From NCBI GenBank assembly GCA_003573975.1, contig AP018533.1, positions 868,001 to 932,000 on the forward strand: a stretch of 64,000 nt of DNA, read 5' to 3'. The translations under genes were made by a program, and so were the position numbers. Below, piece after piece: positions 1 to 64,000 of the stretch (the first letter of the stretch is position 1; each line of letters begins with the position of its first letter). This DNA is from Clostridiales bacterium CCNA10. Its GTDB lineage: Bacteria > Bacillota > Clostridia > Oscillospirales > Oscillospiraceae. The notes under the pieces are model-generated. The model saw nothing but the letters and a program-made list of their open reading frames with translations, was not told where the DNA came from and ran no database searches.

Positions 1-1141
1 GGGGGATCAGCTTCAAAATGCTGGATTTGCCCCGCCCCGTCCCGCCTATGATGGCGGTGACCTCGCCGGGGTGGGCGGAAAAGCTGATGTCCTTGAGGAT
101 CGGCTCGTCCGCGCCGGGGTAGGCGAAGGTCACATGGCGGAACTCCAGCGTGGAGCGCAGGGGGCGCTGCTTAAAGGGGTAGTCCCCGTCCCGGATGCCG
201 GTCTCTGTCTCCAGGACCTCCGCGATGCGGGCGGCACAGGCGTAGGTGGTAGGAAACATCATAATGACCAGGGACAGCATGATCACAGAGGTCAGCACCA
301 TGCTGATATACTGGCTGTTGGCCACCAGAGAGCCCACCTCCATGGCCCCGGTGTCCACATAGTGGGCCCCAAGCCCCAGGATGGCCGCTGTGGTTACGCC
401 GAAGATCACATTGATGGCGGGGAGGAGCAGGCTGGTGATCCTCCCAGCCGCCATGGCGGTCAGGGCGTAGTCCCGATTGGCCTGCCGGAAGCGGCCGCGC
501 TCCGTCTCCTGCTGGTTGAAGGCCCGGATGACCCGCACTCCCTCCAGGGACTCCAGGAAGAGTCGGTTGATCCTGTCCAGCTTCCGGCGGAGCTTGACGG
601 AATAGCGGGAGGCCAGGACCACGATGGCAGACAGGGCGGCGATCAGGACTGGGACGGCGATGGCCAGTACGGAGCTGACCTTTCCCCCAGTGGCGGAGGA
701 GAACACCAGCCCGGCCACCGCCATCATGGGAGCCAGGATGCCGATGCGCAGCAGCATGGAGAGAAAATTCTGCACATTGGTGATGTCCGAGGTGCTCCGG
801 GTGACCAGGCTGGCCGTCCCGAAGCGGTCCATCTCAGCGGAGGAGAAGGTCTGCACCTTGTCGAACACACGCTCACGGAGCTGGGAAGCAAACTGGGTGG
901 AGATGCCGGAGGCCAGCCGGACAGAACCCAGATTGATAAGACAGGAGAACACCGTGATGACTGCCATGATGACGGCGAGGACTCCAATCGTGGAGCGGGA
1001 CTGCACCGCCACCCCGCTGTTGATCATCCGGGCCAAAAGAGCGGGCAGCATCATCTGCCCGATAGCGGACAGCAGCACCAGGACCGACAGCCCGGCAACT
1101 TGCCTTCCGCTCAGCGTTACCTTGGAGAAGATCGTTTTCAT
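1..1141 (-). CDS. ABC transporter, fused permease/ATPase (C-terminus beyond window)
   Basis: Translation from the ATG at 1141 gives an N-terminal six-helix ABC exporter membrane domain starting MKTIFSKVTLSGRQVAGL, followed near the window edge by the start of an ATPase domain with the Walker A motif GGTGRGKSS (bases about 25-55). The rest of the nucleotide-binding domain lies outside the window. The layout is that of half-size multidrug/peptide/lipid exporters, which act as homo- or heterodimers in the inner membrane; the substrate cannot be told. It is divergent from a MerR/BmrR-type regulator at 1310, which suggests drug-inducible control. An AGGAGG lies about 14 nt before the ATG, slightly far. 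Confidence 0.93.
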   Translation of the reverse strand, partial: MKTIFSKVTLSGRQVAGLSVLVLLSAIGQMMLPALLARMINSGVAVQSRSTIGVLAVIMAVITVFSCLINLGSVRLASGISTQFASQLRERVFDKVQTFSSAEMDRFGTASLVTRSTSDITNVQNFLSMLLRIGILAPMMAVAGLVFSSATGGKVSSVLAIAVPVLIAALSAIVVLASRYSVKLRRKLDRINRLFLESLEGVRVIRAFNQQETERGRFRQANRDYALTAMAAGRITSLLLPAINVIFGVTTAAILGLGAHYVDTGAMEVGSLVANSQYISMVLTSVIMLSLVIMMFPTTYACAARIAEVLETETGIRDGDYPFKQRPLRSTLEFRHVTFAYPGADEPILKDISFSAHPGEVTAIIGGTGRGKSSILKLIP

Positions 1142-1272
1142 AGGGTGTTTGTTTGCCTCCTTGATGTGGAATGATGGGATTAGACGGCCCCGGCCTGACG
1201 CCTTTTTTGCCGTATGGGGCGCGGGGAGCCTTTACAGCTCCGGGACGCCCGTGTTACACTGGTACCATCATA

Positions 1273-1295
1273 AACCATCCTGTAACAGGACGGTT
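1273..1295. promoter_or_regulatory. Dyad operator, MerR type
   Basis: AACCATCCTG-TAA-CAGGACGGTT is a 23-bp dyad with one mismatch between 10-bp arms, in the divergent gap between the ABC exporter and the MerR regulator. Size and layout match MerR-family operators, which normally lie in an over-long promoter spacer. It ends 15 bp before the regulator start codon and overlaps its ribosome binding region, so autoregulation is likely. The exact -35/-10 pair was not resolved. Confidence 0.6.
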
Positions 1296-1309
1296 AAGGG
1301 GGGATTTTT

Positions 1310-2128
1310 GTGCTGGATCAGCGGCAGAAGCTGTTCACCATCGGCCGGTTTGCGGCCATCCACGGCGTGACGAAAAAGACACTGATGTGGTATGATGAGA
1401 TGGGGCTGGTGACCCCCGCCGTGATCGGGGAAAACGGGTACCGCTACTACACCTATCAGCAGAGCTCCACCCTGGAGACGGTCCTCATGCTCCGGGAGCT
1501 GAATGTCTCCATCCCGGAGATCAAGGGGTTTATGGAGCATCGTTCTGCCTCTGGTATGGAGAAACTGCTGTCCGCCCAGATCCGGGAACTGGATGAGCGG
1601 CTCTCCCATCTGCGGACAATGAAAAAGACCCTGGTGAGCCGCCACCAGGACATGATGGCATTGCTGCACCTGGATCTTTCTGAAATCAGTGTGGTTCAGA
1701 AGGAAAAAAGCTGCCTGGCTGTGGTACCAGTAGAGCAGGAGTTACCCACGGCAGCTGATGTGGAGCAGGTGATCGGGGCGGTAAAGCGGTACAGCTTGCA
1801 GCGCCTCCACGATGCGGTGTATGGCTCCATGATCGCGGTGGATCAGCTGCACCAGGGGAGTTATGACCGGTATGAAGCGCTGTATGTGGAATTGCCCCGC
1901 CTCAGTACTCAAAAAGGGCTGCACATCCGCCCTGGCGGTCAGTATCTCAGGGCTTTTTGCAAGGGAAGCTGGGATAATCTCCCGGGCCGCTATGAGGAGA
2001 TCCTCGCCTATGCCAGGGCGCATGGTCTGGAACTGTACGGATATTCTTATGAGACAGGGATCAATGAAAGTGTTATCAATGGTTTTGACGAATATATTAC
2101 CCAGATTGAGATCCCGATTCAGATATGA
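1310..2128 (+). CDS. MerR-family transcriptional regulator with GyrI-like effector domain
   Basis: 272 aa from a GTG start preceded by AAGGGGGGA. Residues about 7-75 are a MerR winged helix-turn-helix (FTIGRFAAIHGVTKKTLMWY, then NGYRYYTYQQ), residues about 80-125 the dimerisation coiled coil, and residues about 135-270 a GyrI/BmrR-like effector-binding domain. BmrR-like proteins bind cationic drugs and activate an efflux gene by untwisting its promoter. The divergent ABC exporter and the dyad at 1273-1295 fit that role. The ligand is unknown. Confidence 0.9.
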   Translation: MLDQRQKLFTIGRFAAIHGVTKKTLMWYDEMGLVTPAVIGENGYRYYTYQQSSTLETVLMLRELNVSIPEIKGFMEHRSASGMEKLLSAQIRELDERLSHLRTMKKTLVSRHQDMMALLHLDLSEISVVQKEKSCLAVVPVEQELPTAADVEQVIGAVKRYSLQRLHDAVYGSMIAVDQLHQGSYDRYEALYVELPRLSTQKGLHIRPGGQYLRAFCKGSWDNLPGRYEEILAYARAHGLELYGYSYETGINESVINGFDEYITQIEIPIQI

Positions 2129-2138
2129 GTTAGAGAGA

Positions 2139-2183
2139 AAAGAACCTGCCGCAGGCTCCAGAAGCCTGCGGCAGGTTCTTTTT
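2139..2183. terminator. Rho-independent terminator after merR-type gene
   Basis: AAAGAACCTGCCGCAGGCT and its complement AGCCTGCGGCAGGTTCTTT form a long perfect stem with a five-base loop and a T-run. The stem begins 10 bp after the regulator stop. The symmetric A/T flanks could also serve the minus-strand response regulator ending at 2227. Confidence 0.93.
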
Positions 2184-2226
2184 ATAGACCTAGGGATCCA
2201 GCTGGCAGCAGCGGCTGAAACAGCGC

Positions 2227-3063
2227 TCAGTCCTCTTCGACCAGCACCAGCATCCCGTCCAGAAAACGCTTGAGATTGGCCTTTCCCTTGGGCCCGCGGC
2301 CCTGGATGCAGGCCATCTCGGCCCGCACCTCCTGAAAGGGGAACAGGCGGGAGGCGTACAGGGTGAAGATCTCGTTGCCGTAGTCCTCCAGCCCCAAACT
2401 GGCCAGGTGGTGCAGTCCCCGCTCCACCGCCCGCCTGGCCCTCTGCTCCATGGATTTGGGGCTGTCGCTGAGCTGGGCGCACAGGGCGCCGACCCCCACC
2501 TGACTGACCTGCTGCCCCTGCTCCAGAAGAAGCATACACAGCTCCACGATGTCCCGGGCGCCCTTTTCTCCTGCCATCCCCAGTTGGCTCAGGGTGGTCT
2601 GGATCCGCTTGCGCTGGGCTTCCAGGCGGCTGCGCCGTCCCACCGGAGCGGCCTTTTCTGCAAAGACGCTCTGAATGGTGTGGAGGTCCCGCTCATTTTC
2701 CAGCTGGCGGCGCACATTTAGGATGACCTGGCGAACCTCAATGAGGTTGATGGGCTTGTTGATGAAAAAGTCCACCCCGGCCAGATAGGCCTTGGCCACC
2801 ATCTCCTTATTGCTTACCTGAGAGATCATGATGAACTTAGCCCGGCAGCCCTGCTCCTTCAGCTCCCGCACCACCTGGATGCCGTCCTTTTGCGGCATCA
2901 GCAGGTCCACCAGGACCAGGTCGGGGTCCAGGGCCAGGATCTGTCCCAGATTCGCCGGTTCCCCGCCGCTGTCACCGCACACGACGCCCAGTTCGTTTCC
3001 CTCCACAATGTCCTCCAGGATCCCGATCACGGAGGTGTCGTCCTCTACAATATAGATCCTCAT
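2227..3063 (-). CDS. Response regulator, GlnL/YcbB-like
   Basis: 278 aa. Residues 1-120 are a CheY-like receiver: acidic pocket E7-D8-D9, phospho-acceptor D53 in LVLVDLLMPQ, lysine K103 in FINKPIN. The C-terminal half (about 140-278) is an all-helical DNA-binding region resembling the YcbB domain of Bacillus subtilis GlnL, which controls glutamine uptake and glutaminase genes; this assignment is from pattern recognition. The start overlaps the upstream kinase stop by 4 bp, so the two are translationally coupled. Its targets are not visible in the window. Confidence 0.85.
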   Translation of the reverse strand: MRIYIVEDDTSVIGILEDIVEGNELGVVCGDSGGEPANLGQILALDPDLVLVDLLMPQKDGIQVVRELKEQGCRAKFIMISQVSNKEMVAKAYLAGVDFFINKPINLIEVRQVILNVRRQLENERDLHTIQSVFAEKAAPVGRRSRLEAQRKRIQTTLSQLGMAGEKGARDIVELCMLLLEQGQQVSQVGVGALCAQLSDSPKSMEQRARRAVERGLHHLASLGLEDYGNEIFTLYASRLFPFQEVRAEMACIQGRGPKGKANLKRFLDGMLVLVEED

Positions 3064-4391
3064 ACTGCTCCCTTCTCCATGGCCGTCCTCGGGATGGTCA
3101 CCCGAAAACAGGCCCCTGTGGCGTCTGTTCCGCCGGGGACTGTACCCGGCCCGCTGTCTACCTGAATGGTTCCGCCCAGCTCTTGGACCATGAACTCCAC
3201 AGCGGGCAGGCCGATCCCCCGGCTAATATTCCCCGTCTCCGGGTTGAACTTGGTGGAGTAGCCCACCCGGAACAGGTTCTGCATGGCACGGGGGGAGATG
3301 CCGGGGCCGTTGTCCTGAACGGTGAACACCAGATCCTCCCCAACCAGATGCTCCTCCACCCAGATGGCTCCGGTGCCCCGGCCGCTCTGGATAGCCTCGG
3401 CGGCGTTCATCACCAGATTTTTCAGGATGGACATGAGGCGGTAGTGCTCCTCGGTGGCGAAGTCGGTCTCATAGTGGCATTGAATGGCGATCTTTTCCCG
3501 CTCTTCTCCCAGGATGTGTCCCATGGTATCCTGGAGGATGTGGAACAGGTCGGAGATCCACATCTGCTCGTCGTTGTCGGTCCCGGTGCCGGCCACCTCG
3601 CCCTCGATGCCCCGGATGATGCTCAGGTTGTCCTTTTTGACCTCGTGGACGTCCCGGGCGATGGATAGGGCCAGCTGCCGCAGCTCCTCCGGGCAGCTCT
3701 GCTCTCCCAGCTGCTCATACAGCCGGTAGGCCCGGGTCATGATGCCCTCAATGTTCTCCGCGTCCTTTTTCAAAAAATAGAGCTCGTTTTTCAGGTTGGC
3801 AGTCATGAGGAACAGCCGCTGATAGCGGCGCTCGTGCTCCTCCACCAGCAGGAGCCGGCGGGATCGGCGGATCCCCCACAGCACCCCTGCAGCCAGCAGG
3901 GACCGGGCCAGCCCCAGCAGCACCAGGCCGGACAGAGAGGTCAGGTCCGGGAGCGAGCCCTTGGACAGGGTGAGGTTGATGACGTTGGAGAGGGTATCGC
4001 ATAGCCAGAAGCTCCGCCACAGCTGGGGAAGAGATGCCTGCGCCCTGTCCCGCAGGACCAGACAGAACAGCCCCTCATAGCAGAGGTAGAAGATGGCGCC
4101 CGGGTACTCACGCAGCAGGATCTCCGCCGCCCCCGCGCCCCCCAGCATCCCCAGAAGGCACCGCACCAGAAGTACCATGCAGCTGGTGAGCACCCCGGTG
4201 TCCGGTTTCCGGCTGTCCTGCATCAGGGTCACCAGCAGCACCGGGTAGAGCACCACCGCCCCTGATACCCGGAAGTTGTCCACCCACACGTTGACGAACA
4301 GCTCGGCGCTCAGCGCCGTGGCCAGGGCGGTGAGCAGACGCCGCTCCCACCGGGCGGCCCGCCTCCGCAGGCGGCGCTTCTCCTGCTCCAT
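3060..4391 (-). CDS. Sensor histidine kinase, GlnK-like
   Basis: 443 aa. The N-terminal about 180 residues are hydrophobic with several membrane segments, followed by a coiled-coil dimerisation region and a C-terminal HATPase_c domain with N-box NLVMNAAEAI (about 330), G1 box DNGPGI (about 358) and G2 GIGLPAV. A clear phospho-accepting H-box is not obvious, as in the GlnK/CitA-like SPOB group (possibly in IARDVHEVKKDN). It is the partner of the overlapping response regulator. The start has GAGAGGGAGGG upstream. The prophage left end begins only 38 bp upstream and splits the likely -10 box. Confidence 0.88.
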   Translation of the reverse strand: MEQEKRRLRRRAARWERRLLTALATALSAELFVNVWVDNFRVSGAVVLYPVLLVTLMQDSRKPDTGVLTSCMVLLVRCLLGMLGGAGAAEILLREYPGAIFYLCYEGLFCLVLRDRAQASLPQLWRSFWLCDTLSNVINLTLSKGSLPDLTSLSGLVLLGLARSLLAAGVLWGIRRSRRLLLVEEHERRYQRLFLMTANLKNELYFLKKDAENIEGIMTRAYRLYEQLGEQSCPEELRQLALSIARDVHEVKKDNLSIIRGIEGEVAGTGTDNDEQMWISDLFHILQDTMGHILGEEREKIAIQCHYETDFATEEHYRLMSILKNLVMNAAEAIQSGRGTGAIWVEEHLVGEDLVFTVQDNGPGISPRAMQNLFRVGYSTKFNPETGNISRGIGLPAVEFMVQELGGTIQVDSGPGTVPGGTDATGACFRVTIPRTAMEKGAV

Positions 4392-4423
4392 GCCGGATCC
4401 CTCCCTCTCGTCTGTTTGGCTAA

Positions 4424-4428
4424 ATTAT
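4424..4428. repeat. Target-site duplication, left copy (ATTAT)
   Basis: ATTAT directly abuts the TGTA left terminus and is repeated exactly at 40483-40487 after the right terminus. A 5-bp duplication is what Mu-type transposases generate. Confidence 0.95.
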
Positions 4429-4516
4429 TGTACGGAGACAACGTATTTGAGAAACACGGGATAAACCGGGACAGGACGGGAGACCGCGAGAAAACCCGCT
4501 ATTTGTGCGGGAAACA
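4429..4516. promoter_or_regulatory. Prophage left end: transposase-binding-like sites
   Basis: From the TGTA terminus, GAGAAA motifs lie at offsets 21-26 (TTTGAGAAACACGG) and 60-65 (GCGAGAAAACC), with a weaker GGGAAAC at 81-87. The outermost site matches the outermost right-end site (TTTGAGAAACTCGG) at the same offset. Mu-type transposases bind several such sites at each end to build the transpososome. The sites are inferred from repetition between ends, not from a known consensus. Confidence 0.75.
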
Positions 4517-4578
4517 GGGCATTTTCACCCGGGACAGGGCATTGATCCGGCCCGGCTCTATCAGACAACTTGAGACGA

Positions 4579-4607
4579 GGGCGTCGACGCGGTCGGCGTC
4601 CTTTTTT
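4579..4607 (+). terminator. Terminator in prophage left end
   Basis: GGGCGTCGA and TCGGCGTCC (nine pairs, two G-U) with a five-base loop, followed by TTTTTT. Orientation would stop host transcription entering the prophage from the left. Confidence 0.75.
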
Positions 4608-4985
4608 CATGCCCTGGGAGGCCCTGGGAGGCCCTACAACGGCGGCGGCGCGTCGGGCGCATATCAACCCGCCGAGGGCGAAAAACCTTGATACAAGGCC
4701 GTTTTCGGGCGCAAGAAGGGCCGCTCGGCCCGTCCCGGAAGTCACAGCAGCAGACAAAGAGGACGGGCTTCGCGGCCCTTGAGGATAGTATAGCAGACGA
4801 GGCCCCGGAAGGCAAGCAGGCGAGCCGTGCAAACAGGGCGTTAATCCGTGCAGAAATTAACGACAGGGCCCAAAAACACGGCGGCGCGGGCGCAGATCGG
4901 CGGGGCCGGGGCGTTACGAGCCGTTAAACGGGGCGTTACTCCCGAGGCGGCGACGGGGCGGAACCAGGGGCAAAAGGCCAGAATA

Positions 4986-5090
4986 CAAAGGGACATTTTC
5001 GGCAAAAGCGCGGGGACGTGTCCCTTTGCCCGGAATACGCGGGTTTTCCAGGGGGCGAGCCCCTTCTCCGGCCCCGGAAGCAAAGGGACA
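4986..5090. repeat. Three copies of CAAAGGGACA (two direct, one inverted)
   Basis: CAAAGGGACA at 4986-4995 and 5081-5090, and its exact reverse complement TGTCCCTTTG at 5019-5028. Three perfect 10-mers in 105 bp of non-coding phage DNA next to the repressor suggest protein-binding sites (enhancer-like or internal transposase sites). Function is inferred only. Confidence 0.6.
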
Positions 5091-5129
5091 GTATTTTGAT
5101 TTATTTTTTAATCATAGCAGGGCAAAAAA

Positions 5130-5567
5130 TCAGGTGGTTCCGTCGCGAGCTTCACGGCTCTCGGCGGGGCCGCTTTTTTCGTCGTCGCTCCCGTCGAAAT
5201 ATGTCCAGAAGATAGACTCTTTTTCCCCGTCGCCGAGGCGCGTGTATTTGAAGTGCGTCAAGTCGAAGATCTCCTTCTTTGCCTCCTCGGGCAAAAGCCG
5301 GAACATGGCAACGAGGTCGGCCTCCATCGAGGACAGCGGGACGCCGTCGCAGCTCGGCGCGGCGGGAGCGTTTGGGCTACCCCCGTTTACAAGATAGTCG
5401 ATAGTTACATTTAGCCTATGGGCTACTTTGCGAACGCTTTCAATATTGGGGGTTTGCGTTTCCCAGCGGCGAATAGTAGCGTTTGCGAGGCCACATTCCC
5501 GCTCAAGTTGCTTGACATTCAAGCCTTGCTCTTTTATGAGTTCGTGAACTCGTTCAAAGATGGACAT
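5130..5567 (-). CDS. Phage repressor, XRE/HTH family
   Basis: 145 aa. Residues about 5-62 are a lambda-repressor-like helix-turn-helix (MSIFERVHELIKEQGLNVKQ, then GLANATIRRWE). The rest is an acidic and polar C-terminal region without a visible protease-type domain. It is the only clear leftward gene among the early phage genes and faces the early promoter, the position of Mu repressor c. AAGGAG lies 10 nt before the ATG. A copy of the presumed operator (5568-5579) abuts its start codon, so autorepression is likely. Confidence 0.88.
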   Translation of the reverse strand: MSIFERVHELIKEQGLNVKQLERECGLANATIRRWETQTPNIESVRKVAHRLNVTIDYLVNGGSPNAPAAPSCDGVPLSSMEADLVAMFRLLPEEAKKEIFDLTHFKYTRLGDGEKESIFWTYFDGSDDEKSGPAESREARDGTT

Positions 5568-5631
5568 AGTGAATAAACTCCTTTTTCTTAGTGGATGGGC
5601 TATTTCCCTATTGACAAATAGTGAATAGGCT
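5568..5631. promoter_or_regulatory. Triple repressor operator
   Basis: Three direct repeats AGTGAATAAACT (5568-5579), AGTGGATGGGCT (5590-5601) and AGTGAATAGGCT (5620-5631) lie between the repressor start and the early promoter. The first covers the repressor translation start; the third fills the spacer between the -35 and -10 of the early promoter. The arrangement suits a repressor that blocks both promoters. Confidence 0.7.
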
Positions 5632-5639
5632 ACTATAAT
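5611..5639 (+). promoter_or_regulatory. Early lytic promoter, perfect sigma-70 consensus
   Basis: TTGACA (5611-5616), 17-bp spacer, TATAAT (5634-5639). Both hexamers match consensus exactly, so without repression it should be very strong. Transcription would start near 5646 and run through the early genes to the terminator at 15795-15833. Confidence 0.92.
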
Positions 5640-5713
5640 GACATTAGATTAAAAAATTAAGCAAAGACAGCATAGCACACCACCACCCAAAAAGAAAGAG
5701 AAAAGGAGGCGGC

Positions 5714-5999
5714 GGTAGAGTAAAAGCGAGCGGCGAGGGCCTTCACCCCCTTTACTTCAATTCGTTTCCGGCGTCACAAACTGGACACAGCACCACACGG
5801 CGGACGCCTCGCCGCCGGATGGGAGCGCCGCAAGAGCAGCACCGATGCTTCGATACTCTACAGAGCGAAGCATAGCGAAAGAAGTCGAGAGAGCTCGCGC
5901 GGTTCGGGTCGGCGGGCGCTGCAACGCCCCCGGCCCGGTTAGAGGAAGTCATTCTAAGTTTCATACAAGTCGGCCCTCGCCGTTCGCTTTTACTCTACC
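5714..5999. repeat. 286-bp segment bounded by 28-bp inverted repeats
   Basis: The arm at 5714-5741 (beginning GGTAGAGTAAAAGCG) matches the reverse complement of 5972-5999 at 27 of 28 positions. The segment is in the early-operon leader and encloses a minus-strand ORF for a zinc-ribbon-like protein. AAAGGAGGCG-like sequences lie just outside on both sides (about 5702 and 6019). It could be an invertible segment, a small mobile element or a long leader RNA stem; no recombinase gene is nearby. Confidence 0.75.
5752..5964 (-). CDS. Small zinc-ribbon-like ORF (tentative)
   Basis: 70 aa, antisense to the early transcript and enclosed by the 28-bp inverted repeats. The C-terminus reads HRCCSCGAPIRRRGVRR then LCPVC, giving two CxxC knuckles as in short zinc ribbons. 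There is no strong ribosome binding site before the ATG at 5964 and the N-terminal half is low in recognisable features. It may be a real inversion-controlled or antisense gene, or a chance ORF; the paired cysteines are the only support. Confidence 0.4.
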   Translation of the reverse strand: MKLRMTSSNRAGGVAAPADPNRASSLDFFRYASLCRVSKHRCCSCGAPIRRRGVRRVVLCPVCDAGNELK

Positions 6000-6034
6000 A
6001 TATACCGCACCGAAACGCAAAGGAGGCGATCTCT

Positions 6035-6199
6035 TTGAGACGCGGCAAGAAGCCAACCAGGAAGCAGAAGATCCGGCTCGGACAAGCGGGCCTCTCGCCG
6101 GAGAACTGGCTCGTCGTGAAGCAGAAGCAGAACGGGGAGCTCGTCATCCTCCACAAGCACACGGACACGATCCGGGTCGTCCCTCCCCTGGGACAGTGA
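6035..6199 (+). CDS. DUF6906-like small phage protein
   Basis: 54 aa from TTG at 6035, with AAAGGAGG ending 10 nt upstream. Sequence MRRGKKPTRKQKIRLGQAG then LSPENWLVVKQ. Small basic proteins of this pattern (KRPTRKQK...GLNPENWLVVK) recur in Firmicute phages and integrative elements; function unknown. First rightward gene of the early operon. Confidence 0.8.
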   Translation: MRRGKKPTRKQKIRLGQAGLSPENWLVVKQKQNGELVILHKHTDTIRVVPPLGQ

Positions 6200-6230
6200 C
6201 CCCCACACACAGAAAGGAAGGAACAGCAGC

Positions 6231-7367
6231 ATGAGAAAGATGAAGAAGATCAACGGCTACCTCGTCGTCAAGTTCAACGCCCGGGAGCTCCGGGAGTACG
6301 AGGGGACGGCCCTCGGCGAGTATGGCGTCATCGACGCCGAGCTCTACACCGGCATCCTGGACGTCGACCGGGGCGCGATGGAGTACGACAACGCGGGCAG
6401 CATGGAGGAGGCCGTGGAGCTGGCCCGGGGCCTCGAGTCGGAGCTCGACGCCGAGGAGCCCGAGGTCAAGGTCACGATCGTCAAGGAGACCGACGAGACC
6501 ACCGAGGAGGAGGAAGTCGACGCGCAGCAGATGATCGCCGGATGGGAGAACGTCCTCCGGGGGCAGGTCGCGAGCGCCCACTATAAGGACGTGGACGAGC
6601 GCACGGCAGCGCATGAGCTTTACGGCTACAAGGTCGCCCTCCGCGACCTGGGCCTTCTGGATCGGGAAGACTGCTACGTCCTCCCGGACACCTTCGGGGA
6701 GGCCCCGGGGCCGCTCCCCAAGAAGCCGGAGGAGCTCCTCGCCTATGTGTGCGACGAGCTTTGTCGGCACCGCCGCCCGGAGATGCCGCAAGAGGAGCTC
6801 GACGCGGTTTGTGAGAAGTGCTCCCTCGAGCGGCTGGCGAACGAGGCCGACGGGCGAGATCTCCGGGCTCGGGAGAAAGCCCTCGGGGCGCTCTATGGGC
6901 TCGTCGACCGTATCCGAGACCGAGAGAGCAGCGTCGAGGCCGACCGGGTCGGCGCAGAGGCCCGGGCCTATCTCCGGGCGCTGGCGACTGTCCAGGTCAT
7001 CACGGAGCGAGAGCGGGAGTCCTTCGCCGCAGCCATTGAGGACGCGGTCAAGGCCCGGACGGCTCCGGCGGAGCGGACGACCTTCGAGCACCTTCACCCG
7101 GAACTCAAGCGGCACCGGGAGACGGCGAAGATCTACGCCCTGGGGCTGGCGCTGGCGGAGAAATGCCCGCCCAACGATTGCCGGGTGTACCTCAACATCT
7201 TCAACGCGGCCCGGGAGCTGGACGCAGCCCTGGACAACCTGGACGCCGACGGCGCTCCGGCGCTGGCCTTGCGGAAGGAACTCCGGGAACGAGTCGGGGA
7301 GCTGGCGGAGATGATGGAAGACAACTACGCCGTCGAGCAGTACCGGAAGGGAGGCGGGGCGAAATGA
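6231..7367 (+). CDS. Phage early protein of unknown function
   Basis: 378 aa, acidic and Glu/Arg-rich, with an N-terminal beta-rich stretch (INGYLVVKFNARELREYEG), an acidic linker near residues 75-100 and a mainly helical remainder. No catalytic motif was recognised. AAGGAAGGAA lies upstream of the ATG. Its stop overlaps the next start (ATGA). The position between the repressor region and the transposase suggests a host-takeover or replication-accessory role, which is a guess. Confidence 0.75.
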   Translation: MRKMKKINGYLVVKFNARELREYEGTALGEYGVIDAELYTGILDVDRGAMEYDNAGSMEEAVELARGLESELDAEEPEVKVTIVKETDETTEEEEVDAQQMIAGWENVLRGQVASAHYKDVDERTAAHELYGYKVALRDLGLLDREDCYVLPDTFGEAPGPLPKKPEELLAYVCDELCRHRRPEMPQEELDAVCEKCSLERLANEADGRDLRAREKALGALYGLVDRIRDRESSVEADRVGAEARAYLRALATVQVITERERESFAAAIEDAVKARTAPAERTTFEHLHPELKRHRETAKIYALGLALAEKCPPNDCRVYLNIFNAARELDAALDNLDADGAPALALRKELRERVGELAEMMEDNYAVEQYRKGGGAK

Positions 7368-7762
7368 GAGCGGAGCTCAAGCGAGCCGCCGACCTCGTCG
7401 CCTTCCAGCGGCGCGAGGCCCTGTCTCGGAAGCGGCTCTCGGGAGACCCCCGGAACCCATTCCGCCCCCGGTATGGCGCGGAGCTGACCTTCGCCGCCGC
7501 GTCACAGGAGGCCGAGACCCTGGGCTATATTCTCAAATTGCTTGAGAAGGAAGCGGCCCGAGAGTGTGCGAGGCGGGTCTTCCCCACGCTGGACGCGATC
7601 CTCGACTTCGTCGTCGGCCTGGGCCTCATGGCCCTCGGGGGCCTGGGGCTCGCCGCCGCGTGTGTCGTGGCAGGAGCGCCGGACAGCTTCACCCGTGCGG
7701 CGGCGCTGCTGGGCCTGGGGTTTATGGCAGCGGTCAACCTGCACCGGCAGAAGCGGAAGTAA
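7364..7762 (+). CDS. Phage membrane protein, unknown function
   Basis: 132 aa, ATG overlapping the previous stop by 4 bp. Residues about 1-75 are charged and soluble (MRAELKRAADLVAFQRREAL). Residues about 78-125 contain two hydrophobic segments (LDFVVGLGLMALGGLGLAAA and a second ending at FMAAVNLHRQ). Probably a two-helix inner-membrane protein with a cytoplasmic N-terminal domain. No family recognised. Confidence 0.7.
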   Translation: MRAELKRAADLVAFQRREALSRKRLSGDPRNPFRPRYGAELTFAAASQEAETLGYILKLLEKEAARECARRVFPTLDAILDFVVGLGLMALGGLGLAAACVVAGAPDSFTRAAALLGLGFMAAVNLHRQKRK

Positions 7763-7796
7763 ATCTAAGAACGACTACACAGGAAGGAGGACAGCG

Positions 7797-8018
7797 GTGA
7801 AAAGCAACGGTAAACTTTGCCCCCTGGGGAAGCTCGTCGTCAAGGCGCTCACCGACCAGGACAAGACGAAGACGCAGCTCGCCGCCGAGATCGGCACGTC
7901 GCCGCAGTATCTAAGCTACATTCTCTACGGCGTCCGGTCGGGCGAGAAGTACCTCCCGGCGATCATCGCGGCCCTCAACCTCGACCCCCGGAAGGTCGAG
8001 AAGGTAACGGCAGCGTAA
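7797..8018 (+). CDS. Small HTH DNA-binding protein (Ner position)
   Basis: 73 aa from GTG with AAGGAGG upstream. It contains KTKTQLAAEIGTSPQYLSYI, a helix-turn-helix with the usual Gln and small residues of XRE/Cro-like proteins. In Mu the small DNA-binding protein Ner lies directly before the transposase and represses early transcription and the repressor promoter; this gene is in that position. Functional equivalence is inferred. Confidence 0.75.
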   Translation: MKSNGKLCPLGKLVVKALTDQDKTKTQLAAEIGTSPQYLSYILYGVRSGEKYLPAIIAALNLDPRKVEKVTAA

Positions 8019-8040
8019 CACCAGGAAGGGAGGGACAGGA

Positions 8041-10110
8041 GTGCCGGACGTATTCATCGGGCTCAAGGAGGCCGCAGCCTTCGAGGGTATCAGCTACGAC
8101 ACCATTAAAAAGCGGGTTCAGAGAAACCCCCAGCAGTACAAGACCAAAATGCAGCCCAGCGAGGCGGGCGGACGCGAGCAAGTCCTTGTCTCCGTCGACT
8201 CCCTCACAGCCAAGGGCCGGAAGGCGTGGCGGGCGGCACAGAAGATAGACGGGAGGGATGTCGTCATAGAGAAGCGAACAGAGTCCGCGCCCTGGTATGT
8301 GGGCGTCGACCTCAACCACTACACCGAGCAGCACAAGAAGGCGTTCTACGAGGCCGTCGAGCTGGCGGCGAGGGTGCAAGACTTCATCGACTACGACGGC
8401 CCCGACCGCACGGCCTACGCCGAGCGGTACGCGCTGGGCCTGGGAGTGAGTCTCCCGACCCTCTACCGCTACGTCGACAACATCCTCAAGGCGAACGCCT
8501 GGGCCCTCAAGATGGAGAAGGAGGACGGCCAGAGCCGGGACTATTTCCGGGCGCTGTCCTTGTGTCGGAAGCCGAAGGCGACCGCCACCTTCCCGAGTCT
8601 CACGGATGAGCAAAAGGCGCTCATTCAAAATATATGGTTCGACCGGCGCTTCGCGGCCAACCTGGGAACGATCGAAATGCTCTACGAGAAGTTCGAGGAG
8701 GTCGCCGAGGGCCGGGGCTGGGAGAACTACCCCAGCATCAAGACGGTCGCCCGGTACATCAAGCACCTCATGGACAGCCGGGGCGGAGAGTCGGCCCGCT
8801 ACCTCGCGGCCAACGGCTCCCGGGAGTGGAAGAACAAGAAGATGCTCAAGGGCAAGCGCGACGCGACGAGCCTCAAGGTCATGGAGTACGTCGTCGGCGA
8901 CGAGCACACCTTCGACTTTTGGGTTCAGTGGGTCGCCCCGAACGGGAAGATCAAGGCCGTCCGCCCGAAGCTCGTCGCATGGATGGACATGCGGAGCCGG
9001 GCGATCGTGGGCGACGTGGCTTGTGTGGACGCCAACAACCAGACCCTCAAGGAGAGCCTCGTCAAGATGCTCTACTCCCACCCGGGCGGCGTCCCCCACA
9101 TCCTCCACGTCGACAACGGCAAGGACTACACGGCGAAGACCATGACCGGCCAGAGCCGCAAGAAGCGGAACATCGACTTCGAGTTCGACGCCGAGACCGT
9201 GGGCTTCTACCAGAGTATCGGCATCGAGGAGGTCGGGCGGTCGCTCCCCTATCAGCCGTGGGACAAGCCGATCGAGCGCTTCTTCTCGACCGTGTGCTCC
9301 AAGTTCTCGAAATGGTTCGAGAGCTACACGGGCACCCTCACCGGCTCCAAGACCTACGCCAAACGGCAGAAGGACGTCGACGGTATGCTCGAGCGCGGCG
9401 AGCTGCTGACGATGGAGGAGTTCTTCGAGGCGTGGACGAAGTGGAAGAACGAGAAGTACCACACCCGGGAGCACCGGGGCCTCAAGGACGCGGGCGAGAA
9501 GTGGATCACGCCGATCTCCCTCTTTGAGAACGGCGAGCGCTATGAGAAGGCAGCTCCGCCCCGCGAGTATGCGGCGATGCTGCTCATGAAGGCCGACACC
9601 GCCCGCGTGACGAACCAGGGGATCAACAAGTTCGGCACCCTCTACACGGACTACGAGCTTTGTCACTACGTCGGCAAGCATGTCGGCATCAAGTGGGACA
9701 TCGACGACGTCACGAAGCTCTACGTCTTCGACCAGGAGGGCCGGAAGATATGCGAAGCCGTCTCCGCCGAGCTGCTGGCCTTCGGGCCCCACTGTTCGCA
9801 AGCGGCGCTCGAGCGCCACCTCCGCGACCAGAAGCGGCAGGAGAAGGAAATGCGGGAGATCCTGGACAGCATGACGCGGCCCTACGAGCTCCGCGTCCAG
9901 GAGGGCGGACGGCCCTCCGAGGCGGTCGGCATGATCGACTTGACCATCAAGGCGGATCGGCCCTCGAAGCTCATCTCCCTCCCGAACGACAAGGAGTTCC
10001 GGGCGGAGATGGCCACGAACCGAAAGACCGGGAAGAAGGCATCCGGGGACGAGTTCCTCGGGAAAAAGGCAGACGACGCCCTCGCTCGCTTGAGGGCTAT
10101 GAACGAATAG
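8041..10110 (+). CDS. A: Mu-like transposase A (DDE)
   Basis: 689 aa from GTG. The N-terminal region is a winged-helix/HTH end-binding part (MPDVFIGLKEAAAFEGISYD). The central RNase-H-like DDE core has aspartate in DEHTFDFWV (about 287-291), aspartate in HVDNGKDY (about 358) and glutamate in KPIERFF (about 411), followed by the Mu-transposase C-terminal beta-barrel and a basic helical tail that would contact the MuB-like ATPase. It cuts and joins phage ends at integration and in replicative transposition. Length is close to Mu A (663 aa). Binding sites are proposed at 4429-4516 and 40414-40482. Confidence 0.95.
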   Translation: MPDVFIGLKEAAAFEGISYDTIKKRVQRNPQQYKTKMQPSEAGGREQVLVSVDSLTAKGRKAWRAAQKIDGRDVVIEKRTESAPWYVGVDLNHYTEQHKKAFYEAVELAARVQDFIDYDGPDRTAYAERYALGLGVSLPTLYRYVDNILKANAWALKMEKEDGQSRDYFRALSLCRKPKATATFPSLTDEQKALIQNIWFDRRFAANLGTIEMLYEKFEEVAEGRGWENYPSIKTVARYIKHLMDSRGGESARYLAANGSREWKNKKMLKGKRDATSLKVMEYVVGDEHTFDFWVQWVAPNGKIKAVRPKLVAWMDMRSRAIVGDVACVDANNQTLKESLVKMLYSHPGGVPHILHVDNGKDYTAKTMTGQSRKKRNIDFEFDAETVGFYQSIGIEEVGRSLPYQPWDKPIERFFSTVCSKFSKWFESYTGTLTGSKTYAKRQKDVDGMLERGELLTMEEFFEAWTKWKNEKYHTREHRGLKDAGEKWITPISLFENGERYEKAAPPREYAAMLLMKADTARVTNQGINKFGTLYTDYELCHYVGKHVGIKWDIDDVTKLYVFDQEGRKICEAVSAELLAFGPHCSQAALERHLRDQKRQEKEMREILDSMTRPYELRVQEGGRPSEAVGMIDLTIKADRPSKLISLPNDKEFRAEMATNRKTGKKASGDEFLGKKADDALARLRAMNE

Positions 10111-10120
10111 GAGGAACAAC

Positions 10121-11095
10121 ATGGAAATCACAGCAGCAGCGGCCCAGGCCACAACCTACACCACCGGCAAGACCCTTGCCGAGCAGATCAACGACTACCT
10201 CGCAGTCTCGAAGACCAGCATCGCCACCCTGGCGAGCGAGATCCCGGGCTATTCCCGCCCGACGATCTCCCGCTACCTCTCCGGCAAGTACGAGGGGGAC
10301 ATCTCCACCATCGAGAAGCTCCTCGCGGACTGGCTGGCCCAGCACACCGGCGAGGCCGTGGCGCTCCCGGAGCCGGGGCGCAAGACCGGACGGAAGCCCG
10401 TCTTCTATGAGAGCCGGGACGCCCTCAAGGTGCTCGGCGTGTGTCAAAGCTGTCAAGAGTACATCGGCCTCGGCATCGTGGTCGCCCGCAGCGGCTACGG
10501 CAAGACCTACTCCCTCCGGCAGTACGCGAAGCTCCCCCGGGTCGCCTACATTGAGTGCGACGACACCATGAGCAGCCGCGATCTTGTGGAGGCGATCGAG
10601 AAGTCCCTCGGCATCCCCAGCGGCTACGGCACTATCTGGCGCAGGGTCAACGGCATCCGGGACTTCTTCAACACGAACAAGGGATACCTCCTCATCATCG
10701 ACGAGGCGGACAAGCTCGTCTCGAAGTACACCCAAAAGAAGATGGAGATCCTCCGGGCGATCTTCGACCAATCCGACGTGGGGCTCGTCATCGCCGGAGA
10801 GCCGAAGCTCGAAGCGCAGATCAAGACCTACCTCGCCCGCATGGCGAACCGGGTCGACTTCTATGTCTCCCTCAAGGGGCTCGACCCCTCGGAGGTGGAG
10901 GGCTACCTCGAGGGCTTCGAGGTAGATCCCGACGCGATGGTCGAGCTCAAGGCCCGGGCCTGCAACATGCAGACCGGATGCTTCCGACTCCTCGACCGAA
11001 CCCTCTCCAACGTCACCCGCATCCTTGAGGAGCGCGGCGAGAGAGTCGTCACCGTGAAGATCATCGAGCAAGCCTCGAGCCTCATGATGCTCTAA
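10121..11095 (+). CDS. B: MuB-like transposition AAA+ ATPase
   Basis: 324 aa. Residues about 15-60 are a helix-turn-helix (TLASEIPGYSRPTISRYLSG). An AAA+ domain follows with Walker A ARSGYGKTYS (about 122-131) and Walker B LLIIDEADKL (about 189-198). MuB binds target DNA, delivers it to the transpososome and gives target immunity by avoiding transposase-bound DNA. Immediately downstream of the transposase with GGAGGAA at its start, as in Mu. Confidence 0.93.
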   Translation: MEITAAAAQATTYTTGKTLAEQINDYLAVSKTSIATLASEIPGYSRPTISRYLSGKYEGDISTIEKLLADWLAQHTGEAVALPEPGRKTGRKPVFYESRDALKVLGVCQSCQEYIGLGIVVARSGYGKTYSLRQYAKLPRVAYIECDDTMSSRDLVEAIEKSLGIPSGYGTIWRRVNGIRDFFNTNKGYLLIIDEADKLVSKYTQKKMEILRAIFDQSDVGLVIAGEPKLEAQIKTYLARMANRVDFYVSLKGLDPSEVEGYLEGFEVDPDAMVELKARACNMQTGCFRLLDRTLSNVTRILEERGERVVTVKIIEQASSLMML

Positions 11096-11115
11096 CACGG
11101 AAGGGGGCCGGGACA

Positions 11116-11502
11116 ATGAAAATGAGAAAGCAGCGTCTCATGGGTCTCGCTATGCTGGCGATCACCGCCCTCATCCTGGTCATGGCCCGAGGCGGGAAGA
11201 CGCCGGAGGACAGCGACGCGACCGCCGCTCTCCTCACCGGGCCGCTCGGCCTCTATATGCTCCTCTCTAAGACCTACATCCTATACGAAGACAAGGAGCC
11301 GAAGGAGGCCACCGAAGCAAGCCGCAGCGGGGAGGCAACTCCCCGGGCATATATCAACAAGCACAGAAAGGAAGGAGCCTACACATGGCAAGGAAAAGAG
11401 TGGTCGAACCCTCCGGGGTCAAGACCTGGGAGGACGCGAACGACGCCCTCCGTCAGATTGCAGAAGCGCAGCTCGCCGTCCAGGACATTGAGGGCGAGAT
11501 GA
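11116..11502 (+). CDS. Small phage membrane protein
   Basis: 128 aa with an unusual 118-bp overlap with the following gam gene. The N-terminal part is hydrophobic (RLMGLAMLAITALILVMARG, then LLTGPLGLYMLLSKTYILY), giving two membrane segments and a charged tail. The C-terminal about 40 residues fall in the gam overlap and are low-complexity Arg/Ser/Pro, so the native end may be earlier and a frameshift is possible. Function unknown. Confidence 0.6.
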   Translation: MKMRKQRLMGLAMLAITALILVMARGGKTPEDSDATAALLTGPLGLYMLLSKTYILYEDKEPKEATEASRSGEATPRAYINKHRKEGAYTWQGKEWSNPPGSRPGRTRTTPSVRLQKRSSPSRTLRAR

Positions 11503-11906
11503 ACAAGCAGATCCTCGGGGCCAAGAAGGCCGCAGAGGAGCAGAGCAAGCCCCACAAGGACAGGATCGCCAAGCTCGAGCGCGAGCTCAAGGACTTCGTC
11601 ACCGAACACCGGGCGGACATGGGGAAGGCGAAGTCGAAGATCCTCACCTTCGGCGAGGTCGGCTTCCGGCTCTCGACCTCCGTGTCCCTCCCCAGGGCGA
11701 AGGAGAAGATCGAGGAGATCATCCGCCGCCTCAAGAACCGGCAGATGATGGACTGCATCGTCGTCAAGGAGGACGTCTCGAAGGAGGCCCTCAAGAAGTA
11801 CGGCGAGGACACCGTCAACGCGGTCGGCGCTACCTGGAAGCAGCAAGACGTCTTCGGCTACGAGCTGGACTTCGCGAAGCTGGAACAGGTCAAGAGCGGC
11901 ATGTAA
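11385..11906 (+). CDS. gam: Host-nuclease inhibitor Gam-like
   Basis: 173 aa, highly charged with a long helical coiled-coil first half (about 15-85) and a C-terminal beta region including SKILTFGEVGFRLSTSVSLP. This is the Mu Gam layout, a Ku-like protein that binds double-strand ends and blocks RecBCD/AddAB-type exonucleases. Ribosome site AAGGAAGGAG before the ATG. In Mu, gam also follows the A-B transposition genes. Confidence 0.88.
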   Translation: MARKRVVEPSGVKTWEDANDALRQIAEAQLAVQDIEGEMNKQILGAKKAAEEQSKPHKDRIAKLERELKDFVTEHRADMGKAKSKILTFGEVGFRLSTSVSLPRAKEKIEEIIRRLKNRQMMDCIVVKEDVSKEALKKYGEDTVNAVGATWKQQDVFGYELDFAKLEQVKSGM

Positions 11907-11919
11907 GGGGGCGGGCTTC

Positions 11920-12499
11920 ATGCGGGTCGACATCACCACCACGAGAAAGAAGTACCGGGTCATCTACGCCGACCCTCCATGGAAGTTCAGCAGCAAGGAA
12001 GCAACTGGAAAAACGCGGGGGGGGGGTAATTTCTACCACCTATAAACCCCTCGAAGCGGTCTATCCGACCATGACCACCGAGGCCCTCAAGGAGCTCGAC
12101 GTCGGGCGCATCGCCCACCGAGACGCGGCGCTCTTTATGTGGGCCACCGACGCCCACATCCCGGACGCCCTCGAGCTCTATCGGGCGTGGGGGTTCCGGT
12201 ATGTGACCGTCGCCTTTGTGTGGTCGAAGAAGACCGTCAACGGGAAGACCGTCTCGAACCTCGCGCCCTGGACGCTCAAAAACTGTGAGCTTTGCCTCAT
12301 GGGGACGCGGGGCCGGATGGTTCAGTACAAGCAGAAGAACAACATCCCGCAGCTCGTGGAGGCCGTGAGAACGCGGCACAGCGAGAAGCCGGAGGAAGTC
12401 CGCCGCCGCATCGAGGAGCTGTTCGGGGACGTCCCCCGGATCGAACTCTTTGCCCGGAAAAGGTTCCACGGCTGGGACTGTTGGGGAAACGAGGTGTAA
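11920..12499 (+). pseudogene. MT-A70-type DNA adenine methyltransferase, frame broken at a 10-G tract
   Basis: The ATG at 11920 gives MRVDITTTRKKYRVIYADPPW, with the catalytic DPPW motif of MT-A70-like N6-adenine methyltransferases at residues 18-21. Ten consecutive G (12017-12026) shift the frame and the ORF stops at 12043 after 41 residues. The remainder (TTEALKELDVGRIA, then FMWATDAHIPDALELYRAWG, ending at 12499) continues in the +1 frame. Nine or twelve G would restore a single protein of about 193 aa. Phages use such enzymes to methylate their DNA against host restriction. The frame is either phase-variable or an assembly error in the homopolymer. Confidence 0.88.
12017..12026. repeat. 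Poly-G tract (10 G) in methyltransferase gene
   Basis: Ten consecutive G directly after the DPPW-coding region. Length 10 puts the gene out of frame; 9 or 12 would put it in frame. Such tracts are classic slipped-strand contingency sites, often in modification genes. Confidence 0.85.
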
Positions 12500-12502
12500 A
12501 TC

Positions 12503-12958
12503 ATGGCAGCAACACGCAGCGGAAGGAAGCTCCCCTCCATCCGCACACTATGGGCGATCGCGAAGTCGCCCGAGCTCCGGCTCTCGGACGAAGACCTTCA
12601 CGGGGTCGTGTACCGGGAGACCGGCAAGGAGAGCATGAAGAAGCTGACGCAGGGCGAGATCACCGACGTCGCCCGCGTCCTGCAAAACATGAAGGACAGC
12701 GCCGCCCGGAGTATCGGCGACAAACGGACGGACGAGGGCGGCAACCCCACCACCGAACGGCAGCGCCGGAAGATCTACGCGCTCACCGAGGCCCTGGGGT
12801 GGAACAACGACAAGCGCCGGATCGAGGGCTTTGTGAAGCGGATGACCGGCATCGACCGGCTCGAGTGGCTGAACACGGCCCAGTGTGAGAAGGTCATCGA
12901 GGGCCTCAAGGCGATCCTTGCCAGAGAGCAGCGGAAGGGGGCCGGGCGGGATGGATAA
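12503..12958 (+). CDS. gemA: GemA-like regulatory protein (Mu gp16 family)
   Basis: 151 aa. The pattern RTLWAIAKSPELRLSDEDLH, GKESMKKLTQGE, then RQRRKIYALTEALGW and FVKRMTGIDRLEWLNTAQ matches the DUF1018/GemA family of Mu-like phages. Mu GemA alters host gene expression and DNA supercoiling; the mechanism is poorly defined. Third base after the methyltransferase stop begins this ATG region, so they are co-transcribed. Confidence 0.88.
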   Translation: MAATRSGRKLPSIRTLWAIAKSPELRLSDEDLHGVVYRETGKESMKKLTQGEITDVARVLQNMKDSAARSIGDKRTDEGGNPTTERQRRKIYALTEALGWNNDKRRIEGFVKRMTGIDRLEWLNTAQCEKVIEGLKAILAREQRKGAGRDG

Positions 12959-13310
12959 CGAGAACCAGCGGGAGCTCGATGTCCTGGCCGCGCTGGAAGG
13001 CATCCACCGGATGCAAGAGAGCATCCGGGACACGGAGCTGGACATGGTGGTGGAGACCGGGATCATCTTCCTCCGCTTGCACTATCAGCGGCTCCCGCCC
13101 GGAGTGGCCCGCCGTCTGACGGAGATCTCGCCCCGGGACGTGGCGGAGGTGTCGGAGGTCATCCGGGAGAATGGCGCGACGCCGGAGCAGCGGCGAAGCC
13201 TGGGCGACCGACTGGCGAGCGACGCAGCCGTCGCCCAGGTCATCCGGGCGGCGAATGTCTACCGGGAGCGGCTGGGCTACGGCCCGCTCGAGTCGGAGGT
13301 GGAGGCGTGA
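12951..13310 (+). CDS. Phage hypothetical protein
   Basis: 119 aa starting MDNENQRELDVLAALEGIHR; the ATG overlaps the gemA stop by 8 bp. Entirely helical by composition, mixed charge, no membrane segment or recognised motif. The final 4 bp overlap the next start. Early-region position only; function unknown. Confidence 0.7.
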   Translation: MDNENQRELDVLAALEGIHRMQESIRDTELDMVVETGIIFLRLHYQRLPPGVARRLTEISPRDVAEVSEVIRENGATPEQRRSLGDRLASDAAVAQVIRAANVYRERLGYGPLESEVEA

Positions 13311-13591
13311 GCGGGCGGAAGGCTGGGGCGATGGGGCTTGTCGAGAGGCTCGCCGCCGCCCTGGCCGTGAACGAGATCGTCCGCTCCCGGCGCTTCCTGG
13401 GAGAGCACACCAGCAAGGAAGACCGCGAGGAGCTGCTCAAGCTCACGGCCTCCGAGCTCACCTCGACGGCCCAGGTGCTCGCCTCCGCCGTGCATCTCCG
13501 GCAGCAGGTGGAGACGGCGGAGTTCACGCGGGCCCTCATAGAGCAGCAGAAGGCCGCGCAGCAGCCCCCAGGCGGGCCGCTTGCGTGTTAA
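13307..13591 (+). CDS. Phage hypothetical protein
   Basis: 94 aa from GTG overlapping the preceding stop (GTGA). Sequence SGRKAGAMGLVERLAAALAV is helical and alanine-rich, and the rest (TASELTSTAQVLASAVHLRQ) is also helical. No signal peptide or known domain. Part of a tightly overlapped early gene block. Confidence 0.65.
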   Translation: MSGRKAGAMGLVERLAAALAVNEIVRSRRFLGEHTSKEDREELLKLTASELTSTAQVLASAVHLRQQVETAEFTRALIEQQKAAQQPPGGPLAC

Positions 13592-13603
13592 AGGGGGAAC
13601 GGT

Positions 13604-13987
13604 ATGCCGACGAAGAAGAAACGCCTCACACAGCGCGAGAAGGCCGAGAGGGCGAAGATGAAGAAGGAGCTCCAAGCGGAAGGAGTCCTTCCGCCGGACA
13701 AGCCGCGCCTCAACCGGAAGAAGTTCGCCCGGGAAACCTGGGCAGAGTGGAAGGAGTTCTTCGAGAGAGACCCCATTCTCGCGGAGGTTCGCCTTCTTCG
13801 GGCCGTCGAGTTCGTGGCGGGCCCAGAAGTGCCGAAGATCACGCCGGAGCAGATCGGCGTCTTCAAGACCCTCAAGATCGCGATCGAGCTCGACAAGTTC
13901 CTTCGACGCCTGGAAGCGGAGGGCCGAAAACAATACACAATCGGGGAACTGTTCGACGAGGTCTTCTTCCCCGTTTGGAAACTATAA
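13604..13987 (+). CDS. Phage hypothetical protein, basic
   Basis: 127 aa, strongly basic N-terminus (MPTKKKRLTQREKAERAKMK) followed by a helical region ending in FFPVWKL. AAAGGGGG lies before the ATG. The Lys/Arg-rich start suggests nucleic-acid contact, but no family was recognised. Confidence 0.7.
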   Translation: MPTKKKRLTQREKAERAKMKKELQAEGVLPPDKPRLNRKKFARETWAEWKEFFERDPILAEVRLLRAVEFVAGPEVPKITPEQIGVFKTLKIAIELDKFLRRLEAEGRKQYTIGELFDEVFFPVWKL

Positions 13988-14005
13988 GGAGGTAAACAAC
14001 ACACT

Positions 14006-14113
14006 ATGAACGACAACATCAACACCAGACCGGCACAGGAGCCGGAGATCAACGAAGCGGACGGGGAGCCCATCTTCCACGCCGACGAGGAGGAGGGTGA
14101 GGATCATGAGTAA
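14006..14113 (+). CDS. Small acidic phage peptide
   Basis: 35 aa (MNDNINTRPAQEPEINEADG, ending HADEEEGEDHE) with an excellent AAGGAGGT 12 nt before the ATG. The stop overlaps the endolysin start by 8 bp, so it probably couples translation of the endolysin. Very acidic; no function can be named. Confidence 0.6.
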   Translation: MNDNINTRPAQEPEINEADGEPIFHADEEEGEDHE

Positions 14114-15386
14114 GAAGATTTGTCTCGACGCCGGGCATGTCGGCAGCAAATACAACCAGAGCCCCGTCGTGAAGACCTACTACGAAAGCGCGATGGTTTG
14201 GGCGCTGCATCTCAAGCTCAAGGCCCAGCTCGAGGCCCGGGGCTTCCAGGTCGTCACCACGCGGGCGAGCATCGACACCGACCTCGGCGTCTACGAGCGC
14301 GGAACGGCCTCGAAGGGGTGCGACGTCTTCATCTCTCTCCACTCCAACGCTTGCGGCACGGAGAGCGTCGACTACCCCGTCGTCTACCGGGCCTACGACA
14401 ACAAGAACAACGTCGACACCCTGGCCCTCAAGCTGGCGAAGAAGGTCGGCGAGCTTATGGGAACCACCCAGGCCGGGCGGACGGCCACCCGGAAGAACAG
14501 CTCCGGCGGCGAATACTACGGCGTCCTCCGTGGTGCTCGGGCGGTCGGGACGCCCTACTACATGCTCATCGAGCACAGCTTCCACACAAACACGAAGGCG
14601 ACGAAATGGCTCTCCGAGGACGCCAACCTGGACAAGCTGGCCGTCGCCGAGGCTGACATCCTGGCGGAGTTCTTCGGGATGGAGAGCTCCACCGAAACCG
14701 AGAAGACAGCGATCATGGGCAAGGCCCAGGCCACCGCGTCGCAGATGGCCGCGTTCTGCTTGAGCAAGAACGCCTCCCCGCAGCTCCCGAGCTGCACCGT
14801 GGAGGAGCTGGCCCGCATGTTCATCGAGGAGGGCGAGGCCGAGGGCGTCCGGGGCGACGTGGCCTTCGCACAGAGCCTCCACGAAACCGGCTATTTTAAG
14901 TTCGGCGGGATCGTCCTTCCGTCTCAAAATAACTATGCCGGGATCGGAGCCCTCAATGGGAACGCCGCAGGACAGGCGGCGAGCTTCCCCGACCCGCGCA
15001 CCGGCGTCCGGGCGCAGATCCAGCACCTCAAGGCGTATGCCTCCACCGAGGCCCTGGTGAACGAGTGCGTCGATCCTCGCTTCTCCCTGGTCGTCCGTGG
15101 CGTCGCGCCCTATGTGGAATGGCTGGGCGCGGCGGACAATCCCCAGGGGCGCGGGTGGGCTGTGCCCGGCGCGGGATATGGCGCGAACATCGTGAAGCTG
15201 CTCGGCCAGATCCTCGCCTACAAAGACCCGGGAGACGGATACCCGGAGGGAACGCCCGCATGGCAGAAGGAGGGCTTCGAGATCCTGGTGAAACGCGGGA
15301 TCATCAACTCCCCCGACGTGTGGAAGGCTCGCTTCAATCAGCCGATCATGGTCGGCGAGATCCTGGCGATCATCGGCAGAATGTAA
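14106..15386 (+). CDS. Endolysin: N-acetylmuramoyl-L-alanine amidase plus glucosaminidase
   Basis: 426 aa. Residues 1-195 are an Amidase_3 zinc amidase (CLDAGH near residue 6-11, SLHSNA, and IEHSFH with the catalytic Glu). Residues about 240-370 are a glucosaminidase-type lysozyme domain (FAQSLHETGYFKFGG, NNYAGIGA). The C-terminal about 45 residues (PAWQKEGFEILVKRGI) look like a short SLH/wall-binding-like repeat. It would cut both stem peptide and glycan at lysis. A GTG nine bases earlier is in frame, but GAGGAGG fits the ATG. Placed before the activator rather than in the late operon, which is unusual. Confidence 0.92.
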   Translation: MSKKICLDAGHVGSKYNQSPVVKTYYESAMVWALHLKLKAQLEARGFQVVTTRASIDTDLGVYERGTASKGCDVFISLHSNACGTESVDYPVVYRAYDNKNNVDTLALKLAKKVGELMGTTQAGRTATRKNSSGGEYYGVLRGARAVGTPYYMLIEHSFHTNTKATKWLSEDANLDKLAVAEADILAEFFGMESSTETEKTAIMGKAQATASQMAAFCLSKNASPQLPSCTVEELARMFIEEGEAEGVRGDVAFAQSLHETGYFKFGGIVLPSQNNYAGIGALNGNAAGQAASFPDPRTGVRAQIQHLKAYASTEALVNECVDPRFSLVVRGVAPYVEWLGAADNPQGRGWAVPGAGYGANIVKLLGQILAYKDPGDGYPEGTPAWQKEGFEILVKRGIINSPDVWKARFNQPIMVGEILAIIGRM

Positions 15387-15407
15387 CCGGAAAGGAGGGC
15401 ACAGGAC

Positions 15408-15758
15408 ATGGATGAGCTCGTAAAGGACTTGACCCTGGACATGATTTCCGAAGGTCTCTATCGGATGATCGCCGAGGCAATCGGGACGGATAACTTCTAC
15501 AAGCTGGCCGAGATCGTCGGAGGCACTACGATCTATATCCCGAAGCCCGAGAGCCTCACCCGCCCCGTCCGCGACGCCCGCATCAAGAAAGAGTTCACCG
15601 GCTACAACCACCAGGAACTCGCCCGGAAGTACGGCGTCACCGAGAGATGGGTTCGGCGCATTTGCGGCCCCGGGCAAGCGGAAGGGCAGATCGGGATCTT
15701 CGACTACCTGGAAGACCCTGGGGACGAATACGAGGACGAGGGGCCTTGTAATTCTTAG
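15408..15758 (+). CDS. mor: Mor-like transcription activator
   Basis: 116 aa. The N-terminal dimerisation region (LTLDMISEGLYRMIAEAIGT, GGTTIYIPKPES) and a helix-turn-helix YNHQELARKYGVTERWVRRI match the Mor/C family of Mu-like phages. Mor binds a dyad near -43.5 and recruits RNA polymerase to a promoter lacking a good -35. It is the last gene before the early terminator. A 10-bp palindrome and a -10 without a -35 lie right after it, so it most likely switches on the late operon at 15862. Confidence 0.9.
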   Translation: MDELVKDLTLDMISEGLYRMIAEAIGTDNFYKLAEIVGGTTIYIPKPESLTRPVRDARIKKEFTGYNHQELARKYGVTERWVRRICGPGQAEGQIGIFDYLEDPGDEYEDEGPCNS

Positions 15759-15799
15759 AAGCGCTTCGTATATCAAATTCCATAAAACGACCCTAAAAT
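15758..15799 (+). promoter_or_regulatory. Candidate Mor-dependent late promoter
   Basis: Perfect palindrome GAAGCGCTTC (15758-15767) and TAAAAT -10 (15794-15799), with TATCAA, a poor match, at the -35 place. A start near 15806 puts the palindrome centre at about -43, where Mor binds in Mu. It overlaps the mor stop codon. Confidence 0.6.
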
Positions 15800-15833
15800 A
15801 AGACTACAAGCTGTGCTTGTAGTCTTATTTTTT
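15795..15833 (+). terminator. Early-operon terminator
   Basis: AAAATAAGACTACAAG, CTGTG loop, CTTGTAGTCTTATTTT then T-run. Sixteen paired bases. It would stop early transcripts after mor. The proposed late start near 15806 lies inside the left arm, so late transcripts would lack most of the stem and escape. Confidence 0.9.
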
Positions 15834-15861
15834 ATGCTTAGAGAAGGAGGCAAAAACACAC

Positions 15862-16374
15862 ATGAACATGGAACTCATCACCAGCGCAGCGAGCGACGCT
15901 CTCGTCAACGTCGTCCTCGCGATCATCGCCCTCGCCGGGGCCTACGGGGTCTACTATATCCGGCTGGGCGCGGCCAAGCTCAAGGAGCAGACAGCACAGA
16001 TCAAGGACGAGGCGGGCCGGAAGGTGCTCGAGGACGCCCTTGACGACGTGGTCAACCTTGCGACGGTCTCCGTCGGCGCGATGGAGCAGACCACCGCGAA
16101 GGCGCTCCGCGACGCGGTCAAGAACGGCACGGCAAGCCGTGAGGAGCTGCTCGCCCTGGGCAAGCAGGTCTTTGACGAGGTGAAGGCGGCAATCGCACCC
16201 GAGGCGCAGCAGGTCATCACCGACAACCTGGGCAGCTTCGACAAGTACCTCACCGCCGTCATCGAGGACGCCGTCCTTCACATCAAGAACGAAGACCCCT
16301 ATCTCACCCTGTCCGGGGAGCTGCTTGACGGCGTCACCATCGGCGGCGCGGAGGACGGGGTCTCCCAGCGGTAA
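15862..16374 (+). CDS. Phage holin, LLH family-like
   Basis: 170 aa with one N-terminal membrane helix (LVNVVLAIIALAGAYGVYYI) followed by a long charged helical region containing a repeated Ala/Glu pattern. This is the layout of LLH-family (Phage_holin_6_1) holins, which open the membrane for the endolysin. AGAAGGAGG precedes the ATG. First gene of the late operon, right after the Mor-type promoter. Confidence 0.8.
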   Translation: MNMELITSAASDALVNVVLAIIALAGAYGVYYIRLGAAKLKEQTAQIKDEAGRKVLEDALDDVVNLATVSVGAMEQTTAKALRDAVKNGTASREELLALGKQVFDEVKAAIAPEAQQVITDNLGSFDKYLTAVIEDAVLHIKNEDPYLTLSGELLDGVTIGGAEDGVSQR

Positions 16375-16386
16375 GGAGGGGGACGC

Positions 16387-16683
16387 ATGGACGGAGCAAC
16401 GATTGCGATGTTCGTCTTTCAGACGGTCATCACGGCGATCATCGGCGTCGCCTCCTGGGGAGTCAAGAACGCGATCGGCGAGATGAAGTCGGCGATCACG
16501 AAGCTCGAGGCGGCGGACAAGAAGAACGCCGAGGACATCGCCGCCGTTCGAGGGGAGCTCGGCGACCTCAAAGCCGACCTCCCCCTCATCTACACGACCC
16601 GGGAGGACTTCATCCGGGTCTCGAACAACATCGACCAGAAGCTCGACAAGCTCCTATACAGGAGCCCGGCAAAGGAGGGATAA
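16387..16683 (+). CDS. Small phage membrane/coiled-coil protein
   Basis: 98 aa: an N-terminal hydrophobic helix (TIAMFVFQTVITAIIGVASW) then a coiled coil (EMKSAITKLEAADKKNAEDI and onward). The position next to the holin and the topology suggest a lysis accessory protein, or a counterpart of Mu gp25 (DUF2730). Neither is certain. Confidence 0.65.
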   Translation: MDGATIAMFVFQTVITAIIGVASWGVKNAIGEMKSAITKLEAADKKNAEDIAAVRGELGDLKADLPLIYTTREDFIRVSNNIDQKLDKLLYRSPAKEG

Positions 16684-16689
16684 AAGACC

Positions 16690-17013
16690 ATGGCTTTTTT
16701 TGACGACATGACGGAGCAGGAGATCCGGCAGAACAAGGCGATCCGGGGCTACATCGTCCGGGCCCTGGCGAAAGGCAACCAGAACTCGCTGCTCGTGCGG
16801 CAGGTGACGAACGCGCTTCTCGCCGACAACCTCATCACCGTCCCGGACATCTCGAAGCAGCTCTCCTATTTGGAGGACGGCGGCTACATCGAGTTCACGG
16901 ACAAGAGGGCGACGGCCTACAACGCATACCGCCGGGACGCCGTCATCCAGCTCACGAAGGCGGGCGTCGACCTCGTGGAAGGCACGAGGGAAGACCCCGG
17001 CGTAGATGTCTAA
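16690..17013 (+). CDS. Phage winged-helix-like protein before small terminase
   Basis: 107 aa. NSLLVRQVTNALLADNLITV then DISKQLSYLEDGGYIEFTDK has the helix-helix-wing rhythm of a winged HTH domain. In Mu-like phages the gene just before gp27 (small terminase) is gp26, with a similar size. It overlaps the next gene by 8 bp. A DNA-binding role in packaging or regulation is inferred. Confidence 0.65.
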   Translation: MAFFDDMTEQEIRQNKAIRGYIVRALAKGNQNSLLVRQVTNALLADNLITVPDISKQLSYLEDGGYIEFTDKRATAYNAYRRDAVIQLTKAGVDLVEGTREDPGVDV

Positions 17014-17578
17014 GGGCGAACGCCGGAGGACGCGGATCAGCTCGACGATCGACAAGCTCCCGGACGACATCAAGACGGAGCTCGACGTCCGGCTCGCGGA
17101 CACGGCCAACACCTACGAAGACCTCTCCGCGTGGCTCAAGGCGGAGGGCTACGAGATCAGCAAGTCGGCGATCGGGCGCTATGCGATCCGCAGCACACAG
17201 GCGGCGCAGCGCGTCGCCGAGACCTTGCAGCGGACGCAAGCGATCGCCCAGGCCGTCGAAGCCCACCCCGACCTCGACTACACGAAGGCCGCTTCGATGG
17301 TTCTCATGGACGGCCTCATGCAGCGAGTCAGCACGGCGGAAGACGACTTCGCCGAGATGCCTCTCGACAAGGCGGGGCGTCTCATCGCAAGCCTCGCCCG
17401 GAACGCAACCTATGAGAAGCGCGTCCGGCAGGACATGAAGAAGAAGGCCGAGCTTGCCTTCGACCAGCTCGAGGCCGAGCTTATGGCAGCAATCAAGCAG
17501 CACCCGGAACTCGCCGGGGAGCTGCACGACGTCCTCTCGAGGGCGAGGGAGAAGGTGCTCGACGATGGCGAAGATTGA
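17006..17578 (+). CDS. Small terminase subunit, DUF3486 (Mu gp27-like)
   Basis: 190 aa. RISSTIDKLPDDIKTELDVR, then YEDLSAWLKAEGYEISKSAI and GRYAIR, is the DUF3486 helix-turn-helix signature, followed by a long helical region. The small terminase recognises the phage end and hands DNA to the large subunit for headful packaging. Its stop overlaps the large subunit start by 14 bp, typical of the pair. Confidence 0.85.
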   Translation: MSKGERRRTRISSTIDKLPDDIKTELDVRLADTANTYEDLSAWLKAEGYEISKSAIGRYAIRSTQAAQRVAETLQRTQAIAQAVEAHPDLDYTKAASMVLMDGLMQRVSTAEDDFAEMPLDKAGRLIASLARNATYEKRVRQDMKKKAELAFDQLEAELMAAIKQHPELAGELHDVLSRAREKVLDDGED

Positions 17579-19337
17579 CCTCAAGGACTACCTCGAGAGA
17601 CTCGAGGAGCCGGAAGACCGGGAGGCCGTCGCGAGCCGCGAGTATCAAAAGGAACTGTTTGAGCAGTACGTCCAGAAGGGGGACAACTTCCCCGAGCTCC
17701 GGGCGCAGCTCCTCAAGGAGTACCAGGACGGGGCCGATCTCACGGGCCCCCAGGGTCTACGCCGGAAGCTCGGAGCGTTCGACCTGGGCTATTTTGGCCG
17801 GGCCTACCTCCCGCACTACTTCGTCAGACCCTCGCCTCCCTTCCACGAGGAGCTCGACCGGATCTTCCGGGAGGGCGTTATGAAGGGCATGAACCCCAGC
17901 ACAGACGCGAAGCAAATCAGCCGGGCCAACGGATGCCGGAGGGCAGTCGAGGCCCCGCGTGGACATGCCAAGTCGACGAACTTCACCTTCAAGGACTCCA
18001 TACACTCGGCGGTGTACGCCTACAAGCACTACGAGATCATCCTCTCGGACAGCTCGGAACAGGCGGAAGGCTTCCTCTCCGACATCAAGACCGAGCTCGA
18101 GGAGAACGCAGCGCTCCGTGAAGACTTCGGAGAGCTTGAGGGGCGCGTCTGGAAGGCGTCGGTCATCCTCCTATCGAACGGGGTGAAGATCGAGGCCCTG
18201 GGCGCTGGGAAGAAGATCCGAGGCAGACGGCACAAACAATGGAGACCCGACCTCATTCTTTGCGACGACCTTGAGAACGACGAGAACGTCAACACCCCGG
18301 AGCAGCGGAAGAAGCTCCGGGACTGGTTCTACAAGGCGGTCTCGAAGGCGGGCGACACCTACACGGACATCGTCTACATCGGGACGCTGCTCCACTATGA
18401 CGCCCTCCTCGCCAACGTCGCCAAGAACCCCGAGTATGAGGCCGTCCGCTACAAGGGCGTCATCTCGTTCGCGACGAACACGGCCTTGTGGGACGCCTGG
18501 GAGCGGATCTTCACCGACCTCGAAAACCCGAAGCACAAGGAGGACGCCGAGGACTTCTTCAAGGCCAACGAGGCCGAAATGCTGGAAGGCACCGCCGTCC
18601 TCTGGGAAGAAAAGCTCCCCTACTATGCCCTCATGGTTATGAGGGTATCCGAGGGCGAGGCGAGCTTCTCGTCGGAGATCCAGAACGAACCCATAGACCC
18701 GGAGAATTGCGCGTTCGCCGAGGAGTGGTTCGACTTCTACGACGACGGGCAGCTCCCCCCGGACTTCTCCGACCCGAAGTTCCTCTTTGTGGCGGCGAAT
18801 GACCCCTCCCTCGGAAAGAACCGAAAGAGCGACACCTCGGCGATCATCGGCATAGCAAAGGACACCTCGACGGGCTACATGTACGTCGTCATCGCTGACA
18901 TCGCCAAGCGGAAGCCGGACAAGATTATTGAGGACGCGATCGAGGCGTCTCGTCGGCTCAAGCGTGAATACAAGAAGCCCCTCTACAAGTTCGGCGTCGA
19001 GACGGTTCAGTTCCAATATTATTTTGCCGAGATCATGCGGCAGAAGTCCGCCGAGATCGGCGAGTACCTCCCTATCGAGGAGATCAACAGCGTCCAGAAC
19101 AAGGACGCCCGCATCCAGTCCTTGCAGCCCTTCGTCAAGAACGGCTACCTCAAGTTCTCGAAGCGGCACAAGGCGCTCCTTGACCAGATGCTCAAGTACC
19201 CTATGGGAAAGAATGACGACGCCCCCGACGCCCTGCAAATGGCCGTCGCCCTGGCCCTCTCGGTCAAGGTCGGGCGTCGACCGGATTACAAATCAGTTTT
19301 AGGCCGTGCGATCAAGTTCCGACGCGGGGCCTACTAA
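17565..19337 (+). CDS. Large terminase subunit (Mu gp28-like)
   Basis: 590 aa from the ATG at 17565 (MAKIDLKDYLERLEEPED). ATPase domain with Walker A-like EAPRGHAKST (about 129-138) and Walker B LILCDDLEND (about 230-239). The C-terminal RNase-H-like nuclease has aspartates in AANDPSLGKN and in the C-terminal DDAPDALQ motif. It pumps DNA into the prohead and cuts it. An earlier in-frame start exists but overlaps the small subunit heavily, so the downstream ATG is preferred. Confidence 0.93.
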   Translation: MAKIDLKDYLERLEEPEDREAVASREYQKELFEQYVQKGDNFPELRAQLLKEYQDGADLTGPQGLRRKLGAFDLGYFGRAYLPHYFVRPSPPFHEELDRIFREGVMKGMNPSTDAKQISRANGCRRAVEAPRGHAKSTNFTFKDSIHSAVYAYKHYEIILSDSSEQAEGFLSDIKTELEENAALREDFGELEGRVWKASVILLSNGVKIEALGAGKKIRGRRHKQWRPDLILCDDLENDENVNTPEQRKKLRDWFYKAVSKAGDTYTDIVYIGTLLHYDALLANVAKNPEYEAVRYKGVISFATNTALWDAWERIFTDLENPKHKEDAEDFFKANEAEMLEGTAVLWEEKLPYYALMVMRVSEGEASFSSEIQNEPIDPENCAFAEEWFDFYDDGQLPPDFSDPKFLFVAANDPSLGKNRKSDTSAIIGIAKDTSTGYMYVVIADIAKRKPDKIIEDAIEASRRLKREYKKPLYKFGVETVQFQYYFAEIMRQKSAEIGEYLPIEEINSVQNKDARIQSLQPFVKNGYLKFSKRHKALLDQMLKYPMGKNDDAPDALQMAVALALSVKVGRRPDYKSVLGRAIKFRRGAY

Positions 19338-19353
19338 AAGGAGGTGGGACGGT

Positions 19354-20970
19354 TTGGCCGACCAAAGCAAAAATAAGTGGTTCCCGTGGCGGCGGCTCTT
19401 GAGGTCTACGCAGACACCGAGGCCGGAGACGCGAGAGGTCGCAGTCTCCCAGGTGACGGACAAGTACAGCGAGTACCCCTCGGACGGGCTCACCCCCGTC
19501 CGTCTGGCGGAGATCTTCAAGGAGGCCGACGCGGGAGATGTGCTCCGGCAAGCCGAGCTTTTTGAGGAGATGGAGGAGAAAGACCCGCACCTCTTTTCCC
19601 AGCTCCAAACGAGAAAGAACGCAGTCACGGGCCTCGACTACGAGGTCATCCCGTTCGACTCGGACGACCCGAGAGACAAGGAGATCGCCGAGTTCGTAGA
19701 AGCGCAGATCGGCGGGATCGAGGGGTTTGAGGATGTCATGCTCGACCTCCTGGACGCAATCGGCAAGGGCTTCGCGGTCTCTGAAATTATGTGGAGCTAT
19801 GACGAAGGGCACGTCGTTGTCGGGGACATTCGCTCGCGGCATCAAAAGCGGTTCTTCTGGGACACCGTCGACGACTCCTTCAAGGTTCGGACGCAGGACG
19901 CGCCGGAGGGAATCCTTCTTCCTAAGAACAAGTTCATAGTACACAAGTACAAAGCCCGCAGCGGCCACCCTTCGCGAGCTGGCGTTCTTCGTGTGGTCTC
20001 CTGGATGTACCTATTCAAGAACTACACCCTCAAGGACTGGGTCGCGTTCTGTGAAGTGTTCGGGATGCCGCTCCGGCTGGGCAAGTATCAGCCGGGCGCA
20101 AGCGAGGAGGACAAGCGGGCGCTCATGCAAGCGCTCGTCGCTATCGGAGCCGACGCGGCGGGCATATTCCCGGACGGCACGACGATCGAGTTCGTCAACA
20201 CCGAAAAGACCAGCTCGACCGACCTCTATGAACGGCTCGCCCGTTATTGTGACGAGCAGGTCTCGAAGGCGATCCTCGGTCAGACTTTGACCTCGGACTC
20301 CGGGGGCGGCAGCTACGCACAAAGCAAGACGCACAACGACGTCCGACATGACCTCACCGTCGCAGACTGCAAGGCACTCGCGGCCACACTCCGGCGCGAC
20401 CTCATCCGCCCCCTGGTGCTCTATAACTTCGGGGAGGACAAGCGCATCCCCTATCTACGGTTCGACGCCGAGGAGTCGGAAGACCTCACCCAGACGGCGA
20501 CCGTGATCGGGACGCTCATCCGGGAGGCCGGTCTCAAGGTTCCGACCTCCTACATCTACAAGAAGTTCTCCATCCCGAAACCGGAGGGAGACGAGGAGAT
20601 CGCCACACCGGCAACCCAGGCACAGGGCGCAGGGATCGGCCCCTTCTCCTTCAAAGCAACCGCGCCGGAGACGCCGATCGCGCTCAAGGCCGGGGGCGCA
20701 GCGGGCCACGGGACGCAGGAACGCATCGACCAACTTGCGGCAGCAGCCACCAAAAAAAGCGCCGGAGCGTTCAAGAAGGCGTTCGGCCCTGTTCTCAAGA
20801 TTATTGAGAAAGCCGAGAGCCTTGAGGAGCTCCGCGACATGATGGAAGACGAGAAGGCCGTCGCCTCCCTGTTCGGCGAGATGGACATCTCCGACGTGGA
20901 GGAGCTGCTTCAAAAGGTCATGCTCTACGCAGACCTCGAGGGGAGGTCGCTCGAAGATGGACGAGATTGA
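19354..20970 (+). CDS. Portal protein, DUF935 (Mu gp29-like)
   Basis: 538 aa from TTG at 19354, with AAAGGAGGT 8 nt upstream. The middle region (GKGFAVSEIMWSYDEG, KNKFIVHKYKARSGHPSRAG, and LKDWVAFCEVFGMPLRLGKY) is characteristic of DUF935 portals. The portal dodecamer forms the DNA channel at one head vertex. The helical C-terminal tail (KIIEKAESLEELRDMMED) probably faces the head interior. It overlaps the next gene by 14 bp. Confidence 0.92.
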   Translation: MADQSKNKWFPWRRLLRSTQTPRPETREVAVSQVTDKYSEYPSDGLTPVRLAEIFKEADAGDVLRQAELFEEMEEKDPHLFSQLQTRKNAVTGLDYEVIPFDSDDPRDKEIAEFVEAQIGGIEGFEDVMLDLLDAIGKGFAVSEIMWSYDEGHVVVGDIRSRHQKRFFWDTVDDSFKVRTQDAPEGILLPKNKFIVHKYKARSGHPSRAGVLRVVSWMYLFKNYTLKDWVAFCEVFGMPLRLGKYQPGASEEDKRALMQALVAIGADAAGIFPDGTTIEFVNTEKTSSTDLYERLARYCDEQVSKAILGQTLTSDSGGGSYAQSKTHNDVRHDLTVADCKALAATLRRDLIRPLVLYNFGEDKRIPYLRFDAEESEDLTQTATVIGTLIREAGLKVPTSYIYKKFSIPKPEGDEEIATPATQAQGAGIGPFSFKATAPETPIALKAGGAAGHGTQERIDQLAAAATKKSAGAFKKAFGPVLKIIEKAESLEELRDMMEDEKAVASLFGEMDISDVEELLQKVMLYADLEGRSLEDGRD

Positions 20971-21667
20971 GGCCGTATTCAACCGGAAGGACATGACCTT
21001 CGAGGAGGCCGTCAAGTATTTCAAGGAGCGCGTCCCCGTGTCCGCCTCCGTGTTCTACCGTATCGCGGAGAAATACCGGGGGCTTGCCTTCACCGTCGGC
21101 GGCTACACGAAGGCCCAGATCCTCAAGCGGTTCTATGATGAGATCCTCGCAGCCCTGGAAGACGGGAACACCCTCTCGGAGTTCCGCTCCCGGATGAACG
21201 AGTTCCTCACCTCCGAAGGGTATGAGGGACTCGACCCGCTGCAAGCCGACCTCATCTTCCGCACCAACATCCAAACGGCCTACAACGTGGGCCACTATGA
21301 GCAAATGACAGACCCGGGCGTCATGAAGCTCCGCCCCTATTGGCAGTACGACGCCGTCAACGACGCCCACACACGACCGAGCCACCTCGCGATGGACGGC
21401 AGGGTATTCCCGGCGGACAGCGCCGTGTGGGACTCCTGGTTCCCTCCGAACGGGTTCCGGTGCCGATGCACCGTCAAGACCCTATCAAAGCGGCAGGTCG
21501 AAGCCCGGGGGCTCAAAGTGGAGCAATCAGCGCCGGGCGGGGTCATGCCCGACCCGCACTTCTCCACCAACCCCGCGAAGGTACGCTTCACGCCGGATCT
21601 CAAGGACTACCCCGAGGCACTCGTGAAGGCGTACCAAAAGCGAGAAAAAGAGAACCCCTCTTTATAG
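20957..21667 (+). CDS. Minor head protein, SPP1 gp7/Mu gpF family
   Basis: 236 aa. Residues about 85-165 hold the phage head morphogenesis signature: DLIFRTNIQTAYNVGHYEQM, YWQYDAVNDAHTRPSHLAMD, then WFPPNGFRCRCTVKTLS with its conserved cysteines. It is about half the length of Mu gpF, lacking a long N-terminal extension. Members bind the portal and enter the prohead. Its position after the portal is conserved. Confidence 0.9.
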   Translation: MDEIEAVFNRKDMTFEEAVKYFKERVPVSASVFYRIAEKYRGLAFTVGGYTKAQILKRFYDEILAALEDGNTLSEFRSRMNEFLTSEGYEGLDPLQADLIFRTNIQTAYNVGHYEQMTDPGVMKLRPYWQYDAVNDAHTRPSHLAMDGRVFPADSAVWDSWFPPNGFRCRCTVKTLSKRQVEARGLKVEQSAPGGVMPDPHFSTNPAKVRFTPDLKDYPEALVKAYQKREKENPSL

Positions 21668-21802
21668 CCCCGTAGAGGCCCCAGGAAGGGGCGAACGGGA
21701 CGGGGGTGAAATTCCCGGGGCCTACCAGGAAGGCACCGTTATAACGCGAGATAACGGCGTTATAGACGATTGTGAGCACCACACCAAAGGAGACACCAGA
21801 AA
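21668..21802. other. Intergenic spacer with inverted repeats
   Basis: 135 bp between the minor head gene and the protease gene. It contains GTAGAGGCCCC and GGGGCCTAC (a bulged stem, about 21672-21724) and the related words CGTTATAAC and GGCGTTATAG (about 21737-21765). No T-run, so a terminator is unlikely. Possibly a transcript-processing or regulatory site. Confidence 0.35.
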
Positions 21803-22864
21803 ATGAACGACTTTCTCACCCTCAAAGGGGGCGAAGTGGATGTCGGAGGAGCGCCGGAGGTCATCTCCGTCCTGCCCTTCGGTCATGTCGTGAGTCAGAA
21901 GGGAGAGTTCGACGTCGACGAGGAGAGCCTCGCGGCGATGAAGGAACAGATCGCGCAGCGAGGCGTCGACCTCGTTGTCGACTATGAGCACCAGACACTC
22001 ACGGGAGAACGAGCCCCCGCCGCCGGGTGGGTCAAGGAATTGTTTGCCGAAGACGGGCACATCAAGGCCCGGGTCGAGTGGACAATTCCCGCGAAGCAGT
22101 ACCTTGAGAACAAGGAATACCGCTACCTCTCCCCGGTCATCACCGTCCGCAAGTCGGACAACAAGGCGACGGGCCTCCACTCCCTCGCCCTCACCAACAC
22201 CCCAGCGATCGCGGGCATGACCCCGATTGTCAATTCATCCACATTTCAAGGAGGAGAAACCAACATGAACGAACTCATCAAGAAGATCGCGGCAGCGCTC
22301 GGCCTGGGCGAAGACGCGGACGAGGAGCAGATCCTCACGGCGCTCTCGGCTTGCGTCGAGGAGAACAAGGCGCTCAAGGAGGCGGCGGAGGGCGGCAAGG
22401 CCCCCGGCAAGAAGCCCGGCGAGGACGGCAAGCCCGAAGACCAGGACGACGGCATCGTCGCGAACAAGTCCGTCTGTGAGCTCCTGGGCCTCAAGGCCGG
22501 AGCCTCGACCGCTGACGTCGCCGCTTCCATCATGGCCCTCAAGGGCGGCGTCGATGGGCGCGTCAAGGCCCTCGAGGAGAAGCTCGCCGACCGCGACGCC
22601 GAGGAGGCCGTGGAGCTGGCCCTCAAGAGCGGGAAGATCACCCCGGCACAGAGAGGATGGGCCAAGGGGTACGCCCTCAAGAGCCCCGACGGCTTCAAGG
22701 AGTTCCTTGAGAAAGCCCCCCAGGCCGTCCCCATGTCCGAGATCGCCGGGGGCGACGCGCTGGCCCTCAAGGGCGACAAGCCCGACGAGGCGACGATGCT
22801 CGTCTGTAAGCAGCTCGGCGTCAGCGCCGAAGATGTCCAGAAATACGGCATGAAGGAGGAATAA
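21803..22864 (+). CDS. Head protease with in-frame scaffold domain (Mu gpI-like)
   Basis: 353 aa. Residues about 1-150 are the Mu-I protease domain (VVDYEHQTLTGERAPAAGWV, then EYRYLSPVITVRKSDNKATG). Residues 155-353 are an acidic Ala/Glu/Lys-rich helical scaffold. In Mu, gene I makes the protease-scaffold and an internal start makes scaffold Z; the same arrangement is seen here (start at 22265). The protease matures the prohead after assembly. Confidence 0.9.
   Translation: MNDFLTLKGGEVDVGGAPEVISVLPFGHVVSQKGEFDVDEESLAAMKEQIAQRGVDLVVDYEHQTLTGERAPAAGWVKELFAEDGHIKARVEWTIPAKQYLENKEYRYLSPVITVRKSDNKATGLHSLALTNTPAIAGMTPIVNSSTFQGGETNMNELIKKIAAALGLGEDADEEQILTALSACVEENKALKEAAEGGKAPGKKPGEDGKPEDQDDGIVANKSVCELLGLKAGASTADVAASIMALKGGVDGRVKALEEKLADRDAEEAVELALKSGKITPAQRGWAKGYALKSPDGFKEFLEKAPQAVPMSEIAGGDALALKGDKPDEATMLVCKQLGVSAEDVQKYGMKEE
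22265..22864 (+). CDS. Scaffold protein from internal start (Mu Z-like)
   Basis: In-frame ATG at codon 155 of the protease gene, with AAGGAGGAG 10-12 nt upstream, a much stronger site than needed by chance. The 199-aa product (MNELIKKIAAALGLGEDADE onward) would be the free scaffold that shapes the prohead and is then digested. Confidence 0.75.
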   Translation: MNELIKKIAAALGLGEDADEEQILTALSACVEENKALKEAAEGGKAPGKKPGEDGKPEDQDDGIVANKSVCELLGLKAGASTADVAASIMALKGGVDGRVKALEEKLADRDAEEAVELALKSGKITPAQRGWAKGYALKSPDGFKEFLEKAPQAVPMSEIAGGDALALKGDKPDEATMLVCKQLGVSAEDVQKYGMKEE

Positions 22865-22868
22865 GACC

Positions 22869-23303
22869 ATGGCAGCATTGACCAACGTGAGAGACACGTC
22901 CGAGCTCGGCGGGAAGTACATCGCCCTCCCCGTCAAGGGCGCGACCACCATCTATCAGGGTTCCATCGTGGCGGTTGACGCCACCGGCTACGCGATCCCC
23001 GGCAAGAAGGCGACCGGCCTCAAGGCAGCGGGCCGGGCCGAGGAGACCGTGGAGAACAAGGGAGGCGACGGCGAGGCCGTCATCCGCGTCGCTCGCGGCG
23101 TCTTCATCTTCGAGAACTCCACCAGCGGCAAGATCACCGCCGCCGAAGTCCTGGGCCCGTGCTACATCGAGGACGACCAGACCGTCACGAAGACCGCGAC
23201 GAGCGCCTCGGTCGCCGGTCTTGTCATTCGCGTCGACGACGAAGGTGTCGCCGTCGAGATGGGCTTCGGCTACACCCCGGCGACGGCTGGCGCTGGCGCT
23301 TAA
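22869..23303 (+). CDS. Capsid decoration/cement-like protein
   Basis: 144 aa, small and beta-rich with Gly/Ala/Val/Thr. KYIALPVKGATTIYQGSIVA resembles the N-terminal fold of capsid cement proteins that lie between scaffold and major head genes. Family assignment is from position and composition, so other structural roles remain possible. Confidence 0.6.
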   Translation: MAALTNVRDTSELGGKYIALPVKGATTIYQGSIVAVDATGYAIPGKKATGLKAAGRAEETVENKGGDGEAVIRVARGVFIFENSTSGKITAAEVLGPCYIEDDQTVTKTATSASVAGLVIRVDDEGVAVEMGFGYTPATAGAGA

Positions 23304-23330
23304 TTCATACTGACAAGGAGGAAACAGAAC

Positions 23331-24218
23331 ATGATTGTCAATCAGCAGTCCCTTAGAGGGATTTACGTCGGCTTCAACACCTTGTTTAACAAGGCGTTTG
23401 AGGAAGTGGCCCCGCTCTACACCGAGGTCGCGACCGTTACTCCGTCCACTACGGACTCGGAAACCTACGCATGGCTCGGCGACATTCCGGGCATGAGGGA
23501 GTGGATCGGCGACCGCGAGATCCAGAACCTCACCGCGAGCGACTACACCATCAAGAACAAGGACTTCGAGCTCACCGTCGGCGTCGACCGCAACGCGATC
23601 GAGGACGACAAGATCGGCCTTTATAACCCTTCTATCCAGATGCTCGGCCAGTCCGCAGCAGCTCACCCCGACGAGCTCATCTTCGCCCTGCTGGCGGGCG
23701 GCTTCTCGGAAAAGTGCTACGACGGACAGCCCTTTTTCTCTGACGCCCACAAGGTCGGCAAGAAGACCGTCTCCAACAAGACCACCGCCAAGCTCTCCAT
23801 GGAGTCCTACATCGCGGCCCGCGCTTCCATGATGAGCTTGACCAACTCCAAGGGCCGGGCGCTGAACCTCGTCCCGAACCTGCTCGTCGTTCCCCCTGCC
23901 CTGGAAGCCGCCGCCCGCGACATCCTGGTCGCCGACTACATCAACGGCACCAAGAACACCATGCAGGGCACCGCGAAGCCTCTCGTCGTCCCCCAGCTCG
24001 CCGGGCATGACTCCGCATGGTATCTGCTGTGCGCTTCCCGTCCTATCCGTCCCCTTATTTGGCAGCAGCGCAAGAAGCCGAAGTTCGTCTCCAAGACCGC
24101 CGAGACCGACGACAACGTCTTCATGCGGAAGACCTTCCTCTATGGCGCGGACTATCGCGGCAACGCCGGTTTCGGCTTCTGGCAGATGGCATACGGCGGC
24201 GACGGCACCGCCGAGTAA
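23331..24218 (+). CDS. Major head protein (Mu gpT-like)
   Basis: 295 aa starting MIVNQQSLRGIYVGFNTLFN. The pattern AYAWLGDIPGMREWIGDREI (first residue here is T), then LTVGVDRNAIEDDKIGLYNP and DGQPFFSDAH is typical of the Mu gpT major capsid family with HK97 fold. AAGGAGG lies before the ATG. It is followed by gp36-like and gpG-like genes as in Mu. Probably the most abundant virion protein. Confidence 0.93.
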   Translation: MIVNQQSLRGIYVGFNTLFNKAFEEVAPLYTEVATVTPSTTDSETYAWLGDIPGMREWIGDREIQNLTASDYTIKNKDFELTVGVDRNAIEDDKIGLYNPSIQMLGQSAAAHPDELIFALLAGGFSEKCYDGQPFFSDAHKVGKKTVSNKTTAKLSMESYIAARASMMSLTNSKGRALNLVPNLLVVPPALEAAARDILVADYINGTKNTMQGTAKPLVVPQLAGHDSAWYLLCASRPIRPLIWQQRKKPKFVSKTAETDDNVFMRKTFLYGADYRGNAGFGFWQMAYGGDGTAE

Positions 24219-24250
24219 AACCGAGGCAGCGAGAGCAAGGAGGGAGCGCC

Positions 24251-24706
24251 GTGAGCTATAGCACAAAGGAAGAAGTCCGGGAGATGCTCAAGGACGACGC
24301 CCTCAACGCGATCATCGGCGACACCTTCATCGAAGACCCCGCCGAGCGTGAGGAGCTCGTTGAGCCGCTCATCGAAGCGGCGATCGCCGACGCCGACGCG
24401 GAGATCGACGGCTATCTCGCTAAGAGGTACACCGTCCCGATCTCCCCGGCCCCTCGGGTTCTGAACAAGTTCTCGAAGGACATCGCGGTCTATAACCTGT
24501 TTTCCCGTATCGGCATCGACGAGAGCACCGACCAAAAGACCTATCTCAACCGATACAACGCGGCGATCAAGTTCCTCACCCTCGTCGCAGAGGGGAAGGT
24601 CTCGATCGGCACCGAGACCGAAGATCCGGCGAGCGCGGCAGCTACCGGATTTTCGGCAAAGTCAAACCCCCGTCTATTCACGCGGGCGAAGATGAGGGGG
24701 ATGTAG
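24251..24706 (+). CDS. Head-tail connector, DUF1320 (Mu gp36-like)
   Basis: 151 aa from GTG at 24251 with AAGGAGGGAG upstream. YSTKEEVREMLKDDALNAII, then IADADAEIDGYLAKRYTVPI, is the DUF1320 helical pattern. These proteins join head and tail. Position after the major head gene agrees with Mu. Confidence 0.87.
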   Translation: MSYSTKEEVREMLKDDALNAIIGDTFIEDPAEREELVEPLIEAAIADADAEIDGYLAKRYTVPISPAPRVLNKFSKDIAVYNLFSRIGIDESTDQKTYLNRYNAAIKFLTLVAEGKVSIGTETEDPASAAATGFSAKSNPRLFTRAKMRGM

Positions 24707-24709
24707 TTC

Positions 24710-25201
24710 GTGTATAGTATCCGCCTTGAAGGAGAGACCGCCGCACTCCTCCGAAAAATGCGGCGATACTCGGAAATAGACCGAAGGAGCCTCAACATGG
24801 CCCTCGGCGAAGGCGTCCGAGAGTCCACCCTTGAGCGTTTCAAGGAGGGACGAGCGCCGGACGGCAGGAGGTGGAAGACCTCCATCCGGGCGGCGACCAC
24901 CGGGGGGAAGACCCTCATCGACTCCTCGCAGCTCCGCAACTCGATCCAAGTGACGGCGGACGCCTCGGGGTTCGCGGTCGGCACGAACGCAAAGCACGCA
25001 GCGACACACCAATTTGGAGACCAGGGGCGCACCATCCGGGCCCGGAAGGCGAAGAACCTCCGCTTCCAGGTGGGCGGCCAGTGGGTCAGCAAGAAGCAGG
25101 TCAAAGTCAACATCCCCGCCCGCCCGTTTCTCGGCCTATCGGACGAGGACATGCAGGAGATCAAGGCGACGACCGAGGAGTTCATCGGGAGGGACGACTA
25201 A
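24710..25201 (+). CDS. Virion morphogenesis/tail completion protein (Mu gpG-like)
   Basis: 163 aa from GTG. Features include FKEGRAPDGRRWKTSIRAAT, LIDSSQLRNSIQVTADASGF, AVGTNAKHAATHQFGDQGRT and IPARPFLGLS, the standard order of the phage virion morphogenesis family (PF05069). It closes the head-proximal tail end. The order after gp36 matches Mu-like phages. Confidence 0.9.
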   Translation: MYSIRLEGETAALLRKMRRYSEIDRRSLNMALGEGVRESTLERFKEGRAPDGRRWKTSIRAATTGGKTLIDSSQLRNSIQVTADASGFAVGTNAKHAATHQFGDQGRTIRARKAKNLRFQVGGQWVSKKQVKVNIPARPFLGLSDEDMQEIKATTEEFIGRDD

Positions 25202-25723
25202 ATGCTCTACAAACAAAGCAAGGAATACCTCCTCGAAAAGCTCAAGACGGCGGGCCTAAAGTCTAAACCGTACACAACTCAAAAGGGTCTCGAAAAGAGT
25301 CAAGAGAGTCACATCGGCGCGGTGCTGTTCGAGTCGGAGACCCTTCTCCGAAACGGCTCCAAAACACGATATAGAGACCAAGAGGGAGCGCAGAAAAAGA
25401 GGAGAAAGGTCTTCGACCGGGCTCTCACCTTCACTGTGATAATCGGAGACTACACCGACGAGGCCGTCGAGAGTATGTTCGGGGCGTTCCTCTCGAGCCT
25501 CGATCGGGGCATATACGTCAACGGCGATTATGTTCCGATCGAGGTCGAGGGGGCCGATTGGGTCGACAAGGACGACTCTATTCTCAAAGCACAAGTCGCC
25601 GTTCAAATTCGGATACGGTTTGACGGCGGACTCTATAGGGACACGAACTTCGCAAAGGTCACGGACGTCGAGGTCGAGTCCATAGCAAAGAACGACGGAA
25701 AGGAGATTGCAGATGGCAACTAA
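25202..25723 (+). CDS. Tail/neck protein, possibly Mu gp37-like
   Basis: 173 aa; the ATG follows the previous stop directly. An alpha/beta protein with FTVIIGDYTDEAVESMFGAF and GIYVNGDYVPIEVEGADWVD. The position between the gpG-like and sheath genes corresponds to Mu gp37 (DUF1834), a tail terminator candidate. Sequence-level proof is weak. Confidence 0.65.
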   Translation: MLYKQSKEYLLEKLKTAGLKSKPYTTQKGLEKSQESHIGAVLFESETLLRNGSKTRYRDQEGAQKKRRKVFDRALTFTVIIGDYTDEAVESMFGAFLSSLDRGIYVNGDYVPIEVEGADWVDKDDSILKAQVAVQIRIRFDGGLYRDTNFAKVTDVEVESIAKNDGKEIADGN

Positions 25724-25961
25724 AGCGGCATCGACCCCCACCGCAACGGGGGAACAGAACAAGAAGGCCCCGGCGCTCTATGACGTCGGGGAGCTTCGCA
25801 GCAAGCACAAAGTCGGGCGGGCCGTGTTTGCGGGCGTATGCAGCGCCCAGGGCTGGAAGCCCGGCAAAGCCGTCACCGAGGAGGAGTTCCTCGAGGCGGT
25901 CAAGAAATTTGAGAACGCTCCTATGAGGGGCGGCTCCGGGAAGAAGGAGGTCAAGAAGTAA
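25713..25961 (+). CDS. Small phage protein before tail sheath (Mu gp38 position)
   Basis: 82 aa, ATG at 25713 with AAAGGAGA. Low-complexity N-terminus, then a compact helical part (VGRAVFAGVCSAQGWKPGKA, EEEFLEAVKKFENA). Its stop shares one base with the sheath start. Mu gp38 is a similar small gene in this place; function unknown. Confidence 0.7.
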   Translation: MATKAASTPTATGEQNKKAPALYDVGELRSKHKVGRAVFAGVCSAQGWKPGKAVTEEEFLEAVKKFENAPMRGGSGKKEVKK

Positions 25962-27433
25962 TGCTTCGAGACGTTAAGCATACCGTAACGGACGGCCTTC
26001 TCGGCTTCGCCACCGCGACGGGAGACGGTAAGAGCCTCAAGATCGGCGTCTCCCCCATTGTGTCGGACACCCCGATCATCATCACCGGAGACATGGACGC
26101 GACCAAAATCAAGGATCGCCTCGGCCTGTCTCCTCTGGCTGACGCTGTCATGGACTCCGTGCAGTTCGGCGCGTCCCGGATCTACTGTCTCCCGGTCTCC
26201 GCTACTACGGCGGGCGAGCTGGGAATCGTTTCTAAGACCGGCGACGGCGGCGGCTCCGTTACCGTCGACGGCTCTCCGACGAACGCCTTCTCCGTGGTGG
26301 TTAAGTTCACCGCGCAAGGGCAGCTCAACACCGCCGCCTTTGTGTACTCTATCGACGGGGGAAACACCTTCACGGACGAGATCACCGTCCCCGTCAATGG
26401 CGAGTATGAGATCACCGGAACCGGCCTCAAGCTCAAGTTCACCGAGGCGACCGAGGAAGACCAGAAGCCGAGCTCGTTCCTTGTGAACGACTCCTACAGC
26501 TTCACCACCACCGCGCCCACCATGACGAACGGCGACGTCCTGGCGGCGTTCAAGAAGCTCCAGAAATTCGCCGAGGAGTATGAGTTCATCCACATCGTCG
26601 GCGAGAGTGACCTCGATCTCTGGCAGGCGGTGAGCGAGGCGCAAATCGAGCTCCGCGACGTCTACCACAAGCCCGTGTTCGTGGTATTCGAGGCCAAGTA
26701 TCCCACGACCGGCGACGAGGAGGACGAGCCCGACATGATGGGAGGCGGGGATCTCACTGACTGGGCCCTCGAGATGGAGGCCAAGCGGAAGAAGGTCAAG
26801 AACTACGACATCCAGGTCGTCACCGCCTGGGGGCGTCTGGTCAAGCTGGACGGCTCGACCCAGATCACCAACCTCGCGGGCCTTGTGTGTGGCCTCTACG
26901 CAAAGGCAGCGGTGCAGGAGTCCATCGGCAAGACCAGGACGGAGGCGGGCTTCGGCATCCCGAAGACGAAGCTCCTCGAGCTGCTCCCCGCCGAGATGGA
27001 CAACTCCATCATCGAGCTCCTGGATCTCGCGGGCTATCTGACGTTCCGGGAATACGACGGGCTCGACGACTTCTATGTCTACCATACGAAGATGATGAGC
27101 CCGGACGGGAGCGACTTCCGCTATGCCGAGGACGTCCGCGTCAAGAACAAGATCATCCGGGAGACCCGGAAGGAAGGACTCCTCCTGCTGAACGATGACA
27201 TCGACCTCGAGGACGTGCAGGGCGAGCTTGAGACCCGGGCGAAGTTCATGTTCGTCCCCTTGCAGCGGATGATCGACGCGAAGGAGATCAGCTCCGCCGA
27301 GATCACCGTCCCGGAAGGACAGGCGGAGACCATCCTCGAGGACGAGACTATGCGGGTCAAGATCCGCTATGTCTCCCGGGGCTATATCCGCGAGGTCGAG
27401 GTCGACCTCGGCAGGGCACAGCCCAGCGAATAA
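25961..27433 (+). CDS. Contractile tail sheath protein, DUF2586-like (Mu gpL role)
   Basis: 490 aa. Residues 1-75 and 190-490 fit the sheath fold (IGVSPIVSDTPIIITGDMDA, EFIHIVGESDLDLWQAVSEA, GYLTFREYDGLDDFYVYHTK and C-terminal strand VKIRYVSRGYIREVEVDLG). An inserted Ig-like beta domain sits at about 85-185. The sheath contracts around the tube during injection. It is followed by the tube gene. Confidence 0.9.
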   Translation: MLRDVKHTVTDGLLGFATATGDGKSLKIGVSPIVSDTPIIITGDMDATKIKDRLGLSPLADAVMDSVQFGASRIYCLPVSATTAGELGIVSKTGDGGGSVTVDGSPTNAFSVVVKFTAQGQLNTAAFVYSIDGGNTFTDEITVPVNGEYEITGTGLKLKFTEATEEDQKPSSFLVNDSYSFTTTAPTMTNGDVLAAFKKLQKFAEEYEFIHIVGESDLDLWQAVSEAQIELRDVYHKPVFVVFEAKYPTTGDEEDEPDMMGGGDLTDWALEMEAKRKKVKNYDIQVVTAWGRLVKLDGSTQITNLAGLVCGLYAKAAVQESIGKTRTEAGFGIPKTKLLELLPAEMDNSIIELLDLAGYLTFREYDGLDDFYVYHTKMMSPDGSDFRYAEDVRVKNKIIRETRKEGLLLLNDDIDLEDVQGELETRAKFMFVPLQRMIDAKEISSAEITVPEGQAETILEDETMRVKIRYVSRGYIREVEVDLGRAQPSE

Positions 27434-27453
27434 GGGAAGGAGGTTAAAGAGTT

Positions 27454-27894
27454 ATGTCCCTTAAAGTAAACGGTCAGACCTATAGCTGGGGCGACGTTGA
27501 CGTCAAGATCCCGGGCCTCGTCCTGGTCGTGCAGGAAATCAGCTACGACGACGAGCAGGACATGGAAGAAAGCTACGGCAAGGGCAACCGTCCCCGGGGC
27601 TATGGCAAGGGCAACTATAAAGCGTCCGGTAAAATGTCTATGCTCCGGGATGACTACGACGACGTCCTTGCCTATTGCAAGGCGAAGGGCGTCCCCTTCT
27701 ATGGCCTCGAGTGGCCTTCCGTGGTCGTCTCCTACGCCAACGAAGGCGAGCGCACCCGCATCGACGAGCTGAAGAAGGTCGTCCCGATCAAGCGCAGCCA
27801 CAAGGCAGCACAGGGCGACAAGTCCCTCACTGTCGACATCGACCTCATGATCGTCGGCGGCATTGTGGAGGACGGCGTCGAGCCCACGAAGTAA
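27454..27894 (+). CDS. Tail tube protein (Mu gpM-like)
   Basis: 146 aa, beta-rich. LKVNGQTYSWGDVDVKIPGL and a C-terminal strand pair VDIDLMIVGGIVEDGV suit the contractile-phage tube fold. AAGGAGG lies before the ATG. Located between sheath and assembly chaperone, as expected. Confidence 0.87.
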   Translation: MSLKVNGQTYSWGDVDVKIPGLVLVVQEISYDDEQDMEESYGKGNRPRGYGKGNYKASGKMSMLRDDYDDVLAYCKAKGVPFYGLEWPSVVVSYANEGERTRIDELKKVVPIKRSHKAAQGDKSLTVDIDLMIVGGIVEDGVEPTK

Positions 27895-27935
27895 AAACCA
27901 TCTCAAGATAATCGAGAATAGGAGGACACGAAACC

Positions 27936-28289
27936 ATGGAAGAAATCAAGAAAGACACCGCGCAGAAGTCCCAGACGGAGGAGCTCAAGGAGAAATACGG
28001 CAAGGTCTACCGCGTCGGCGCGACGATCGAGGTCGATGACGAGACCGAGAAGAATGTCGAGTTCTTCTTCAAGCGCCCCTCCACGGCGAGCTATGACAGA
28101 TATGTTAAGACCACCGCCCAGGGCGCGACGAAGGCGCTCAAGGTGTTCCTCTTTGACAACGTGGTCGAGGAGAGCCGGGCGTCTCTCGAGGCGAACCTTG
28201 AGGAGTTCCCGGCCCTGGCGCTCTCCATCGGTGAGAAGCTGCTCGGGATGCTGGGCCTCTCCAAACAGACAAATTTGAAGATGCTCTAA
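27936..28289 (+). CDS. Tail assembly chaperone, short form
   Basis: 117 aa acidic protein (MEEIKKDTAQKSQTEELKEK) ending SKQTNLKML. It is the G-type product of the tail chaperone pair that coats the tape measure during tail assembly. Near the end lies the slippery heptamer AAATTTG (28271-28277), at which a -1 shift fuses it to the second reading frame ending at 28501. Confidence 0.85.
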   Translation: MEEIKKDTAQKSQTEELKEKYGKVYRVGATIEVDDETEKNVEFFFKRPSTASYDRYVKTTAQGATKALKVFLFDNVVEESRASLEANLEEFPALALSIGEKLLGMLGLSKQTNLKML

Positions 28290-28501
28290 AAGAGCAGCTC
28301 TCGGAGGTGAGGGGGAACGTGGTGGAGTCCGGTCTCCTGGAAATCTACCGCTTCCTCCCTCCGGCTCTTTTAGAGGACTTCGACATTGAGGAGATCGGCC
28401 TCGACGAGTTCCTCCGGTACGTCGCGAAAGCGAGGTACATCCAGGAGCTCGAGGAGAGGATCGTCGCCCAGGCGATCGCGGACGTGTTCGCGTCGGATTA
28501 G
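27936..28501 (+). CDS. Tail assembly chaperone, -1 frameshift fusion (GT-type)
   Basis: After decoding 114 codons through the A AAT TTG heptamer, a -1 shift continues EDALKEQLSEVRGNVVESGL and on to the stop at 28501, giving about 188 aa. The second frame has an ATG-less lead-in, matching a shift product rather than an independent gene; a possible GTG start at 28307 is the alternative. Position before the tape measure and the small ratio of long to short form are typical of lambda-like G/GT and Mu gp41 systems. Confidence 0.8.
28271..28277 (+). promoter_or_regulatory. Programmed -1 frameshift site AAATTTG
   Basis: X-XXY-YYZ heptamer in the correct register (zero-frame codons AAT TTG, preceded by A). 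P-site and A-site tRNAs can re-pair on AAA and TTT. It is 10 bases before the zero-frame stop codon, which may help the shift. Confidence 0.82.
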
Positions 28502-28576
28502 CCGGGCGGCATCGGTCGCCTCTTTTAAGAGCACAAGGTCGCCTCCATCGTTTTGTTAGGAGGTGAAAGGCAAAGC

Positions 28577-30970
28577 ATGAGCTTAGAGTCCGTGTTCCGG
28601 CTGTCCCTCATAATGAACATGATCGACAACCTCACCGGGCCTATGGCCGGAGTCACATCAAGCGTCAACGGCACCGTCTCAAAGCTGCAAAAGGCAAACG
28701 CAGCGCTCGGCAATATGGCAAAGACGGGGGCCGTCATGCAGGAGGTCGGCTCGCAGATCACGGGGGCGGTGCTGTCCCCGGTCGAGGCTACATTTGAAAC
28801 CCGGAGAGCGATCGGTGAGCTCGCCTCCCTGGGCGTGAAGGATCTCGGCGTCGTGGAAGACGCCGCCCGGCAGTTCTCCGACCAATGGGCCGGAACGACG
28901 AAGGCCGACTTCATCGCGGCAGCCTACGACATCAAGAGCGGCATCGCGACGCTCTCGGACGAGGGCGTCGCGGAGTTCACCAGTCTCGCGGGCCTAACGG
29001 CAAAGGCCACAAAGTCGACGGTCGGCGAGATGACGTCATTGTTTGCCACGGGCTACGGCATCTATAAGAACTACTACGACGACATGAGCGACATCGAGTT
29101 CGGCGAGATGTTCTCGGCGGGTATCGCGAAGTCGGTGCAGCAGTTCAAGACAACGGGCTCGGAAATGGCCTCGAGCATCGAGAGCCTGGGCGCGTCGGCA
29201 ACAAACGCGAACGTCCCCCTCGAGGAGCAGCTCACCATCCTCGGTATGCTGCAAGGCACCATGAGCGGCTCGGAGGCGGGCACGAAGTACGCGGCGTTCC
29301 TGGGCGCGGCAGCGAAGGGCGGCGACGCCCTGGGCTTGTCGTTCCTGGACGCCAACAACCAACTAAAGAGTATGCCGGAGATCCTCGACCAGCTCCGGGG
29401 CAAATACGGCGAGACCATCGACGCGATGGAGAAGCAGGAGATCGCCGAAGCCTTCGGAACGGACGAGGCCGTCGACCTCATCGACCTGCTCTACAACAAG
29501 TGCGGAGACCTGCAAGGGAACATCCTCACCATGTACGACGCTCTCGGCTCCGGCACCGGCGTCGCCACGGAGATGGCGAACGCAATCAACGAAACGGAGC
29601 CCGAACGGTTTGAACGGCTCACGCAGCGCATCCAGAACGTGAAGGAGTCGATCGGGAATAGCTTACTCCCGACAATCAACGATCTCATGTCGACCGGCGA
29701 GCAGGTGCTCACAAAGGTCGGCTCGTGGGTCGAGGAGAACCAGGAGCTCGTCCGGGTCATCATGCTCGTCGTCCTGGCGATCGGCGGCTTCCTCACCATA
29801 GCGGGCACAGTCATCGCCGTCGTCTCCGGCGTGGGCTTGATTATCACGAAGGTAATCTCCGGGTTCAAGCTCCTCAAGGCCGGGTTCCTATTAGCGAAGG
29901 GAGCGCTCACGCCGCTCATATCGAGCGTGTGGAGCTTTACGGCGGCACTCCTGGCGAACCCTGTCACCTGGATCGTGATCGGCATCGTGGCCCTCATCGC
30001 GGCCCTGGTGCTGCTCTACAACAAGTGCGAGTGGTTCCGAAACGCGGTCAACGCAATCATCGACTTTTTCAAGGAGAAGCTCGGCGCAGCTCTTGAGGTC
30101 GCGTCGGCGATCTTCTCCGGCATCGGCAACGTCATCGGCTCCGTCATGAACGCAGCGAAGGCGACGGTCTCCCAGAACCTCGACAACATGCGATCCGCAT
30201 ACGAGGCGCACGGCGGGGGAATCCGTGGTGCAGCAGCGGCAGCGGTCGAGGGCGTCAAGGGCATCTATACGGCGGGCTTTACCTTCCTGGATAATCTCAC
30301 CGGCGGGCGGCTCTCGGCGATCCGTGACAAGTTTGTCGGCTTCGTGACGAACATAGCCTCGGGCGTGTCCGAACGGTTCACAGCCGTCAAGACGGCGTTC
30401 TCGAATGGAATCACCGCGATCAAGAACACGGTCACGGGAGCCGTGACGTGGTTCTTTGAGTCGGGCAAGCGCGTCGTCACCACATTCGCGAACGGTATCA
30501 AATCAGCGTTCACGGGCGCGGTCGACGCGGTAAAGGGCGGCTTGCAGCGCATCCGAAATATGCTCCCCTTCTCCGACGCGAAAGAAGGCCCTCTCTCGAC
30601 GCTGACCCTCTCGGGACAACGCACGATGACAACCTACGCCCACGGCCTCGAGCTGGCGCAGGATGCACCCGCCCAGGCAATCGAGAAGGGGCTCGACGGC
30701 GCGAAGGCTACGCTCGAACGCGAGCCCGTCCAGAAGGTCGACCTCGCAAGCGGAGGCGGCAAGAAGGAAGGCTCCGAGAGCGGAGGCTCCGGCGAGGGCA
30801 GCTCCGGCAAGCAAGTCATCATTCAAAAGCTGCTCATTCCGGTCGACCTCAAGAAGATCAAAGACCTCGAGCAGCTCCTCGCGATGCTCAAGGAGGTCGA
30901 GGACTACGCCGAGGCCAACGGCAGCGAGGAACCCGCAGACGATCAAGACGCCGAACCGGCACCGGCATAA
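28577..30970 (+). CDS. Tail tape measure protein
   Basis: 797 aa from ATG 28577 with AGGAGG upstream. The first half is Ala/Thr-rich helical with a TP901-type core (TKATKSTVGEMTSLFATGYG, then MASSIESLGASATNANVPLE). Two hydrophobic regions lie at about 390-475 (VIMLVVLAIGGFLTIAGTVI and a second ending VTWIVIGIVALIAALVL), and a Gly/Ser/Glu-rich C-terminus follows. It sets tail length and may form a membrane channel at infection. Longest tail gene, after the chaperones. Confidence 0.92.
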   Translation: MSLESVFRLSLIMNMIDNLTGPMAGVTSSVNGTVSKLQKANAALGNMAKTGAVMQEVGSQITGAVLSPVEATFETRRAIGELASLGVKDLGVVEDAARQFSDQWAGTTKADFIAAAYDIKSGIATLSDEGVAEFTSLAGLTAKATKSTVGEMTSLFATGYGIYKNYYDDMSDIEFGEMFSAGIAKSVQQFKTTGSEMASSIESLGASATNANVPLEEQLTILGMLQGTMSGSEAGTKYAAFLGAAAKGGDALGLSFLDANNQLKSMPEILDQLRGKYGETIDAMEKQEIAEAFGTDEAVDLIDLLYNKCGDLQGNILTMYDALGSGTGVATEMANAINETEPERFERLTQRIQNVKESIGNSLLPTINDLMSTGEQVLTKVGSWVEENQELVRVIMLVVLAIGGFLTIAGTVIAVVSGVGLIITKVISGFKLLKAGFLLAKGALTPLISSVWSFTAALLANPVTWIVIGIVALIAALVLLYNKCEWFRNAVNAIIDFFKEKLGAALEVASAIFSGIGNVIGSVMNAAKATVSQNLDNMRSAYEAHGGGIRGAAAAAVEGVKGIYTAGFTFLDNLTGGRLSAIRDKFVGFVTNIASGVSERFTAVKTAFSNGITAIKNTVTGAVTWFFESGKRVVTTFANGIKSAFTGAVDAVKGGLQRIRNMLPFSDAKEGPLSTLTLSGQRTMTTYAHGLELAQDAPAQAIEKGLDGAKATLEREPVQKVDLASGGGKKEGSESGGSGEGSSGKQVIIQKLLIPVDLKKIKDLEQLLAMLKEVEDYAEANGSEEPADDQDAEPAPA

Positions 30971-30989
30971 CAAGGAGGGAGAGACGACA

Positions 30990-31589
30990 ATGATTTACAC
31001 CGAAGACCAGATCGTCAAGGTGAACGGGGTCGTCCTCCCTGGCCTTGTTAAGAGTATCGAGGTCAAGGAGTCGGCCCAGATCGACGAGCAAGAGGTCGAG
31101 GGCAGCGCCACAAAGCCCAAACAGGCGACGGGCTACGAGGACGCGAAGGTCAATATCGAACTCATTCTCGACGACACACCAACGCAAACGAAGTACCAGC
31201 GGCTCGAGACGCTTCGGGCGATCTTCCGAACGCCCGGCCAGTCAGTCCCGAAGCCGCTCTCTATTGTCAGCGAAGACACGGCAGCGCACGGCGTCGACAA
31301 GGTTCTATTCAAGGGGCTCACTCACAAAATGGAGAACAAGAAGGAGCAGCTCACCGTCTCCCTTGAGTTCTGGGAGTACGTCCCGCAGACCATACAGACG
31401 ACGAGCAGCTCGTCGGGATCTTCGTCCGGCGGCGGCTCCTCTGGCGGGAGCTCCGGCGGAACCCAGCAGCAAACGACCTTGTCTTCTGACTATCAAAAAT
31501 ACTTGCAGACGAGCCGAGGGAAGTCCCCAGCCGTCGACGATGCAAGCACGGCGGCAGCTCTCGACAAGGTCTCACAGATGCCGTACTAA
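30990..31589 (+). CDS. Baseplate/tail protein after tape measure
   Basis: 199 aa from the ATG at 30990 with AAGGAGGG. Residues 1-125 form a compact beta domain (IYTEDQIVKVNGVVLPGLVK, ending LEFWEYVP) joined by a Ser/Gly linker (about 130-155) to a short helical tail. The fold could be a hub adaptor comparable to DUF6046-type proteins. It sits where Mu has gpN (tape-measure-proximal baseplate). Exact role not established. Confidence 0.65.
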   Translation: MIYTEDQIVKVNGVVLPGLVKSIEVKESAQIDEQEVEGSATKPKQATGYEDAKVNIELILDDTPTQTKYQRLETLRAIFRTPGQSVPKPLSIVSEDTAAHGVDKVLFKGLTHKMENKKEQLTVSLEFWEYVPQTIQTTSSSSGSSSGGGSSGGSSGGTQQQTTLSSDYQKYLQTSRGKSPAVDDASTAAALDKVSQMPY

Positions 31590-31607
31590 CCCGAGAGGAG
31601 GAACAGG

Positions 31608-32363
31608 ATGGAAACGCTCGAATTATTCTACCCTCAAATCGCGGCCCGCGCTGGCCCCTATACCTTCGACAAGGGCATAGAGATCGAGGTCTACTCCTCG
31701 AAGTCTTCTTATTTTGATTGGGCGAAGATCCGCTTCACGGAGCAGTTTCAACCGAAGATCTCACTCGCCCGGAAAGACCCGGCGGCGATTGAGCTCGGGT
31801 ATAACAATGTCTTTGAGGAGGTCTTCACCGGCTACGTCTCCAAGCCGTACAACGGAGGAGGCTTCACCGACGAAGTGACTCTCAAGGACGAGATGCTTCT
31901 CCTCGAGGAGACGCAGATCAACAACACATTCCTCGACACAACTCCGCAGGAGATGATCGCCTACTTTCTCGGGAAGGCCGGGCTCTCGAAGATGAAGCTC
32001 TCCTCCAAGGGATACCCGGAACGGAAACGGCTTCCCATTCGGCAGATGAACGTCATCGAGGCGATCAATGCCGTACATGCAGCATGGAACATCAAACAGC
32101 CGTTTTTCTTCTCCGGGGGCGTGTTCTATTGGGGAGAGAAGCCGGAGCAGGACAAGACCTACATCTTCGAGTATGGCGTCAACATCATCGCCCTCACCAG
32201 GAGCGGCGGCTCGTGGGAGCTCGAGACGGTCTCGGCCCCCTTTGTCCGACACTCCCACAAAATCAGCGTGAAGCATCCTAAAGTGAGCGGAGAGTTCGAG
32301 GTCTCGAAGGTCGTCTCGTCTACAAGCGAGAACGGCTTCATCCGCACGAAGATTTATTTCTAA
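31608..32363 (+). CDS. Baseplate hub protein (Mu gpP/gp44-like)
   Basis: 251 aa. The pattern AKIRFTEQFQPKISLARKDP, VFTGYVSKPY (with F-E-E before it), TPQEMIAYFLGKAGLSKMKL and HSHKISVKHPKVSG is that of T4 gp27-like hub proteins, with two beta-barrel lobes. These form the central ring holding the spike. Located between the adaptor and the spike-like gene. Confidence 0.78.
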   Translation: METLELFYPQIAARAGPYTFDKGIEIEVYSSKSSYFDWAKIRFTEQFQPKISLARKDPAAIELGYNNVFEEVFTGYVSKPYNGGGFTDEVTLKDEMLLLEETQINNTFLDTTPQEMIAYFLGKAGLSKMKLSSKGYPERKRLPIRQMNVIEAINAVHAAWNIKQPFFFSGGVFYWGEKPEQDKTYIFEYGVNIIALTRSGGSWELETVSAPFVRHSHKISVKHPKVSGEFEVSKVVSSTSENGFIRTKIYF

Positions 32364-32380
32364 GAAAGGAGGGGCGGGAA

Positions 32381-32740
32381 ATGCTTGAGCAGATGATGAG
32401 GGCGGTCGCGAGGAAGATCATCGCGCAGGAGTACCCCCACGCAAAGAGCCCCGCCGTGGTCTACGCCACCGTCAGCAAGGCGACGCAGCTCGGCGAGACG
32501 TTCGATCTCGAGGATCTTGTCATTCATAACGACGAGACCGGGAGCAGCTTCAAGGGCCACATAACGGCGCATTGGAACGAATACACCCTCACCGTCGTCG
32601 ATCGCTGGGGGAACGAGGACGAGAGCTTCCCTCCTCTCCCTGGCGTCAGATCCAAAGGACAATATAAGGCCGGGGCCTTCGTGGCCGTTGCGATGGCATA
32701 CGGGGACAGCCCGGCGATCATTGGGGAGGTGCAGCTATGA
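32381..32740 (+). CDS. Baseplate spike/OB-fold protein (Mu gp45-like)
   Basis: 119 aa. The C-terminal half (DESFPPLPGVRSKGQYKAGA, VAVAMAYGDSPAIIGEVQL) has the short strands of a gpV-type OB fold. It lacks a long beta-helical spike, so it may only form the base. The stop overlaps the next gene by 4 bp. Confidence 0.7.
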   Translation: MLEQMMRAVARKIIAQEYPHAKSPAVVYATVSKATQLGETFDLEDLVIHNDETGSSFKGHITAHWNEYTLTVVDRWGNEDESFPPLPGVRSKGQYKAGAFVAVAMAYGDSPAIIGEVQL

Positions 32741-33147
32741 CAGGGTTACACGACACCGACATCCGACTCAATGATGAATGGGCCCTCACGCAAGCGGCAG
32801 ACGGAGACGCGCCCCTCTGTTCGGGGCTTGAATGTCTATATCAGAACATCATCCTCGAAGCGCTCACACAGCCCGGGGATCTCTTTTATGACGCTTCGTT
32901 CGGCTGGGGGCTATACGACTTCATTCAATCCGAAGACGACGATCTTGTGCGGCTTGAAATCGCGCAGCGGGCGCGGCTGGGCCTTCAAAAGCGGGAGGTC
33001 ATCGTGCCCGAGAGCATAGAGATCGACGTCGGATTTTCGGACGACACCTTCCGGCTCCGCTGCTCCTTCCAGTTTGCGGACGAGGAGGAGCCCCGGGAGC
33101 TCAATGTCGTCATTAGTGCGGTCGGCGTGGAGGTGATAACAACATGA
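32737..33147 (+). CDS. Baseplate wedge protein, Mu gp46/gp25-like
   Basis: 136 aa. GLECLYQNIILEALTQPGDL, then DASFGWGLYDFI and the ending LNVVISAVGVEV, match the gp46/GpW baseplate family (T4 gp25 relatives), which joins sheath and baseplate. It is followed directly by gpJ as in Mu, with 4-bp overlaps on both sides. Confidence 0.88.
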   Translation: MTGLHDTDIRLNDEWALTQAADGDAPLCSGLECLYQNIILEALTQPGDLFYDASFGWGLYDFIQSEDDDLVRLEIAQRARLGLQKREVIVPESIEIDVGFSDDTFRLRCSFQFADEEEPRELNVVISAVGVEVITT

Positions 33148-34277
33148 TCGACAAAGCAATACTCGACGAAGTTCTCCCGGTTCCCGAGCTTGAAACGCTC
33201 AAAGAGGAGAAGATCGCCGAGCTGAAAGAAGAAGGCTTCGCAATCACGAACTTCCATTCGGGCGGCGTCTTCTATACGCTGCTCTTGATAGTCCTCCGCA
33301 TTAAGATCGAGTTCACGGAGTTACTACGGGCCATTCTGAACAATATGACCCTCACACACTCCACCGGCGCATGGCTCGACATTAAGGCGGCAGACTACGG
33401 GAAGAAGCGCAAGAAGGCCCAGAAGGCGCAGGGCCTCGTCACACTGTCCAGGACGAACGACCAGGGCGAGGCCGTGAAGATCGAGAAGGGCCACATCTTC
33501 AAGACGCAAAAGGACATCAACGGAGAGGAGCTTCGCTTCTTTGCCATAGAGGCGGCGGTTCTGCAAAAAGGGAGCCGGTCGGTGGATGTCCTGGTAGAAG
33601 CGGAGAAAGAGGGCTCTCGGTACAATGTGCCGGAAGGACAGATCACCCGGAGCCTCACGTTCCTCAATGGGATCGACGGCATCACAAACGGCGAGGACTG
33701 GATCGTCCGGGAAGGAAGCGACACCGAGGACGACGAGGGGCTCCGAACGCGGGCGCTCCGATCCTGGTCGGAGCTCGCGGCCCGGTCTATTGAGGACACA
33801 TTCATCAATGCAGCGGAGGCCGTCCAGGGCGTCCTATTTGCACAGGCTGACTGTGACCACCCGAGAGGGCAAGGGACGGTCGACGTGATTGTAACAGGGA
33901 CGGCGGGAGAGGCGACGGAAGGACTTCTCGACGAAGTTCGGGATGCCGTTGACAAGATTGCCGGGCCATACGATAATGTTCTTGTGAAGTCTTCTACAAC
34001 GGTTTCCCAGGACATCGAGGTCACGGTCTCGACCTCTGACGTGTCGGAGGACGAGGACATCAAGAACAGGGTCTCCGCGATCCTTGCCGAGCTGCTCGCC
34101 GTCCGAAAGGGCCGGAGGTTCAACGAGCTCCGGCGCTCCGACATCAACTTCGCAATCCGCAGCAACTACAGCGCCGCCACGAACGCGGAGATCATCACCC
34201 CCGCCGAGGACGTGGTGCTCGAGAAGGACAAGGTCATCACTCTCGGCTCCGTCTCTGTGACAGTGAGAAGGGAGTGA
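33144..34277 (+). CDS. Baseplate J-like protein (Mu gp47-like)
   Basis: 377 aa. LTHSTGAWLDIKAADYGKKR, EEGSRYNVPEG-type motif (here KEGSRYNVPEGQI), then GEDWIVREGSDTEDDEGLRT and ADCDHPRGQGTVDVIVTGTA are hallmark segments of the Baseplate_J family. It forms the wedge arm that moves on host contact. Ends 4 bp before the gp48-like gene. Confidence 0.93.
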   Translation: MIDKAILDEVLPVPELETLKEEKIAELKEEGFAITNFHSGGVFYTLLLIVLRIKIEFTELLRAILNNMTLTHSTGAWLDIKAADYGKKRKKAQKAQGLVTLSRTNDQGEAVKIEKGHIFKTQKDINGEELRFFAIEAAVLQKGSRSVDVLVEAEKEGSRYNVPEGQITRSLTFLNGIDGITNGEDWIVREGSDTEDDEGLRTRALRSWSELAARSIEDTFINAAEAVQGVLFAQADCDHPRGQGTVDVIVTGTAGEATEGLLDEVRDAVDKIAGPYDNVLVKSSTTVSQDIEVTVSTSDVSEDEDIKNRVSAILAELLAVRKGRRFNELRRSDINFAIRSNYSAATNAEIITPAEDVVLEKDKVITLGSVSVTVRRE

Positions 34278-34281
34278 TCGG

Positions 34282-35175
34282 ATGAAACGGTTCGACACCT
34301 TCGGCGCGTATATGTTCGACCTTCTCTTTGCCCCGTTGAAACGAGGGAAGCGGGCGGCGAATCAGTTCTTCATCTTCTTCAAGGTCATCGGACGCATTTT
34401 CGACGGCATGAAGAAGGACGCCTTCCGGCTTCGGGATGAGCTCAATGTCGCGACCGCGAGCCCGGTCATGCTTCCGGTACACGGACAGGATCGGGACATG
34501 CCGAGGCTTGAGGGCGAGAGCATTGAAAACTATCGGGCCCGCCTATCCATGAAGGGGATCATCTCTGAATGGGGCGGAACAAAGAGCGGCATCCTCTATG
34601 CGTTGACCTCTCTCGGATACGAGCAGAGCACGATCGAGCCGTTCTCCTATCAAGACCCCGAGAGGTGGGCCGAGTTCATCGTATTCCTCAAGGGCTCGAA
34701 GCAAAGCGGCGTCAACAACCTCGCAGTCATTGACGCCGAGGTTCGGAAGGTCAAGGAAGGCAGCTCAAAACCTGCATACGGAGCGGAGTCCGGGGGAGGC
34801 ATTGAGATCCACTCGAAGACCTTTTCCGGCTTCTCGAGGTATCCACGTTGCGGGGAAATTGTTTGCGGCGTCTGGCCCCGGGTGGTCAGTGTCGGGCACC
34901 TTCTGGCGTCCGAAGTTCACGCGAGCAGCTCTCCGGGCTCCGGTGAGGTCGAGTTCCCGAAGGTGGGAACGATCGCGGCCTCCGAAAAGTTCTATCAACC
35001 GTGCGCCTTTGTTATGTATGAGGGCCTCTCCTCTAATATGGAGGTGGGCTCGAAGGCAAGCACCGGCGCGAAGATCTACCCCGTTTGTTCTCCGGTGCTT
35101 CGCTGCTCCGGGGTGACATTTATGACGGAAGGAGGAGAAAACCATGCCGAAGACAATCACATCGGTCGGGATTGA
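34282..35175 (+). CDS. Tail/baseplate protein, Mu gp48-like with C-terminal extension
   Basis: 297 aa. Residues about 1-170 resemble the DUF2313/gp48 family (GKRAANQFFIFFKVIGRIFD, ESIENYRARLSMKGIISEWG, GTKSGILYALTSLGYEQST). Residues 175-297 are a Ser/Gly/Val-rich beta region not usual for gp48 and may be a fibre-attachment domain. It overlaps the next gene by 32 bp. Confidence 0.75.
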   Translation: MKRFDTFGAYMFDLLFAPLKRGKRAANQFFIFFKVIGRIFDGMKKDAFRLRDELNVATASPVMLPVHGQDRDMPRLEGESIENYRARLSMKGIISEWGGTKSGILYALTSLGYEQSTIEPFSYQDPERWAEFIVFLKGSKQSGVNNLAVIDAEVRKVKEGSSKPAYGAESGGGIEIHSKTFSGFSRYPRCGEIVCGVWPRVVSVGHLLASEVHASSSPGSGEVEFPKVGTIAASEKFYQPCAFVMYEGLSSNMEVGSKASTGAKIYPVCSPVLRCSGVTFMTEGGENHAEDNHIGRD

Positions 35176-35473
35176 GAAAATCGGGCGGCGCTTCGCCGAC
35201 TCGATTGACCACGCGGCCTATACGCTGAACGGAGCGCCGAAGACGGTCGAGCCGTTCCGCAAGCTCGTCACGGCGGACACCGTGAAGATCTATATCTATT
35301 TCGACGACACCGTCACCGGAAACGTGGCGAACGTGCAGCTCGTAGACACGGACGGAGACATCGTCGCACAGTCCGACCGGGAGTTCGAGAAACCGCCGAG
35401 CAAGGGTCTTTATGTGGCCTTCAAATACACCATCATTGAAAAAGAAACGGAGGTACAGATCGAAAGTGAATAG
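35144..35473 (+). CDS. Phage tail-region protein, unknown
   Basis: 109 aa, beta-rich (TADTVKIYIYFDDTVTGNVA, NVQLVDTDGDIVAQSDREFE, KGLYVAFKYTIIEKETEVQI). GGAGGA precedes the ATG. Strand-rich composition and position between baseplate and DGR suggest a fibre or fibre-connector subunit. No family was recognised. Confidence 0.65.
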   Translation: MPKTITSVGIEKIGRRFADSIDHAAYTLNGAPKTVEPFRKLVTADTVKIYIYFDDTVTGNVANVQLVDTDGDIVAQSDREFEKPPSKGLYVAFKYTIIEKETEVQIESE

Positions 35474-35777
35474 CTATCAAAAAATCGGATGGCTCGACCA
35501 CGTCGAAGATGTCGAGACGGGCGAGGTCATCCAGGAAGGAACGCCGGTTAGTCAGACGAACATGAACCACATGGACGACGGCATCTTCGAGAACCGCGAA
35601 GCCGTCATTCTCCACGAGGCCCAGATCGCCGACGCGCAGAAAGAGATCAAAGTGCTGAAAGACGCCACCCTCAACAACATGACGAACAACGTCTTTCTCA
35701 TCAATTTTGACTCCGTGAACTCCGTCGCGATCACCTCCGGCATCTATGACCCCGTGGCGAGAAAGCTCTATGTATAG
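35466..35777 (+). CDS. Phage tail-region protein, coiled coil
   Basis: 103 aa from GTG at 35466 with GGAGGT upstream. NSYQKIGWLDHVEDVETGEV then EGTPVSQTNMNHMDDGIFEN resembles the N-terminal part of many tail-tip proteins, followed by a heptad-like helix (EAVILHEAQIADAQKEIKVL) and a short end. Perhaps a trimeric fibre stub. It overlaps both neighbours by 8 bp. Confidence 0.65.
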   Translation: MNSYQKIGWLDHVEDVETGEVIQEGTPVSQTNMNHMDDGIFENREAVILHEAQIADAQKEIKVLKDATLNNMTNNVFLINFDSVNSVAITSGIYDPVARKLYV

Positions 35778-36084
35778 GGTCGCTTGCACCCTCAAAGAAA
35801 CAAGCTGCATACTCGGGAACTTTTTCGGCGAGCTTTGCCCGGTATGTGAAAGGTGTCGAGAACTCTCGGACAACGAGCTCGTCCTTATGACCGCGAGCGG
35901 TCTCACTCTCGAAGGGAAGGACGTCCTTGTTATTGAGGGACACAGCTCCATCACAGGGGAGCCCGCAAAGGTAAAGCTCACCGACTACGGCTTCGAGTTC
36001 TTCGGGGACATCACCGAGATCGCCCGCATTAGAAATGCGAGGTGCTGCTACATTGGAACCGTCAATACTTCAAAAGAAGGCTGA
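35770..36084 (+). CDS. Cysteine-rich phage protein upstream of avd
   Basis: 104 aa from ATG 35770. The cysteines (ACTLKETSCILGNFFGELCP, VCERCRELSD, and RNARCCYIG at the end) give CxxCxxC at residues about 23-29, suggesting metal binding. A central beta stretch reads LVLMTASGLTLEGKDVLVIE. It overlaps avd, so it shares the DGR transcript. Function unknown. Confidence 0.6.
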   Translation: MYRVACTLKETSCILGNFFGELCPVCERCRELSDNELVLMTASGLTLEGKDVLVIEGHSSITGEPAKVKLTDYGFEFFGDITEIARIRNARCCYIGTVNTSKEG

Positions 36085-36406
36085 AATCCTACTCGAACGG
36101 GATGTCTACCCCTTGCTCAAGAACTTCCCCCAGGCCGAAAAGTTTAGTTTGTCGCAGGAGATCAAGCAATCATGCTTCCGGCTGATCCGCGCGGCGGTCA
36201 TGGCGAACAACCTCACCGTCGTCAAGAAGCGGCTCGAATGGCTGGACGAGGCGGACGCCGAGAAGACGCTCCTCCTCGTGCTGTTTGGAGTCGCCCGGAC
36301 GCAGAAGTACATCACCGAGAAGAAAGTCCACGAGCTGCAAACGAAACTCAACGAGCTGGGGCGCATTATTGGAGGCTTGCAAAAGCACTTCATCAACAAC
36401 CGATAA
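36053..36406 (+). CDS. avd: DGR accessory variability determinant (Avd)
   Basis: 117 aa from TTG at 36053, with GAGGTG 8 nt upstream; an ATG at 36035 lacks a ribosome site. The four helices (ILQKKAEILLERDVYPLLKN, FSLSQEIKQSCFRLIRAAVM, LTVVKKRLEWLDEADAEKTL, HELQTKLNELGRIIGGLQKH) are those of the bAvd/four-helix-bundle family, basic on one face. Avd forms a pentamer that binds the reverse transcriptase and template RNA and is needed for cDNA synthesis. It is followed by the TR after 37 bp. Confidence 0.88.
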   Translation: MEPSILQKKAEILLERDVYPLLKNFPQAEKFSLSQEIKQSCFRLIRAAVMANNLTVVKKRLEWLDEADAEKTLLLVLFGVARTQKYITEKKVHELQTKLNELGRIIGGLQKHFINNR

Positions 36407-36758
36407 AAAAGTAAACCGCACCTACTTAGGGTTATCTCTGTATGGCGTCGAACCGCGCGAACCGTGGGTACAATTCGGCCCGCAACTGGAATTGGAACGA
36501 CTCGTCCAATCGGAACGCGAACCTCGGTTTCCGCCCCGCCTTGTAGGTTATTACGTCATTCGCGGCTACGGCTTCGAGTGCGTGTCCTTGTTATACTTCA
36601 AGGGAGAGGTAATCCTTCGCCTTGTCTCTGACGGCGCAAAAACAGTGACGAACCTCCGGCCCGCCCTCTCGTATTGGGAGGCCGGGGCAAGTCTACAATG
36701 TGGGTATAAACCCGCGTCATAGGTGCCAAGCCGTTTCTGAAAAGGAAAGGATGCCACG
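36407..36758 (+). ncRNA. DGR template RNA region (TR plus spacer)
   Basis: The avd-RT gap of 352 bp has no credible gene and carries the 95-bp TR at 36444-36538 and a 220-bp spacer. In studied DGRs the TR is transcribed as part of an RNA whose flanking parts, especially the spacer toward the reverse transcriptase, are needed for priming and for Avd-RT binding. Only the TR can be proved from sequence; RNA limits are a guess. Confidence 0.75.
36444..36538 (+). repeat. DGR template repeat (TR)
   Basis: 95 bp, 20 adenines, many in AAC or AAT codons if read in the VR frame. Pairs with the VR at 38472-38566: 13 mismatches, all at TR adenines (8 isolated or paired in AAC/AAT, also TAC and GAC), none at the other 75 bases. 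The last 17 bases, CTCGGTTTCCGCCCCG and one before, are identical and GC-rich, as for an IMH-like end. Confidence 0.97.
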
Positions 36759-37982
36759 ATGACGAAATTCCCCTTATTTATTAAAACCGCGCAGAACATT
36801 AAACACCCGCCGATCCCACCGATCATGCCACTTGCCACCTATGAGGAGGCGGTCGGCTACGAGAGGATAAAGGTCGGCTACAAGCAAGCCCTAAGAGGGC
36901 AAAGAAAGTACACCCGGGAGGCCGTCAAGTACGATCTTTTCCGGGAGAAGAACAACGTCGACCTCTGGCGCGAGCTCAAGAGCTCAAAGTACACGCCGGG
37001 CCCGTATCACTTCACCGTCATCACGGAGCCAAAACGGAGAGACCTCTCCATCCCGAAGCTCCGCGACAAGGTGGTGCAGCTCGTCATCCACGAGGAGCTG
37101 CAAAACATGTTCCGGCCCGTGTTCATCAATGGCTCGTTTGCTTGCCAGTACGGGAGGGGCCCGATCCGCGCCGCCTTCAAAGTGCAGCACGACATGAGGG
37201 TCGCCCGTATGAAATGGGGCGACGACGTGGCCGTCATCAAGATCGACGCCCGGAAGTTCTTCTATTCCATCGACCGCGACCTGCTCAAGAAAATCCTTGC
37301 GAAGCGGTTCAAGAAGCTCAAGAAGAAGCGCCCCGACATGTACGGGGATCTCCTTCGGTTTTACCGGCTTCTTTGCAAAGTGATTGACAGCTCACCGGAA
37401 GGCGAGAGAGGCATCCCACTCGGGAATGTCAGCTCCCAGGACTTCGCGAACATCTACCTCAACGAGCTCGATCAATTTTGCGTCCGCTTCCTCGGCGCGA
37501 AGCTCTATACCCGGTACATGGACGACATTGTCATTATTGCACCGAGCAAGGAGATCGCCCGGGAGTGGCTGGCGAAGATCAAGGAGTTCCTCCGCGTGAG
37601 GTTACACCTTGACACCAACAAAAAGACAAAGGTTTTCTATATGCGGCAGGGCGTGAACGCCTACGGCTTCAAAATCAAGGCCACCCATTTAATGCTCCGC
37701 ACCGAGTCCAAGCGACGGGAGAAGCGGCGTATTAAAGCGATGGTTCGGAAGTTGAGGGAAGGCAAGATCACGCGGGCGGCGGTCGTCCAGGCGGTCAACT
37801 CGTGGCTCGGGTTCGCTCGGTGGGCCAGCGCCTACAACCTCGCGAAGAAGATATTCGCGCCCTACCGCTTCATTAAAACGGAAGGAGCGATCCCTTATGG
37901 CGCAATATCTCGGAACCGTCAAGCTCGGCGGCTTCTACAACAACGGCGCAATCCTCAAGCGGCCCACAAGGCCGTGGCGTAA
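36759..37982 (+). CDS. DGR reverse transcriptase
   Basis: 407 aa. RT motifs in order: SIPKLRDKVVQLVIHEEL (RT1-2), VAVIKIDARKFFYSID (RT3, D163), GIPLGNVSSQDFANIYLNEL (RT4, 218-237, the DGR-type LGxxxSQ in place of the QG of retrovirus/group II enzymes), YMDD (253-256) and a thumb with YGFKIK. It lacks maturase and endonuclease domains, as DGR enzymes do. It makes adenine-mutagenised cDNA from TR RNA with Avd. A ribosome site AAAGGAAAGGA precedes the ATG. The last 86 bases overlap the target gene. Confidence 0.96.
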   Translation: MTKFPLFIKTAQNIKHPPIPPIMPLATYEEAVGYERIKVGYKQALRGQRKYTREAVKYDLFREKNNVDLWRELKSSKYTPGPYHFTVITEPKRRDLSIPKLRDKVVQLVIHEELQNMFRPVFINGSFACQYGRGPIRAAFKVQHDMRVARMKWGDDVAVIKIDARKFFYSIDRDLLKKILAKRFKKLKKKRPDMYGDLLRFYRLLCKVIDSSPEGERGIPLGNVSSQDFANIYLNELDQFCVRFLGAKLYTRYMDDIVIIAPSKEIAREWLAKIKEFLRVRLHLDTNKKTKVFYMRQGVNAYGFKIKATHLMLRTESKRREKRRIKAMVRKLREGKITRAAVVQAVNSWLGFARWASAYNLAKKIFAPYRFIKTEGAIPYGAISRNRQARRLLQQRRNPQAAHKAVA

Positions 37983-39753
37983 TGATACGACACCGTCCGG
38001 CGCGTCTGCTGCTGGCGACATCCCCTCGATGTCCGGCAGCATGGCGAACTATACCTTCGGGGACACCCCCAGCGCAGACGCGAACAAGCTCCAATGGGTC
38101 AAGATCAAGGACGGAGACAAGACCCTGCTCATTTGCGACCGCGTCATCCTGGTCAATGTCTCGTGGGACGACTTGAACGGGCAGGGCTACGTCACCGGCA
38201 AGACCGTCACCATTGACGGGGCAAAATACAAGTGCCGCCTCCTCACTGGCGGCAGCAACTACCGGAACGGAGACACTTATGCGGGCGGAACTCCTACCAA
38301 TAACGAATGGGACAGGTTCATCACCCGCGAGGAAGTCATCTCCGGCCTCCCTGCTCCGGTCTCCTCCGACCTGGACAGCAACACCAACGCGACCGACCTA
38401 AACAGCGCACACAACAAGTTTTGGAACTGGTACTATGTGTATTCCTGGTGCCAAGAGACCTACACGGGAGGGGCGTCGAGCCGCGCGTCCCGTGGGTGCA
38501 ATTCGGCCCGCTTCTGGGGTTGGAACGTCTCGTCCTATCGGGGCGCGGACCTCGGTTTCCGCCCCGTCCTTGAAATTCTGAACACTGACCCTCTGATCTC
38601 TGACAGTGACCGCAATCTCGGAGATAAGAACCAGAACTTCACGATCGAGTACACGGTCGACGACGCCGACTCCGGCGACGTCCTCGCGGCGACGGAGTCG
38701 ATTGATGGGCGAACGACGAAGTCGTTCGCCCCGACGCGAAAAGCAAAAAACACCATCTCGATCAACATCCGAGAGCACTCCCTCGGGAGCCACACGGTCA
38801 AGGTCGTCGTAACGGACGGCCAGGGCGGCACCGCTACCCGGACATGGACATTCACCCGAGTCAACTCCGCCCCGACCATTTCCGGCTCGGACACCAACCT
38901 CGGAGACAAGAACGTCGGCTTCACCTACAACTACACCGTCGACGACGCGGACGGCGACGAAGTCACGGTCGTCGAAAAGCTGAACGACGAGGTTCTTCGC
39001 ACCGTCAACAATGCCCCCAAGGGCGAGCAGCTCTCCGTCTCTATCACTTCGGAAAAGCTCTACGCCCTGGGCCTCAATACGGTCAACAATCTCGTCATCT
39101 CGGCCAGCGACGGCCAGGGCGGCACGACCTACCGCCGCCTCACCTTCAAGCGGACGAACTCGGCCCCGGCTATCTCTGGACAGGACGAAGATCTCGGCCA
39201 GCAGACGGGCAGCTTCGCCGAGAAGTACACCGTCACCGACGTCGAGGGCGACAACGTGGTCGTCACCGAGTTCATCGACGACAAGCAGATCCGCAGCTAT
39301 CAAGCGACACTCGGCCAGGAGGAGACGATCGAGCTCTCCCGCGAGAATTGGCTCACCCTCACGAACGGGGCGCACCAGCTCCGCGTCGAGGCCGTGGACG
39401 GCAACTTCGCGACGAGCGTGAGGGTTTGGAACTTCTCCAAGAAGGAGACGGTCATCGCCTTCCAGTTCGCCAAGCCGGAGGAAACCGACGCCCGGGCGAC
39501 GAAGATCCTCATCACTCCCACATGGCACATTGAAGGATCGGTCGCTAAGGTCGAGGCGTGCAACAACGCCTTCGACGACTCCCCGGCCTGGGAGGACATC
39601 ACGGCGCAGGTCGCAATCAATCGAGTCTACAATTTCCTCAACGAGTCCAAAACCGCCGAAAAGTGGGGCGTGGATGTCCGCTTCACCATCACGAAGAACG
39701 AGGGCTATGAGGAGGAGGTCTCGATCTCTGGGTTTGGAGGTGCTTACGAATGA
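37897..39753 (+). CDS. DGR target protein: variable C-type-lectin-like domain plus Ig-like repeats
   Basis: 618 aa, GGAAGGAG before the ATG, starting inside the reverse transcriptase gene. Residues 1-225 make a lectin-like (formylglycine/CLec) domain: NKFWNWYYVYSWCQETYTGG, then the VR-coded residues about 192-223 ending LGFRP. Variable sites differing from the TR are 195, 198, 201, 206, 208, 211, 214, 216 and 218. Residues about 235-515 hold three similar beta-sandwich repeats, each opening with ISxSDxNLGD-like sequence and including DDADGDEV, ending with a fourth beta domain to 618. It is most likely the receptor-binding tail protein. VR is internal, not at the usual C-terminus. Confidence 0.93.
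   Translation: MAQYLGTVKLGGFYNNGAILKRPTRPWRNDTTPSGASAAGDIPSMSGSMANYTFGDTPSADANKLQWVKIKDGDKTLLICDRVILVNVSWDDLNGQGYVTGKTVTIDGAKYKCRLLTGGSNYRNGDTYAGGTPTNNEWDRFITREEVISGLPAPVSSDLDSNTNATDLNSAHNKFWNWYYVYSWCQETYTGGASSRASRGCNSARFWGWNVSSYRGADLGFRPVLEILNTDPLISDSDRNLGDKNQNFTIEYTVDDADSGDVLAATESIDGRTTKSFAPTRKAKNTISINIREHSLGSHTVKVVVTDGQGGTATRTWTFTRVNSAPTISGSDTNLGDKNVGFTYNYTVDDADGDEVTVVEKLNDEVLRTVNNAPKGEQLSVSITSEKLYALGLNTVNNLVISASDGQGGTTYRRLTFKRTNSAPAISGQDEDLGQQTGSFAEKYTVTDVEGDNVVVTEFIDDKQIRSYQATLGQEETIELSRENWLTLTNGAHQLRVEAVDGNFATSVRVWNFSKKETVIAFQFAKPEETDARATKILITPTWHIEGSVAKVEACNNAFDDSPAWEDITAQVAINRVYNFLNESKTAEKWGVDVRFTITKNEGYEEEVSISGFGGAYE
38472..38566 (+). repeat. DGR variable repeat (VR)
   Basis: 95-bp near-copy of the TR in the target gene, same orientation, starting GGCGTCGAG and ending TTTCCGCCCCG. 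Changes at TR adenines: 7 to G, 5 to T, 1 to C. All 13 lie in nine codons, all non-synonymous (N to S, S, F, G, Y, G, D; Y to C; D to V). VR is the only diverged copy seen in the window. Confidence 0.97.
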
Positions 39754-40277
39754 TGCAGTATTTGACACCCAAAGCGTCCATCAAGGACATCAACGAAGCG
39801 GCGTTGCGTAGCAGCTCCGCCCAGGCGGTCGCCGAGATCATGTTCGTCAAGATGGCCCAGGAGCAGCAGCTCGACGACACCACCGTCGCGGAGTTCCCCG
39901 AGCTCTTTGTCCAGTGGGACGAGAATTGGAGGGGGAAGGCGGGCGACATTGTTCGGGATGAGGGGCAGCTCTACCGCTCCATCCACGACGTCACCGACGC
40001 CGGGCAGAACCGGAAACCCTCGGAGAACCCTTCCGTGTGGACACGGATCGGGAACCCCCTCGAGGAGTTCCCCGAGTGGATACAACCCCTCGGAGCGCAT
40101 GACGCATACAGCAAGGGCGCGAAGGTATCGCACAACGGCAAGAAGTGGACGTCCGACTCTGACGGCAACGTGTGGGAGCCTGGGGTCTACGGGTGGACGG
40201 AGTACGTCGAGCCCGCAGCGGCCAGTGAAGCCGCCCAGGAGCCCGCAGGAGACCCGGACGGAGAGCCGGGAGAGTAA
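39750..40277 (+). CDS. Phage protein with carbohydrate-binding-like C-terminus
   Basis: 175 aa, overlapping the target stop (ATGATG). Residues 1-60 are helical. Residues about 70-155 contain two short aromatic modules (GQLYRSIHDVTDAGQNRKPS, then DAYSKGAKVSHNGKKWTSDS and VYGWTEYVE), typical of CBM5/12-like chitin-binding modules often placed at phage tail tips. The end is Ala/Glu/Pro-rich. Possibly a fibre partner or chaperone for the DGR target. Confidence 0.72.
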   Translation: MMQYLTPKASIKDINEAALRSSSAQAVAEIMFVKMAQEQQLDDTTVAEFPELFVQWDENWRGKAGDIVRDEGQLYRSIHDVTDAGQNRKPSENPSVWTRIGNPLEEFPEWIQPLGAHDAYSKGAKVSHNGKKWTSDSDGNVWEPGVYGWTEYVEPAAASEAAQEPAGDPDGEPGE

Positions 40278-40303
40278 CTTCACCAGGAGGGCGAAAAGGC
40301 AAA

Positions 40304-40405
40304 GAGAGGGGCGGCAAAAGCCGCCCCTCTCGGAGTCTAAAAAGCCCGCCCTCTTGCGTGGGTCGCCCCGCCGTTTTTGGGGCGGCTGACGCAAGCGAGC
40401 GGGCC
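40304..40405. other. Two GC-rich hairpins at prophage right end
   Basis: GAGAGGGGCGGC with its complement GCCGCCCCTCTC (40304-40331, four-base loop), then a second larger hairpin at about 40345-40402 built from GCCCGC, CTTGCGT and GCCCCGCC with matching complements and a GTTTTT loop. Neither has a T-run, so they may block readthrough by structure or shape the late mRNA 3' end. Confidence 0.6.
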
Positions 40406-40413
40406 TCGGAAAT

Positions 40414-40482
40414 GTTTCTAAGAACAGGCGCTTTTTTCTCAAGTATCCTGTCCGAGTTTCTCAAAAATCTTGTCGCGCTACA
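40414..40482. promoter_or_regulatory. Prophage right end: transposase-binding-like sites
   Basis: Read inward from the TACA right terminus (complement strand), TTTGAGAAAC at offsets 18-27, CTTGAGAAAA at 41-49 and TTAGAAAC at 62-69 recur at about 22-bp steps, the spacing of Mu A sites. The first matches the outermost left-end site. Confidence 0.78.
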
Positions 40483-40487
40483 ATTAT
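40483..40487. repeat. Target-site duplication, right copy (ATTAT)
   Basis: ATTAT immediately after the right terminus, identical to 4424-4428. Confidence 0.95.
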
Positions 40488-40535
40488 ATCACGTTTTTCT
40501 CCGTCCTCCCATAGAAATATGAAAAAATTCTATGG
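40483..40535 (-). promoter_or_regulatory. Displaced promoter and dyad of the two-component operon
   Basis: On the minus strand TGATATAAT (extended -10) lies at 40483-40491. With the prophage removed it would read directly into the kinase gene, about 33 bp before its ATG. Upstream is a dyad CCATAGAA and TTCTATGG (40509-40535, 11-bp spacer), probably a regulator site. The prophage now separates these from the kinase gene. Confidence 0.65.
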
Positions 40536-40558
40536 ATGCCGCTGAAAAAAGGGTAAGA

Positions 40559-40594
40559 CAAGGCCGGGGCCTCCGTGAAAGCCCCGGCCTTTTG
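40559..40594. terminator. Rho-independent terminator
   Basis: AAGGCCGGGGCCT and AGCCCCGGCCTT form a strong stem with a six-base loop and T-run remnants. It lies just downstream of the small minus-strand gene ending at 40618 and can work both ways. Confidence 0.85.
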
Positions 40595-40617
40595 CATGGT
40601 CTCCTGTCTTTTATTCT

Positions 40618-40899
40618 TTATAAAAACAGCCAGGCGCACCAGACGCCGGAGGCCAGCAGGGCCCCCGCCGCCCCCCAGAAGGGACCGGCCAGCCCGGCGA
40701 ACCGGCCCAGCCTCCGGTCCCAGGCCCGGCTCCCTTTCAAATATCCGTCCGCCGCCTGCCTGGCCTGGCGGAGCACCTGGTCGGCGCTGACCCCCTCCCG
40801 GGCCAGCGCCTCCTCCTTCACGATGAAGATCGCCTCTTCAAACAGCTTTGGGTCGGGGGATTTGACCAGGATGACCTGGCGGGTGATGCCCTTTACCAT
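40618..40899 (-). CDS. Conserved small membrane-anchored protein, unknown
   Basis: 93 aa from ATG at 40899 (AAAGGA upstream). MVKGITRQVILVKSPDPKLF is a strand-helix start, then EEAIFIVKEEALAREGVSAD and a C-terminal hydrophobic helix (FAGLAGPFWGAAGALLASGV). It seems familiar from gut Clostridia as a short conserved hypothetical, but the function is not known. A longer start at 40944 exists without a ribosome site. Confidence 0.7.
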   Translation of the reverse strand: MVKGITRQVILVKSPDPKLFEEAIFIVKEEALAREGVSADQVLRQARQAADGYLKGSRAWDRRLGRFAGLAGPFWGAAGALLASGVWCAWLFL

Positions 40900-41132
40900 G
40901 TATGTCACGTCCTTTCTAGGAGCTGCGGCGCGCCCTGCTCCCATGATCTGCTGTTATTCTGTCCCGCCTGTCCCCGGGATATTCCAGCTTTTCCCCTGTG
41001 CCGGGCCGGAGGAGGAAAAGAGGCCGGGGCGGCCTGGACTCCTCTTGTCCTTATGGTCAAACTGTGATACAATATCCCGGTTCCCAGGCGGCGGACGCCC
41101 GGGACCAGATCGGAAGCAAAGAGGAATATGCT

Positions 41133-43010
41133 ATGATTCGCTACGACGCAGGAGAATTTGACATCGCAGTCATCGGTGCGGGCCATGCGGGCATCGAGGC
41201 TGCCTTGGCTGCCGCGCGGATGGGGCTGCGCACCCTGTGCTTTACTGTCAACTTAGATGCAGTGGGTAATATGCCCTGCAACCCGGCCATCGGCGGCACT
41301 GGAAAAGGTCACTTGGTCCGGGAACTGGACGCCCTCGGTGGTGAGATGGGCCGGGCCGCTGACCGGGCCTGTATCCAGTACCGCATTCTGAACCGAGGGA
41401 AGGGGCCCGCTGTGTGGTCTTTGCGGGCCCAGGCGGATCGGCGGGAGTACCAGAAGGTGATGAAACACACCCTAGAACTTCAGGAAAACCTGTGGGTAAA
41501 GCAGGCCGAGGTGGTGGAGATCCTCACGGAAGGCGGTGGAGTGTCCGGCGTGGTCACCCACACTGGAGCTGTTTATCGTGTGAAGGCGGCTGTCGTGGCC
41601 ACCGGCACCTATCTGGGGGGACGCACCATCGTGGGCGAGGTGGTCCGGGACTCCGGGCCAGACGGCCTGGCTGCCGCCCTGCCCCTGACCCGGTGCCTGG
41701 TGGATCTGGGTCTGTCCATCCGCCGCTTCAAGACGGGGACGCCCCCCCGGGTAAACGCCCGTAGCGTGGATTTCTCCAAACTGGAGGTCCAGCCGGGGGA
41801 CGAGGACGCCCAGCCCTTCTCCTTTTCTACCCGGGAGCAGCCGGCCAACCGGGCTGTGTGCTGGCTCACCTCCACCACGCCGGAGACCCACGCCGTCATC
41901 CGGGCCAATCTGGACCGCTCCCCCCTGTTCTCCGGGGTCATCGAGGGGGTGGGGCCCCGGTACTGCCCCTCCATTGAGGACAAGGTGGTCCGCTTTGCCG
42001 ACAAGGAGCGGCATCTGCTGTTTGTCGAGCCTATGGGCCTGGATACAGAGGAGCTGTACATCCAGGGGTTCTCCTCCTCCCTTCCGGAGGAGGTGCAGAT
42101 GAAGATGCTCCACACCATTCCCGGGCTGGAGCGGGCGGAAATGACCCGGTGCGCCTATGCCATCGAGTACGACTGCGTGGACCCCACCGAGCTGGAGCCC
42201 ACCCTGGAGACGAAGAAGATCGCCGGACTGTACGGGGCAGGGCAGTTCAACGGCTCCTCCGGCTATGAGGAGGCCGCCGCCCAGGGTTTCATTGCCGGTG
42301 TGAACGCCGCGTTGAAACTCCAGGGGAAGGAGCCTCTGATCCTCCGCCGGGACCAGGGGTATATTGGGGTGCTCATCGACGACCTGGTCACCAAGGGGAC
42401 CAATGAGCCCTACCGGATGATGACCTCCCGGACGGAGTACCGCCTGCTCCACCGTCAGGACAATGCGGACCAGCGGCTGACCGCCATCGGCTGCAAACTG
42501 GGGCTGGTACCCCAGGCACAGCTGGAGGCGGTGGAGGCCAAATATGCCGCGGTGGACCGGGAGTGCAGGCGGCTGGAGCACGCCGGCGTGGCCCCCAGCC
42601 CCGCGCTGGAGGAGTTCCTCCGCAGCCGCGGAGAGCCCGCCGCTCCCAACGGGGCCCGGCTGGCCGACCTGCTCCGACGCCCCCCCATTCGGTACAGGGA
42701 GCTGGCCGCCCTGGATCCGGCCCGGCCGGAGCTCCCGCCGGCCGTGCAGGAGGCGGTGGAGATCACCGTGAAATATCAGGGCTATATCAGCCGCCAGCTC
42801 CGCCAGGTGGAGGAGATGAAGCGGCTGGAGCGCACCCCGCTCCCGGAGGGGCTGGAGTACAGCGCCATCCAGGGCCTGCGGCTGGAGGCCCGGCAGAAGC
42901 TGGACCGCATCCGCCCCAAGAACCTGGGACAGGCCAGCCGGGTGTCCGGGGTGTCCCCGGCGGATGTGGCGGTGCTGATGGTGTATTTGAAGCAAAATGG
43001 CGGCGGTTGA
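41133..43010 (+). CDS. mnmG: tRNA uridine-5-carboxymethylaminomethyl modification enzyme MnmG
   Basis: 625 aa. FAD-binding [17 protein letters not shown] at the N-terminus; [32 protein letters not shown] and the C-terminal helical domain ([40 protein letters not shown]) are classic. With MnmE it builds the cmnm5U34 modification in tRNA. ATG 41133 was chosen over earlier codons because AGAGGAA lies before it and the family starts here. Confidence 0.97.
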
Positions 43011-43026
43011 TCTGTGAGGACAATCT

Positions 43027-43269
43027 ATGGATGTTTTTATGCTGTATCACATATATGAGCAAAAAGATGACTTTGGCGTCCATGACGAGGAAAAACTGAT
43101 CGGTATTTTTTCCTCGGAGGCCAATGCACAGGGAGCGATCGAACATTTAAAAGATAAGGAAGGATTTCGGGATCGCCCCCTGAGTTGTTTTGAGATCCAT
43201 AAGACAACGGTGGACCGGATCAGCTGGGAAGATGGATTTGCTGCGGTCCGCTGGAAGGAATCGGAGTGA
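43027..43269 (+). CDS. Small conserved hypothetical protein (DUF7336-like)
   Basis: 80 aa. MLYHIYEQKDDFGVHDEEKL, then IGIFSSEANAQGAIEHLKDK and ISWEDGFAAVRW, a compact beta-alpha-beta pattern of a family found in diverse bacteria with no known role. It follows mnmG by 16 bp and may be co-transcribed. Lower GC than its neighbours. Confidence 0.75.
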   Translation: MDVFMLYHIYEQKDDFGVHDEEKLIGIFSSEANAQGAIEHLKDKEGFRDRPLSCFEIHKTTVDRISWEDGFAAVRWKESE

Positions 43270-43277
43270 GGTGCCCC

Positions 43278-44171
43278 ATGAATCTGCGACAAGTCAAAGG
43301 AAATACCTGGGTGCTGGAGGGGCTGGAGTTTATCCCCCTCTACCGGCTGGACGGCGGCCGCTGCGTCCTGCTGGACACCGGACTGGCTCAGGAGCGGGAG
43401 GAGCTGGAGCAGGCCCTGCTGGACCACGGCCTCACTCCGGCGGGCATCCTGTGCTCCCACGCTCATGTGGACCACGGGGGGAACAACCGCTATTTTCAGG
43501 AGAAATACCACATCCCCGTGGCCCTCACCTCCCGGGAGGCTGGGATGTGCGCCAGCCTGCTGAGCCTGAAGTGCTATTTTCTGCTCCTCTCCCCGGACAT
43601 GGTGGAGCAGGACGCCGCCGGACTGGTCCATACGCCGGACGTGCTCATCCCAGATGGGGACGGCCCCTTCTCCTTCGCCGGGGCGGAGTTCCAGATCCTC
43701 CAGACCCCGGGACACTCCGTTGGGCATATTTCCACCCTCACCCCGGACAGGGTGTGCTATGTGGGGGACGCCCTTCTCTCCAGGGAGCAGCTGGACGCCA
43801 AGCTGCCCTACTGCCTGTCCCACCGGATGGGGATGGAGAGCCGGGAGAAGCTGCGGGGGCTGGACTGTGACCTTGTAGTTATGGCTCACCGGGGGATCGC
43901 CCGGCGGGAGGAGCTGGAAGGGCTTATCGACGCCAACCAGGCCCTGGCCCTGCGGCGGGCCGGGGAGATCCTGGCCCTGATCGACCGGCCCATGGCCGCC
44001 AGCGACATCGTCCGCCGGGTCTGCCTGTTCTACAAGCTGCTCTCCGGAAAGCCCCGCCGCGCTCTGCGGTTCGAGCGGAACATCCGCTTTTTCATCGAGT
44101 TCCTGGTGGACCGGGGGGACCTGGTCATGGAGACCCAGGACGGCGTCACGGTCTACCGTCCCGCCCGCTGA
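43278..44171 (+). CDS. MBL-fold metallo-hydrolase
   Basis: 297 aa from ATG 43278, GAGGTG 6 nt before. Metal-binding HAHVDHGG at about 63-70, then GHS in LQTPGHSVGHI, GDAL and a late His (MAHRG) give the two-metal beta-lactamase fold. The C-terminal 75 residues are helical winged-helix-like. This resembles glyoxalase II-like/RNase-like hydrolases; substrate unknown. Terminator follows. Confidence 0.88.
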   Translation: MNLRQVKGNTWVLEGLEFIPLYRLDGGRCVLLDTGLAQEREELEQALLDHGLTPAGILCSHAHVDHGGNNRYFQEKYHIPVALTSREAGMCASLLSLKCYFLLLSPDMVEQDAAGLVHTPDVLIPDGDGPFSFAGAEFQILQTPGHSVGHISTLTPDRVCYVGDALLSREQLDAKLPYCLSHRMGMESREKLRGLDCDLVVMAHRGIARREELEGLIDANQALALRRAGEILALIDRPMAASDIVRRVCLFYKLLSGKPRRALRFERNIRFFIEFLVDRGDLVMETQDGVTVYRPAR

Positions 44172-44213
44172 AACGGTGGAAACGTGGCAGAGGCGCGTTT
44201 TTTGACAAGCTGC

Positions 44214-44250
44214 GCAGAGCGGCTCCCCGGGGGGAGCCGCTCTGCATTTC
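44214..44250 (+). terminator. Rho-independent terminator
   Basis: GCAGAGCGGCTCCCC and GGGGAGCCGCTCTGC form a near-perfect stem; a T-rich CATTTCTGTTT follows. It ends the transcript from mnmG or the MBL gene. Confidence 0.85.
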
Positions 44251-44274
44251 TGTTTGGGAAGAATTAGCGCTGGG

Positions 44275-45321
44275 CTACATCAGGATCCGCCGCAGCACCG
44301 GGGTCCGGGACAGGAGCCAGGCGGCCAGCAGAGAGAGCAGCAGGGTGGCGGGGAGCTGAAGCAGCAGGCACTGTCCCGGCGTCCAGTCCGTCCCGGTCAG
44401 CCGGGCAGTCCCGGCCAGGATCAGGGGGTGGGCCCAGTAGACGCCGAATACCAGGGGGGAGAGCCGGGCCCAGAGGGGGGCGGCGGGGACCGGGCGGCGC
44501 TCATAGCGGGCCCGGAGCCAGACGAACAGGGCGGCGGCGCACAGGTAGTGGCTCAGGCGGTAGCCGCTGGCAGAGGGGAGGGGGACCTCCGCCGGAGAGG
44601 CGCAGGCCCAGTTGCCCCACACGTCCCAGGCCCAGCCCAGCACGCCGCCCAGATAGATCAGAGGGCGCAGAGTGGGGCGGGGCGGCTGGCTCCCCAGCAG
44701 CCAGCCCAGCAGGAAGTATCCCGTCAGGCCCTCCAGCATGGCGGGGATGGGGCGGACCGGGATGGGGGAGAGCCCCTCCAGCAGGGGGAGCAGGGTGGTG
44801 GGCAGCAGGATGATCCCAATGAGGACCAGCACCTCGCGCCCGCTGGCGTGGTCCACGATCCGTTTCAGGAAGGGGGCGAGCAGATAGAGCCCCACCAGCA
44901 GATAGATGAACCAGATGTGGTAATAACAGCCCCGGTCCAGCAGGCCCTCCAGATACTCCAGAGGGGAGAAGGGGCGGCGGGCACTCCATGCATCCGCCAG
45001 GGCATAGATCAGGTTCCACAGGACCAGGGGGACCGCCAGGCGGGGGAGACGACGGCGGTAGAAGGGACCCACCTGAAGGGTGCGGGGGTCCCGCAGGAGC
45101 AGGAAGCCGCTGAGCATGAAGAAGATGGGGACGCCGGTGCGGCTGAAGGGGTCCAGCAGCAGGCAGAAGTACCAGGCGGGCGTCCCTAACAGGGACGGGT
45201 CAGAGAGCAGGGGGGCGGCGGCGTGGAGGGTGACCACCATCAGGATGGCCAGGCAGCGGAGCAGGTCCAGCTCGGCCATCCGACGGGGCGGGCCGGAGGG
45301 GGAGGTCAGGAGACGGTCCAT
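44275..45321 (-). CDS. Acyltransferase family 3 membrane protein
   Basis: 348 aa from ATG 45321 with AAAGGAGGA 8 nt upstream. About ten hydrophobic segments. RMAELDLLRCLAILMVVTLH and the catalytic His context of the Acyl_transf_3 fold, then FFMLSGFLL and WFIYLLVGLYLLAPFLKRIV. These enzymes O-acetylate surface glycans, peptidoglycan or lipids. The next gene upstream is separated by a non-coding RNA element, so it is likely monocistronic. Confidence 0.9.
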   Translation of the reverse strand: MDRLLTSPSGPPRRMAELDLLRCLAILMVVTLHAAAPLLSDPSLLGTPAWYFCLLLDPFSRTGVPIFFMLSGFLLLRDPRTLQVGPFYRRRLPRLAVPLVLWNLIYALADAWSARRPFSPLEYLEGLLDRGCYYHIWFIYLLVGLYLLAPFLKRIVDHASGREVLVLIGIILLPTTLLPLLEGLSPIPVRPIPAMLEGLTGYFLLGWLLGSQPPRPTLRPLIYLGGVLGWAWDVWGNWACASPAEVPLPSASGYRLSHYLCAAALFVWLRARYERRPVPAAPLWARLSPLVFGVYWAHPLILAGTARLTGTDWTPGQCLLLQLPATLLLSLLAAWLLSRTPVLRRILM

Positions 45322-45401
45322 GGACAGTTCCTCCTTTTGGAAGCTTGTGCCCCCATTATAGCGCACCTCCGGTGGAAAAGCAAAGGGCGGGATGGCACAG
45401 G

Positions 45402-45430
45402 TTGACGGGAGGGAAAGTTTTTCTTATAAT
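45402..45430 (+). promoter_or_regulatory. Promoter of non-coding element A
   Basis: TTGACG (45402-45407), 17-bp spacer, TATAAT (45425-45430). Confidence 0.8.
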
Positions 45431-45690
45431 GATGTTTACTGAATAAACCGTAAATCGGTTTATTCCCGCGGCGTCAGCCGGGCAATTCCATAAAAACGGC
45501 TCGGAGGGGCTTTTTTATGGAGTTCAGACCGTGTTACAATACGAAGTTCCATTGGAACGCAAAGCGTTCCAGTGGAAGGTGCAGGAATTTTGGGGTGTAT
45601 TGCCCGAAACCCTTGCACTTGAACAAAGCCAATTTGCCTGATAAGACTTGGCTTTCAATGCTTGTGGATTTGTTCAGTACGCATTATAAT
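45425..45690 (+). ncRNA. Structured RNA element, copy A (unnamed family)
   Basis: 266 bp with the same length and order as copy B (53554-53819). By eye about two thirds of bases agree. Loops and linkers are the most similar (TAAATCGG, ACGGCTC, TTTATGGAGTTC, CCAATTTGCCTGAT, GCTTGTGG), while helix bases change in pairs. Helices in A: GAATAAACCG with CGGTTTATTC, CCATAAAAA with TTTTTTATGG, TGGAACGC with GCGTTCCA, and AAAGCCAA with TTGGCTTT. No ORF is shared. It starts and ends at TATAAT hexamers, the last being the -10 for birA. Not matched to a known RNA from memory. Confidence 0.72.
45662..45690 (+). promoter_or_regulatory. Promoter at the 3' end of element A, reading into birA
   Basis: TTGTGG (45662-45667), 17-bp spacer, TATAAT (45685-45690), 33 bp before the birA ATG. 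The same pair with an 18-bp spacer ends copy B. Confidence 0.65.
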
Positions 45691-45722
45691 GGAGAAAAAC
45701 GAGGACCGGGAGGCGGCGTGGA

Positions 45723-46715
45723 ATGAGCCGGGAAAAAATACTGTCCCTTCTGCTGGAACAGGGGGATTCTTATGTGTCAGGAGAGGCCATGAGCCGGACG
45801 CTGGGCATCAGCCGGGCGGCGGTGTGGAAGGCCATTGAGGCCCTGCGGCAGGAGGGGTATGAGATCCAGTCCGCCACCAAGCGGGGCTATCGGCTGGAGC
45901 GTGCCCCTGACCGGGTCCGGGAGGGGGAACTGGCCGGACCGCTGTCGGGCTGCCATGTGGGAAGCCGGCTGATATGCCTGGATGTCATCGACTCCACCAA
46001 TACGGAGGCCAAGCGCCAGGCCATGGCCGGGGCCTCCGATGGGCTGGTCATCCTCAGTGAAGAGCAGACCGGCGGCCGGGGGCGTCTGGGCCGCTCCTTC
46101 CAGTCTCCCCGTGGCACGGGGCTGTACCTCTCCGCCCTGCTGCGGCCCTCCCTCCCGCCCCAGGAGGTGGTGGACTTCACCGCCTGGGTGGCGGTGGCGG
46201 TGTGCGACGGCATCCAGGCGGCCTGCGGTGTGCGGCCCAGGATCAAGTGGACCAACGACATCGTGCTGGGAGGGCGGAAGCTGTGCGGCATCCTCACAGA
46301 GCTGGGCCTGGAGGGCGAGAGCAACGCCCTGGACTACCTCATCACCGGCATTGGTGTGAATGTGAACCAGCGGACGGAGGATTTTCTTCCAGAGGTGCGT
46401 CCCATCGCCGTCTCGCTGGCCCAGGAGCTGGGCCGTCCGGTGCGCCGGGCGGAGCTGGCGGTGGAGATCATTCGGGCACTGGACCGGATGTACGCCGGAT
46501 TTCCGGACAACAAAGCGGAGTATCTGGCCCGGTACCGGGCGGACTGCCTGACCCCGGGCAACCAGGTGCAGCTGATTACCCCCGTCTCCCGGGAGGAGGC
46601 CTTTGCCCTGGAGATCGACGACCAGTTCCGGCTGGTGGTGGAGTATCCGGACGGCCGGCGGGCCGCCCTGTCCGCCGGCGAGGTGTCCGTCCGGGGAATG
46701 TATGGCTATGTGTGA
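45723..46715 (+). CDS. birA: Biotin-protein ligase/biotin operon repressor BirA
   Basis: 330 aa. Residues about 3-60 are a winged HTH (MSREKILSLLLEQGDSYVSG, LGISRAAVWKAIEALRQEGY). The ligase domain carries GGRGRLGRSF (biotinyl-AMP loop), IKWTNDIVLGGRKLCGIL and GIGVNVNQ, with a C-terminal SH3-like domain. It biotinylates carboxylases and, with its HTH, can repress biotin genes. The start is the ATG after GGGAGG. Confidence 0.95.
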   Translation: MSREKILSLLLEQGDSYVSGEAMSRTLGISRAAVWKAIEALRQEGYEIQSATKRGYRLERAPDRVREGELAGPLSGCHVGSRLICLDVIDSTNTEAKRQAMAGASDGLVILSEEQTGGRGRLGRSFQSPRGTGLYLSALLRPSLPPQEVVDFTAWVAVAVCDGIQAACGVRPRIKWTNDIVLGGRKLCGILTELGLEGESNALDYLITGIGVNVNQRTEDFLPEVRPIAVSLAQELGRPVRRAELAVEIIRALDRMYAGFPDNKAEYLARYRADCLTPGNQVQLITPVSREEAFALEIDDQFRLVVEYPDGRRAALSAGEVSVRGMYGYV

Positions 46716-46742
46716 GGCCGGAGGAATGTGGAACAGGGGATA

Positions 46743-46783
46743 AAATGGATAAAAACACATGGTAATTCATGTGTTTTTCCATT
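46743..46783. terminator. Terminator after birA
   Basis: GGATAAAAACACATG and CATGTGTTTTTCC form a stem with six-base loop, A-rich left and T-rich right, so it may act both ways. Confidence 0.8.
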
Positions 46784-46818
46784 GAATCTCCCATTTTGCA
46801 CAGATTTTCCCTGTAAGA

Positions 46819-46847
46819 TTGACAAAAAGATCCCAACATTATAGAAT
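46819..46847 (+). promoter_or_regulatory. Promoter of lysine-riboswitch operon
   Basis: TTGACA (46819-46824), 17-bp spacer, TAGAAT (46842-46847); start expected near 46854. Confidence 0.88.
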
Positions 46848-46854
46848 AGCCGTG

Positions 46855-47017
46855 GCATGATCCAGAGGCGCGGAGCGCAAAAGTACCCGGATACCGTTTG
46901 GGGAAAGGGCAATCCGCCGAAGGTGGGGAGAAAGAACCTCTCCGCCTGGGCTTGCGCTGAAGAAGCGCAAGACTGTTTTTTCCGGACGCCATCCGGGGAA
47001 AAGGCGCTGTTCATGCT
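46855..47017 (+). ncRNA. Lysine riboswitch aptamer
   Basis: Begins where the promoter should start transcription. P1 is GCATGA (46855-46860) with TCATGC (47011-47016). Between them the L-box core is recognisable: AGAGGCGCGGAGCGC, AAAAGTACCCGG, GGGGAAAGGGCAATCCGCCG, AAGGTGGGGAGAAAG, CTGGGC, an arm TTGCGCTGAAGAAGCGCAA and ACTGTTTTTTCC. A terminator follows at 47069-47099, so lysine would reduce expression of the downstream genes. Family assignment is from the conserved core, not a covariance search. Confidence 0.85.
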
Positions 47018-47068
47018 GGGCGAAAGACAAGGACAACCGCTGGAGGCTGCCGCCGCCGGCGGAGCGGG

Positions 47069-47099
47069 GTCCCGGAGCCTTTTGCTCCGGGACCTTTTT
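47069..47099 (+). terminator. Riboswitch expression-platform terminator
   Basis: GGTCCCGGAGC, CTTTT loop, GCTCCGGGACC then TTTTT. It lies between the aptamer and the first gene, as for termination-type riboswitches. Confidence 0.92.
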
Positions 47100-47153
47100 C
47101 ATTGCCCGAATACAGTGCCCGCGGGAGCGGGAACAGATCTGGAGGAATCGAAC

Positions 47154-48335
47154 ATGGTATTTGGATTGCTGAAAGACATCAAAAACGGGGAGTACCGCAC
47201 CATTGCCACCCCGGCGGAAATCGCCACCATTGTGGCGGACGGACACACCGCCTTGGTGCAGAGGGGCGCGGGAGAGAAGGCTGGCTTCGAGGATCAGGAG
47301 TATGAGAAGGCCGGGGCGCGCCTGGTGGACACCATGGAGGACATCTACGGCCAGGCCGACTTTGTCACCAAGGTGAAGGAGCTGGAGCCCTGTGAATTCC
47401 CGCTGCTGCGGAAGGGACAGATCATCTTCACCTGCATCCATCCCGCCGCCCACCCCCAGGAGGTCCAGGCCATCCTGGACAGCGGCTGCATCGCCTTCAC
47501 CGCGGAGGACTGCCACCGGTACGGCTCCCCCAACTGTGAGGCCGCCGGCAAGCAGGGCGCCCTGATGGGCCTGGAGTCCATGCTGTCCATCAACGGCGGC
47601 AAGGGCAAGTTCGTCAGCGGACTGGGCGGCGCGCCAGCCATGAGGGTGCTGATTCTGGGCGGCGGCACGGTGGGCCAGGCCGCTCTGTCCGTCCTGTATG
47701 CCTTGGGGGCCAGGGTCACGGTCATGGACATCAACATCGGGATCCTGCGCACGCTGAAGCGGCAGTACCAGGAGCACATCGACACCATGCTGTGTACCAA
47801 GGAGAACATCGCCCAGCTGCTGCCGGATACGGATATGGTGCTCAACTGCGTCAAATGGCCCAAGGGCTGCAACGACTTCCTCATCGACCGGTCCATGCTG
47901 AAGCTGATGGGGAAGGGCTCTGTCATCGTGGACATCAGCAATGATGACAACGGGGCCATCGAGTCCTTCCATGAGACCACCCATGAGAATCCCCGCTATA
48001 TTGAGGAGGGCGTGGTCCACTACTGTGTCAGCAACATCCCTGGCGCCATCGCCAACTCCACCTCCATTGCCTACGCCGCCTCTGTCATCCCCCACTTCCG
48101 GGCTATTCTGAACCACGGCGTGGCCGAGGCCTGCGTGCGAGACGGCTTCCTCCGCCGGGCCCTCACCGCCTACCGGGGCTACCTCACCCATGAGGAGACC
48201 AGCGCCCTCCAGGGCCGCCCCTGGGTGCGCCCGGAGGACATCCTGGGTATCGCGGACCGGCAGCTGGACCCCGCGCCTCCCGCCACCGTCACCCGCTCGG
48301 ACAACTATCTGCCCCTGGAGCAGGTGAAGCTGTGA
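47154..48335 (+). CDS. Alanine dehydrogenase/PNT-family dehydrogenase under lysine riboswitch
   Basis: 393 aa, GGAGGAA before the ATG. The N-terminal catalytic region (NGEYRTIATPAEIATIVADG, CEFPLLRKGQIIFTCIHPAA) and Rossmann fold (RVLILGGGTVGQAALSVLYA, then VTVMDIN) are the AlaDH/PNT superfamily layout, which includes L-alanine dehydrogenase and yeast-type lysine-forming saccharopine dehydrogenase. The lysine riboswitch suggests lysine-related rather than alanine chemistry, but the substrate is not provable. Followed by an NhaC-type antiporter. Confidence 0.85.
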   Translation: MVFGLLKDIKNGEYRTIATPAEIATIVADGHTALVQRGAGEKAGFEDQEYEKAGARLVDTMEDIYGQADFVTKVKELEPCEFPLLRKGQIIFTCIHPAAHPQEVQAILDSGCIAFTAEDCHRYGSPNCEAAGKQGALMGLESMLSINGGKGKFVSGLGGAPAMRVLILGGGTVGQAALSVLYALGARVTVMDINIGILRTLKRQYQEHIDTMLCTKENIAQLLPDTDMVLNCVKWPKGCNDFLIDRSMLKLMGKGSVIVDISNDDNGAIESFHETTHENPRYIEEGVVHYCVSNIPGAIANSTSIAYAASVIPHFRAILNHGVAEACVRDGFLRRALTAYRGYLTHEETSALQGRPWVRPEDILGIADRQLDPAPPATVTRSDNYLPLEQVKL

Positions 48336-48408
48336 CCCCTCCGGCCCGGGCGGATCGTTGTGTGTGTGACTCCGCCCGGGCGTCCTGAACGAAAGAGAGG
48401 AGACATTT

Positions 48409-49845
48409 ATGGAAGAATTGGCAAGCCTGGGGTTCATCTCTGTGATCCCCGCAATCCTGGCGATCGTACTGTCCTTTGCGACCAAGAACACCATTGTGGC
48501 CCTGGCCATCGCCTGTATCACCGGCACGACCCTGACCGGCCTGGCCCAGGGTACGAACCTGCTGGAGACCCTTCTGCTGGGCTTCCCCACGCTGCTGAAG
48601 GAGAATCTGGGCAATACCAGCTTCTCCTGGGTCATGCTGCTGAACACCTTCATCGGCATCCTGGTGGCCTATTTCCAAAAGACCGGCGCCATCCAGGGTT
48701 TCTCCCAATGGGTCCATGACAAGCACCTCAGCCGCAGAGGGGCCCAGCTGGCGGCCTGGGTGCTGGGGATGTTCGTTTATTTCAGCGACTCCTTCAGCCC
48801 CCTGTTTGTGGGCTGCACCATGCGCAGCATCACGGACAAGGCCCGGATCTCCCGGGAGAAGCTGGCCTACATCGCCGACTCCACCTCCGCACCGGTGAGC
48901 GTGCTGGTCCCCATCACTGGCTGGGCAGCCTATCTCAGCGGTCTGGCGGTGGGTGTGGGTTGCATCGCCACCCAGGAGGAAGGCTCCGCCTTGTTCCTGC
49001 GGGCCATTCCCTTCAACTTTTATCCCATCTTCGCGGTGATCCTGGTGGGGCTGATCGGCTCCGGCATCGTGAAGGACTATGGTCCTATGAAGCGGGCGGA
49101 GCAGCGGGCCATGGAGACCGGCAAGGTGCTGGCTGACGGTGCACAGCCCCTGGTAGGCAAGGAGCTGACCGGCATGGAGCCCTACCCAGGCTTCAAGCCC
49201 CGGGTGTTCCTCAACTTCCTTCTGCCCGTTCTGATGATCGTGACGGTGGCGGTGAGTACTTATGTGGTCTATAAGTCCGCCAAGACCATGGAGGCCTTCC
49301 TGCTGGTGGTCATCTTTATGACGGTGAGCATGATGCTCCAGGGCATCCCCTTTAAGGAGGTCATGGACACCCTGACCAACGGCATCAAAGGCGCGCTGCC
49401 CGCCGTGATCCTGCTGGCCCTGGCCTATTCGGTGAACGGCCTGTCGCAGACCATGGGCACGGCCAACTACATCATTTCCCTCACCCAGGGGCTGCTGACC
49501 CCCCATCTGCTGCCCTGCGTCATTTTCATGGTGGCGGCGGTGATGGCCTTTGCCACCGGCTCCTCCTGGGGGACCTTCGCAATCTGTATGCCCATCGCCC
49601 TGCCCCTGGCCTTCAGCATGAGCGGCGGTGAGGTGACCCAGCTGGTGGTGGCGGTGTTTGCCGCGGTGGCTGGCGGCGGCGTGTTCGGGGACCACTGCTC
49701 CCCCCTGTCCGATACCACCATCCTATCCTCCATGGGCTCCGCCTCGGACCACCTGGACCATGTGCGCACCCAGCTGCCCTACGCCCTGACCTGCGGCGCA
49801 CTGGCGGCGGCGGCCTATCTGGTCCTGGGCTTTGTGATTGGTTAA
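48409..49845 (+). CDS. NhaC-type Na+/H+ antiporter or lysine transporter
   Basis: 478 aa, about eleven membrane helices. VYFSDSFSPLFVGCTMRSIT, SVLVPITGWAAYLSGLAVGV, FATGSSWGTFAICMPIALPL and GDHCSPLSDTTILSSMGS are hallmark NhaC-family motifs. Lysine riboswitches in Firmicutes frequently control NhaC relatives thought to move lysine, so this is probably a lysine transporter rather than a pure proton antiporter. GAGAGGAG precedes the ATG; 73 bp after the dehydrogenase. Confidence 0.9.
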   Translation: MEELASLGFISVIPAILAIVLSFATKNTIVALAIACITGTTLTGLAQGTNLLETLLLGFPTLLKENLGNTSFSWVMLLNTFIGILVAYFQKTGAIQGFSQWVHDKHLSRRGAQLAAWVLGMFVYFSDSFSPLFVGCTMRSITDKARISREKLAYIADSTSAPVSVLVPITGWAAYLSGLAVGVGCIATQEEGSALFLRAIPFNFYPIFAVILVGLIGSGIVKDYGPMKRAEQRAMETGKVLADGAQPLVGKELTGMEPYPGFKPRVFLNFLLPVLMIVTVAVSTYVVYKSAKTMEAFLLVVIFMTVSMMLQGIPFKEVMDTLTNGIKGALPAVILLALAYSVNGLSQTMGTANYIISLTQGLLTPHLLPCVIFMVAAVMAFATGSSWGTFAICMPIALPLAFSMSGGEVTQLVVAVFAAVAGGGVFGDHCSPLSDTTILSSMGSASDHLDHVRTQLPYALTCGALAAAAYLVLGFVIG

Positions 49846-49880
49846 GGAGAGAGCTCAGCCATAGCCGCACAGGATCAAAA

Positions 49881-49950
49881 AAGCGTTCCTGCCCCATGGG
49901 CAGGGACGCTTCAGTCTGTCGAAAAAGTCCAGCAGAAGCTGGGCTTTTTC
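49881..49950 (+). terminator. Two successive terminator hairpins
   Basis: AAGCGTTCCTGCCC with GGCAGGGACGCTT (49881-49911), then GAAAAAGTCCAGC with GCTGGGCTTTTTC (49921-49950). The second has a clear T-run. Confidence 0.85.
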
Positions 49951-50242
49951 ATTTATATGAGGGAAAATGAGGAGAAGGAGGGAGTGATGGGGGATGCTGG
50001 AACATTGGGAAATGGAATGAGATATGATAGAAATCGTAGGGATAGACAGCTCAGTACCGCATGGATGGAGAAGCTTGATCCGTTCGTCCTGATCCTGCTT
50101 TGGCCTATATACGCCAGGAAGGGTAGACCGGGCTTCTTGACAGCCTGAGGGCGGGGCTTGTGCCCCGCCCTTCTCTGTTGTATAATGAGGATAATATCAG
50201 AAAACAGGAACAGAGAGCATGAAAAATGGAGGAAGATCATAA
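49951..50242. other. Intergenic region upstream of thyA
   Basis: 292 bp without a convincing gene. It holds an inverted repeat GGGCGGGGC with CCCCGCCC (50149-50170) and TATAAT at 50180-50185, a likely thyA -10 with no good -35. Confidence 0.5.
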
Positions 50243-51073
50243 ATGAGTTATGCCGATCAGGTTTTTATTGAGAATTGCAGAGCGATCCTGAGCAGGGGCG
50301 TCTGGGACACGGACCGGGAGGTCCGGCCCCGCTGGGAGGATGGGACGCCCGCCCACACGGTGAAGCTCTTTGGGGTAGTCAACCGCTATGACCTGCGGGA
50401 GGAGTTCCCGGTCATCACCGTGCGGAAGCAGTATCTGAGATCCGCGGTGGACGAGCTGCTGTGGATCTGGCAGAAGAAGTCCAACAATGTCCATGACCTG
50501 AACAGCCATATCTGGGACGCCTGGGCGGATGAGACGGGCTCCATCGGAAAGGCATACGGCTATCAGCTGGGGGTGAAGCACCACTATCCCCAGGGGGACA
50601 TGGACCAGGTGGACAAGGTGCTGTGGGATCTGAAGCACGACCCCGCCTCCCGCCGGATCCTCACCAGCCTGTACAACCACCACGACCTGAGCGAGATGGC
50701 CCTGTACCCCTGCGCCTACTCCATGACATTCAATGTCAGTGGGAACACCCTGAACGGGATCCTGAACCAGAGATCTCAGGATATGCTCACTGCCAACGGC
50801 TGGAATGTGATGCAGTACGCGGTGCTGCTTCACATGATGGCCCAGGTGTCCGGTCTGGAGGCGGGGGAGCTGATCCATGTCATCGCGGATGCCCACATCT
50901 ATGACCGCCATGTCCCCATTGTGGAGGAGCTGATTGCCCGGACGCCCTATGACGCGCCAGCATTCTGGATGGACCGGAGCGTCACGGACTTCTATGCCTT
51001 CACCCGGGACAGCTTCCGGCTGGAGGGCTATCAGGCCCATCTGCTGGAGGCGAAGATCCCGGTGGCTGTTTGA
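50243..51073 (+). CDS. thyA: Thymidylate synthase
   Basis: 276 aa. Catalytic cysteine C157 in LYPCAYSMTFNV, preceded by R-R-I (ASRRILTSLYN) and followed by NQRSQDM and the dUMP-binding AQVSGLEAGELIHVIADAHI. It methylates dUMP using methylene-tetrahydrofolate and is followed by folA, which recycles the dihydrofolate formed. The family order is well conserved. Confidence 0.96.
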   Translation: MSYADQVFIENCRAILSRGVWDTDREVRPRWEDGTPAHTVKLFGVVNRYDLREEFPVITVRKQYLRSAVDELLWIWQKKSNNVHDLNSHIWDAWADETGSIGKAYGYQLGVKHHYPQGDMDQVDKVLWDLKHDPASRRILTSLYNHHDLSEMALYPCAYSMTFNVSGNTLNGILNQRSQDMLTANGWNVMQYAVLLHMMAQVSGLEAGELIHVIADAHIYDRHVPIVEELIARTPYDAPAFWMDRSVTDFYAFTRDSFRLEGYQAHLLEAKIPVAV

Positions 51074-51110
51074 ATTAGGAATTAGGAATTAGGAATTAGG
51101 AATTAGGAAT
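51074..51110. repeat. Short tandem repeat GAATTAG
   Basis: About four and a half copies of the 7-mer GAATTAG between thyA and folA. Related words (TTAGGAATTAGGAGTTAGG and complement) recur at 63118-63210. Confidence 0.85.
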
Positions 51111-51148
51111 TTGCGCCCATGCGGGAGACGGAGCGAGGAGAGAACGCC

Positions 51149-51628
51149 ATGAATGTGATCGTAGCAGTGGACGAAAATTGGGGCATCGGAAAGGACGGGG
51201 ACCAGCTGGTGTATCTGTCCCAGGACCTGAAGCGGTTCAAGGCGCTGACCACCGGCCATCCGGTGATCCTGGGCCGCAAAACGCTGGCCACCTTTCCCGG
51301 CGGCCGCCCGCTGAAGGGGCGGAGAAATCTGATCCTGTCCCGGGACCCGGCCTTTGCCCAGGAGGGTGCGGAGGTATTTCGGGATCTGGAGGCGTTGCGG
51401 TCCGCTGTATCGGAGGACGCCTTTGTTATCGGCGGCGCCTCGGTATACGAGCAGCTGCTGCCCTGGTGCGATACGGCGTACGTCACCAGGATCCACGCCG
51501 CCTTTCCGGCGGACGTCGTGTTCCCCAATCTGGACCGGGATCCCGATTGGGAACTGGCGGAGGAGGAGCCGCCCCTGGAGCAGGATGGCCTGTTCTTCCA
51601 CTATGTGCGCTACCGGCGGATACGTTGA
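51149..51628 (+). CDS. folA: Dihydrofolate reductase
   Basis: 159 aa from ATG 51149 (AGGAGAG upstream). NVIVAVDENWGIGKDGDQLV holds the usual Trp and Gly of the N-terminal loop, then HPVILGRKTLATFPGGRPLK and VIGGASVYEQLLPWCDTAYV with NADPH-binding residues. It regenerates tetrahydrofolate used by ThyA, whose gene lies 75 bp upstream. An earlier in-frame ATG at 51119 gives only a tail without family match. Confidence 0.95.
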   Translation: MNVIVAVDENWGIGKDGDQLVYLSQDLKRFKALTTGHPVILGRKTLATFPGGRPLKGRRNLILSRDPAFAQEGAEVFRDLEALRSAVSEDAFVIGGASVYEQLLPWCDTAYVTRIHAAFPADVVFPNLDRDPDWELAEEEPPLEQDGLFFHYVRYRRIR

Positions 51629-51692
51629 CGGTCGCCCCGGCGAGTGGGGAGACATCATAACTATGAGCGGAGAAACTTGCTTCAGAAAAAAC

Positions 51693-51730
51693 ACCGTGCG
51701 GCCAGCGTTTGTAGACGCTGGCCGCACGGT
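51693..51730. terminator. Bidirectional terminator
   Basis: ACCGTGCGGCCAGCGT and ACGCTGGCCGCACGGT with a six-base loop; A-run on the left and ATTTC on the right. It separates folA from the convergent DUF3795 gene. Confidence 0.9.
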
Positions 51731-51733
51731 ATT

Positions 51734-52078
51734 TCAAAATATGGCCTGTTTTTTGAGATTTTCCAGTGCTTCCGGGCGGTTTGACAGGATCGCGCCCACC
51801 GTTGGACAGGTCTCCAGCTCCGGGCAGTTGCCGCAAGTGGCGGCGCCCCGCTTTAAGGCGCACTGGCGGATGCCGCAGAGATGGTCACAGAATACGGTTT
51901 TGACCCCCTCGGTGCAGCAGCCCTGGCAGTTGATATGTTCCGGCAGGATGGGGGCGTTATTCAATTCAGCCCACAGTTTTGCGGTCCTTTCCCGCAGGGC
52001 CTGGTCGTTATGGAGCGTTGCAAGGTATGCGTCGCATGAGGCACAGTTCAGCCCGCAGTAAGCGATCAGATCATCCAT
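51734..52078 (-). CDS. DUF3795-domain protein, cysteine-rich
   Basis: 114 aa from ATG 52078. YCGLNCASCDAYLAT, INCQGCCTEG, FCDHLCGIRQCALKRG and TCGNCPELETCP give repeated CxxC pairs typical of DUF3795 proteins, probably Zn- or Fe-S-binding. Function unknown. Start chosen because AGGAGG lies upstream of it. Confidence 0.85.
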   Translation of the reverse strand: MDDLIAYCGLNCASCDAYLATLHNDQALRERTAKLWAELNNAPILPEHINCQGCCTEGVKTVFCDHLCGIRQCALKRGAATCGNCPELETCPTVGAILSNRPEALENLKKQAIF

Positions 52079-52147
52079 GGCTGTATCCTCCTGAACTATT
52101 TGGTGATTCCGTTCTGCTGCCATTCGGAGGGTATGAAACGGTGGGGC

Positions 52148-53317
52148 TCAGCCGCCCAGATGCAGGCCGCCCTGACTGGAGAGGCCGTCCTTGGCCAGCA
52201 TCCGCTCCAGCACCTCCACGTCGGTGGTGATGTCCAGCGCATCCCCCTGGAACAGCTGGTCCAGCTGCTTCTCAAAGCCCTCTACCACCTTGTCCATCAT
52301 ATTTTCGATGCGCTCCATAGCGGCGGAGATGTTCTGGCCATCCACCTCCTGATCCTCCAACTGGGCATAGGAACGGAGGATCTTCAGGGTGGTGGGGAGG
52401 TAATAGCTCAAAAAGCTGTGGAGCTGCGGCGATTTCTGAGGATGGCTGCGCTGGTACTCAAACACCTTGGCGGTGATGACGCCGATGCGGTCGATCTGCT
52501 GGCTGAGCTTGGGATTGTCGATCTGGTCGTTGATGGCGCGGATCTCTTGAAGCACAGCGCCCTGGGGATCCTCCTCGGGGGGAGCCTCTTTGGGAGGTTC
52601 AGGCTGCGCGGGGGGAGGATCGGACAGCCCCTCGCCGGAGAGCACCAGGCGGTCGTTTCCATAGTCCAGATAGCCCATGGGGAAGAGACCGTCATCCAGC
52701 ATATCGGACAGCTCATCCCGAACCTTGGCAGGGGCGGTTCCCAGCGCAGCGGAGAGGGCGCTGACCGAGATCACAGTGCGGGAGCCCAGCATAGCCAGAT
52801 ATTTCCGGCAGCGGCGGACCTTGTTCCGCTTCCGCAGGCCGACCCACAGACAGCCCAGGCTGCCAAAGAAGAAGCATAGGAAGGGAAGCGTGGCCTCCAG
52901 ATACCAGGCCACATCTGGGAGCATCCACAGACTGCCGGCCAGGGCGGAGACAGAGGTGAAGCCGAAGATCAGGCTCAGGATCCCGCCCACCACGGTGAGG
53001 CGTCTGGCCTGGACGGACAGCCGGGTGAGGACCTGAACGGAGACGGGGGCCGAAGGCGTCTGATTCTGGGCGGCCCCGTTCTGGACCGTGCGGGCCCCCA
53101 CTGAGCCGTGTTGCTGGGTATAGTAGGGGTGCTGTCCCCGGACGTTGGGCTTTTTGCGGCCTCCGCCGAGCACCTTGACAACGATCATCAGGATGCCCAC
53201 AGGGGGGAAGAAGAACAGGCAGAGGACTGCGGCGAGCCAGAAACCACGGTCGCCGGAGCCCCGGTTCCGGCGGGACGGGCTGCCGGATGCGCTGTTTTGA
53301 TAGGAATGCTGCTCCAT
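52148..53317 (-). CDS. XpaC-like membrane protein (5-bromo-4-chloroindolyl phosphate hydrolysis family)
   Basis: 389 aa. Two N-terminal hydrophobic segments (LAAVLCLFFFPPVGILMIVV and another pair at about 105-160) and a C-terminal helical cytoplasmic domain (AINDQIDNPKLSQQIDRIGV, SFLSYYLPTTLKILRSYAQL) match the XpaC family. Its biochemical activity is not established; relatives are often next to tellurite-resistance TelA proteins. The Pro/Gln-rich linker is low complexity. Confidence 0.83.
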   Translation of the reverse strand: MEQHSYQNSASGSPSRRNRGSGDRGFWLAAVLCLFFFPPVGILMIVVKVLGGGRKKPNVRGQHPYYTQQHGSVGARTVQNGAAQNQTPSAPVSVQVLTRLSVQARRLTVVGGILSLIFGFTSVSALAGSLWMLPDVAWYLEATLPFLCFFFGSLGCLWVGLRKRNKVRRCRKYLAMLGSRTVISVSALSAALGTAPAKVRDELSDMLDDGLFPMGYLDYGNDRLVLSGEGLSDPPPAQPEPPKEAPPEEDPQGAVLQEIRAINDQIDNPKLSQQIDRIGVITAKVFEYQRSHPQKSPQLHSFLSYYLPTTLKILRSYAQLEDQEVDGQNISAAMERIENMMDKVVEGFEKQLDQLFQGDALDITTDVEVLERMLAKDGLSSQGGLHLGG

Positions 53318-53530
53318 AATTATTGACCTCCAGCCGAACAGAATGAAAACTCAAGATAAGAATATCATATCAGAGAGAAGCAAAAAAGAGATTGAGTTTC
53401 TCTTAAAATTCCATGAAGAAACTCCGGGAGGCACGCCCTCCCCCGGGCTGCGTGAGACGATTATACCGCATGAAAGCGGAAAAGTAAACGCTTCTCCCGG
53501 AAAATTCAGCGGACTGTAACTGTTCTGTAA

Positions 53531-53559
53531 TTGTAAGGGAGGAACGCCGATGCTATAAT
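53531..53559 (+). promoter_or_regulatory. Promoter of non-coding element B
   Basis: TTGTAA (53531-53536), 17-bp spacer, TATAAT (53554-53559). Confidence 0.75.
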
Positions 53560-53819
53560 AATGTCTGCTGAATCGACCGGAAATCGGCTGATCCGCGCGG
53601 AGGCAGCCGCGCAGCTTCATAAAACGGCTCAAAGGGACCGATTTATGGAGTTCGGACCTTGCTGCAACGCGTCGTGCCGCAGGAATACTCTGTGTTCCCG
53701 TGGAGGGTGAAAAGGGTTTGGACTGGGTGGCCCAAAACGCTTGCAGGGGAACAGATCCAATTTGCCTGATCAGACCTGGCGTTCCATGCTTGTGGCTTGG
53801 ATCCGTACGCATTTATAAT
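53554..53819 (+). ncRNA. Structured RNA element, copy B (unnamed family)
   Basis: 266 bp, paralogue of element A (45425-45690). Helices in B: GAATCGACCG with CGGCTGATC, GCGCGG with CCGCGC (weak in A), CATAAAA with TTTATG, GGAATAC with GTGTTCC, and GGAAC with GTTCC around the shared loop ATTTGCCTGAT. Stems differ from A while paired, loops stay the same. It has the same promoter-like TTGTGG ... TATAAT at its 3' end (18-bp spacer) toward the VanW-like gene. No ORF is shared between A and B. Confidence 0.72.
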
Positions 53820-53936
53820 AGCACCTGGTACATAGAGACGCTTCAGGCCGGGACCGGCCGAACATGGAGCGGTACATCACTGCCGGCGGCGCGGGGCCTT
53901 GTCGGTTCGGGCGTACCGGTGTGGAGGAGCTGGATT

Positions 53937-55778
53937 ATGGGAAAACGAGAGCTTGCCAGAGAGCCTTCGGGCGAGCAGGGCAGGAAGAAAAACAAAAAAA
54001 TATGGGTCATCTCAGGAACTGCCGCGGCAGTGCTGCTAGGAGGCTACCTGGGGCTGTGTGCCTGGGTGAACGGGACCGACCGGATCCTTCCCAATGTATC
54101 GGTGGCCGGCCTGGATGTGTCCGGCATGACCGTGGAGGAGGCACAGACCGCCCTGGACCGGGCCATGGAGGAGTACGGCGGCCAGATCATTGGCCTGGTG
54201 TCCTATGACGGTCAGCTGTGGTCCATTGCGGCGGATAAGATGGGATATGGCTGGTCCTTTCCGGCCGAGGCCGCGGGCGCGGTGGGCCGGGAAAACTTCC
54301 TCACCGGCGGCGGCGTCTATCTGACCCAGCTGCTGGGCCGGGAGCACCGGATCTCCGCCCCGAGATGGGACTGCACGGCCCTGGATGAGACCGTGGACCG
54401 GGTGGAGGCCGAGACAGGGGGCAGCGTGACCGAGGCGTCCTATCAGCTGGAGGGCGATGCCCTGGTGATGACAAAGGGCAGGACCGGCCAGGCCATCGAC
54501 CGCAGCCAGGTCCGAGACAGCCTCTGGTCCGCGGTGGAGGAGGCCATGGAGCAGAAGTTCGGCGGCGCGGAAGGGGCCGTGGAGGTGGAAAATCCTCTCA
54601 TGCCCCAGGAGACACCGCCCCAGGAGCCGGACTTCCAGGCCATCCACGGCGCGGTGGCGGTGGAGCCCCAGAGCGCCCAGTACGACCGGGAGACCGGGGC
54701 GGTCACCGACCATGTGGTGGGCGTGGACTTTGATGTGGAGGCGCTGAAGGCCGCCTATGAGCAGGCGGGAGAGGGGGAGACCTTCTCCATCCCGGTGACC
54801 CTGACCCAGCCGGAGGAGACGAAGCAGAGCCTGGAGGCCAAGCTGTTCCTGGATCTGCTGGGGGAGGGGACCACCAATGTGGGCGGCTCCTCCAGCCGGA
54901 AGCACAATGTAAAGCTCTCGGCTCAGGCCTGCAACGGGGTGATCCTGATGCCCGGGGAGGTGTTCTCCTATAACAACACCACCGGCAGCCGCTCCGCCTC
55001 CAAGGGCTATCTGGCCGCGCCGGTGTACTCCGGCGACGCTTCGGTGGACGAGGTGGGCGGCGGCATCTGCCAGACCTCCTCTACCATCTACTACGCGGTG
55101 CTCCATACAAACCTGAAGATCGTGGAGCGCCGGGCCCACCGCTTCAACACCGGCTATGTGCCGGAGGGCATGGACGCCACGGTGTACTATGGTCAGACGG
55201 ACTTCCGCTTTGAGAACAGCACGGACTACCCCATCAAGATCGTTACCTCCAGCTATGACCAGGGGGGCAAGCGGAAGCTGAACGTCAAGATCTATGGGAC
55301 CAATGTGGACGGCGTCCGGGCCGAGCCCAAGAGCACGGTCTATGAGACAGTGACTCCCACCACCCAGTATAAGGCGGATGAATCCATCCCCCGGGGGACC
55401 ACAAAGGTGGACAGCAAGCAGAACCCCTACACCGGAAAGTCGGCCCAGACCTACCGGTATGTCTATGACCGGGACGGGAACCTGCTGGAAAAGCAGGATA
55501 TGGGGAAGAGCGTGTACAAAATGCGGCCCAAGACCATCCTGTATAACCCCGCCGACGGAGACCCCGCCACCTGGCCCAATGGCGTCCCGCCGGTCCCGGA
55601 GGTCCCTCCGGCGGAGACCGTACCGGAGACGCCTGCGGAAAACGCGGGGGCAGAGACGCCGCTGGAGGATCCGGGGACAGAGGCCCCGGCAGGGTCCGGC
55701 GGCGGACAGGAGCTCCCTCCCGCGGAGGAGCCTCCGGCCCAGGATCTGGCGGTGGACGATCCGGCTCAGGCCGTTTGA
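53937..55778 (+). CDS. VanW-family cell-wall protein
   Basis: 613 aa from ATG 53937 (GGAGGAG upstream). A basic cytoplasmic start (KRELAREPSGEQGRKKNK), one membrane helix (WVISGTAAAVLLGGYLGLCA), two YoaR-like putative peptidoglycan-binding repeats (about 45-300), the VanW domain (about 320-480, NNTTGSRSASKGYLAAPVYS, GGGICQTSSTIYYAVLHTNL) and a Pro/Glu-rich tail. VanW-like proteins are extracellular and of unknown catalytic role. The upstream transcript likely starts in or near RNA element B. Confidence 0.9.
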   Translation: MGKRELAREPSGEQGRKKNKKIWVISGTAAAVLLGGYLGLCAWVNGTDRILPNVSVAGLDVSGMTVEEAQTALDRAMEEYGGQIIGLVSYDGQLWSIAADKMGYGWSFPAEAAGAVGRENFLTGGGVYLTQLLGREHRISAPRWDCTALDETVDRVEAETGGSVTEASYQLEGDALVMTKGRTGQAIDRSQVRDSLWSAVEEAMEQKFGGAEGAVEVENPLMPQETPPQEPDFQAIHGAVAVEPQSAQYDRETGAVTDHVVGVDFDVEALKAAYEQAGEGETFSIPVTLTQPEETKQSLEAKLFLDLLGEGTTNVGGSSSRKHNVKLSAQACNGVILMPGEVFSYNNTTGSRSASKGYLAAPVYSGDASVDEVGGGICQTSSTIYYAVLHTNLKIVERRAHRFNTGYVPEGMDATVYYGQTDFRFENSTDYPIKIVTSSYDQGGKRKLNVKIYGTNVDGVRAEPKSTVYETVTPTTQYKADESIPRGTTKVDSKQNPYTGKSAQTYRYVYDRDGNLLEKQDMGKSVYKMRPKTILYNPADGDPATWPNGVPPVPEVPPAETVPETPAENAGAETPLEDPGTEAPAGSGGGQELPPAEEPPAQDLAVDDPAQAV

Positions 55779-55800
55779 CACGCAAAGAAGGTGACAAGGT

Positions 55801-56475
55801 ATGTTTCAGGGATTTTCCCAGGAGGCGGTGGACTTTTTGTGGGGCATCCGCTTCAACAATGAGCGCGGCTGGTTCGAGGCCCATAAAGAAGAGTACCTGA
55901 CCCTGGTGGCCGGGCCTATGCGGGAGCTGGGGGAACAGGTCCACGCCGCGGTGGAGGAGGAGTTTTCCAAACTCGGGCTGAACCTCCACGTCTCCCGGAT
56001 CTATCGTGACGCCCGGCGGCTCCACGGGCGCGGCCCCTATAAGGACCACTTGTGGTTCACTCTGCGGCGGCCAAAGGAGGAGTGGGTCAGCCAGCCGGCG
56101 TTCTATTTTGAGCTGGCCCCGGAGTATTACAGCATGGGGATGGGCTGGTACGACGCCACGCCCCTGACCATGGCCAAGCTGCGGGCCCGGATCGACCGGG
56201 ACCCCAAGCCCCTGGAGCGGCTGGCCCGCCGGCTGGAAAGGTCGGAGTTCCGGCTGGAGGGGGCGGAGTACAAGCGGACCAAGGGGGACCCGGGCGGGCT
56301 GCTGGCCCCCTGGTACAACCGGAAGAGCATCGCTATCTCCCGGGATGAGAACTGCGGCGGCCTTCTCTTTCAGCCGGAGCTGGCGGAGCAGGTGATCCAG
56401 GGCTTCCGCTTTTTGAAGCCCTATTATGAGTACCTCTTTTCCCTGGCGGGGGATCCCACGCCGGAGGGAATGTGA
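55801..56475 (+). CDS. DUF2461-family protein
   Basis: 224 aa. FSQEAVDFLWGIRFNNERGW, SRIYRDARRLHGRGPYKDHL and FELAPEYYSMGMGWYDATPL are the conserved blocks of TIGR02453/DUF2461. No enzymatic function is known. AAGGTGACAAGG precedes the ATG, 22 bp after the VanW stop. Confidence 0.9.
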   Translation: MFQGFSQEAVDFLWGIRFNNERGWFEAHKEEYLTLVAGPMRELGEQVHAAVEEEFSKLGLNLHVSRIYRDARRLHGRGPYKDHLWFTLRRPKEEWVSQPAFYFELAPEYYSMGMGWYDATPLTMAKLRARIDRDPKPLERLARRLERSEFRLEGAEYKRTKGDPGGLLAPWYNRKSIAISRDENCGGLLFQPELAEQVIQGFRFLKPYYEYLFSLAGDPTPEGM

Positions 56476-56499
56476 CAGGGAAACAAGACAAAGAACGGA

Positions 56500-56531
56500 A
56501 ACGGGCGTCCCGGCTGGGACGCCCGTTTTGT
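56500..56531. terminator. Bidirectional terminator
   Basis: AACGGGCGTCC and GGGACGCCCGTT with TTT, between convergent DUF2461 and HAD genes. Confidence 0.88.
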
Positions 56532-56532
56532 G

Positions 56533-57204
56533 TTATGTTGTAAGGAGATGGTCCAGCAGCTCCCGCACCTCCAGAAGAGAGGTGCAGCGCCGGAACAGCA
56601 GACGCTCCAGCTCCGGGGCGGGCGGGATCAGGTCGGGGACCATGACCACCGGCATCCCGGCGGCGTGGGCGGAGAGGATCCCGTTGCGGGAGTCCTCGAT
56701 GGCCAGCGTGCGGGACGGAGCGGTCCCCAGGGCGCGGCAGGCCAGCTGATAGATCTCCGGGTCCGGCTTGCTGTGCTCCACCTGGTCGCCGGTGACCACG
56801 GCGGAGAAGCAGGGCCCCAGACCGGTCATCTCCATGCGCCGATGGGTGCGCTCCCGATTGGTGGAGGTGGCCAGGGCAGCTGGGATCCCGCGGGCGGTCA
56901 GAAACTCCAGGATCTCCCGGACGCCCGGCTTGAGCGGGACGCCCTCCTGCTCCATCCGCGCCTGAGAGCGGGCGGAGCAGGTGAGCAGAAAGGTCTCCCG
57001 GGGAAAATCCGGCCCAAACAGGTCCAGCATCTTTTGGAGGATGTCGGCCCGGTTCTGCCCCACGAATTCTAAATAGGCCCGCCCTACCTGGGGCCAGTTC
57101 AGCTCCGTGCTGACGGCGTTCCAGGTCTCCTGGGACAGGCGCTCTGTGTCGAACAGGACCCCGTCCACGTCAAAGACCACGCCCTCCAGGTCGAAGCGGC
57201 TCAT
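56533..57204 (-). CDS. HAD-family phosphatase, beta-phosphoglucomutase-like
   Basis: 223 aa. Motif I DVDGVLFDTE (about 12-21), cap helices, motif II ATSTN (about 112), motif III K in HSKPDPEIY and motif IV EDSRNGI. This is subclass IA. Substrate unknown (sugar phosphates, phosphoglycolate and similar are possible). Its start overlaps purD by 4 bp, so it is translated with the purine operon. Confidence 0.9.
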   Translation of the reverse strand: MSRFDLEGVVFDVDGVLFDTERLSQETWNAVSTELNWPQVGRAYLEFVGQNRADILQKMLDLFGPDFPRETFLLTCSARSQARMEQEGVPLKPGVREILEFLTARGIPAALATSTNRERTHRRMEMTGLGPCFSAVVTGDQVEHSKPDPEIYQLACRALGTAPSRTLAIEDSRNGILSAHAAGMPVVMVPDLIPPAPELERLLFRRCTSLLEVRELLDHLLTT

Positions 57205-58457
57205 ACCTTACCGATGTCCGTGCGGAAGTGCATATCCTGGAAGGAGATGGGCTTACAGGCGGCGTAAGCCTGTTCAATGGCCTCCTCCAGGCTGCCGCCC
57301 ACGGCGGTGACGCCCAGCACCCGGCCGCCTGCGGTGAGGATCCGGCCGTCCCCGTCCCGCTTGGTGCCCGCGTGGAACACGGTGGCCAGCTTTCCGGCCT
57401 CTTCCAGACCGGAGATGGGGTAGCCGCTCTGATACTGGACGGGGTAGCCGCCGGAGGCCAGGACGATGCAGCAGGCCGCTCCCTCCTTCCACCGGATGTC
57501 CACCTGATCCAGGGTGCCGTTGACGCAGGCCTGGAAAACATCCATCAGGTCGGTGTCCAGCATGGACAGGATGGGCTGGGTTTCCGGGTCGCCGAAGCGG
57601 GCGTTGTACTCCACCACCTTGGGGCCGTCCTGGGTGAGCATCAGACCGAAGTAGAGCACACCCTGGAAGGGGCGTCCCTCCGCCTGCATGGCCTTCACCG
57701 TGGGCAGGAAGATCTTTTCCATGCACTCCGCGGCGATGGCGGGGGTGTAGTTGGGGGAGGGGCAGAAGGCGCCCATACCGCCGGTGTTGGGGCCCTGATT
57801 GCCGTCATAGGCCCGCTTGTGGTCCTGGGAGGACAGCATGGGGACCAGGTGCTCCCCGTCGCAGAAGGCCAGCACGGTGACCTCGGGGCCTACCATACAC
57901 TCCTCGATGACCACGGTGGAGCCGCTCTTGCCGAACTTGTGGTCCTGCATCATGGAGCGCACGGCCTCCTCGGCCTCTTCCACGGTGGAGGCTACCACCA
58001 CACCCTTGCCCAGAGCCAAACCGTCCGCCTTGACTACGATGGGAGCACCCTGCCGGTGGATGTAGGCCAGGGCCTGCTCCATGTCGGTGAAGGTCTCATA
58101 CTGGGCGGTGGGGATGTGGTACTTTTTCATCAGCTCCTTGGAGAACGCCTTGCTGGCCTCCAGAATGGCGGCGTTGGCCCGGGGGCCGAAGGCGGGGATG
58201 CCCGCCGCCTCCAGGGCGTCCACCATGCCCAAAGCCAGGGGATCGTCCGGGGCCACCATGACAAAGTCCATGGCGTTGTCCTTGGCCCAGGCCACCATGT
58301 CCTCCACATCGGTGGCCTTGATGGGCACACACTGGGCCACCTGGGCGATGCCCCCGTTGCCGGGGGCGCAGTACAGCTCAGAAACTTTGGGGCTCTGGGC
58401 CAGCTTCCAGCAGATGGCGTGCTCACGCCCGCCTCCGCCGACGACTAATACTTTCAT
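57201..58457 (-). CDS. purD: Phosphoribosylamine-glycine ligase
   Basis: 418 aa from ATG 58457 (GAGAGGAG upstream; longer forms lack family match). N-terminal MKVLVVGGGGREHAICWKLA, ATP-grasp middle (GAPIVVKADGLALGKGVVVA, then GPEVTVLAFCDGEH), and GPNTGGMGAFCPSP and EYNARFGDPETQ (here VEYNARFGDPETQ) are diagnostic. It is the second step of purine synthesis, joining glycine to phosphoribosylamine. Confidence 0.97.
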   Translation of the reverse strand: MKVLVVGGGGREHAICWKLAQSPKVSELYCAPGNGGIAQVAQCVPIKATDVEDMVAWAKDNAMDFVMVAPDDPLALGMVDALEAAGIPAFGPRANAAILEASKAFSKELMKKYHIPTAQYETFTDMEQALAYIHRQGAPIVVKADGLALGKGVVVASTVEEAEEAVRSMMQDHKFGKSGSTVVIEECMVGPEVTVLAFCDGEHLVPMLSSQDHKRAYDGNQGPNTGGMGAFCPSPNYTPAIAAECMEKIFLPTVKAMQAEGRPFQGVLYFGLMLTQDGPKVVEYNARFGDPETQPILSMLDTDLMDVFQACVNGTLDQVDIRWKEGAACCIVLASGGYPVQYQSGYPISGLEEAGKLATVFHAGTKRDGDGRILTAGGRVLGVTAVGGSLEEAIEQAYAACKPISFQDMHFRTDIGKV

Positions 58458-58738
58458 ATTATATATTATGCTCCTCTCAATATGGGCGGCGACGGCCGCC
58501 CCTACAAAATAGGTGGGATGTATTGCAGGCCGCGGCCCGGGCCAGCTTCTCTTGCCCCTGTGGGGCAATTCACCATCTCACGCCCTGAAAAATAGCTTCA
58601 GATACGTTGCAGGGTGTGACCACGGATCATATCACAAGGTCCCCGGAGTCCGTATAGGGGCGGGTGTTCTCACCCGCCCGCGGGCCGATGGGGACATCGG
58701 CCCCTACAGACAGGGGGACGGCCTGCCCGTTGTGTTAT
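58458..58738. other. Intergenic region with palindromic elements
   Basis: 281 bp between purD and purH. GGGCGGC with GCCGCCC (58484-58501), GGGCGGGTG with CACCCGCCC (58658-58679) and GGCCGATG with CATCGGCC (about 58683-58702), each flanked by TAGGGG or CCCCTACA. This is the look of REP/BIME-like elements common in these genomes. No gene seen. Confidence 0.65.
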
Positions 58739-59911
58739 TTAATGATGGAACAGCCGGATCCCGGTAAACGCCATGACCATGCCGTACTTGTCCGCGGTGG
58801 CGATGACCTGATCGTCCCGGATGGAGCCGCCGGGCTGGGCGATGTACTGCACGCCGGACTTCCGGGCGCGCTCCACGTTGTCGCCAAAGGGGAAGAAGGC
58901 ATCAGAGCCCACGGTGACGCCGGACATCCGGGCGATCCAGGCGGCCTTCTCCTCAGAGGTGAGCACCTCGGGCTTCACCTTGAAGGTGTTCTGCCACACG
59001 CCCTCGGCCAGCACGTCGTCATGCTCGTCGGAGATATAGATGTCGATGGCGTTGTCCCGGTCGGGGCGGCGGATGTTGTCCACGAACTGGAGGCCCAGGA
59101 CCTTGGGATGCTGGCGCAGCCACCAGATGTCCGCCTTGTTGCCGGCCAGACGGGTGCAGTGGATGCGGCTCTGCTGGCCGGCCCCCACACCGATGGTCAT
59201 GCCGTTTTTGACATAGCAGACAGAGTTGGACTGGGTGTATTTCAGGGTGATGAGGGAGAGGAGCATATCGTTCTTGGCCTGCTGGGACAGCTCCTTGTTC
59301 TCGGTGACCACGTTCTGGAGCATTTCCTCGCGGATGTCCAGGTCGTTGTAGCCCTGCTCAAAGGTGATGCCGAAGATGTTCCGGCGCTCGATGGGGGAGG
59401 GGGTGTAGCCGGGGTCGATCTCCACCACGTTGTAGCCGCCCTTGCGCTTGCCCTTCAGGATCGCCAGAGCCTCGTCGGTGTAGCCGGGGGCGATGATGCC
59501 GTCGGACACCTCGGCGGCCAGAAAGCGGGCGGTGTCGCCGTCACACACATCGGACAGGGCGGCCCAGTCACCGAAGGAGCACAGCCGGTCTGCGCCCCTG
59601 GCCCGGATATAGGCGCAGGCGATGGGGGACAGTTCCCCCTCCGGGGCAAAGTAGATGTGCCGCTCCACATCGGTGAGGGGCAGGCCCAGGGCGGCCCCGG
59701 CGGGGGAGACGTGCTTGAAGGAGGCGGCGGCGGGCAGGCCGGTGGCCTTTTTCAGGGCCTTCACCAGCTGCCAGGAGTTCAGCGCGTCCATGAAGTTGAT
59801 GTACCCGGGCCTGCCGTTGAGCACCTTCAGGGGCAGCTCGCCCTCCTCCATAAAGATGCGGGCGGGTTTCTGGTTGGGGTTGCAGCCGTATTTCAGTTCC
59901 AGTTCGGTCAT
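58739..59911 (-). CDS. purH: AICAR formyltransferase, stand-alone PurH-type
   Basis: 390 aa. It matches only the AICAR transformylase half: LKYGCNPNQKPARIFMEEGE, AAASFKHVSPAGAALGLPLT, NSVCYVKNGMTIGVGAGQQS and SDAFFPFGDNVERARKSGVQ. The N-terminal IMP-cyclohydrolase (MGS-like) domain of ordinary PurH is missing. Cyclisation is presumably done by the PurO-like protein at 61136-61843 in the same operon. AAGGATGACC upstream is a modest ribosome site. Confidence 0.93.
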   Translation of the reverse strand: MTELELKYGCNPNQKPARIFMEEGELPLKVLNGRPGYINFMDALNSWQLVKALKKATGLPAAASFKHVSPAGAALGLPLTDVERHIYFAPEGELSPIACAYIRARGADRLCSFGDWAALSDVCDGDTARFLAAEVSDGIIAPGYTDEALAILKGKRKGGYNVVEIDPGYTPSPIERRNIFGITFEQGYNDLDIREEMLQNVVTENKELSQQAKNDMLLSLITLKYTQSNSVCYVKNGMTIGVGAGQQSRIHCTRLAGNKADIWWLRQHPKVLGLQFVDNIRRPDRDNAIDIYISDEHDDVLAEGVWQNTFKVKPEVLTSEEKAAWIARMSGVTVGSDAFFPFGDNVERARKSGVQYIAQPGGSIRDDQVIATADKYGMVMAFTGIRLFHH

Positions 59912-60003
59912 GGAAGGTCATCCTTTCTGTATTTGATGGCGTGGTCGGGCGGGGGATGCAGGGGCGCACAGTGTGCGGCCCTGCGTTTGTATGCGCAGAA
60001 TGT

Positions 60004-61104
60004 TCAGGGTTCCTCCGGCGCTTCAAAGGGCTCCGCGTGGAATTTCCCGTCCTCCCCCCGGGCATAGGCGGTACCAAAGGGAGCGCTGAGCAGGGGGATG
60101 ATGTCCGGGTCGTAGTTGCAGATGGTGTTCAGGTCGTAGACTCCCGTATGGCTGACGTTATTGATATAAGCCTCATCCTCCTCGCCGGAGAAGAAGCGCC
60201 AGCCGCTGTCGGGGTACTGGCTGTCAGGCCGCTCCCGGTAGCACCAGCCTACCTGCCTGCCCAGAACGGTGATGTGGTCGGTGGCCAGGCAGCCGTTGGG
60301 GCCCTCCCAGCCGGGCAGGAGCATCCGCAGCTCCGGGGCGGAGAGCAGGAAGGGCTTTTCCTGGGGAATACGGTACCACATCCGGCCCGCCCAGGCCTGC
60401 TTGCTGTCCAGCAGCTGGCGCACCAGCCTCAGGTTCAGCTCCAGATAGGCGGCGGCGTCCTGCTGGCCGCGGTCGCCTCCCATGCGGAAGGCCCAATAGG
60501 CGGCCCCGCACACCAGGCCCACGGCGTACTCCTCCCAGCTGTGGAAGGCGGCGGCCTGCTCCACCCAGTGCTGGGAGAGCTCTTTATATTCCTCGGGGGA
60601 GATCAAATCGCAGGCGCAGGCGGTCCGCAGGTGGCCCAGCGTCTCGCTGATGTCCCAGGCCAGGAAGCCACGGCGGCCCACCAGGGGCTGAAACTGCCGG
60701 GCGAAGTCGGACAGCCGCTGAAAGACGGGGCGGGCGTCGGGAGACAGGTCCTCCAGGGAGAAGCTGGGGCGGCCCTCCCAGAAGGATTCGAAGTCCAGAT
60801 ATTCGTGGTTGGTCAGCAGGGCCTCCTTGCAGAAGGCTACCATGCTGTCCCTGTTGGTGATGCCGTAGACCTGCTCCAGATGGTCCCGAGCGGCCTGGCG
60901 GTCCTCCCGGCTCAGGCAGAAGGGGACGGAGGTGAAATAGGCCTCTCCCGCGTCCTCCAGAGCGGCAAGGCCGGGGATCTTACGCAGGGCGGGAACCCCG
61001 GCCAGCAGAAGAGGAAAGGTCTCGGCGGTACACAGGGTGGGGGGCTGGAAGGGAACGGAGGCCCGCTCCTTTTGAAATTGGATGATCGGGTCGGTCAATG
61101 CCAT
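60004..61104 (-). CDS. DUF1266-DUF2185 fusion protein
   Basis: 366 aa. Residues about 90-260 fit the DUF1266 pattern (RGFLAWDISETLGHLRTACA, AYWAFRMGGDRGQQDAAAYL). Residues 265-350 fit DUF2185, an Imm33-like domain (DSGWRFFSGEEDEAYINNVS, GVYDLNTICNYDPDIIPLLS). Both domain types occur in toxin-immunity and polymorphic-toxin contexts, but here the gene lies inside a purine operon with no toxin near. Function unknown. Confidence 0.8.
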   Translation of the reverse strand: MALTDPIIQFQKERASVPFQPPTLCTAETFPLLLAGVPALRKIPGLAALEDAGEAYFTSVPFCLSREDRQAARDHLEQVYGITNRDSMVAFCKEALLTNHEYLDFESFWEGRPSFSLEDLSPDARPVFQRLSDFARQFQPLVGRRGFLAWDISETLGHLRTACACDLISPEEYKELSQHWVEQAAAFHSWEEYAVGLVCGAAYWAFRMGGDRGQQDAAAYLELNLRLVRQLLDSKQAWAGRMWYRIPQEKPFLLSAPELRMLLPGWEGPNGCLATDHITVLGRQVGWCYRERPDSQYPDSGWRFFSGEEDEAYINNVSHTGVYDLNTICNYDPDIIPLLSAPFGTAYARGEDGKFHAEPFEAPEEP

Positions 61105-61135
61105 GAGAACACTCCTTTTGACAGGGGGATGCAGC

Positions 61136-61843
61136 TTACTGGTGCTTGTTGATGATCACGGTGTCCCGCTCGCCGGAGGCCAGGTCCACATACTGGACGA
61201 ACAGGGAGACCTTGTTGTCCTCATTCAGGCTGGCCCACAGCTCGTCGGCCAGGGTCTTGGCGTCGGGGGCGGTGACGGCCACCTTCCGGGGCTCGCCCTC
61301 AAAGGAGGGGAGGGGATCCAGATTCTCCTGATAGGTGTGGATGAAGCGGCCCTCGCCGGCCTTGGGGTGGTCATAGCTGAAGAAATAGCGGCAACAGCAG
61401 GAGGGGTCGCCGTCGTTGCTCTTCAGGATGGACAGGGCGTAGCTGCCGTCCTTGTGGAGCAGGCCGGAGATGCGGGGGGTGTAGTTGTCGGGGTCGGGCT
61501 CAAACTCCCGGGTGCGCAGGGACTGGGAAAAGACCTTGCCCTCCAGCAGCCCGTCCCGGATGGTGTCAGTCTGGTCGCCGTTGGTGACCACGGTGTCGTC
61601 CCCCACGATGCGGACGGGGTGGTAGATGATGAGGGAGGGGTCCACCATCTTGCTCTCATCATAGGCACGGGTGCGGATGCCGTCCTCGGTGGTCTCAAAG
61701 ACCCGGTTGCGGCTGTTCTCGCTGCGGCCCATAATGAAATAGGCGATGACGGCCTTCTTGTCGTCGGCGGAGCGGCCCAGGACGATGCCCCGGCCGGGGT
61801 AGGGGTGGTTCTGTAAGAGTTCATTGAGATCAAGTGTTTTCAT
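61136..61843 (-). CDS. purO: IMP cyclohydrolase, PurO-like
   Basis: 235 aa from ATG 61843 with AAGGAGG upstream. YPGRGIVLGRSADDKKAVIA, AYFIMGRSENSRNRVFET (starts A-Y), then DTVVTNGDQTDTI are the PurO fold signature (PF07826), typical of archaea and some Firmicutes. It closes FAICAR to IMP. The paired PurH-type protein lacks this activity. Confidence 0.88.
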   Translation of the reverse strand: MKTLDLNELLQNHPYPGRGIVLGRSADDKKAVIAYFIMGRSENSRNRVFETTEDGIRTRAYDESKMVDPSLIIYHPVRIVGDDTVVTNGDQTDTIRDGLLEGKVFSQSLRTREFEPDPDNYTPRISGLLHKDGSYALSILKSNDGDPSCCCRYFFSYDHPKAGEGRFIHTYQENLDPLPSFEGEPRKVAVTAPDAKTLADELWASLNEDNKVSLFVQYVDLASGERDTVIINKHQ

Positions 61844-62069
61844 GGGAATCCTCCTTGTGATGGTCAGAATTGGGATTTTTACAGGACTCTTCGAATAGCA
61901 GCCGCCTGACAGCGGAGAAATAAGAAATGAGCAGACCGGCGCCTCCCAGAAGGCCGAGCAGGATACTGATGGGTGCAAGGACTTCGTCTGACTGGACGAT
62001 CGGGTACAGCAGCAGGCCGCCCAGGAAGAAGAAGCCGCTGCACAGCAGCAATTCAGTTCTGGGTTTCAT
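61830..62069 (-). CDS. Small membrane protein
   Basis: 79 aa from ATG 62069 with GGAGGACTCCC. Two helices (LLLCSGFFFLGGLLLYPIVQ, APISILLGLLGGAGLLISYF) and a polar tail overlapping purO by 14 bp. It resembles its neighbour at 62053, so the two may be an old duplication. Function unknown. Confidence 0.65.
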   Translation of the reverse strand: MKPRTELLLCSGFFFLGGLLLYPIVQSDEVLAPISILLGLLGGAGLLISYFSAVRRLLFEESCKNPNSDHHKEDSHENT

Positions 62070-62292
62070 GGGAGTCCTCCTTCGCGAGTTGGTCAAAAGT
62101 GGGGGGAGAAGGCGTTTGATGCCAGGACAGCCAGACCTGCGCCAAGTGGAGGATCAGGGGAAAAGCCCCGATCAGCATCAAAAGCGGGCCGATGATCGCG
62201 CGCCAGTCGCTGTAACGCAGCATATTGACGAGCTGCAGCAGGATGCCGCCCAGGAACAAAAATCCGGTGGCCAGGATGGTCGGTATGGACAT
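62053..62292 (-). CDS. Small membrane protein
   Basis: 79 aa, AAAGGAG before the ATG. Two helices (ILATGFLFLGGILLQLVNML, AIIGPLLMLIGAFPLILHLA) and a charged tail ending EDSHETQN, very like the end of its neighbour (EDSHENT). It overlaps the neighbour by 17 bp. Function unknown. Confidence 0.65.
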   Translation of the reverse strand: MSIPTILATGFLFLGGILLQLVNMLRYSDWRAIIGPLLMLIGAFPLILHLAQVWLSWHQTPSPPTFDQLAKEDSHETQN

Positions 62293-62321
62293 AAAACGCT
62301 CCTTTCCACAGCTGTGTCAGG

Positions 62322-62358
62322 AAAAAAGGGCGCACCGATTTTTTGAAACGGTGCGCCC
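62322..62358 (-). terminator. Terminator downstream of purN (minus strand)
   Basis: On the minus strand GGGCGCACCG, 11-base loop, CGGTGCGCCC then TTTTTT. Confidence 0.88.
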
Positions 62359-62463
62359 AGACGGTCGGCATATTCAGGGCGATACTCCCCGTGGTCATTT
62401 CCACTTACCGTCAGTCATATCGCACACTTCACATTGTATCATAGCTGGGGTTCAAAAGCAAAT

Positions 62464-63102
62464 TCATTCCGGGCGGTCCAGTACCCGGACCAGGCGCCCC
62501 TCCACCTTCAGGCGGCCCTGACAGAACAGGGAGACCGCTTGGGGCAGGAGCTTCCACTCACACTGCTCCATGATCCGCCGCTGAAGGACCTCCGGGGTGT
62601 CGTCCGGAAGGACCTCCACCGCCTTTTGCAAGACGATGGGGCCGCCGTCGCACTCCTCGCTGACGAAGTGGACGGTGGCGCCGGACAGCTTGACCCCGTA
62701 CTCCAGGGCCTTCTCATGGACGTGAAGGCCGTAACAGCCCGGTCCCGCGAAGGAGGGGATCAGGGCGGGGTGGACGTTGAGGATGGCGTTGGGGAAGGCG
62801 CGGACCATCTCACCGGTGAGGATGACCATGAAGCCGGCCAGGACCACCAGGTCGATGTCCAGCGCCCGCAGCTGCTCCACCAGGGCGGCGGTCATGGCCT
62901 GACTGGAGGGAAATTCCTTCCGGGCCACCACATAGCCGGGGATCCCCGCCTTTGCGGCCCGCTCCAGTGCGTAGGCGCCGGGATTGGAGGAGATGACGGC
63001 GGTGATTTCACCGTTGATCAGCTCTCCCCGGGCCTGGGCGTCGATCAGGGCCTGAAGATTGGTGCCGCCGCCGGAGACCAGCACGGCGATATGTTTGGAC
63101 AT
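62464..63102 (-). CDS. purN: Phosphoribosylglycinamide formyltransferase
   Basis: 212 aa. SGGGTNLQALIDA (GAR binding), AGFMVILTGEMVRAFPNAIL, NVHPALIPSFAGPGCYGLHV (catalytic N-H) and GATVHFVSEECDGGPIV with the third catalytic residue D are complete. It transfers formyl from 10-formyl-THF to GAR. Terminator is 106 bp beyond its stop, so the following small-gene transcript may have its own promoter. Confidence 0.97.
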   Translation of the reverse strand: MSKHIAVLVSGGGTNLQALIDAQARGELINGEITAVISSNPGAYALERAAKAGIPGYVVARKEFPSSQAMTAALVEQLRALDIDLVVLAGFMVILTGEMVRAFPNAILNVHPALIPSFAGPGCYGLHVHEKALEYGVKLSGATVHFVSEECDGGPIVLQKAVEVLPDDTPEVLQRRIMEQCEWKLLPQAVSLFCQGRLKVEGRLVRVLDRPE

Positions 63103-63111
63103 AGCGAACCT

Positions 63112-63218
63112 CCAAGTGAGTTAGGAATTAGGAGTTAGGAGTGAGCCTGGTCGCACGATGTGAGAGCGGTCCGACGGATCCGGGCGCTACAATTCCTAAC
63201 TCCTCATTCCTAATTTGA
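63112..63218. repeat. Inverted repeat of ATTAGG-type words between purM and purN
   Basis: TTAGGAATTAGGAGTTAGG (from about 63121) and its near complement CCTAACTCCTCATTCCTAA (to about 63213) face each other with a GC-rich centre. Same word as the tandem repeat at 51074-51110, so a dispersed element family is likely. Confidence 0.75.
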
Positions 63219-64000
63219 TTAAACCAGCTCTACGCCGGCCTCGCCGGGGATGACAGAGCCGATCTGATAGGCGGTCTCACCGGCATCCTTCAGAACGGAC
63301 AGAGCCTGCTCAGCCTGTGCGGCGGGGAGGGCCAGGATCATGCCGATGCCCATGTTGAAGGTGTTGTACATATCCCGCTCCGGGATGCCGCCGGTCTTTT
63401 GGATCAGGTCGAAAATGGGCAGGCGGGGGAAGGTGCTCAGATCGATCCGGGCGGTGAGCCCCTCGGTCATCATGCGGGGGACGTTCTCATAGAAGCCGCC
63501 GCCGGTGATGTGGCTGACGGCGTGGACGTCCACACCGGCCTTCAGCAGGGCCTTCACCGCCTTGACATAGATGCGGGTGGGGGCCAGCAGGGCCTCGCCC
63601 AGGCTCTTGCCGTTCAGATCCTCCCGGGGAGTCTTGAGGTCGGCGTGCTCCACGTCCAGCACCTTGCGCACCAGGGAGAAGCCGTTGGAGTGGACGCCGG
63701 AGGAGGCCAGTCCCACCAGTACGTCGCCGGCGGCCAGCTTTTTGCCGTCAATGATCTTTTCCTCATCCACGATGCCCACAGAGAAGCCGGCCAGATCGTA
63801 CTCGTCCACGGGATAGAAGCCGGGCATCTCGGCGGTCTCGCCGCCCACCAGGGCGCACTCGGCCTGGCGGCAGCCCTCGGTGATGCCGGAGACGATGTCA
63901 GCGATGCGGGCGGGGTGGTTCTTGCCGCAGGCGATATAGTCCAGGAAGAACATGGGGGCGGCGCCGCCGCACACAATGTCGTTGACGCACATGGCCACAC
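63219..64000 (-). CDS. purM: Phosphoribosylformylglycinamidine cyclo-ligase (N-terminus beyond window)
   Basis: About 260 C-terminal residues. VAMCVNDIVCGGAAPMFFLD, CALVGGETAEMPGFYPVDEY, AGFSVGIVDEE and SHITGGGFYENVPRMM are PurM signatures. The gene continues past 64000 (the first visible codons GTG GCC ATG are internal by family length of about 345 aa). It closes FGAM to AIR. Together with purN, purO, purH and purD it forms a minus-strand purine cluster. Confidence 0.96.
   Translation of the reverse strand, partial: VAMCVNDIVCGGAAPMFFLDYIACGKNHPARIADIVSGITEGCRQAECALVGGETAEMPGFYPVDEYDLAGFSVGIVDEEKIIDGKKLAAGDVLVGLASSGVHSNGFSLVRKVLDVEHADLKTPREDLNGKSLGEALLAPTRIYVKAVKALLKAGVDVHAVSHITGGGFYENVPRMMTEGLTARIDLSTFPRLPIFDLIQKTGGIPERDMYNTFNMGIGMILALPAAQAEQALSVLKDAGETAYQIGSVIPGEAGVELV

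What the first reader, a model, noticed from the sequence alone, without database searches (positions are those of the whole stretch)
36053..39753. Diversity-generating retroelement inside a Mu-like prophage
avd, TR, reverse transcriptase and a VR-bearing target are all present. TR (36444-36538) and VR (38472-38566) are both 95 bp and ungapped. All 13 differences fall on TR adenines (13 of 20 adenines; 0 of 75 other bases), all changing amino acids in nine codons of the target. This shows past adenine-directed mutagenic retrohoming and points to active receptor switching by the phage.
Basis: partly seen in the sequence, partly recalled or inferred. Interest (0 to 1): 0.95.

Follow-up and report, generated by a model that had tools for sequence, protein, structure and literature searches.

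The report
Hypermutation cassette in a Mu-like prophage
A bacterial chromosome carries a Mu-like prophage whose own reverse-transcriptase cassette has likely rewritten one patch of a predicted fibre-like surface protein, since every difference lies where the template has an adenine; this cassette type is already known from phage Mushu, but its clade lacks the DNA hairpin found after the target in about half of other such cassettes, and an RNA of unclear role between its parts likely primes the copying.

Summary
It is a genuine DGR (bAvd, DGR-type RT, TR, VR) in a 36,054-bp Mu-like prophage with 5-bp target duplications. It belongs to a described group, the phage Mushu DGR. In 116 related targets, variation sits on the TR-adenine codons. 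'Active receptor switching' is not shown; the target is a predicted lectin-fold plus Ig-domain protein ('tentaclin').

Added here: (1) Rfam RT-9 RNA lies at 36555-36653, 17 nt after the TR; picked by RNA pattern alone, 25 of 25 viral loci sit beside a DGR RT and Avd. Other RT-n families lie at the same place in other DGRs. (2) TR end and spacer are complementary across 47 unseen DGRs (p 4e-4). (3) A canonical target hairpin is found in 0 of 24 Mushu-clade targets against 26 of 51 other DGRs; here VR is mid-gene, followed by a codon-invariant CCTTGAA (25 of 25) complementary to the RT-9 core. Spacer-target docking is only a hypothesis.

The parts
4429..40482 (+). Mu-like prophage (36,054 bp), ends TG...CA, flanked by 5-bp duplications ATTAT at 4424-4428 and 40483-40487
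   Evidence: termini resemble those of the FP_Mushu record by eye. MuA-like transposase 8041-10110, MuB-like 10121-11095, Mu Gam-like 11385-11906
33144..35175 (+). Baseplate J-like and tail I-like genes upstream of the cassette
   Evidence: Pfam Baseplate_J E 2e-35; PHROG tail protein E 3e-129
36035..36406 (+). avd, accessory variability determinant (123 aa)
   Evidence: Pfam PF22296 bAvd E 5e-29; PHROG 3206 'Avd protein of DGR'; NCBIfam Avd below its cut-off
36444..36538 (+). Template repeat (TR), 20 adenines
36539..36543 (+). TR 3' junction CCTTG, predicted to pair with 36599-36603 (CAAGG)
   Evidence: general test; letters checked; not proven for this clade
36555..36653 (+). RT-9 RNA (Rfam RF03080), the DGR spacer
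   Evidence: 83.0 bits against 46.1 gathering, E 1.8e-12
36553..36583 (+). Covarying hairpin 1, tip CUACGG
   Evidence: 11 of 12 pairs with a change on both sides in 27 sequences
36595..36606 (+). Spacer core ACTTCAAGGGAG; predicted priming adenosine A36605 (by analogy with BPP-1)
   Evidence: Invariant in 11 of 11 RT-selected or phage sequences; position of priming inferred
36618..36636 (+). Covarying hairpin 2
   Evidence: 3 of 4 pairs with a change on both sides
36759..37982 (+). DGR reverse transcriptase (407 aa; YMDD, LGNVSSQ)
37897..39753 (+). Target gene (618 aa): predicted lectin-fold N-terminal domain plus Ig-like domains
38472..38566 (+). Variable repeat (VR), in the middle of the target gene
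38563..38580 (+). Codon-conserved element just 3' of VR; CCTTGAA at 38568-38574
   Evidence: Codons GTC (24 of 24 with Val), CTT, GAA, CTG (25 of 25) without synonymous change; CCTTGAA 25 of 25
39750..40277 (+). Downstream gene with chitin-binding-like module (CBM_5_12)
   Evidence: Pfam E 8e-9

Best explanation
This is a diversity-generating retroelement of the phage Mushu type in a Mu-like prophage, in which the Avd-reverse transcriptase pair is predicted to copy the TR RNA with errors at adenines, likely primed from the RT-9 spacer RNA, and the cDNA would replace the VR in the middle of a predicted lectin-plus-Ig surface protein gene. Shown: all parts, adenine-only TR/VR differences, the same bias across related targets, a covarying spacer RNA at a near-fixed distance from TR, no canonical target hairpin, a codon-conserved element after VR. 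Inferred: RNA priming (as in BPP-1), pairing of TR end and spacer, the priming base A36605 with first copied base G36533, and that the varied face binds a host or environmental ligand. The hairpin's job may be done by the conserved element after VR.
Confidence: 0.88

Rival explanations
1. A dead or dying DGR: it retrohomed in the past, but this copy no longer does.
For: No read data; Mushu read evidence is mixed. A cut-off relative exists: L071 keeps avd, TR end and spacer, but its sequence leaves Mushu's about 100 nt after the spacer core begins and no RT follows.
Against: Frames are open here, the RT keeps YMDD and LGNVSSQ, VR differs from TR at 13 of 20 adenines with 0 other changes, and early, head, tail and lysis genes are present.
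Confidence: 0.1
2. The target is a head (capsid) decoration protein as the name Hoc-like says, so the DGR would tune mucus or surface sticking of the capsid rather than receptor binding.
For: PHROG 10993 Hoc-like, E 1e-85, best stretch residues 420-611; published naming and mucus idea (PMC5883640, passages).
Against: The gene lies after baseplate J and tail I, not among the head genes; the profile's best solved match is a tail fibre protein over the Ig part, E 1.5e-10; PMC10743442 says that the Mushu protein's modelled topology is unlike T4 Hoc (passages).
Confidence: 0.3
3. TR and VR are an ordinary diverged duplication and the adenine pattern is chance or base composition.
For: Two 86% identical repeats exist.
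Against: p 2e-11; the pattern repeats in other loci and at protein level.
Confidence: 0.005
4. The conserved element after VR is kept only for the protein (R-P-V-L-E-x-L-N) and has no role as DNA or RNA.
For: Residues R, P, L, E, L, N are invariant in the 24 aligned domains. Some loci are near copies, which inflates codon identity.
Against: Four codons in it (V, L, E, L) show no synonymous change in 24 or 25 loci, while nine conserved codons further on average 0.47 codon identity and six upstream ones 0.56 in the same loci.
Confidence: 0.15

Closest known systems
DGR of Faecalibacterium phage FP_Mushu (Mushuvirus mushu; PMC5883640, PMC11792537, PMC10805732, passages read)
   Same: Same gene order avd-TR-RT-target, 76% RT identity, 78% DNA identity over 87% of the 5-kb query, same RT-9 spacer at 17 nt, similar prophage ends.
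   Different: Another phage genome in another host; own TR and VR letters; a CBM_5_12 gene downstream where Mushu has two small hypothetical genes.
BPP-1 DGR (prototype)
   Same: RT, Avd, TR, VR, adenine mutagenesis; spacer RNA with a CUACGG-tipped hairpin and a segment complementary to the TR end.
   Different: BPP-1 VR ends near the 3' end of mtd and a GAAA-loop hairpin begins 3 bp after it; its spacer is Rfam Phage_DGR, not RT-9.
Tentaclins (PMC10743442, passages read)
   Same: N-terminal C-lec domain carrying the VR, followed by Ig domains; Mushu's protein is one of their comparisons.
   Different: Their C-terminal seven-residue consensus was not tested here.
Rfam RT-9 RNA (RF03080)
   Same: Full-length match above gathering score.
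   Different: The entry as printed here gives no function; the tie to the DGR spacer is drawn from my calls. Its founding paper could not be read.

Membership tests
Diversity-generating retroelement | TR/VR pair differing almost only at TR adenines | tested here: met
   13 of 13 at adenines, p 2e-11
Diversity-generating retroelement | DGR-type reverse transcriptase | tested here: met
   Best solved relative 8ub7, which BPP-1 brt matches over its full length; LGNVSSQ against QG...SP in the four group II-like RTs (that this motif marks DGRs is recalled)
Diversity-generating retroelement | Accessory protein Avd | tested here: met
   Pfam bAvd over cut-off; NCBIfam Avd under its cut-off, 66.9 of 80 bits
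Diversity-generating retroelement | VR on a C-type lectin fold | tested here: inconclusive
Phage DGR as described in PMC3240598 | Hairpin with 7-10 bp GC-rich stem and GRNA loop 4-34 bp after VR | tested here: not met
   0 of 24 Mushu-clade targets, 26 of 51 other DGRs, 0 of 1020 shuffles. A paper read calls it important but not strictly required (passage), so this marks a variant, not exclusion
Diversity-generating retroelement | Mutagenic retrohoming observed | not testable with these tools
   Needs reads or culture
Mu-like transposable phage | MuA/MuB/Gam homologues and short target duplication | tested here: met
Tentaclin | N-terminal C-lec domain plus Ig-like domains | tested here: inconclusive
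   Ig part clear; C-lec part weak
Tentaclin | Seven-residue consensus in the last Ig domain | not tested
   Consensus letters not read
Rfam RT-9 (RF03080) | Score above gathering threshold | tested here: met
   83.0 against 46.1 bits
Rfam Phage_DGR (RF03022) | Score above gathering threshold | tested here: not met
   Not among the window's three matches; found in BPP-1

The most novel reading that the evidence does not exclude
Mushu-clade DGRs are a hairpin-less class in which the spacer RNA itself finds the target: its invariant core UUCAAGG pairs with TR (CCUUG, 5 pairs) to prime cDNA and then with the codon-invariant CCTTGAA just after VR (7 pairs) to dock the RNA-linked cDNA, so RNA-DNA pairing replaces the cruciform and lets a VR sit in the middle of a gene. 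More widely, the Rfam RT-2, RT-9, RT-14, RT-17 and Phage_DGR RNAs would be one functional class, the DGR spacer.
Probability: 0.2. Interest if true: 0.8.

Novelty: new variant of a known kind. Interest (0 to 1): 0.5.

Why it matters
How a DGR's cDNA finds and enters its target is still called incompletely understood in a 2026 paper (PMC12875486, passage), and the hairpin after VR is part of the current account. A clade with no such hairpin, a mid-gene VR and a codon-frozen DNA element that can pair with the spacer RNA makes the question testable. Tying orphan Rfam RT-n RNAs to the DGR spacer gives them a likely job, and gives DGR finders an RNA handle that works without the protein.

Tried and rejected
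Loop-tolerant duplex energies between TR end and spacer with swapped partners: not significant, 17 DGRs (p 0.16; 14 after removing near relatives, p 0.18). Contiguous helices in wide windows: p 0.24 and 0.09. The narrow window (p 0.013 and 0.006) was chosen after seeing those data, so it was fixed and run on another set: 80 loci, TR found in 69, 51 after removing near copies of each other, p 1e-4, controls 0.62 and 0.57, wide window 0.12. On checking, 4 of the 51 (L088, L092, L147, L135) were near copies of the first set; without them n is 47, p 4e-4, controls 0.73 and 0.44, wide window 0.13. L077 and L082 were left out of the 17 (near copy of L074; TR almost touching the RT).

Does the spacer fit VR better than TR? 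No: VR better 21, TR better 23, ties 7 of 51. VR junction against own spacer is above swaps (p 5e-5 with the last six bases shared with TR; 0.026 for the flank alone; TR flank alone 0.06). This neither shows nor excludes docking.

Empty attachment site: no match to the joined flanks in 60 congeners, not even to one flank, so the test says nothing. Canonical hairpin in this target: none; best inverted repeat is 93 bp after VR with loop ACTC and is missing in several relatives. The hairpin screen also misses Lagaffe, L002 and L014 (loop GCCA), and finds only a 6-bp stem in YPCBV-1. Foldseek with the 234-residue domain: nothing below E 0.001. RT tree: with L182 counted, the DGR label needs two changes, not one; L182 was a wrong 52-residue frame picked by my script; the other four non-DGR RTs form one group (97/100). 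RT-9 in 295 genomes of the order: match in 3, above cut-off in 2, one of them the host itself. L017, L020, L161 and L162 were not scanned for Rfam.

Print searches for RT-9 with DGR: 0 papers; none on the point in the listings; PMC8143477, passages, cites the RT-n founding paper for another matter. That founding paper and the BPP-1 RNA papers are not held, so I cannot say that the link is unpublished.
Full report
The observation. TR 36444-36538 and VR 38472-38566 are 95-bp ungapped copies; all 13 differences fall on the 20 TR adenines and none on the other 75 bases (p 2.2e-11), changing nine codons, all to another residue. A blind repeat search gives the same pair. avd (36035-36406), RT (36759-37982) and target (37897-39753) are identified by Pfam and PHROGs. 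No other copy of the TR was found in the host genome at E 0.001.

The carrier. The element sits in a Mu-like prophage of 36,054 bp (4429-40482), with ends TG...CA and a 5-bp duplication ATTAT on both sides; the ends resemble those of the Mushu record. It has MuA-, MuB- and Gam-like genes and endolysin, holin, terminase, portal, protease and major head, sheath, tape measure and baseplate genes. A sheath gene predicts a contractile tail. It lies between genes that look like a response regulator and a sensor kinase (below named cut-offs) and mnmG. The empty-site search was uninformative: neither flank matched in 60 congeners.

What is known already. The closest relative in the phage collection by annotated record is the DGR of Faecalibacterium phage Mushu: 78% DNA identity over 87% of the 5-kb query and 76% RT identity; an unannotated faecal clone is equally close, and a metagenomic contig (L004) has 97% RT identity. 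The Mushu DGR, its Hoc-like target and variable reads over its VR are published (PMC5883640, passages); a later study saw no VR peak in one Mushu sample and a peak shifted to the 3' side in three others (PMC11792537, passages); an ancient Mushu genome has its variants concentrated in this gene (PMC10805732, passages). PMC10743442 classes such targets as tentaclins (passages). So the DGR as such is a new member of a described group.

Natural test of adenine-directed variation. A search for the target found 2751 relatives among 7992 scored, the best 120 listed. Of these, 115 could be laid on the window's protein without gaps (five dropped for length); with the query that is 116. Mean column entropy is 2.79 bits in the 11 codons with a TR adenine, 0.40 in the other 22 VR codons and 0.13 in the 585 outside. 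One non-adenine codon also varies (209, TGG here); the near relative L004 has an adenine codon there. At the nine sites with an AAY codon in TR, 0 of 1035 residues fall outside the 15 that NNY can give. This shows adenine-directed diversification in the family over time; it does not show that this copy is active now.

The spacer RNA. Rfam RT-9 (RF03080) matches 36555-36653 at 83.0 bits. Of 15 related loci scanned, 13 carry it. Among the 12 sequences with a TR in hand (window included) it starts 17 nt after the CCCG that ends the TR in 11, and 19 nt in L012. To avoid picking by protein, a pattern from the RNA core was used: in viral contigs 25 of 25 loci have a DGR RT and Avd beside it (some are stretches of contigs already found); in genome contigs 22 loci, of which 14 have the RT, one more (L071) has Avd, TR end and spacer but no RT, and seven have neither RT, Avd nor an RT-9-like surrounding. 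In 27 distinct sequences two hairpins covary: 97.7% of cells paired, score 0.778 against 0.253 shuffled.

RT-9 is not alone. BPP-1's spacer is Rfam Phage_DGR. Among 59 further loci scanned (40 of the 51-DGR set plus eight others of it, with a few near copies), 10 carry RT-14 (8, two of them the same phage), RT-2 (1) or RT-17 (1), on the same strand, starting between 7 bases before and 24 bases after the TR end; the other 49 match no RNA family there. The curated RT-14 structure itself pairs the TR end and first bases after it with the spacer. RT-9 and Phage_DGR both open with a hairpin tipped CUACGG and share an AUCC, hairpin, AAAYACAUUA order (seen by eye; not tested).

Pairing of TR end and spacer. 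A swap test with a window fixed beforehand gave p 1e-4 on 51 DGRs; four proved near copies of the first set, and without them, n 47, own 14.48 against swapped 13.19, p 4e-4; control windows 0.73 and 0.44; wide window 0.13. Earlier looser tests were not significant. For this element the best helix is CCUUG (36539-36543) with CAAGG (36599-36603). In BPP-1 the same search finds AUCACCU with AGGUGGU at spacer 48-54; that its A56 primes and G117 is copied first is recalled, while priming by an internal spacer adenine is in PMC12875486 (passage). The same geometry here points to A36605 and G36533 (letters checked): a prediction. In this clade the pairs are nearly invariant, 4 of 27 sequences break one and 1 breaks another, and RNAalifold favours another register, so the exact pairs are open. 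The pattern search fixed the core letters, so covariation in this helix could not appear there.

The missing hairpin and the frozen element. PMC3240598 describes, for phage DGRs, a hairpin with 7-10 bp stem and GRNA loop 4-34 bp after VR (passages). My screen shows it in BPP-1, VP58.5, BalMu-1 and phiWae15, not in Lagaffe, L002, L014 or (6-bp stem only) YPCBV-1; in 26 of 51 other DGRs; in 0 of 1020 shuffles; and in 0 of 24 Mushu-clade targets, one of 25 being too short (Fisher 3e-6, treating rows as independent, which they are not). In these targets VR is followed by codons GTC CTT GAA NNN CTG with no synonymous change at GTC, CTT, GAA or CTG (24 or 25 loci), against 0.47 mean codon identity at nine conserved residues further on and 0.56 at six upstream. 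CCTTGAA is there in 25 of 25, and is the exact complement of the spacer core UUCAAGG; the TR has CCTTGT. A docking role of the spacer on target DNA fits, but the general test shows no preference of spacers for VR over TR (21 against 23 of 51, 7 ties).

Verdict. The DGR is real and of known type. Its clade is a variant: RT-9 spacer, mid-gene VR, no canonical hairpin, a DNA-level conserved element. Receptor switching and present activity are not shown.

Noticed in passing
L174:5559-7781 (G000:C1:1735559-1737781): A second DGR in the same bacterial genome: TR 128 bp, 17 of 39 adenines changed, 2 other changes; no Rfam match in its spacer.
   Followed up: partly
L175:6226-8726 (G000:C1:1095226-1097726): A third DGR in the same genome: TR 121 bp, 17 of 32 adenines changed, 0 others; its spacer matches Rfam RT-2.
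   Followed up: partly
L071:6766-8000: Oscillibacter An907 contig keeps avd, TR end and a spacer identical to Mushu's for about 100 nt, then diverges and has no RT: a cut-off DGR.
   Followed up: partly
37897-38028: The target's first 44 residues are in part conserved in relatives, but 10 of 120 listed database copies have 574 aa, as does the target of the Mushu record: that start is probably too late.
   Followed up: partly
39750-40277: A gene with a chitin-binding-like module lies after the target; Mushu has two small hypothetical genes there.
   Followed up: no
46855-47017 and 62348-62428: Lysine riboswitch and ZTP riboswitch in the bacterial flank.
   Followed up: no
L013:5876-5969: RT-17 RNA starts 24 nt after the TR of a viral DGR whose VR differs at 30 of 37 TR adenines and 2 other bases.
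   Followed up: no
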